Assembly: GCA_029070965.1 (NCBI GenBank)
Contig: JAIEBI010000005.1
Coordinates: 1 to 34,494, forward strand
Source of the DNA: Clostridiales bacterium
GTDB lineage: Bacteria; Bacillota; Clostridia; Christensenellales; Pumilibacteraceae
Direction: 5' to 3'
Length of the DNA: 34,494 nt
Positions 1-34,494 of the stretch are shown here, one piece after another (positions within the stretch are counted from its first letter, which is position 1; each line of letters starts with the position of its first letter). The position numbers were made by a program, and so were the translations under genes. A model generated the notes under the pieces. The model saw only the letters and a list, made by a program, of their open reading frames with translations. It made no database searches and was not told where the DNA came from.

Positions 1-162
1 GTCCCAGTGTGTTACAGTGCTGAATTGGTCCGGTTTAAGCTCTGTGGATTTGCCGCCACCGCCGCCGCCGTTACCGTCGTCGCCGCCGCCGCAAGCGACC
101 AAGCCGCCAATAGTTGTAAGCGCCATTGTGGACGCCAATAATGTTGCCAGCAATTTCTTCAT
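1..162 (-). CDS. Lipoprotein, N-terminal fragment (probable solute-binding protein)
   Basis: Only the first 54 codons are inside the window; the rest lies beyond base 1. The protein starts with a typical lipoprotein signal: MKK, a hydrophobic stretch, then a lipobox GLVAC with the lipidated cysteine at residue 24. A Gly/Asp linker follows the cysteine. This layout is common for substrate-binding lipoproteins of ABC importers in Firmicutes, so such a role is likely, but no ligand-binding domain is visible to prove it. The start is fixed by a strong Shine-Dalgarno GGAGGA (168-173) five bases upstream and by a consensus promoter further up. Export by Sec and anchoring on the outer face of the membrane are inferred from the lipobox. 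Confidence 0.8.
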   Translation of the reverse strand, partial: MKKLLATLLASTMALTTIGGLVACGGGDDGNGGGGGGKSTELKPDQFSTVTHWD

Positions 163-200
163 AAATTTCCTCCATAATGAATTATTATATTGCTATGTAA

Positions 201-229
201 ATTTTACCATTATCTCTTGCCTTTGTCAA
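201..229 (-). promoter_or_regulatory. Sigma-A promoter of the lipoprotein gene
   Basis: On the minus strand TTGACA (224-229), a 17-base spacer and TAAAAT (201-206) stand upstream of the lipoprotein start at 162. The leader would be about 30 nt and carries a Shine-Dalgarno sequence. Confidence 0.8.
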
Positions 230-357
230 TAGGATTTGTAAAAAATCTTTATGAATTTTTAGGCAATTTGTACAGTTTGGAACTGTTAATTTTGACAAAT
301 TGAATAATCCTTTATTCTATTTTGCCGAATTACTGCGAAATTATGCGGCACAAATAC

Positions 358-387
358 AAAAAGCTTCCCTATTAAGGAAAGCTTTTT
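358..387 (-). terminator. Rho-independent terminator after the large membrane protein gene
   Basis: Inverted repeat AAAAAGCTTCC (358-368) against GGAAAGCTTTTT (376-387) with one bulged base and a 7-nt loop. It ends in a T run on either strand, and lies just downstream of the minus-strand gene ending at 421. Confidence 0.75.
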
Positions 388-420
388 GCCGAAATATTAT
401 AGCTTTGTTTGTTCGTTACG

Positions 421-3400
421 TTAACCGCCATAAGAAGGAACCGGCCTGCTTATGTAAATCTTACCCATGCCGTCCTCGGGAGGATTCGCCGTATCGCTCG
501 TAGCCGAGAATGTGATTGTCGTATCAAGCGACCATGTCGAGCCGCCAATCGAATACTCTATATGCGTCATACCGTTAAGGACTTCCTTGCCACGCATAAC
601 TATTGATACGATGTTCACTTTGCTTTCGTCGGTGGAATCGGGACTGACGCCCATCATTTGCACCATAATGTCGTATTCTATCGGAGACATGTCGTTGAAT
701 ACCAGCAGCGGCGCTTCGCCGTCCAAATGTCCGTCGCGGTCATCGCCGACAATGCTGAACTTATCCTCACCGTCACCCGCAGCGGCGTTGTACAAATACA
801 CGACGGTGGCGTAAATCTTTTTGGGGAACATACTCGACGCGTCTTGGCTACCCTGTCCGTCACCGCCGACAAACGAGCCCATTGTCATAGAGAACGTTAT
901 GGCAATGTAATCGTTGTTTGCCGACACGTAGTCGACGTCGTCGCTTGTCAACCCGAGTCCGTTGTTCAGCCAGTCGCGCACGGTCTGAACTTTTTCCCTG
1001 TCGTCGCCCTTTGCCAAAACCATAGTTTGTTCGACCGTTATGTCGTTAGAATCGGAAATACTCTCCACGCCGCGTTTGAGGAAACCGTTAAAGTCGGCGT
1101 CCAAATGAGTGTTGCCGTACAGCGTTTTTGCCTCGTCGTCCGTCCACGCCGTCGAGCCGTTGAGCGTGTGCGGATCGGTCTCCTGCGACGGCGGGTTGAA
1201 CGTTATGTCGCTAACCTTAAAGTTGCTATCGTTTTGCGCGGTTTCATCGTAAGTATACAAACCTTGCACCGTTGATCTTATATCCTCGTTTGAGTGTTTA
1301 TCCAGCAGCTCGGGCTTCATTTTGAGCGCAAGGAAGGTGTAGAAATCGGTAAGCTCCAAGCCGTTTGAGGTAAAGGTGAACAGCGAGTTTTCCGCGCTGC
1401 CGCCCATGCTCGCGTTAAGGCTTTGCATTTGCTCGTACAGTATAACGCCGAATTCCTTTACCTGATTTTCGATATCGAAGTCTTTTGCAAAGAACTTGAC
1501 TATGTTGAGCATTGCGCCGTAGGTATCGCTGTCCATTACGTCGTTTTCGCCCTGCTTTTTGACGTTGATCGAAAGCTCGACACCATAGCCTTTCGGGCTG
1601 TCCTCCGTGCCGTCACCCGTTATTCGGTCGGTATGGAAGGTTGCCGTTGCGTACAGCTCGGTCGCACTGATCAGCTTTTGCACCTGTTGCGCGTCGGTCA
1701 ATAGGTCGCTCAGCCTGATAGACAGCGTTACGGCAAGCATATTGTCGTCTATATCGACCTTGACAATATTGTACGACTGTATGGCGTCCTTGTCGCCCAT
1801 GTTGTCTTTGAGAAGTAGCAGCAGCTCGGCTGCGCTCATTGTGGGGTGAAGCGCGGACATTGCTCTAACGTCGTGAGCGACGCCGTCCCTGCCGTATACG
1901 CGCAGCTTGTCGGTCTTAAAGTCTTTTAAATACTCGATGAGCCCAGTAAAGTCCGTTACGGGCGGTTGCGGCTCGGGAAGCTGTTCGGGCTTGGTCAAAT
2001 AGTATTTGTCAAACACCTGTCCTATAAAATCGCCGTAACCGCTCGGCTGAGTAGCAGTTATCGTCGCGGGATTGTTGAGGTCGCGGATTACGTGTTGGAG
2101 CTGCTCGGACGTAACCACCTTGTTGCCGCCCTCGTCAACCAACACCATATCGGCAACTACAGAGAAAATGTCGGGCAATACTATCGCGCCGCTGTCGCCC
2201 AACCACTTGTCGATATCCGTATTATACTCATACGTAGTAGCGGCAAGCACGATATTGATCTTGCTGTCCATTTGGTCGAGCATATCGTTGAGCTGTGTGC
2301 TTATCTTGTCGGACACGTCGTTAAGCTTAATTTCAGGCACAAGCCGCTCGATAACGTCAAGCACACGGTCGGTGTTTTTGCTCGAATTTATTTTAAACTC
2401 CGCCTTGTCCTTAGTAATACTGCGGTCGCGCGTAATATCGACGGTGACGGTTAGCAGTATGCTGTCCGGCATAAGTCCCTTGACAAGCTTGTTTACCATG
2501 CTGTTTTGTCCGCCCGTTTCCGCGCCGATAAGTCCGCTTACGTCCACCTCCACGGCAAGCAACGCGTACAGGTGATCGGCTTTTTCGGGATTTGTCTTTT
2601 TGACGAACGTCAATGCGTCCAGCGTCATACCCAGCTTTTGCAAATCGGCATTGCCGACAAGCAGCTTATCCATTTGTCCGGAAAACGCCGCGCCCAGCAT
2701 TCTATCGGTCACATTCAGTTTTAGGTTGCTTATGTCCTCGTCAAGCAAGGCGTTAAACCTATTGCCGTTCACTTTGTCGAGCAGGTCGGTAGACCCTATG
2801 CCGGTGTTGTCCGACCCGTCCAGCGATATGCCGAGCATTTCCAATACCTCGGTCAAGTTTTTACTTTCGCCGAAGTCTATTGCGTACTTTTCCTCTATTT
2901 GTTCTATAAACTTTTGTTCGTAGTCTATTTTGCTGTCGGCATTGCCGCCCGTCGCCATGTACGTGGGCACGCCGTCCACCATATACCAATTATCGTAACG
3001 GAACGGTTGAAGCGAATTCAACTGCTCGGTCTTGTCGGACAAAAGCGCTTGAAGCACGTACAAAAAGTCGGCTTTGGTTAGATTTTCCCCTTCCGCCAAA
3101 TTGTCGCTTGCAAGCTGTGCCACCGTTTCCAGCAAGTCCATTTTAATCGTGCCCTTGCCAGCGTCGGTAAAGTCCATATTCTCGGTCGCCTTTTCGAGCG
3201 TCGGTCTGATTTTGCCTACAAAGTCGTCTATAACGTCGTCCAGCGTTTTGGAATCGTCGCCGTTGATAAGCTTGATTATGCCGTTGATAAGCTTGTTAGC
3301 GCGCTTGCGCTCGTCGGTGTTCATGTCGTTTATTTGCACCGACGCATAGTTATCCTCGCCGTACAGCGGAACGGACACGGTAAGATACAGGTTTTCGGGC

Positions 3401-4290
3401 AGTATAACGTCGCCCAACCAACCGACAATGCCGCTCGCCCAGCCCTGCTTGGCGTCATACAAATACTTTTTTATCGCTTGATTTGCGGCGGACTGCAAGC
3501 CTATCCATACGGTTATCTCGGCGGACGAAGCTTTTATTTCCGCTTTGCCGTCAACCTTAGCGGACTTGGCGGTAAAGCGGATTTGTTTGAGCGCAACCAC
3601 CTTATCCAGCTTAATCATATCCGAAACGTCTTTTAACGAATCCAGCTTGACGGCTTTACTCAGCACCGATTTAAGCACGGAATTGACAAACGCCGCAAGC
3701 TGCCTGTCGTTAAGATTGAATATGTATTCGTCGGTAGCGGGATCGTCGGCGTCGTACTTGTTAAGCCGTTCGATGTCGATATTTTCGCGGTTGAGTACGT
3801 TCACTATCATGTCCGTAAAAATGTCCATGATATCCGATTCGCTTTTATTTTCCGCGCCGTCCGTCCCGTCGCCGTTGGCGTTTAACTGCGGCGCCGTACT
3901 ATCGCTGTTTAAGTATTTATCCACCGCGGCGTCCAGCGCTGACTGAAAATCTATTTCCGCGCTATCTTTGAGTAATATGTTTTTCTTTATTTCGCTGTAA
4001 AAGCTGTTGAGGTCCTTGCTGGTGTACGGACGGATAACAACGTCCTTATCGTCCGTCCAATATAAGTCGCTCAACACTCCCAAGGTGTCACCCATAGATA
4101 AGCCGAAAAGTTTTTTGGTATACTTGTCGCCCAAAATCCAGCCCGCTATGAATGCTCCCAAAAATAAAACAAGCATAACTATTACCGCAACCAAACAACA
4201 GGTGCAGCAACAGTTACGCTTTTTTTTCTTTTTTAGACCACCGTTTTGCTCGATGGTGTCTTCATCGGGAACAGCAACTTTTTTAGCCAT
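421..4290 (-). CDS. Large single-pass surface protein with polybasic, cysteine-rich membrane anchor, function unknown
   Basis: 1289 residues; I do not recognise the family. Residues 1-26 are charged and end in a run of lysines. A cluster of five cysteines (C27, C28, C29, C31, C32) sits at the edge of one transmembrane helix (about 33-53). The remaining 1230 residues should lie outside the cell by the positive-inside rule. They alternate amphipathic helices with strands of the type LYLTVSVPL and ILLTVTVDI, and I see at least three loosely repeated units of about 250-300 residues. Short spacers rich in Asp and Gly separate them. There is no signal-peptidase site, LPXTG motif or catalytic motif that I can identify. 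The gene stands alone with its own promoter and terminator. The start has only a weak Shine-Dalgarno (AGTGGGG). A structural role on the cell surface is a guess. Confidence 0.85.
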   Translation of the reverse strand: MAKKVAVPDEDTIEQNGGLKKKKKRNCCCTCCLVAVIVMLVLFLGAFIAGWILGDKYTKKLFGLSMGDTLGVLSDLYWTDDKDVVIRPYTSKDLNSFYSEIKKNILLKDSAEIDFQSALDAAVDKYLNSDSTAPQLNANGDGTDGAENKSESDIMDIFTDMIVNVLNRENIDIERLNKYDADDPATDEYIFNLNDRQLAAFVNSVLKSVLSKAVKLDSLKDVSDMIKLDKVVALKQIRFTAKSAKVDGKAEIKASSAEITVWIGLQSAANQAIKKYLYDAKQGWASGIVGWLGDVILPENLYLTVSVPLYGEDNYASVQINDMNTDERKRANKLINGIIKLINGDDSKTLDDVIDDFVGKIRPTLEKATENMDFTDAGKGTIKMDLLETVAQLASDNLAEGENLTKADFLYVLQALLSDKTEQLNSLQPFRYDNWYMVDGVPTYMATGGNADSKIDYEQKFIEQIEEKYAIDFGESKNLTEVLEMLGISLDGSDNTGIGSTDLLDKVNGNRFNALLDEDISNLKLNVTDRMLGAAFSGQMDKLLVGNADLQKLGMTLDALTFVKKTNPEKADHLYALLAVEVDVSGLIGAETGGQNSMVNKLVKGLMPDSILLTVTVDITRDRSITKDKAEFKINSSKNTDRVLDVIERLVPEIKLNDVSDKISTQLNDMLDQMDSKINIVLAATTYEYNTDIDKWLGDSGAIVLPDIFSVVADMVLVDEGGNKVVTSEQLQHVIRDLNNPATITATQPSGYGDFIGQVFDKYYLTKPEQLPEPQPPVTDFTGLIEYLKDFKTDKLRVYGRDGVAHDVRAMSALHPTMSAAELLLLLKDNMGDKDAIQSYNIVKVDIDDNMLAVTLSIRLSDLLTDAQQVQKLISATELYATATFHTDRITGDGTEDSPKGYGVELSINVKKQGENDVMDSDTYGAMLNIVKFFAKDFDIENQVKEFGVILYEQMQSLNASMGGSAENSLFTFTSNGLELTDFYTFLALKMKPELLDKHSNEDIRSTVQGLYTYDETAQNDSNFKVSDITFNPPSQETDPHTLNGSTAWTDDEAKTLYGNTHLDADFNGFLKRGVESISDSNDITVEQTMVLAKGDDREKVQTVRDWLNNGLGLTSDDVDYVSANNDYIAITFSMTMGSFVGGDGQGSQDASSMFPKKIYATVVYLYNAAAGDGEDKFSIVGDDRDGHLDGEAPLLVFNDMSPIEYDIMVQMMGVSPDSTDESKVNIVSIVMRGKEVLNGMTHIEYSIGGSTWSLDTTITFSATSDTANPPEDGMGKIYISRPVPSYGG

Positions 4291-4319
4291 ACAAACCCCA
4301 CTTTCGCTTCTTACACATG

Positions 4320-4348
4320 ATTATACACTACCGATAGACGTTTGTCAA
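4320..4348 (-). promoter_or_regulatory. Consensus sigma-A promoter of the large membrane protein gene
   Basis: TTGACA (4343-4348), 17-base spacer, TATAAT (4320-4325) on the minus strand: a perfect match to the sigma-A consensus. The predicted leader is about 23 nt. Confidence 0.85.
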
Positions 4349-4420
4349 TGGCAATACCTATTACTAATCTTATTCTAATGCGATTTTAATTTTTATGGAG
4401 TCGGTATGGCCGAATTTCGG

Positions 4421-4618
4421 CTACGCCTTGCACTCGTAGCCCGCGTTTTCCACTGCGGCTACCGCGGCGGCTACGTCAAAGTCGCCCTCTACCGTGGCGG
4501 TGCCGCTTGCCAAATCCACTTCTGCTTTGGTTACGCCCGCAACGGCGGCAAGCGCCTTTTGCACTCTTGCGGAGCAATGTCCGCAGCTCATGCCTTCTAC
4601 CTTGAGAACAGTTTTCAT
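4421..4618 (-). CDS. Possible internally initiated CopZ copper chaperone (65 aa, in frame within copA)
   Basis: The C-terminal HMA domain of copA begins with an ATG (4616-4618) preceded by a perfect GGAGGT (4625-4630) at a spacing of six bases. This is the strongest ribosome site near copA, whose own start has none. The product would be a 65-residue HMA protein with the GMSCGHC copper motif, about the normal size of CopZ, which carries Cu(I) in the cytosol and hands it to CopA. Seen: the ribosome site, start codon and complete domain in frame with copA and no stop between. Inferred: that ribosomes start here and yield free CopZ besides the fusion. The alternative is a relic of a former separate copZ joined to copA by loss of a stop codon. 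Confidence 0.5.
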   Translation of the reverse strand: MKTVLKVEGMSCGHCSARVQKALAAVAGVTKAEVDLASGTATVEGDFDVAAAVAAVENAGYECKA

Positions 4619-6937
4619 ATTATTACCTCCAATACCTTGGTCGTTTATTACAAGCTCATTATTGGCGCTACTATCCGTACCGCCGTTTTTGTGCTTTATC
4701 TTTTTCAGCTTTCGCGCCACGCGGGCGTCGTCAAACTTCATTGCCGTAAGGCGAAGGGCGTTACACACCACAAACAGCGACGAAAATGCCATTGCCGCCG
4801 CCGCAATCATCGGGTTTAGCGTAACGCCTATCGAAAACAGCACGCCCGCCGCAAGCGGTATGCCGAGCGCGTTGTATATGAACGCCCAAAACAGGTTTTG
4901 CTTAACGTTGCGCAGCGTCATGTGCGACACTGCCATAGCGCGAGGCACGTCGCCGAGGTCGGACTTGACAAGCACGACGTCCGCCGCCTCGATAGCGACA
5001 TCGGTGCCCGAGCCGATAGCTATGCCCACGTCCGCAGCTTTTAGCGCCGGGGCGTCGTTTATGCCGTCGCCCACCATTGCCGTCTTGCCCTGAGCTTTGA
5101 GCTTTTCCACAATATCCAGCTTACCGTCGGGCAAAACGTTGCAGTACACCTCGGTTATGCCGGCCTTAGCAGCTATGCGCTTTGCCTGTTCCTTGCCGTC
5201 GCCCGTAATCATTACTACGCGCGCGCCCACGCTTTTTATGCGCTCGATTGCAAGCGCGCTTGTCGGACGGATTTCGTCCTCTACCGTTATCGCGCCCAAA
5301 AGAACCCCGCGCTTGCAAAGATATACCGTGGCGGCGCTGTCGCCCTCGACCGTAACGCCGAACTCGCTCATAAGCCGAGCCCCGCCGAGCGCGTATTCGG
5401 TTCCGTCCACGTTGCCAACCATTCCGTACCCTATGCGGTACGTGCTGTCCGTGGCGGTCTTTTCCGCTATATTCTTTTCCTTTGCCGCTTGTATTATCGC
5501 GTTGGCAAGCGGGTGCGTTGAAGCGCGTTCGAGCGCAACGGCAATGCCGAGCACGGTATCTCCGTCAAACTCGCCGTATGCCTTTATCTCGGTTACGCGC
5601 GGCTTGCCCTCGGTTATGGTAGCCGTTTTATCCAGTGCGAATATTTCCACGCCTTCCAGTCCCTGCAACACCTCGGCGTTTTTTACAAGCACGCCGTGCG
5701 CCGCCGCTCGTCCTGTTCCCGCCATAACCGCGACCGGCGTTGCCAAGCCCAGCGCGCACGGGCATGATATTACAAGCACCGATATAGCCATTGTCAGCGC
5801 CTGCGCGATCGTGCCGATAAACAACCACACAATCAGCGTGACAAGCGCCAACACGCACACCGTCGGCACGAAAACCGCCGACACTTTGTCCGCTATCTTT
5901 TGTATGGGCGCTTTGCTTCCGCCCGCGTTTTCTATTAATTCTATTATCTTGCTGAGCGTCGTGTCCTTGCCCACCGACTGCGCGCGCATTTCAACTCTGC
6001 CCGTAATGTTGAGTACGGCGGAGGTTGCCGCGCTGCCGACAGTCGCTTCCTCGGGCATAGATTCTCCGGTGATAGCCGATTTGTCCAGCGTTGTCGAGCC
6101 GCTCGTAATAACGCCGTCGCACGGAATGTATTCCCCGGGCATAACGATTACGGTATCGCCCACAACTATGTCGTCTATGGATATAGTTTGCTGTTTGCCG
6201 TCGCGCAATACGGTGGCCGTTTGCGGGCGCAATTTAAGAAGCTTATCAACCTCCGAGCGCGTTTTGCCCTTTGACTTGGCTTCCAAAAACTTGCCGAGCG
6301 TGACAAGCGCGAGTATCATTGCGGCAGACTCGAAAAACAAGCCCATTGCCGTTTGCGCGCCGGCGTGAATATTGCCGCTTGCCATTTGCGAATTGATAAC
6401 AAACAACAGCACTATTCCGTAAATATACGACGCGCCGCTACCCAGCGATACAAGGGTGTCCATGTTAGCCGATTTGTGCAACACCGACTTGACTCCGCTT
6501 ACAAAAAACCTTCCGTTTATTATCAGCACCGGCGTGGTGAGAACAAGCTGTATGAGCGCGAATGACGACGGATTTTTGTGCGGGTCGAGCGACCCCATCG
6601 GAAAGTGAGCCATATGCCCCATCGAAAAATACATAAGCGGAATGAGAAACACGATAGACAGCACAAACCGCATTAGTAGCGTTTTGCTGTAATCATGCGC
6701 TTTATCGGCAGACGTGGTCGTTTTGGTGCTCTTGTCCCCCGCGACGGACGCGCCGTAGCCGACACGCTCCACCGCCGCGATAATATCCCCGTCGGGTATA
6801 TCCGCGTCCACCGTCAAACGGTTCAAAAGCAGGCTGACCTCGGCGCTTTTTACGCCGTCCAAGCCCTTAGCCGCCTTTTCCACATGCGCCGCGCAAGCCG
6901 CGCAAGTCATTCCTGTAATGTCGAATATCTTTTTCAT
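4421..6937 (-). CDS. copA: Copper-exporting P1B-1 ATPase CopA with C-terminal CopZ-like domain
   Basis: 838 residues. It exports Cu(I) across the cytoplasmic membrane using ATP. In order: N-terminal HMA domain (1-70, GMTCAAC), membrane helices, actuator loop with TGES (290-293), copper-site CPC (392-394), phosphorylation site (D436), an HP motif (THPLA), GDGINDAP hinge, and the YN and MxxSS residues of the last helices that are typical of Cu(I) pumps. A second HMA domain (GMSCGHC) follows a 25-residue linker at the C-terminus. Two things are odd. The normally invariant DKTGT reads DKTAT (A439, codon at 5621-5623). The C-terminal HMA has its own Shine-Dalgarno and ATG, so it may also be made as free CopZ. 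The start has no Shine-Dalgarno, and the promoter -10 box ends 9 nt upstream, so the mRNA is probably leaderless. No CopY or CsoR gene is nearby. Confidence 0.95.
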   Translation of the reverse strand: MKKIFDITGMTCAACAAHVEKAAKGLDGVKSAEVSLLLNRLTVDADIPDGDIIAAVERVGYGASVAGDKSTKTTTSADKAHDYSKTLLMRFVLSIVFLIPLMYFSMGHMAHFPMGSLDPHKNPSSFALIQLVLTTPVLIINGRFFVSGVKSVLHKSANMDTLVSLGSGASYIYGIVLLFVINSQMASGNIHAGAQTAMGLFFESAAMILALVTLGKFLEAKSKGKTRSEVDKLLKLRPQTATVLRDGKQQTISIDDIVVGDTVIVMPGEYIPCDGVITSGSTTLDKSAITGESMPEEATVGSAATSAVLNITGRVEMRAQSVGKDTTLSKIIELIENAGGSKAPIQKIADKVSAVFVPTVCVLALVTLIVWLFIGTIAQALTMAISVLVISCPCALGLATPVAVMAGTGRAAAHGVLVKNAEVLQGLEGVEIFALDKTATITEGKPRVTEIKAYGEFDGDTVLGIAVALERASTHPLANAIIQAAKEKNIAEKTATDSTYRIGYGMVGNVDGTEYALGGARLMSEFGVTVEGDSAATVYLCKRGVLLGAITVEDEIRPTSALAIERIKSVGARVVMITGDGKEQAKRIAAKAGITEVYCNVLPDGKLDIVEKLKAQGKTAMVGDGINDAPALKAADVGIAIGSGTDVAIEAADVVLVKSDLGDVPRAMAVSHMTLRNVKQNLFWAFIYNALGIPLAAGVLFSIGVTLNPMIAAAAMAFSSLFVVCNALRLTAMKFDDARVARKLKKIKHKNGGTDSSANNELVINDQGIGGNNMKTVLKVEGMSCGHCSARVQKALAAVAGVTKAEVDLASGTATVEGDFDVAAAVAAVENAGYECKA

Positions 6938-6946
6938 ACGGTTAAT

Positions 6947-6975
6947 ATTCTACTATATGAATTGTTTTATGTCAA
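6947..6975 (-). promoter_or_regulatory. copA promoter giving a near-leaderless mRNA
   Basis: TTGACA (6970-6975), 17-base spacer, TAGAAT (6947-6952). The -10 box ends 9 bases before the copA ATG, so transcription should begin about 3 nt upstream of the start codon. I see no CopY-type operator. Confidence 0.75.
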
Positions 6976-7073
6976 GCGAATTCCTACTGAATTAGTATGA
7001 ATTAAGTAGAAAGTAGCCGAAATGGAAGCAAAAACATATACTGGAAAAGACATATCGAAAAAGAGGTACATAC

Positions 7074-8093
7074 ATGGAAGATTATATCATTGCCGTGGGC
7101 GGCGCCGACGCAGGACTTACGCCGCCGATGCCGTTTGTCGGGCAAAGGTTGGACGGAAGTAAGCCTGCCGCGCTTGCGCGGCTCATGCTGGAGATAGCGC
7201 TAATTAGGTGCGGGTTTGACGTGTCGGACAGGCGCGCGTCGCTATCAGATCCACAAGAACTTATATACCAATCCAACCGCGTGGGCGCAAACGGCATAAT
7301 TGTAATATCGAGCGGCGCGTTCGGGTCGAGAAAGAGCTTCAACGACGTATGCGGCGGCAATGTAAAGTATGCCGTCGGGCGGCACGGCGGGCAGTCGCGC
7401 GAGCTTGCCGAAGATATTTGCGCCAAGCTGTGCAATATCAAACCGTGCCAAACGGCAACGTGCAATCACGAGTGGAACGGCGCGGCCTGTCCTGCCGTCG
7501 TCGTCGAAATGGGATATCTAACCAACTTCGACGAGGCCAAATTGATGCACGATCCCGACTATACACGCAACGTCGCCGAATATGCAACTATGGGCATATG
7601 TGAATATTTCGGCATGCCGTACGTTCCTAATTCCCCTACCGCGTACAAACATATGCGCGCGCAAATAGGAATGCGCGGAAAAAACGTAAAGCTTGTGCAA
7701 GCGGCGCTGTGCGCAAACGGATACGTCGTAGACATTGACGGCGTGTACGGCAAAAACACCGATATTGCCGTTAAGGAATTTGCCATAAACAACAACCGCC
7801 CCGACTGCGACGGAATAAACGAAACGTTACTGCACGATATGCTTTTTATCACGCCCGATTATATCCCCTCAACGTCCAAGCACAATAGCGTTTTGTATAT
7901 ACAGCGCAAGCTGATATCCAAGCTGTACAATTCACCTCAAAACGGCATAGCGGACCAAGACACCGTAACGGCGGTAAACGAATTTTTGACCGAAACGGAA
8001 AACACAAAGGCAATAGACGAAAGCGGCGGAATAAGCAAAACGGCAATGCAATTATTATCCGAAATCGGCGGCGGAAGACCGAGATTATTTTGA
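7074..8093 (+). CDS. N-acetylmuramoyl-L-alanine amidase-fold protein with peptidoglycan-binding repeats; zinc site apparently lost
   Basis: 339 residues. Residues 1-178 follow the Amidase_3 pattern: hydrophobic first strand, alternating helices and strands, and the closing motif VVVEMGYLTNFDEAKLM with the catalytic-type Glu at 145. Two peptidoglycan-binding-type segments follow (about 190-255 with GMRGKNVKLVQAALCANGY, and about 265-335). The zinc motifs are missing. The usual PGHGG is AVGGADAG (7-14), the ligand Glu of the second helix region is not present, and SIHAN reads ISSGAFG (78-84). The protein also lacks a signal peptide or membrane helix, so its location is unclear. It may be a non-catalytic wall-binding or regulatory relative of the amidases. 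The start has a GAGGT ribosome site; it is transcribed divergently from copA. Family placement is good, loss of activity is inferred. Confidence 0.75.
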   Translation: MEDYIIAVGGADAGLTPPMPFVGQRLDGSKPAALARLMLEIALIRCGFDVSDRRASLSDPQELIYQSNRVGANGIIVISSGAFGSRKSFNDVCGGNVKYAVGRHGGQSRELAEDICAKLCNIKPCQTATCNHEWNGAACPAVVVEMGYLTNFDEAKLMHDPDYTRNVAEYATMGICEYFGMPYVPNSPTAYKHMRAQIGMRGKNVKLVQAALCANGYVVDIDGVYGKNTDIAVKEFAINNNRPDCDGINETLLHDMLFITPDYIPSTSKHNSVLYIQRKLISKLYNSPQNGIADQDTVTAVNEFLTETENTKAIDESGGISKTAMQLLSEIGGGRPRLF

Positions 8094-8115
8094 TTAATTC
8101 TGAATTCGGAATTAA
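8094..8115. repeat. AT-rich palindromic intergenic repeat
   Basis: TTAATTC and GAATTAA arms directly after the stop codon of the amidase-like gene. Similar AATTAAGAATTC-type palindromes occur at 8835-8852, 13611-13631 and 27173-27186, and as ends of the element at 26326-26493. Confidence 0.5.
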
Positions 8116-8214
8116 ATAATACGAAAACAGTGGCGTCGAGATATTTCTAACGAAACGACATTATTCGGGTGTAATATAAAACGAATCATTAAGCAAACAC
8201 ACGACAGTAAAAGG

Positions 8215-8243
8215 TTGACATAGTGTTTAGAAAGGTGTATAAT
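8215..8243 (+). promoter_or_regulatory. Consensus promoter of the TetR-family gene
   Basis: TTGACA (8215-8220), 17-base spacer, TATAAT (8238-8243). The leader is about 30 nt and has no clear Shine-Dalgarno. I see no strong inverted repeat overlapping it that would mark autorepression. Confidence 0.85.
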
Positions 8244-8279
8244 AAGAATATATAAAATGAAAGATGACGGCGACAGATT

Positions 8280-8840
8280 ATGCAAGATTCAAAAAAGAAA
8301 ACGACAACAAATAAAATAAAACAATGCTTGACCGATATGCTGCAATCATGCCCGATTGACGATATAACGGCGACCGAGCTGTGCAAGCGTTCGGGGGTCA
8401 ATCGTGCCACGTTTTACTATCACTACAATTCGGTGCAGGACGTGCTGGCGGAAATAGAAACGCAGTTGGAATTTGAGTTTATGCAATGGATGGCGCAACC
8501 TACCATAAGCGGCATGCCCGAAAAGAGCTTTTACGTCACATTTTTCGAGTTTGTTTCGCGCAACGTCGGCATATGCCGCATGCTGTTGAACACTCGCCGC
8601 CCGACGGACGACTTTATGGTACGCGCATTGGAAGCGGGACGTACAAAGGTTGTTGCCATTATGAGCAAAATGTTCCCGCACTGCCCCGCCGCCAAAATCG
8701 ACTACTATTACATATTCGTGTCCAACGGATTTTTGGGACTTTTGGGCTACTGGCTGAACAGCGGAATGAGAGAAAGCGTAGCCGACATAGCCGAGATTGG
8801 CGAACGCATAACCATGATGGGCGTTGCGTACCTCAATTAA
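8280..8840 (+). CDS. TetR/AcrR-family transcriptional regulator
   Basis: 186 residues, the usual size of the family. The N-terminal three-helix DNA-binding domain is clear (about 8-56), with the recognition part GVNRATFYYHY typical of TetR proteins. The C-terminal two thirds is a mostly helical ligand or dimer domain with no recognisable signature. The protein is expected to act as a homodimer repressor that lets go of DNA on binding a small molecule. Its target is not evident: it is flanked by the amidase-like gene (same strand) and the convergent SdpI-like membrane protein gene, and no drug pump lies beside it. An upstream ATG at 8257 is out of frame. A terminator follows closely. Confidence 0.9.
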   Translation: MQDSKKKTTTNKIKQCLTDMLQSCPIDDITATELCKRSGVNRATFYYHYNSVQDVLAEIETQLEFEFMQWMAQPTISGMPEKSFYVTFFEFVSRNVGICRMLLNTRRPTDDFMVRALEAGRTKVVAIMSKMFPHCPAAKIDYYYIFVSNGFLGLLGYWLNSGMRESVADIAEIGERITMMGVAYLN

Positions 8841-8858
8841 TTCGGAATTATTCAAATA

Positions 8859-16853: not shown

Positions 16854-17399
16854 TTAGGCTGCCTCTGCCGCAGAAACCGTAATTTCGTAAGTAGCGTCCA
16901 TATCGTCGGGATTGCTGGAAACAAGAATTACATTGATTGTTGCTGTATTAGACGTCAAAGTCAATGCAATGTCGCCGGTTCCAAAAAGCGTCCAGCCATT
17001 TGTTGTAAGGTCGGATACTTCATCCGTCTTATCAGGGGCCGTAGCAGAGCCAAGTTTATAATAAAGTGTAAGATTGCCGGTATTTTCTGTCAATTTCATC
17101 GAGAAATCGTAGTTTTCCGCAGCAGCTCCGGTGCCCTGAGTGTATGTTACAGTAAAGGACTGCATTGTGGTCATTGTGGTTGTATCGACACCAAACGTTT
17201 GGTCATACGGAATTAACAATAAGTTATCGGTTTGCGCTACTGCCAATACACCTGCATCGGTAACAATATTGCCAACGGTACCGGTTGTGTCAGCGGGAGT
17301 AACAGTGCCGCCATTCCACGCCGCAAACGATACAGCGCCGATGCCCGCGATAGCGGCAACCGAAGCCGCTATGATAAGGGATTTAACTGTCTTTTTCAT
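16854..17399 (-). CDS. Small TasA-like secreted protein A (SipW-type signal peptide)
   Basis: 181 residues. The N-terminus (MKK, hydrophobic stretch with SLIIAASVAAIAGIGAVSFA, then AWNGG) matches the pattern of SipW-processed proteins such as TasA and camelysin, with cleavage probably after SFA. The mature part of about 155 residues is Thr-, Asn- and Ala-rich, strand-forming and cysteine-free, as expected of a fibre subunit or biofilm-matrix protein. It is a paralogue of the next gene (17523-18047): same signal, nearly the same ribosome leader AAAGGAGAAAAC, similar size. The mature sequences have diverged, so family identity rests on the signal peptide and the neighbouring SipW-type peptidase. 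A terminator follows at 16715-16747. Confidence 0.8.
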   Translation of the reverse strand: MKKTVKSLIIAASVAAIAGIGAVSFAAWNGGTVTPADTTGTVGNIVTDAGVLAVAQTDNLLLIPYDQTFGVDTTTMTTMQSFTVTYTQGTGAAAENYDFSMKLTENTGNLTLYYKLGSATAPDKTDEVSDLTTNGWTLFGTGDIALTLTSNTATINVILVSSNPDDMDATYEITVSAAEAA

Positions 17400-17522
17400 G
17401 TTTTTGTTTTCTCCTTTTAAGAAAATTTATTATTGATTTTGTTTTTATTTTTAACAATCCAGATACCCTGCTATCGGAATTGTAAAAATCATGTTTGTGC
17501 ACAAAGCGAATTTAGGTTTAGA

Positions 17523-18047
17523 TTATGCCGCCGAGAATGTCAACGTGATGTCGGCATTCATAGCATCAGTGCCGGTAGCTACCATATAAACGTACACTAC
17601 GCCATCTTCGTCGGGCGTAATTGTTCCACCATCAATTTCGTTAGTCGTTTCGGGCGTAGTAGCATTCGGCGCAGAGTCAAGCCAATACAATTTTGCTGCG
17701 CCTACCTCGGTACCGGTACCCTTCTTTAACGTCGCTGCAAGTGAATACGTCGGCGTCGCACCACCGGTAGCGTCAGGCACGGAAAGCGTAAACTTCCAAT
17801 AGTTAACGGCACCGGTTACTGTTCCTTGGTCGGCAGGAACCAATGCTTTAAGATTACTGTCATCATCAAGCGAAGCTGCATCAGCTTCAACCGATAATTC
17901 GCCGAGAGTTTGAATCGCTCCGGTTGCACCCGTAAATTCAACGGGTTCCGTGGCATCACCAGCCCACTTAGCGAACGAAACGCCGGCAACGCCGACAACT
18001 GCGGCAACGGAAGCTGCGATGATGAGTCCTTTGATTGCTTTTTTCAT
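17523..18047 (-). CDS. Small TasA-like secreted protein B (SipW-type signal peptide)
   Basis: 174 residues. The signal region has GLIIAASVAAVVGVAGVSFA followed by KWAG, nearly the same as its downstream paralogue and with the A-x-W end also seen in the giant protein at 18169-24033. The mature part is strand-rich with no cysteine, and ends in NADITLTFSAA, the same kind of strand that closes the paralogue (EITVSAAEAA). A strong GGAG ribosome site lies in a leader nearly identical to that of protein A. Expected to be exported by Sec, cut by the SipW-like peptidase and assembled outside the cell. A polymer role is inferred, not seen. Confidence 0.8.
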   Translation of the reverse strand: MKKAIKGLIIAASVAAVVGVAGVSFAKWAGDATEPVEFTGATGAIQTLGELSVEADAASLDDDSNLKALVPADQGTVTGAVNYWKFTLSVPDATGGATPTYSLAATLKKGTGTEVGAAKLYWLDSAPNATTPETTNEIDGGTITPDEDGVVYVYMVATGTDAMNADITLTFSAA

Positions 18048-18168
18048 GATTTGTTTTCTCCTTTAAGAAAATATTTTTTTGTTTTTTATTTTACCTGACG
18101 CCCTCGCGCCAATTAAAACCGTTGTATCGCTGTTGTTTACCGTCTACTCGCCCGACTGAGGGATGTCC

Positions 18169-21100
18169 TTATCCAAGAGAAATTGTGCAAAGCTTAGGAT
18201 TATTGTTATTGTCCGATTTCCAATTAACAGAAATGTTATAAGTCCTGCCATTAGTCACCGTAACACTTGTAGCATTCGTATCATTCTCATTCTCACTACG
18301 CCACTGCTGACCACCTTGCTTGAAGAAGAAGTACATTCTCTTGATAGTAGTAGGCACCCAGATTGTCTTATCAGAACTGAAATCAATACCATCGCCGACA
18401 TTGTTTGACGGGTTTGTATTGGTGGTAGAATAAGTTAATTTAATATCCGAAATATTGCCCCAACTATTCGCCCATGTCGTTGCGTTTAACTTTGCCATAC
18501 TGCTTTCAACATTATATGTATCGCCAAGATTTATCCCACTAACGTATATCAAATAGCGCGAATGTTCTGTTCTTGTTCCTGTGGTGTCTTGTGTAAAGAT
18601 AATAGTTGTTATACCTGTCTTGGTAAGGTCAAAATAGTACTTGTTATTACCCATGGAAATCATTTTGTCACGATTATTCCATTTCTCATCGTCCGCTACA
18701 CTACCACCTGTAACAGTTCCTACGCCTGTACCACCCCAAGCGTGTATGTGGTAATCATACCCCGTGGTACCAGTCCAGTTGGTGACGTTAAGTACTATGC
18801 GGTACGCTACCGCCGTCCAATGCGCATATATGGTTGTATCAGTATCGAATGTCGTCGTAGCGGAAACCTCTTCACCATCTTCAGTAAACCAGCCGTCGAA
18901 CGAATGTAAATCTTTGGTCGCAGTATTGGGAAGCGTAGTGAGCGCAGTCCCTTTGGTAATGGTTTCCGATTCCGTAGCGCACGTACCTTCACCGGCGTCA
19001 AACGTTACGGTAACAGTGTCGGCAGGCTTTTCCGTCCACTGCGCAGTAAGCGTGGTATTAGCACTGAATACCGTGGTACCAAGACTGGATTGAAGTATAA
19101 CGGTGTCGGTGTTACCTACCTTCCAGCCATTGAATATATAGTCTTCCCGTTGCTTCAACGTAGGAACAGAGCCGGACGGAATACGACCGTTTATGTCGGT
19201 AATAATCGTATTGCCTGCGGGAGCGTTTGTATTCCATTCGCCACCGTTAAGGTCAAACGTTATAGTATACACGTCAACCCACTTGGCTACAAGCTTGACA
19301 GCGCTGTTTATAGGAGTATTGAAGTTGAACGCCGTGTCCTCGCCTTCTTTATACCAACCGCCGAACGCCTTGCCAGCGGGCGCGTTGTCGGGTGCGGCAA
19401 GCTCTTCTGCCTTTCCGCCCTTGTCAATCGACTGCGTTTGAACATCTGTTCCGTCGCTCCAAGAGCCGCCGTAGGCGTCGAACGTAACGGTATACTGCAC
19501 TTTTTCAGCGAAATGCTGATTGCTGCCTATGTTGTATATATGTCCGTTTTTGAGCTGATTATCGTCGCTTTGATTAACAAGGACGTCGCCGGTCAAATTA
19601 TCGCCGCCGTTATTTTTGTTCAATATAATGCCTTTTACGTCACCCATATTCCAAGATGAACAGTCGATGAACTTGTTATAATCAATCGACCTGCCTGGCC
19701 ATGCGCCAAACAAATTTTCGTTGGACTGGTTCCAAATATGGATATTAGCAGGATCGTTCAGCGAGGACGCGTCAAGTACGATTATACCGTCGTTAAACCA
19801 TAAACCCATGCGGTTTGTGCCTACGATAGTTACGTTGGCTATCGTAGCCTTATACGTGTAAGTCTCGCCAAAGGTTAGACCACTGACCGAAACGACATAG
19901 CGCGATATCTCTGTATACGTGCCGTGCTGATACTGAATGAACGTTATACTCGATATGTCGTCGACGCTATCCAATTCGTAAGTGTATGTAGTGCCGGAAC
20001 CGGTCATTTCGTAGCCCGAGTCCGTTCCGCCTATACTGATGCGGTATGTGTAAGCATTGGCATGGTTATAGCCCGGCCATTCGGACGCATCAAGCTCTAT
20101 GTAAACCTTGTTCACGTCCCTAACCTTCCAAACGGCGTATAGCGTTTTAGGTCCGGTTATGGCAGTGCCGAAGCTGAACGGTTCGCCTTTGGGCGTTTCG
20201 CTCCAATGCATGAATACTTGGCCGTCGGGCGCGTTGTCGGGCGCGGCGTATGCCGTAACTGTTTGACCCTTGCCGAGCGTGACATCTTGCTCTCCTTTGC
20301 CGTCGCTCCACGTACCCTCGTTTCCGTCAAACGTGACAGTGACTGCCTCCAACCACTGCGCGGTCAGTGTCATACTGTCGGTTACCTCGTTGGCGAAATT
20401 CCACGCGGTCGCACCATTATACCAGCCGTTAAATATATAGTCGGCGCGGGTGGGGTCGGTAGGCTTGATAACCTTTTCGCCGGACCATATCGTTTGAGCG
20501 TCAACCGCGCTGCCGCCGTCAGAATCGAACGTTACTGTTACCGGAGTCTTTGCGGTGAGAGTGTGCTCCTTAATGATGTATATATTGCCGTTTTCGAGAG
20601 ACGGATATGCGACGCCATCAGTGGTATTGCCGGGCGTTATATCTCCCGTCACACCGCTGCCGTTTTTCACCAAAATTATTCCGTATACGGCCGAAAGCCC
20701 AACATTATACTTTTTAAACTCACCATACTTAATAGTGTCGCCGCTCCATCCTGCGGTGATATCTCCGCCGATGCCTTTCCACATGTAAATTTGATTAGGA
20801 CGGTCATCCGCAGACCAAGCCGATGCGTCAAGCACTATAACGCCGTCGTTAAATACCAAACCGATTTGATTGTACAATTGGCTATTAAACGTCAGGCTTG
20901 CAACGTTCATCGTAAACGGCGTTGATTCGGCACCGAGAGCCAGGCCGGCAACTGAATCGGGTTGATAACGACCCAATTCTATCATAGTGTCGTTGCTATC
21001 CAAAGTGACTATAAATCCGCTCGGCACTTGGTCCAAATCATAATAGAACTTGCCGCCGCCCATATGCGTCAACTGCTTACGTTCTGTCCACGCGCCCGTC

Positions 21101-24033
21101 AACGTCTGATCGTCACTATTCCAAGCGTGAATATGGTACGTGTTACTGCTGTTTACGTTGTACAGCGCGGAAGCGTCTATCACTATACGCACCTTGTCGG
21201 TAAAGCGCGCGTATACGGTTGTATCGGCATCGAAGATTTCGGTCGCTGTAACAATCGGCATTCCGCCTTCCGTAAACCAGCCGTCGAAATGATGGTAACC
21301 TGTGGATGCTATTTCAGGCCATTCGGTGACACTGCTGCCTTTGACGATTTCTACTTTTTGAGTTGTGCCGTCGCCTAAGTCAAACGTTACCGTAACCGCG
21401 TCGAGCCACTTGGCATACAGCGTAAACGGCGCAGTGACCGCACTATCAAAGTCGTACGGTTCGCCCGTGCAACCTTCATTGTCGTACCAGCCGTCGAATA
21501 TATGTTTTGCATATTTAGGATCGGGTTGTATCTTGGACACGGGAGTTCCTTCCGCAACGGTCACTTCGTTTTGCACGCCCTCGTCGAACGAGCCGTCGCC
21601 TGCGTCGAACGTTACAGTAAACATATTAGCCGCCCACTTTGCGTAGAGCGTAATATTGCCGGTGACAATCGTGTTAAAGTCGTACGCGGCGCCGGTGCAA
21701 GCCTCGTTGGTGTACCAGCCGCCAAAGTTCAACGTTCCGTTGGTCGGGTCGGTAGGTTTGGTCGCACATTGTCCGAACTTTACCTTTTGGTCGGAATAAT
21801 CGCCCGCACCGGTACCGCCGTTAAGCTCAAACTTAACCGTAAACTCGGCCGCCGTATCCGCAGTGCTTATGTACAGCTCGTCGACCAAGAAATTGAATGC
21901 CGCTACGCCGTACCAATAATCATCTTGTGACGGCGCTTCTTCATTGTCGTCGACCTTTTTGGTTTCGCCGGTAACAAGATTTACGTACCAGCCGCTTCTT
22001 GCAGCAGTGTATCCGGGGGTAACTTTACCCTTTAACCTAAACGTATACTCGCCCGTATAGGGAATATATATGTTTATATTACCCAAATCGGTTACGGCGG
22101 AATTTATGTTGTAATACGGTCTACCGTCTACTGTACCGTCATACAGTCCGTCAGAGGCGATAATCTTTTTGGCTACAAAGTACGCAGTTGCGGCGTTTGC
22201 CTCCGCTCCACCCTCTTGCCTGCGGTAACCCGTTGAATCGAGCAGGTAAGGCTTGACAAGCGAGCCCTTCGTCAAGTTGAGCGTAATGGTATAGTCGATA
22301 GCTATATTAGGATAACTGACCATTATACCGTTTTGGTTTATTGTGGAAACGTCGGCAGCGGTGATTGCGGGATTGCCGCTCATCTCGGTGGTGCGGCTGG
22401 GATCCCACGACCATACGTCGTTTATAAGTCCACCCAAGTACAAGCCCCAAGGCTTGCCGTAACCCTCTTCGTAACGCTGCCAGTTGTTCGTATTGCTCGC
22501 ATGAACAGTGAGCGTAAAGTCTAAATCTTCTGCCGTAGCATCAGCTACTTCGAGTACTATCTCTATATCCAATGCAAAATACTGCTGATATCCGTCACCG
22601 AAAAACAGCACTACGTACGTACCGTCGTCGTAGTGGTCAATCATATGGTTATCCTGCGCTTCACCTTCTAACCCCTCGGATACGTCATGCTTGTTGCCGT
22701 GCGCAAAAATAGCGTAGCGCCCTTCGCTACCGTCGGGGTCGGGCTTGTTGTGGCTGAAATCGGGACCGAGCCTCATTTCATTGGAATCGTAGTTGTAAAT
22801 ACGCGGCGCGGGTGTTATAAATCCATCCGTAGGCACGCCGTTTTCGTCTGTATCTCTACGGGTCAACGTTACCGACTTAACCACAACGTTATACGGACTT
22901 GCCGTCGTACCGTTTATCTTGCAGTCGGACACAGAAAATTCGAGGTACGCGATGGAGTTGTCGGCTGCACCGTCCTCGTTTTTACGCGAAACGCAAACGT
23001 AGTTGTTGTATACAAATTGCCCGCTATCGTTTTTTGTGATTTTGGCGTTTACCTCACGTACTATCTGCTCGCCCATTTTTTCGTCAGCAGCCGACCCTTC
23101 GTTCCATGTTGTCGAACCTGAAAGCGTAGGCGGGGTACTACCGTCGTTAGTCGGTATTGTGCCTATCGTGACGTAATTATCTTTTTTGTCCGCATAACCG
23201 CCAAGCATTAAGTTGGCGCTTTGATCAGTCCATCCGCCATTTGTAAATATAACCTTGGTTTCGGCAAACTCTCCGACTTTAACAGCCGTAGTACCGGCAT
23301 CGGCCATTGCTTTGGGATTTCCTCCACCAATGGAATCTCCGGTGTTATTACCGGTAGTCCAATTTGCGTTATAGTAATATTTAGTGCCGCCATTCTCCGA
23401 CCATATATATGCACACGGAGTAGTGAAACCATCAAGTTTATAGTGTATGGTTTTTTCTTCGTCAATATCCGAAAACTTAACCGTAAACGAATACTCATAG
23501 TCGGATGGATTAGGCGCCACATAATCAGTTCGATTTATCCAAAAATAGCGAGCGTCTTCTGCAAAAACATAGTAAAAATCATAAAGACCTTCTGTTTTTA
23601 TCGTATACTTTCCGTCATCAAGAGTTAACCAATCACTTCTATCCTGTTGGCTATTACCATTTATATCTTCGGGCGTAGTGCCATTATACACCGCCAAAGT
23701 ATCACCGACATGCAATAATACGCCTGTCAGTTTCTTTTCGGTTTCATTGTTCTCCGTCATTGCATAGTAATCGGATATATTATTTGTATTGTTTGCGGGC
23801 GTGACTTGCAAGTAGTATGTGCCCGAATTCAATGCGGGAGGAACAACCTCCTCTCTTGTATTGTACAAAGGATATTCAACATAGAAAAGACCCGACTCGC
23901 CCGATACCTCGGCGGTGGTCTCGTCGCTGCCGCTCCAAAGCGCAAGCGACACGGAAAATGCCGCGATACAAAACAGTATCACGCACGCAATCGTCGCCAA
24001 TATAATAAACCTCAAACGACTGACTCGTTGCAT
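18169..24033 (-). CDS. Giant surface protein: InlB B-repeats alternating with CBM26-like modules
   Basis: 1954 residues. A long signal sequence (about 1-35) ends in SVSLALWSG, the A-x-W form shared with the two TasA-like proteins. Residues 40-720 form a large unique region of strands and aromatic residues. From about 728 I count eight InlB B-repeats (Flg_new type; VTFD.xGG then GWY then TLYAKW) near 728, 804, 877, 1163, 1229, 1514, 1588 and 1673. Pairs of modules like starch-binding CBM26 stand between them, near 947, 1063, 1308, 1416, 1744 and 1864; the motifs are VLDAS, IHIWNQSNENLFGAWPG and YHIHAW. There is no LPXTG, no C-terminal membrane anchor and no catalytic motif. It is probably a glycan-binding adhesin or matrix scaffold. 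How it stays on the cell is unknown; joining a TasA-like fibre is one option. Confidence 0.85.
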   Translation of the reverse strand: MQRVSRLRFIILATIACVILFCIAAFSVSLALWSGSDETTAEVSGESGLFYVEYPLYNTREEVVPPALNSGTYYLQVTPANNTNNISDYYAMTENNETEKKLTGVLLHVGDTLAVYNGTTPEDINGNSQQDRSDWLTLDDGKYTIKTEGLYDFYYVFAEDARYFWINRTDYVAPNPSDYEYSFTVKFSDIDEEKTIHYKLDGFTTPCAYIWSENGGTKYYYNANWTTGNNTGDSIGGGNPKAMADAGTTAVKVGEFAETKVIFTNGGWTDQSANLMLGGYADKKDNYVTIGTIPTNDGSTPPTLSGSTTWNEGSAADEKMGEQIVREVNAKITKNDSGQFVYNNYVCVSRKNEDGAADNSIAYLEFSVSDCKINGTTASPYNVVVKSVTLTRRDTDENGVPTDGFITPAPRIYNYDSNEMRLGPDFSHNKPDPDGSEGRYAIFAHGNKHDVSEGLEGEAQDNHMIDHYDDGTYVVLFFGDGYQQYFALDIEIVLEVADATAEDLDFTLTVHASNTNNWQRYEEGYGKPWGLYLGGLINDVWSWDPSRTTEMSGNPAITAADVSTINQNGIMVSYPNIAIDYTITLNLTKGSLVKPYLLDSTGYRRQEGGAEANAATAYFVAKKIIASDGLYDGTVDGRPYYNINSAVTDLGNINIYIPYTGEYTFRLKGKVTPGYTAARSGWYVNLVTGETKKVDDNEEAPSQDDYWYGVAAFNFLVDELYISTADTAAEFTVKFELNGGTGAGDYSDQKVKFGQCATKPTDPTNGTLNFGGWYTNEACTGAAYDFNTIVTGNITLYAKWAANMFTVTFDAGDGSFDEGVQNEVTVAEGTPVSKIQPDPKYAKHIFDGWYDNEGCTGEPYDFDSAVTAPFTLYAKWLDAVTVTFDLGDGTTQKVEIVKGSSVTEWPEIASTGYHHFDGWFTEGGMPIVTATEIFDADTTVYARFTDKVRIVIDASALYNVNSSNTYHIHAWNSDDQTLTGAWTERKQLTHMGGGKFYYDLDQVPSGFIVTLDSNDTMIELGRYQPDSVAGLALGAESTPFTMNVASLTFNSQLYNQIGLVFNDGVIVLDASAWSADDRPNQIYMWKGIGGDITAGWSGDTIKYGEFKKYNVGLSAVYGIILVKNGSGVTGDITPGNTTDGVAYPSLENGNIYIIKEHTLTAKTPVTVTFDSDGGSAVDAQTIWSGEKVIKPTDPTRADYIFNGWYNGATAWNFANEVTDSMTLTAQWLEAVTVTFDGNEGTWSDGKGEQDVTLGKGQTVTAYAAPDNAPDGQVFMHWSETPKGEPFSFGTAITGPKTLYAVWKVRDVNKVYIELDASEWPGYNHANAYTYRISIGGTDSGYEMTGSGTTYTYELDSVDDISSITFIQYQHGTYTEISRYVVSVSGLTFGETYTYKATIANVTIVGTNRMGLWFNDGIIVLDASSLNDPANIHIWNQSNENLFGAWPGRSIDYNKFIDCSSWNMGDVKGIILNKNNGGDNLTGDVLVNQSDDNQLKNGHIYNIGSNQHFAEKVQYTVTFDAYGGSWSDGTDVQTQSIDKGGKAEELAAPDNAPAGKAFGGWYKEGEDTAFNFNTPINSAVKLVAKWVDVYTITFDLNGGEWNTNAPAGNTIITDINGRIPSGSVPTLKQREDYIFNGWKVGNTDTVILQSSLGTTVFSANTTLTAQWTEKPADTVTVTFDAGEGTCATESETITKGTALTTLPNTATKDLHSFDGWFTEDGEEVSATTTFDTDTTIYAHWTAVAYRIVLNVTNWTGTTGYDYHIHAWGGTGVGTVTGGSVADDEKWNNRDKMISMGNNKYYFDLTKTGITTIIFTQDTTGTRTEHSRYLIYVSGINLGDTYNVESSMAKLNATTWANSWGNISDIKLTYSTTNTNPSNNVGDGIDFSSDKTIWVPTTIKRMYFFFKQGGQQWRSENENDTNATSVTVTNGRTYNISVNWKSDNNNNPKLCTISLG

Positions 24034-24076
24034 TTTCCCTCTATGCTTTCCCCCACTTTAATTACAGTGTATTATA

Positions 24077-24106
24077 ATTATACACCTTATATATGTTTAA
24101 AGTCAA
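24077..24106 (-). promoter_or_regulatory. Promoter of the giant surface protein gene
   Basis: TTGACT (24101-24106), 18-base spacer, TATAAT (24077-24082); a second TATAAT follows at 24071-24076. The leader is about 40 nt and ends in a GAGGG close to the ATG. Confidence 0.7.
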
Positions 24107-24154
24107 TACCTATTTAAAAAAATTTACAGGATTTTTGTATATGTGACATATATG

Positions 24155-24187
24155 AAAAATCCGTTCTTTTCGTCGAACGGATTTTTT
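24155..24187 (-). terminator. Rho-independent terminator after the SipW-like gene
   Basis: TCCGTTC (24160-24166) and GAACGGA (24175-24181) around an 8-nt loop, flanked by A and T runs on both sides. It separates the sipW-like gene from the giant gene, which has its own promoter. Confidence 0.85.
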
Positions 24188-24196
24188 TAATCAATA

Positions 24197-26023
24197 TTAT
24201 TCGTCTATTTTGTTGAGCAATTCGCGGTCGGCCTCGATACGTTTTAGCTTGCGAATGGATTTTTCGCGGGACTTGGCGAGCTTGCGCTCCGACAATACCA
24301 GTTCTCTATCCTCGGGCGTGAGCGAGTTGAGGAATTGCTCCTGCTCTTGCTTTCTGCGCGCCTCCGCCGCCCTGCGCTTGGCTTTTTGCTCCTCTGTAAG
24401 CGGCTTTCTCTTCTTTTTGGGCGGGTTTTGCGCCTTATGCGCCGCAACTTTAAGCTGTTCCTCGGGAGTGAGCGGCGCCGTTTCGGTAAGCAAGTTGCGC
24501 AGCCGCGCCGCGCGTTTGAGTTCCTTCTCCGCCGTCATCTCTCTATATTTCAAGTACGCTTCGCGGGACTGATCGCGCGCTTTCTTTTCGGCAAGCTTTC
24601 TCCTGCGCTCTTCCTTTTGCTCCTCGGTGAGCGGCTTTCTTGTGCGCTTGGGTTTTTGCTCTTCTTCCGTCGCCTTGTCGACTTGCGTGGGCTGTTCGAT
24701 TTGTTTGGGCTTTTCTTCCTCCTGCTTGGCATGCTCGGGCAGCGCCGCCGCTTTTTGTTCCTGCTTTGCCGCGCCGATTGCGACCTGCGTCGGGATTTGC
24801 TTGGAGAAGGCTTGTGCCTGCTCCCCGCTCAACAATACGTCCGGCCCTATCTTTGCGGGCTGGGGAAGCTCGGGATATTCCACGTTCTTTTCAAGCGGCT
24901 GCCCCTCGAAAAATTCGGGTACTGTCGGCATACTCATAGCGCCCATAGCTTCGATATTGGGTGCGATGTCCGTAGAAATGCGTACGCCTTGCTGACACAG
25001 TATAATTCCGTCGGGAGTGTTGACCGGCGTGAGCATTATGTTCTTGCCTCCCGACATGGTGGTGAGTATGAGCGTTTGTCCGTCCTCGGCTTGCCTGAGC
25101 GTCGCGCCCGCCGACAGCGCCGCAGCAAGCGAGCCCGGGGTGTCGGGCGCGGGCAGAGTATCTAATATCGCGGCCGTTTCCGCCGTTTTCGGAAGCTCGA
25201 ACGTGGACGCGCGTATGAATGCATTTAACCTTTCGGCTACCTGTTTGCTTTCCGCATGGTTTTTCGGCTCCTCGCTGACCATGCCCAGCACGTCCATAAC
25301 CGCGACTATCTCGTGAATGTTGTCGTATCTAAGGCTGACGCCGCCAAGCGCCGTCGCGCTCTTTTTGAGCGCCGCTTTTTCCAGCGCCTTGCGTTCCTCC
25401 GTCTTGTTGACGTAGTGTATGGTTATCCACGCAACAACCACTATGAAAATAAAGAATATAAGTACGCTCGCGCCCAGCGCAGACGCGAAAAATCCAAACA
25501 GTGCGCCGAAAAATCCGCACTTTTTGCCGGTGTATATTCCGACCACGTCCTCAAATGCGGGATGGACTCCGTCCACGCCCTTGGCGTTATCGCCGCGCGT
25601 TGTGAACGTTACTTTGCCGTTTTTGTCGGTGGATATGCCCACCACGCGGTGGGTCAACAGTATGCTCTCCCCGCTCGCGTTTTTGGTTTTGAACGTAATG
25701 ACCGTGCCGTCCTTGGCGGTCTCCGACGAGCTCGCTTTTATTTCCTTGACCGAACTCGGCTTTTTGCCGACAATCATACTGCCCTTTGGTATGGTAGGCT
25801 CCATGGAATCGGACACGATAGAAAACAGTCGGTAATCGCCGAACGTCGTATAGTAGTCGTCCATGAACATTGTCAACAATGCATTTACTATAAGCGCAGT
25901 TAAAATGGCAATCAATAAGAGTACGCCGAATATACTAAACCCGCGCAATACCTTATTGTGTTTTTTTACAGGCTGCTGACTAACAGTTTCCCCCGCCTCG
26001 TTTTGTTGTACTTCATTTTCCAT
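24197..26023 (-). CDS. SipW-type signal peptidase (S26B) with long charged cytoplasmic tail
   Basis: 608 residues from the ATG at 26023. A membrane helix (about 28-53) precedes the catalytic SDSMEPTIPKGS (Ser73), the His of LLTHRVVGI (H125, where bacterial type I enzymes carry Lys) and TRGDNA (Asp145), so it is of the ER/SipW Ser-His class. A second helix lies at about 180-205. Typical SipW is near 190 residues; here about 400 more follow, very rich in Lys, Glu, Arg and Gln, with two copies of KPLTEEQK and predicted coiled coils, on the cytoplasmic side by topology. It probably processes the two TasA-like proteins and the giant repeat protein. An in-frame start at 26062 is rejected because it overlaps the promoter. 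No Shine-Dalgarno; -10 box 10 nt upstream, so likely leaderless. Confidence 0.88.
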   Translation of the reverse strand: MENEVQQNEAGETVSQQPVKKHNKVLRGFSIFGVLLLIAILTALIVNALLTMFMDDYYTTFGDYRLFSIVSDSMEPTIPKGSMIVGKKPSSVKEIKASSSETAKDGTVITFKTKNASGESILLTHRVVGISTDKNGKVTFTTRGDNAKGVDGVHPAFEDVVGIYTGKKCGFFGALFGFFASALGASVLIFFIFIVVVAWITIHYVNKTEERKALEKAALKKSATALGGVSLRYDNIHEIVAVMDVLGMVSEEPKNHAESKQVAERLNAFIRASTFELPKTAETAAILDTLPAPDTPGSLAAALSAGATLRQAEDGQTLILTTMSGGKNIMLTPVNTPDGIILCQQGVRISTDIAPNIEAMGAMSMPTVPEFFEGQPLEKNVEYPELPQPAKIGPDVLLSGEQAQAFSKQIPTQVAIGAAKQEQKAAALPEHAKQEEEKPKQIEQPTQVDKATEEEQKPKRTRKPLTEEQKEERRRKLAEKKARDQSREAYLKYREMTAEKELKRAARLRNLLTETAPLTPEEQLKVAAHKAQNPPKKKRKPLTEEQKAKRRAAEARRKQEQEQFLNSLTPEDRELVLSERKLAKSREKSIRKLKRIEADRELLNKIDE

Positions 26024-26033
26024 GATTATGACT

Positions 26034-26062
26034 ATTATACCACCGTTTATATTATATGTCAA
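26034..26062 (-). promoter_or_regulatory. Promoter of the sipW-like gene giving a near-leaderless mRNA
   Basis: TTGACA (26057-26062), 17-base spacer, TATAAT (26034-26039): perfect consensus. The ATG at 26023 is only 10 nt downstream of the -10 box. Confidence 0.8.
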
Positions 26063-26129
26063 TATGCAACCTCAAATTTATTATCACGGATTTTACAATT
26101 ATTTACGAATAAATATCATAAAAATTCGC

Positions 26130-26158
26130 TTGATTTTGTTTATTTATCGGTATATAAT
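26130..26158 (+). promoter_or_regulatory. Promoter of the 52-residue small gene, leaderless
   Basis: TTGATT (26130-26135), 17-base spacer, TATAAT (26153-26158). Only six bases separate the -10 box from the ATG at 26165, so transcription should begin at the start codon itself. Confidence 0.7.
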
Positions 26159-26164
26159 ATCGAT

Positions 26165-26323
26165 ATGACAAATCTTGAGCTTATGAGATTAGCCGAAAAC
26201 GCCGATGAGGACGCCTTCGAGCAAGAGGATTTTCCTAGGCGCAAAAAATGCGCCAAGGAAATTTACGACGAGTTTTACGACGACGTAAAACAACCGTCGC
26301 GTTATATCAAGGAAGACTGGTAA
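26165..26323 (+). CDS. Small acidic protein of 52 residues, function unknown
   Basis: I do not recognise it. The sequence (MTNLELMRLAENADEDAFEQ at the start, ending SRYIKEDW) is hydrophilic, helical-looking and rich in Asp, Glu, Lys and Tyr, with one cysteine, no signal peptide and no membrane helix. It should be cytosolic. A promoter with its -10 box six bases before the ATG supports this as a real, leaderless gene; there is no ribosome site. It is divergent from the sipW-like gene, with about 70 bases between the two promoters, and is followed at once by the MITE-like element. A longer in-frame reading from 25958 is ruled out by the promoter. Confidence 0.65.
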   Translation: MTNLELMRLAENADEDAFEQEDFPRRKKCAKEIYDEFYDDVKQPSRYIKEDW

Positions 26324-26325
26324 AG

Positions 26326-26493
26326 ATAATTAAGAATTAAGAATGCAGAATTAAGAATTATAAATAAGATTGTAATTTTAGTCATTGCCCTCATCCGAGC
26401 GCTTCGCGCCCACCTTCCCCCAAGGGAAGGAAATACTATAAAAATATCATCCTTATTTTCATTCTTAATTCTTAATTCATAATTCTGAATTAA
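26326..26493. mobile_element. MITE-like element with AT-rich terminal inverted repeats
   Basis: About 168 bases. The left end (26326-26370; AATTAAGAATTAAGAATGC and on) is repeated in inverted form at the right end (26449-26493), about 40 bases each with mismatches. The core holds a GC-rich part with GCGCTTCGCGC and a 7-bp hairpin CCTTCCC-CCAA-GGGAAGG (26412-26430). Cores of the form CCCTCATCCG...CCTTCCCCC...GGGAAGG are, from general knowledge, frequent in intergenic regions of gut Clostridia. There is no ORF, so any movement would rely on a transposase elsewhere. A partial relative is at 16466-16584. Confidence 0.7.
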
Positions 26494-26517
26494 AAAATCC
26501 GCCTAAGCGGATTTTTT
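26492..26517 (-). terminator. Rho-independent terminator after upp
   Basis: AAAAAATCCGC (26492-26502) with GCGGATTTTTT (26507-26517), loop CTAA. Directly after the upp stop codon, and formed partly from the edge of the MITE-like element. Confidence 0.85.
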
Positions 26518-26518
26518 A

Positions 26519-27157
26519 TTATTTTGTTCCGAAAAGTCTGTCGCCTGCGTCGCCCAGCCCCGGGAGTATGTAACCGTTTTCGTTGAGCTTTCGATCTTGC
26601 ACAGCCACGAAAATCTTGACGTCTGGATGAGCGGTTGCGAGCTTTTCTATGCCCTCGGGCGCGGCTATAATCGACATTTGGCGAATGTCCTTGCAGCCCT
26701 TGCGTTTGAGTAGGTCAATCGCCGCCGCCGCGCTGCCGCCGGTAGCGAGCATCGGGTCTAATACTATCGCGCGCATGTTTTGCACGCCGTCGGGTAGCTT
26801 GCAGTAATATTCCTGCGGCTCCAACGTTTGCTCGTCGCGGTACATGCCTATATGCCCCACCTTTGCCGTCGGGAACAGCGTATGTACGCCGGCGACCATG
26901 CCAAGCCCCGCGCGCAACACAGGTATGATTGCAACCGAGTTTTCCACAACCATTTGCTGCTTACACTTCATTAGCGGCGTGGTAATTTCCACCTCGTGCG
27001 TGGGCATGTCCTTAAACGCCTCGTATGTGAGCAGCATTGTTATTTCTTCCACCAATGCGCGAAAATCCTTGGTTTTGGTTTCAACCGACCGCAGCATCGC
27101 TATTTTGTGCCTGATAAGCGGATGATTGAGTATTGTTACGTTGTCGAACTGTTTCAT
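26519..27157 (-). CDS. upp: Uracil phosphoribosyltransferase
   Basis: 212 residues, normal for the family. It makes UMP from uracil and PRPP in the pyrimidine salvage pathway. The PRPP-binding motif [12 protein letters not shown] is intact. The uracil-binding end [19 protein letters not shown] and the [10 protein letters not shown] segment are also present. A good GGAG ribosome site precedes the ATG. The gene lies 29 bases after a response regulator gene on the same strand and may be co-transcribed with it; the two have no obvious shared function. The AT-rich repeat TTAATTCCGAATTA (27173-27186) sits between them. Confidence 0.97.
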
Positions 27158-27186
27158 CTTTTTCTCCGTACTTTAATTCCGAATTA

Positions 27187-27849
27187 TTACAGTATTGCTT
27201 TGTAGCCCATGCCTCGCACGGTGACAATTTTGTCGCGGTGGTTTTCGCCCAACGACTTGCGCAACATTTTTATGTGCGTGTCCACGGTGCGGTCGTCGCC
27301 GTAATAATCGAAGCCCCAAATTTTGTCGAGCAGTTCTTGGCGAGTGAACGCCTTTCCGTTGTACCGCGCAAGCAGGAACATAAGCTCGCATTCCTTGGGA
27401 GTCATAGGTACGCGCTTGCCCGCAATGAACACCGCGCAACCCGCAAAGTCGATAGTAAGGTCGCCCGACGTCATTTTGTCCTCGCTCATTGCACCACGCC
27501 GCATAATAGCCGCAGCCCGCGCCATAAGCTCCTTGGGACTGAAAGGTTTGGTAACGTAATCGTCTACGCCCATTTCGAAGCCGTGCAGCTTGTCGTACTC
27601 TTCTACCCGCGCGGAAAGCATTATTATGGGCGTGTTTTTGTATTTGCGAATTTCCTTCGTAGCGGAAAAGCCGTCGAGCTTTGGCATCATAGCATCCATA
27701 ATAATCATATCAAAGTCGGTTTCGCGCGCCTTTTTTACGGCGTCCATACCGTCGGCGGCGAACTCCGTTTCGTAGCCCTCGAATTCGCAATACTCTTTGA
27801 TTACCTGACGAATACCCTGTTCGTCGTCTACTATAAGAAATTTTGCCAT
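27187..27849 (-). CDS. OmpR/PhoB-family response regulator
   Basis: 220 residues. The receiver domain (1-120) has the acidic pair DD in FLIVDDE, phospho-acceptor D52 in MIIMDAMMPKLDG, and the conserved Lys in YVTKPFSPKEL. The winged-helix DNA-binding domain (about 130-220) has the usual DRTVDTHIKMLRKSLG recognition helix and the final VRGMGYKA. The start at 27849 is supported by AGGTG upstream and by alignment with the family; the in-frame start at 27900 would add 17 unrelated residues. No histidine kinase gene is next to it, so it is an orphan within this window. Three CCGTATA copies lie upstream (27890, 27935, 28002) and may be binding sites. Confidence 0.93.
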   Translation of the reverse strand: MAKFLIVDDEQGIRQVIKEYCEFEGYETEFAADGMDAVKKARETDFDMIIMDAMMPKLDGFSATKEIRKYKNTPIIMLSARVEEYDKLHGFEMGVDDYVTKPFSPKELMARAAAIMRRGAMSEDKMTSGDLTIDFAGCAVFIAGKRVPMTPKECELMFLLARYNGKAFTRQELLDKIWGFDYYGDDRTVDTHIKMLRKSLGENHRDKIVTVRGMGYKAIL

Positions 27850-28009
27850 ATTACACCTCTCTCTTGTGTGAACGAGTGTGATTGCCCACCCGTATACCAT
27901 GATACAAAATTATTATGTATAACTCACGCAATAACCGTATATGGTATGTGAAAATGTGTGTCGGCCCCTTTTTGCGGATGTGTCTATTTAGCGTTGAACA
28001 CCCGTATAA

Positions 28010-30925
28010 CTATTTGAATTTGATAGCGCTTAGAATTTTAGTTAGAATGGTGACAACAAAGTAGCTTGCAAGCACTACCGTCGAGCAGAAGCAAACCTGC
28101 GTAAATCCAAGTTTAACTATGCCTATGTCGGGCATAACGTATATAAACGCCGCCGTAAGCGCGACTACGCAAATCATAAGCACGGTGCGGAATGTGTTGA
28201 ACGGCTCGCACTGTCTGAACAACACCATCATACCGACGCAGGTGATTGCAACAACCATCATGCATATGAGCTGCGGCGGATACTTGTCGGTGCTCATCAT
28301 CGGCATAGGTAAGAACACGTTATACATATACATAGCCATAACACCCATTACCAGCGCTACCCCGCCGGGGACGGCGCGCGATATAACGTTGGATAGGAAT
28401 TTGCCGCGTATAATATTTTTGTTGCCTTGAAGCGCCAAGAAGAACGACGGTATACCTATAATGCAAACCTCTAACGCCATAAGGTTGTTTGTGGCAAGCG
28501 GATACGTCTTTTGCATTGCCAAGAAGATTATTGACAGCACTATCGACATAAACGTCTTCATAAGGAACATTGCCGACGACGCCTGAATGTTGTTGACTAC
28601 GCGCCGACCTTCCATAACGACGTCGGGCATTGACGTAAAGTCGTTGTTAAGCAGCACCAAGTGGCTGACGTTGCGCGCCGCTTCCGCGCCCGACGCCATA
28701 GCGACCGAGCAGTCCGCCTCGCGCATTGCTAGTATGTCGTTTACGCCGTCGCCCGTCATTGCGACCGTGTGGTTCTTTGACTTGATCGAGCAAATGAGCA
28801 GCCGCTTTTGTTCGGGCGTAACCCTGCCGAAAACAGTGTACTTGTTTGCCGCCTCGATTACGTCCTGATCGGAGAAGCCTTCGAGCGACACATACATCTC
28901 GGCGTTTTCCACGCCAACGCGCCGCGCGACCTCGGACACCGTCATGGGGTTGTCACCCGAAATGACCTTGACCGCGACGTTGTTCTCCTTGAACCAGCGA
29001 ATAGTTTCCACCGCGTCCTCGCGGATATGGTCTTCTATTACAAGCAAGCACACAGGCCTACGCACGGCGGGCAGCTTTTCGCCAACAATGTCGGCGGGCG
29101 AATGTGCAAGCACCATTACGCGGAAGCCGTTGGACGCATTCTCGTTGATAAGCTTTTCTATACGCACACCCAAGTCTTTGAGTACGAATTCGGGCGCGCC
29201 CAGCATGAACGTGCCTACTCCCTCAAACGTGACGGCGGACAGCTTGCGCTGTGAGGAGAACGGCATAACTGCCGTGGCATTGAGCGCCTTGCTGTATCCG
29301 AACTTATTGGCAAGTGCGAGCGCGGTTTGGTTGTTATCCCCCGTCGCCGTAAGCATAGAGCCTATTATCTCGCCCAACGAGTAATCGCTTTCAAAGCCTT
29401 TTATCTCTATTACGTTGTTTACTTCCATAGAGCCGTCGGTTATGGTGCCCGTTTTGTCCAAACACAAAACGTCAACGCGTGCCAACATCTCTATGCAGTA
29501 CAAGTCCTGAACAAGCGTTTGTTTGCGCGCAAGCCGCAGTACCGACGCGGCAAGCGCAAGCGAAGTAAGCAAGAACATGCCCGACGGTATCATTCCTATA
29601 ATAGACCCCGCTGCGCCCGTCACTATTCTGTTCCAGTCGTCGTAAGTCGCCTTACCGCCGGCAGGCACGATATCGCGGTAGGCTATCCACACCATGAGCG
29701 CGCCGATAGCGATAATAAACGGCGACAACGCTTTGATTATCAGCTTGATGGACGACATAAGCTCGCTCTTGGGCTTTCTGTACTTTTTAGCATGCGACGT
29801 GAGCGTTTCCACGTAGTTTGCCGCGCCCACCTTGTCCACGCGCGCCACCACCGAACCACTACTCAAAAACGATCCGCTGTACAGCACGTCGCCGACGCGT
29901 TTTTTGACCGGTTCGCTTTCACCGGTAAGCATCGATTCGTTTACCTCGCACTCACCTCGCACGACAATCGAGTCGGTGCAAATTTGCTTGCCCATTTCAA
30001 AGCAAATAATATCGTCCAACACGACGTCGGCAGTGGGTATTACGCACCGCTCGCCGTCGCGTATGACTACCGCGCTCGGTGCGGACACCAGCGACAGCTT
30101 GTCTATCTTCATCTTGGATCGGATTTCTTGGAAAATACCGATTATCACGTTCGCAGCTATTATTACTATGAAGAACAGCTGAGTCGCGCCCGCGCCCACA
30201 ACCAAAAGCGCCGCCGCCACGATAAACGTGAGCATGTTAAAAAACGTGAATATATTAGTGATAAATATGGACAAATAGCTTTTGCCCGATTTCTTTTTGA
30301 CAAAATTGTCGTACCCTTGCTCGGTGCGTGCCTCCACGACCTCGCTCGACAAACCTACGTCGGGATCGGGATCGTACCGTTCCGCCGTCGTAAGATCCAC
30401 CGTTTTAGGCTTGCGCCGCCTGCCCGACCTGCGCCGACCGGTAGCCGCCTCGCGGCTCAACATAGTATGGTCGATAGTCATCGACCGATAATGATAAGAC
30501 GTAACGGGCTCGTCGGTGACGTCGTCGTCAAACACCGAATTATCGATTACCGACGGATCGATTTTGGCCCCGCCGCCCCTGTCGTATTCGGCGTCCTTGG
30601 TGATAATGCGCTGTTCGGGCTTTTTTGCCGGCTTTTTGTCGGGCATTTGCTCGACGGCAGTTGCCACCACCTCGGGATTGCGCTCCGTTGCTTTGAGAGT
30701 CGTCGTTTTAGGCACGACAGTCTTAGGCGCCGTCGTTTGCGGCGTAGTCGTCTTGGGAGCAACAGTCTTAGGCGCCGTCGTTTTGGGCGCCGTCGTTTTG
30801 GGTGCCGTCGTTTTGGGCGTCACTGTTTTGGGCGACGCCGTTTTAGGCTCTGCTGTCTTGGGCTCGACGGTTTTGGTTTTGGGCGACGCCGTTTTGGGAG
30901 TCGTCGTCTTTTTATCTTTGTCCAT
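28010..30925 (-). CDS. CtpE-like cation-transporting P-type ATPase with PKT-repeat N-terminus
   Basis: 971 residues. The catalytic core has TGES (MLTGESEPVKK), the phosphorylation site DKTGT (D490), and TGDGVNDILAMREAD. The segment LTSLALAASVLRLARKQTLVQDLYCIEMLARVD is split in my reading as helix then link, and resembles CtpE-type ATPases, for which Ca2+ uptake has been proposed. The usual PEGL motif of helix 4 is replaced by PSGM (447-450), which may change the ion. Residues 8-85 are a low-complexity run of 12 PKT units plus one PQT, mostly in a five-residue period (15-base DNA repeat, about 30690-30905). This run is cytoplasmic, basic and Pro/Thr-rich. The mRNA appears leaderless: the -10 box ends six bases before the ATG and there is no Shine-Dalgarno. 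Confidence 0.9.
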   Translation of the reverse strand: MDKDKKTTTPKTASPKTKTVEPKTAEPKTASPKTVTPKTTAPKTTAPKTTAPKTVAPKTTTPQTTAPKTVVPKTTTLKATERNPEVVATAVEQMPDKKPAKKPEQRIITKDAEYDRGGGAKIDPSVIDNSVFDDDVTDEPVTSYHYRSMTIDHTMLSREAATGRRRSGRRRKPKTVDLTTAERYDPDPDVGLSSEVVEARTEQGYDNFVKKKSGKSYLSIFITNIFTFFNMLTFIVAAALLVVGAGATQLFFIVIIAANVIIGIFQEIRSKMKIDKLSLVSAPSAVVIRDGERCVIPTADVVLDDIICFEMGKQICTDSIVVRGECEVNESMLTGESEPVKKRVGDVLYSGSFLSSGSVVARVDKVGAANYVETLTSHAKKYRKPKSELMSSIKLIIKALSPFIIAIGALMVWIAYRDIVPAGGKATYDDWNRIVTGAAGSIIGMIPSGMFLLTSLALAASVLRLARKQTLVQDLYCIEMLARVDVLCLDKTGTITDGSMEVNNVIEIKGFESDYSLGEIIGSMLTATGDNNQTALALANKFGYSKALNATAVMPFSSQRKLSAVTFEGVGTFMLGAPEFVLKDLGVRIEKLINENASNGFRVMVLAHSPADIVGEKLPAVRRPVCLLVIEDHIREDAVETIRWFKENNVAVKVISGDNPMTVSEVARRVGVENAEMYVSLEGFSDQDVIEAANKYTVFGRVTPEQKRLLICSIKSKNHTVAMTGDGVNDILAMREADCSVAMASGAEAARNVSHLVLLNNDFTSMPDVVMEGRRVVNNIQASSAMFLMKTFMSIVLSIIFLAMQKTYPLATNNLMALEVCIIGIPSFFLALQGNKNIIRGKFLSNVISRAVPGGVALVMGVMAMYMYNVFLPMPMMSTDKYPPQLICMMVVAITCVGMMVLFRQCEPFNTFRTVLMICVVALTAAFIYVMPDIGIVKLGFTQVCFCSTVVLASYFVVTILTKILSAIKFK
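30690..30905. repeat. 15-base tandem repeat coding for the PKT run
   Basis: Imperfect 15-base units of the type GTCGTTTTGGGCGCC code for xPKTx pentapeptides. Neighbouring units are nearly identical, so copy number may vary between strains by slippage. Confidence 0.75.
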
Positions 30926-30931
30926 AATTAC

Positions 30932-30959
30932 AGTATATCATATAATTTTTATTTGTCAA
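30932..30959 (-). promoter_or_regulatory. Promoter of the PKT-repeat ATPase gene, leaderless
   Basis: TTGACA (30954-30959), 16-base spacer, TATACT (30932-30937). The start codon begins six bases after the -10 box, so +1 should fall at the ATG. Confidence 0.75.
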
Positions 30960-30976
30960 GTATGAACACCATACTA

Positions 30977-31741
30977 TTAATCTGCAAATCGGCGTAACGC
31001 GATTTTCAATACTAACCGTATCACTGCTTCCGCCGCGACCGAAACGACAACCGCAACTATTACAAACGCCACGAGCATAGCGGGCTGCAAGTACACTTGG
31101 CTTAGCTTCATAAGCATGCCGAGGCTGTTCACCGTTTGCGCCAATATTTCCGCGCCGATTACAGCCTTTACGTTGTACGAAAAGGTTGTGGCAAGGCTTT
31201 CGGGAAGCCCACCCGCAAGACAAGGCAAATACACCGACTTGAACATTGTAAACCGCCCGCCGCCGCACAAAATACAAATCTCTTTTAGCTCGCTCGGCAG
31301 CGTTGCCGTGCGCGATATCGCCGTCGAATACATTATGGGATAAATGACAAGCACGCCCAACACAACGGGCGTAACGTTGCCGCCCACCGCGAGCATGAGT
31401 ATAAGCGTTACCGCCACCGCCGGCAGCGAGCGCATAGCGCCTATAATGGGCTCTACCACCCTCTTAAAGCCGTTAAACGCCGTCGACAAAAAGAAGGTGA
31501 CAAAAAACAGCACTACCGCTACGACAAAGCCGATAACGCTGCGCAACAGCGTGCCAACCAAGCCGTGCCAAAATTCGGGATTTTCAAAGACTTTTTTGAA
31601 CGCGGAAAAAGTGGCGTCGACAGTCGGCACCACAAACTCCGAATCGGCCGTAACCGACGCCGCCCACCACGCCAACAAAATGAGCGCAACGGCGACGACG
31701 ATATACAGCGCGTTAATAATAAAAGTCTTTTTCAGTTTCAC
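30977..31741 (-). CDS. ABC transporter permease (SsuC/TauC type)
   Basis: 254 residues with about six membrane helices. The cytoplasmic coupling loop (EAA-type: ELKEICILCGGGRFTMFKSV then YLPCLAGGL) matches binding-protein-dependent permeases of the nitrate/sulfonate/thiamine-precursor group. It starts with GTG at 31741, 13 bases after the lipoprotein stop codon and without a Shine-Dalgarno, so translation is likely coupled to the gene before. It should pair with the lipoprotein at 31755-32747. No ATPase subunit gene is in the operon or elsewhere in the window, which is unusual for this class. Confidence 0.9.
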   Translation of the reverse strand: MKLKKTFIINALYIVVAVALILLAWWAASVTADSEFVVPTVDATFSAFKKVFENPEFWHGLVGTLLRSVIGFVVAVVLFFVTFFLSTAFNGFKRVVEPIIGAMRSLPAVAVTLILMLAVGGNVTPVVLGVLVIYPIMYSTAISRTATLPSELKEICILCGGGRFTMFKSVYLPCLAGGLPESLATTFSYNVKAVIGAEILAQTVNSLGMLMKLSQVYLQPAMLVAFVIVAVVVSVAAEAVIRLVLKIALRRFAD

Positions 31742-31754
31742 GGTTTAAATAAAT

Positions 31755-32747
31755 TTACGCCTTGTAGTAGAATTTGTCGTCGGGCACTTTTGCCAGCACG
31801 GGCGTACCAAGTCCGTAAGCCGTAAGCCCATGCAGCTTTTCAAAGTACGCATTGCACTCGGACTTGCTGTCGCTTGCCGATACCGCGGATATGTTGCACC
31901 GCTGTACTATGCTTGCGCTAAGCGCTTTGAGCGTTGTTTGATTGCCCTTTTTCATGTTGTTCTCCACCGCTTTGAGCGCCTTGTCGGGATTAAGCTCCGC
32001 CCAACCGTCCGACTCTTTGACCTTTGCCAAAAATTTATCCACGTCGGTTTTGCGGTTTTTTACAAGACTGCCCTTGGCAACCAAGCACGCTTGCGGAAAC
32101 TGCCCGTCAAACGCCTGCTCCCACTGCGCCTGCATATCCATAGCTATCTTGCCGCCCGTCGCGTTTACCGCATTGGTGACTGCCGGCTCGCCAAGCAGAA
32201 TGTAATCGAGCTTACCTTGCTTGAACAACGGAATAAGCGCCGTCGCGGCGTTGTAGGTAAGCGCCACTTTGTCAGCCACTTCGTTTTCGGAAATCTCGCT
32301 GTCTATATTCGCGTCTTTAAGCAGCATGCGCAAAACGTTGTCGGGTACGCTACCCTGTCCTATAACGCCTAACTTTTTGCCCTTTAAATCGGCGAGAGCG
32401 ACGTTCTCCTCGCTCCCGACTATATAAAGATTGCCGTGCGTGTTGACCGAAAGCATTACGATGTCCGTGCCGCTGTTGTACAGCTTTGCTGCGGCGTCAA
32501 TAGGCATGATTGCCATATCCGCAGTGCGCGCGCTGACAACGCCCGCTATCTCCTCGGACGGAACGACGGTAAAGTCAAAACCGTTGTAACCTCTGTCCAT
32601 AAGTGCGGCAAGCGATATTGCGGGCGCACCGTCGGGCATATATACATGAATAGTAGCTTTGTCGTCGCCGTCACCGCAAGCGGTAAGCGGGAGCACAAGT
32701 GCGCACGACATTGCAGTCGCGCAAATTGCCGAAATGAGTTTTTTCAT
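31755..32747 (-). CDS. ABC transporter substrate-binding lipoprotein (NMT1/SsuA-like)
   Basis: 330 residues. A lipoprotein signal ends in LPLTAC with the lipidated Cys at 24. The mature part has the periplasmic-binding type II pattern of the NMT1/THI5/SsuA group: HVYMPDGAPAISLAALMDRG, TADMAIMPIDAAAKLY, LKGKKLGVIGQGSVPDNVLR and LDYILLGEPAVTNA. Ligands of the group include thiamine precursors, sulfonates and taurine; the true one is unknown. It is the second gene of the operon after the TM1266-like regulator, 35 bases downstream of it, with a good GGAG ribosome site. The linked permease follows. Confidence 0.9.
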   Translation of the reverse strand: MKKLISAICATAMSCALVLPLTACGDGDDKATIHVYMPDGAPAISLAALMDRGYNGFDFTVVPSEEIAGVVSARTADMAIMPIDAAAKLYNSGTDIVMLSVNTHGNLYIVGSEENVALADLKGKKLGVIGQGSVPDNVLRMLLKDANIDSEISENEVADKVALTYNAATALIPLFKQGKLDYILLGEPAVTNAVNATGGKIAMDMQAQWEQAFDGQFPQACLVAKGSLVKNRKTDVDKFLAKVKESDGWAELNPDKALKAVENNMKKGNQTTLKALSASIVQRCNISAVSASDSKSECNAYFEKLHGLTAYGLGTPVLAKVPDDKFYYKA

Positions 32748-32782
32748 AATTATATATCTCCTAAAAGGTTATTAACGGTTTA

Positions 32783-33031
32783 CTATCTAAACAACGCCTT
32801 AGCGCTGACGCCGGCTATCTTGCCAAGCTTGCCCGTAAGTGCATTTATGGTATTTAGCGGCGCGTCCAGTACGACGGTGATTGCATTTACTCCTCTATCG
32901 CGCATAGGCAAGCCCATACGCCCCACAATGTACGATGCGCAATCGTGCAGCGCGGCGTTCACCATTTCCACTGCGTCCCCGTCCGATACTATTATGCCTA
33001 TCAAGGCTATTCTGCAATCGGAATTTTCCAT
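32783..33031 (-). CDS. TM1266-type iron-only hydrogenase system regulator, putative
   Basis: 82 residues with the ACT-like pattern of the TM1266 family: RIALIGIIVSDGDAVEMVN, YIVGRMGLPMRDRGVNAITV, then VLDAPLNTINALTGKLGKIA and GVSAKA. Proteins of this family lie near [FeFe]-hydrogenase maturation genes in Thermotoga and Clostridia, hence the name; their biochemical role is not settled. The start at 33031 has a strong GGAGGG ribosome site (33040-33045) eight bases upstream. An in-frame start at 33067 would lie inside the leader hairpin and is rejected. It is first in an operon with an ABC lipoprotein and permease, behind a structured leader. No hydrogenase gene is in the window. Confidence 0.88.
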   Translation of the reverse strand: MENSDCRIALIGIIVSDGDAVEMVNAALHDCASYIVGRMGLPMRDRGVNAITVVLDAPLNTINALTGKLGKIAGVSAKALFR

Positions 33032-33134
33032 AATAAATACCCTCCGATTGAACCGAAGGGTACGCAAAAAACGGCTATGCCGAAAATGACACTGTATTAG
33101 CCGTCTTTACCGTCAGCGCGCTTTCGGTTCAGAC
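33032..33134 (-). promoter_or_regulatory. Structured 5' leader, candidate riboswitch or attenuator
   Basis: About 103 nt from the expected +1 (33134) to the TM1266-like ATG. Four elements are seen. (1) A 5' hairpin GUCU-GA-ACCG...CGGU-AA-AGAC (33103-33134) with a GA/AA internal loop. (2) An intrinsic terminator (33066-33104). (3) A 10-bp hairpin with G-U pairs (33038-33062) that buries the GGAGGG ribosome site. (4) A 9-base perfect complement between TGAACCGAA near the 5' end (33123-33131) and TTCGGTTCA in the left arm and loop of hairpin 3 (33049-33057), which would free the ribosome site. Pairings 1 and 4 exclude each other, as in a two-state switch. I do not recognise a known aptamer class, and the ligand is unknown. 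Confidence 0.6.
33066..33104 (-). terminator. Attenuator-like intrinsic terminator in the leader
   Basis: On the minus strand ACGGCT (33099-33104) pairs with AGCCGT (33071-33076), or the shorter CGGC-ATA-GCCG (33072-33082) forms; six T follow (33066-33071). It lies between promoter and first gene. Confidence 0.6.
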
Positions 33135-33140
33135 AGTATC

Positions 33141-33169
33141 AGTATATACTTGCCGAATATAATTGTCAA
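33141..33169 (-). promoter_or_regulatory. Promoter of the TM1266-like/ABC operon
   Basis: TTGACA (33164-33169), 17-base spacer, TATACT (33141-33146). Expected +1 near 33134, giving a leader of about 100 nt. Confidence 0.8.
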
Positions 33170-33171
33170 GC

Positions 33172-33199
33172 AAAAACGCCGCCCATACGGACGGCGTTT
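33172..33199 (-). terminator. Rho-independent terminator after the zinc-ribbon membrane protein gene
   Basis: AAACGCCG and CGGCGTTT arms around a 10-nt partly paired loop, ending in TTTTT on the minus strand. Directly downstream of the stop codon at 33214 and just before the next promoter. Confidence 0.85.
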
Positions 33200-33213
33200 G
33201 TTGTTGTTCAATA

Positions 33214-34494: not shown

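What the first reader, a model, noticed from the sequence alone, without database searches (positions are those of the whole stretch)
16854..26023. SipW-type export locus: two TasA-like proteins, a giant InlB/CBM26-like protein and their likely signal peptidase
Three neighbouring secreted proteins share an unusual signal-peptide end (SFAAW, SFAKW, SLALW), and the next gene is a Ser-His signal peptidase of the SipW class. In Bacillus, SipW matures TasA and TapA for biofilm fibres. Here the set includes a 1954-residue glycan-binding-like protein and no TapA, so it looks like an unreported version of a dedicated matrix or fibre assembly system.
Basis: partly seen in the sequence, partly recalled or inferred. 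Interest (0 to 1): 0.75.

Follow-up and report, generated by a model that had tools for sequence, protein, structure and literature searches.

The report
Fibre-export peptidase with conserved inner tail
A gut bacterium's gene cluster exports fibre-like surface proteins with its own dedicated cutting enzyme; such clusters are known, but this enzyme carries an unusually well-kept inner tail that survives even in relatives that lost the cutting site and the exported proteins.

Summary
Minus strand: a SipW/ER-type signal peptidase, a 1954-aa secreted protein and two small secreted proteins, all three with an A|x-W signal end. Of 22 genome matches to a DNA pattern for that end, only these three are signal peptides. 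The set recurs in the genus: 18 of 20 genomes carry the tailed peptidase, 17 the small proteins, 16 both. In 37 small proteins only S-x-A-x-W and one downstream Pro are invariant. Trp is P2', and Trp plus Pro mirrors TasA's F29/P62 "proline box", so donor-strand fibres are likely, though the fold comparison was inconclusive and no TasA/camelysin/BsaA model matches. "No TapA" is not new (B. cereus, Clostridium perfringens), and giant SipW substrates occur elsewhere in the order. The giant has its own promoter, behind a terminator hairpin.

The unexpected part is the peptidase's ~400-aa cytosolic tail. It is found only in this genus (0 of 54 other genomes of the family). Its region A is better conserved than the catalytic domain in 100 of 105 pairs. 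Two sister genomes lost the catalytic His (one also Ser) and the small proteins, yet keep region A (115 of 116 identical). I read this as a bifunctional SipW: a new variant of a known kind.

The parts
26034..26062 (-). Promoter of the peptidase gene: TTGACA-17-TATAAT, TG before the -10; the ATG lies about 10 bases after the -10, so the mRNA would be leaderless or nearly so
   Evidence: 12 of 12 consensus; conserved in all 7 of 7 loci aligned (G015 not included)
24197..26023 (-). SipW/ER-type signal peptidase, 608 aa, two predicted membrane stretches (residues 23-56 and 169-208)
   Evidence: TIGR02228 over cut-off; Ser73/His125/Asp145; hydropathy
25424..25918 (-). Peptidase domain (residues 36-200)
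   Evidence: alignments
24854..25369 (-). Cytosolic tail region A (residues 219-390); residues 276-390 are the most conserved
   Evidence: 100 of 105 pairs more identical than the peptidase domain; genus-only; retained in G009 (whole) and G005 (from about residue 276; contig break)
24200..24568 (-). Tail region B (residues 486-608), Lys/Arg-rich, predicted long helices
   Evidence: pLDDT mostly 65-91; alignment
24155..24186 (-). Terminator-like hairpin between peptidase and giant gene (12 pairs)
   Evidence: -15.3 kcal/mol, z -5.2; sequence; not listed by the consensus scan, presumably because its T run is part of the stem
24077..24106 (-). Own promoter of the giant gene, followed by a conserved near-palindrome (ATTACA-ATACAC-TGTAAT in relatives)
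   Evidence: 11 of 12 consensus; conserved in 5 of 5 loci aligned (G010 and G006 not included)
18169..24033 (-). 1954-aa secreted protein, signal end SLA|LW, 8 InlB-type B-repeats and weak CBM26-like stretches; no C-terminal membrane stretch or sorting signal
17523..18047 (-). Small TasA-like secreted protein, signal end SFA|KW, L-V-P-A-D-Q box
16854..17399 (-). Small TasA-like secreted protein, signal end SFA|AW, L-I-P-Y-D-Q box
16723..16751 (-). Intrinsic terminator that closes the unit before secA
   Evidence: 13 pairs plus a T run; -19.8 kcal/mol, z -6.9

Best explanation
A two-sided SipW system. Outside: the peptidase cuts the giant and the small proteins after Ala, leaving x-Trp at the new N-terminus. 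The freed N-terminal strand of each small protein is donated to the next subunit, Trp packing against the conserved Pro of a neighbour as F29/P62 do in TasA, giving a sortase-independent fibre. The giant, which carries the same signal end, is a fast-changing adhesive (perhaps starch-binding) tip, base or cross-linking subunit. Inside: the long cytosolic tail of the peptidase has a separate conserved job, most likely reporting or regulating matrix production or docking the peptidase to the export machinery, and can persist without proteolysis or the small substrates. Shown here: gene set, signals, conservation, co-occurrence, loss of the dyad together with the small proteins, constraint on the tail. 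Inferred: cleavage site, fibre formation, role of the giant, role of the tail.
For: Signal ends specific to this locus. One SipW in the genome. Tailed peptidase in 18 of 20 genus genomes, small proteins in 17 of 20, both in 16. In 37 small proteins only S24, A26, W28 and P71 are invariant, with W-to-P spacing 36-50; TasA has F29 and P62 (PMC10151520, passages). A bridging protein in another genus of the family has A-F-W and L-V-P-F-D at +41. E. coli LepB cleaves the TasA site, with its aromatic P2', very inefficiently (PMC10269814, passages). The two genomes with a broken dyad (G009 His to Cys; G005 Ser to Thr and His to Cys) are the only two that carry the tailed peptidase but no small protein; they are sisters (100/100), nested beside G016, which has both. 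Tail A: G5-G9 115/116 identical with dN 0.012 at dS 0.74, against 78/102 and dN 0.146 for the peptidase domain. Against G9, mean identity is 0.34 for the peptidase domain and 0.73 for tail A; for all other pairs 0.64 and 0.74.
Against: No TasA/camelysin/BsaA model matches the small proteins: Pfam 0 of 37 for PF12389, NCBIfam 0 of 37 for TIGR04088/04090. The model of the small protein is of middling confidence (pLDDT 63.8), and fold matches are weak (best Z 6.5; TasA not among the rows shown). G013 keeps a giant and one small protein but no detectable SipW. The loss of the dyad is one event, not two. The peptidase domain of G5/G9 is still under purifying selection (dN/dS about 0.15). The tail has no known family or fold.
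Confidence: 0.6

Rival explanations
1. The small proteins and the giant are separate monomeric surface or secreted glycan-binding proteins that merely share a SipW-type signal; no fibre is built.
For: No fibre family model matches; the giant has B-repeats and CBM-like stretches; the fold match is inconclusive.
Against: Copy number of 1-4 small paralogues, most of them next to the peptidase, the invariant Trp/Pro pair and the L-x-P-x-D box fit a protomer interface better than glycan binding.
Confidence: 0.2
2. The tail is only a localisation or stability arm (for example binding SecA, the Sec channel or ribosomes) and carries no signal; the peptidase-dead copies serve as placeholders.
For: In one group of genomes the gene sits near secA; the tail is rich in charged helices.
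Against: In the other group the gene sits elsewhere; the G5/G9 lineage keeps tail A almost unchanged although the small substrates are gone, so assisting their export cannot be its only job.
Confidence: 0.25
3. The giant is a starch or mucin adhesin of a polysaccharide-use system, and its neighbourhood with the fibre genes is for shared processing only.
For: Weak CBM26/CBM20 matches in the window giant and 2 of 6 relatives scanned; the giant has its own promoter.
Against: A giant or a fragment of one lies with the small genes at most loci where both can be read. CBM matches are all under the curated cut-off.
Confidence: 0.25
4. The tail is kept by chance or by alignment artefact: a recently acquired domain that has had little time to diverge.
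For: It is restricted to one genus.
Against: Synonymous divergence in tail A is close to that in the peptidase domain (G5-G9 0.74 against 0.98; W-G8 1.04 against 1.17), so age is similar and amino-acid constraint differs.
Confidence: 0.05

Closest known systems
Clostridium perfringens sipW-bsaABCRSD (PMC7395162, passages read)
   Same: SipW gene first, TasA-like filament protein(s) exported by it, no TapA, no sortase needed, a Clostridia host
   Different: No long SipW tail mentioned in the passages read, a two-component system in the operon, no giant repeat protein mentioned there; BsaA model TIGR04090 does not match here
Bacillus subtilis tapA-sipW-tasA (PMC9674648, PMC10151520, PMC4551309, passages read)
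   Same: Ser-His SipW; aromatic residue at P2' of the substrate; Pro partner; donor-strand fibre (inferred here)
   Different: Trp instead of Phe, no TapA recognised, a giant substrate, a 400-aa cytosolic tail
Bacillus cereus sipW-tasA / capP / calY (PMC13082335, passages read)
   Same: Two small fibre proteins, no TapA, sortase-independent
   Different: CapP is the accessory chaperone there; here a B-repeat giant takes the third place
B. [quoted passage not shown] 2012; only the title seen, in reference lists; details recalled)
   Same: A second, non-proteolytic function of SipW in biofilm control (recalled)
   Different: Here the second function would sit in a long soluble tail absent from Bacillus SipW (tail absence in Bacillus is recalled)

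Membership tests
ER/archaeal-type signal peptidase I (TIGR02228; SipW class) | Profile match over the curated cut-off | tested here: met
   68 bits, cut-off 51.85
ER/archaeal-type signal peptidase I (TIGR02228; SipW class) | Ser-His catalytic pair with conserved Asp | tested here: met
   S73, H125, D145 in the window and 15 other rows of 17; one row (G009) lacks His; the G005 fragment, not in that alignment, lacks both
Bacillus SipW equivalog (NF046067) | Score over the equivalog cut-off | tested here: not met
   66.8 bits, cut-off 190
TasA/camelysin (PF12389) or BsaA (TIGR04090) family | Profile match of the small proteins | tested here: not met
   0 of 37 members listed for these models at E up to 0.1 (25 of 26 Pfam families were shown); 0 for the two window proteins at E up to 10 in NCBIfam
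SipW-dependent signal peptide (TIGR04088) | Profile match of the signal peptide | tested here: not met
   No match in the own genome nor in 37 small proteins
TasA/camelysin (PF12389) or BsaA (TIGR04090) family | Jelly-roll or Ig-like beta sandwich | tested here: inconclusive
   Seven-stranded beta model, pLDDT 63.8; best Z 6.5, many rows are donor-strand pilus subunits or their chaperones; TasA not among the rows shown
TasA/camelysin (PF12389) or BsaA (TIGR04090) family | Aromatic P2' residue plus interface Pro (F29/P62 in TasA) | tested here: met
   W28 and P71 invariant in 37 of 37; TasA residues from PMC10151520; that P71 is the interface Pro is inferred
TasA/camelysin (PF12389) or BsaA (TIGR04090) family | Forms fibres by donor-strand exchange | not testable with these tools
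   Needs protein
TapA-dependent fibre system | tapA gene present | not tested
   No TapA-like gene was recognised beside the locus; no TapA model was searched genome-wide

The most novel reading that the evidence does not exclude
In this genus SipW is first of all a membrane-spanning regulatory protein: its cytosolic tail A does an essential job (for example sensing export of fibre subunits and setting matrix gene expression), the peptidase domain is the replaceable outer part, and at least one lineage has turned it into a pseudo-peptidase receptor after losing its small substrates.
Probability: 0.35. Interest if true: 0.72.

Novelty: new variant of a known kind. Interest (0 to 1): 0.5.

Why it matters
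It extends SipW/TasA-type fibre export to a genus of uncultured Clostridia whose proteins have drifted past every current TasA, camelysin and SipW-signal model tried. It also gives a natural experiment, loss of the catalytic dyad and the small substrates with the tail kept, that makes the old idea of a bifunctional SipW testable by asking what the tail binds.

Tried and rejected

Fold search with the small-protein model: no match at E 0.001 or better, best Z 6.5, tied rows; TasA is not in the listed rows, which says nothing either way. Fold search with the tail model: nothing usable (pTM 0.21; best E 0.75).

PDB sequence searches with the small-protein profiles, the tail profile and two SipW substrates of other genera gave no credible relative.

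'TapA missing makes it new' was rejected after reading passages of PMC7395162 and PMC13082335. 'One operon' was rejected because of the terminator hairpin and conserved promoter before the giant gene. A sortase route for the giant was considered: the only LP.T[GA] match is LPNTA, and there is no hydrophobic C-terminus.

The neuraminidase model NF052328 on the giant matches the repeats and is far under its cut-off.
Full report
OBSERVATION. The peptidase begins at the ATG at 26023: 'MENEVQQNE' or a close variant is found at that place in the near relatives, and a promoter with 12 of 12 consensus bases ends 10 bases before it. The three other proteins end their hydrophobic N-terminus in V-S-[FL]-A-x-W. 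A DNA pattern for that end has 22 matches in the own genome, against 18 for the reversed control; only the three here are N-terminal signal peptides.

WHAT THE GENES ARE. The peptidase passes TIGR02228 (archaeal/ER type) but not the Bacillus SipW equivalog cut-off. Ser73, His125 and Asp145 are in place. Hydropathy gives membrane stretches at 23-56 and 169-208 (no dedicated topology predictor was run), so residues after about 209, 400 in all, should lie in the cytosol, as the C-terminus of SipW does (recalled). The giant has 8 InlB-type B-repeats and a sub-threshold CBM26 match; of 6 relatives' giants scanned, 4 have the repeats, 2 a sub-threshold CBM26 match and 1 of these also a sub-threshold CBM20 match; 2 match no family. 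The two small proteins match no Pfam or NCBIfam family at the thresholds used.

TRANSCRIPTION. The peptidase has its own conserved promoter and would be leaderless or nearly so. A 12-pair hairpin (-15.3 kcal/mol, z -5.2) follows it, then a second conserved promoter for the giant. A strong terminator closes the unit after the last small gene, before secA. So the likely units are peptidase alone and giant-small-small. These are sequence predictions only.

CONSERVATION OF THE SET. The genus has 20 genomes held, the own one included. The tailed peptidase is in 18, small proteins in 17, both in 16; G013 has a small protein and a giant without a peptidase, G014 has neither. Of the 16, adjacency can be read in 12 (own, G001, G002, G003, G004, G008, G010, G012, G015 across a contig break, G016, G018, G019); in G006 giant and small genes lie about 16 kb away on the same contig; in G007, G011 and G017 they are on other contigs. 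Two chromosomal places are used: between upp and secA, or near a polysaccharide-flippase-like gene and pgk (these two names recalled from sequence, no family search run on them). Between the window and G004 secA is 95% and upp 99% identical, the peptidase 87%, the small proteins and giant 45-58% (partly over part lengths): the exported parts change fastest.

SMALL PROTEINS AND TASA. In 37 small proteins of the genus, down to 22% identity, only S24, A26, W28 and P71 are invariant; L69 is in 36, D73 in 31 (N in 5), Q74 in 32; W-to-P spacing is 36-50. In TasA, F29 (the P2' residue; PMC10269814) packs with Q232 and F200 round P62 in the fibre interface, the most conserved part of TasA-like proteins (PMC10151520, passages). 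A protein in another genus of the family (L101) has A-F-W and L-V-P-F-D at +41, a bridge between the two patterns; of 9 SipW neighbours outside the genus checked this way, 7 show some [LIVM]xP at +34 to +69 and 2 none, so the Pro test is loose there. The AlphaFold model has seven strands and middling confidence. Foldseek found nothing at E 0.001; the second look gave Z up to 6.5, and many rows are donor-strand pilus subunits or their chaperones (CsuA/B, CfaB, FimC), but Z under 8 may be only a common arrangement. I therefore say 'works like TasA', not 'is TasA'.

THE TAIL. It occurs once per genome apart from paralogue and contig-end fragments and is found only in this genus: 0 of 54 other genomes of the family. 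Among 15 full-length orthologues, region A (219-390) is more identical than the peptidase domain in 100 of 105 pairs. In G009 the catalytic His is Cys; in G005 Ser is Thr and His is Cys (the G005 gene is split over two contigs and only residues up to about 146 and from about 276 are seen). These two genomes have no small protein. Of 25 pattern matches in them, 13 lie in a frame of 90 aa or more, and I count none as a signal end of a secreted protein: one VSLAVW follows a charged stretch, and two ITLAVW (one per genome, orthologous) lie near the start of a 265-aa frame with more hydrophobic sequence around, which I take for a membrane protein. The two are sisters (100/100) next to G016, which has an intact peptidase and substrates (8 genomes, one gene), so this is one loss. 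After it, region A stayed 115/116 identical (dN 0.012, dS 0.74) while the peptidase domain went to 78/102 (dN 0.146, dS 0.98). Against G009 the mean identity is 0.34 (peptidase) and 0.73 (region A); among all other pairs 0.64 and 0.74. The peptidase domain of this lineage is still under some constraint (dN/dS about 0.15), so it is a retained domain, not debris. Region A matches no Pfam family convincingly in any of 17 members scanned, nothing credible in the PDB, and its model is too poor for a fold search. Region B is a set of long charged helices. In a second, paralogous locus of G004 and G016 the peptidase carries a different cytosolic middle part, which suggests that inner domains are exchanged in this family.

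MECHANISM. Most likely: dedicated cutting of A|x-W precursors, donor-strand fibres of the small proteins, the giant as a variable adhesive subunit, and a tail with a separate inner function. The first step follows from LepB's poor cleavage of the TasA site (PMC10269814) and the SipW precedents. Fibre and giant roles are inference. The tail's independence from the small substrates is supported by the rate and loss data; what it does is unknown, and regulation is my best guess, in line with the title of Terra et al. 2012 (title seen in reference lists only).

COMPARISON. Known kin: C. perfringens sipW-bsaABCRSD (PMC7395162), B. subtilis tapA-sipW-tasA (PMC9674648, PMC10151520), B. cereus sipW/tasA/calY/capP (PMC13082335); passages of each were read. 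In the order, 31 of 297 genomes sampled match the SipW-signal model TIGR04088, several in long proteins, and SipW neighbours of 849 and 2789 aa with SipW-like signals were read. Searches of the paper library returned no listed title on a tailed SipW or on this genus; that library lacks most subscription papers, so this is weak evidence of absence.

VERDICT. A real, conserved SipW-type export locus, new variant of a known kind; the tail with its pseudo-peptidase lineage is the part worth following.

Noticed in passing
L037 (G004:C17), 12231-15738; L044 (G016:C2); L125 (G003:C44): A second SipW locus in three genomes of the genus; in G004 and G016 the peptidase carries a different cytosolic middle domain, and small A-x-W proteins lie beside it.
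   Followed up: partly
window about 24061-24078, minus strand, and the same place in L034-L036, L041: A nearly invariant element just after the -10 of the giant gene, ATTACA-ATACAC-TGTAAT in relatives, palindromic; possible operator or 5' hairpin.
   Followed up: partly
L118 (G013:C13) 127-3278: G013 keeps a short giant (signal end TFCKW, Cys for Ala) and one small protein but no peptidase gene was found; the signal of the giant may be decaying.
   Followed up: partly
L092 (G031:C73) 1-9226: In another genus of the family a short SipW is followed by a 2789-aa protein with a SipW-like signal (CFAAF).
   Followed up: no
L119/L105 (G006:C17, about 29-45 kb): About 16 kb with several large ORFs of unknown nature separates the peptidase from the giant; looks like an inserted island.
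   Followed up: no
window 4421-6937: A copper P-type ATPase ends in a fused CopZ-type metallochaperone domain (NF047957 over its cut-off, residues 777-836).
   Followed up: no
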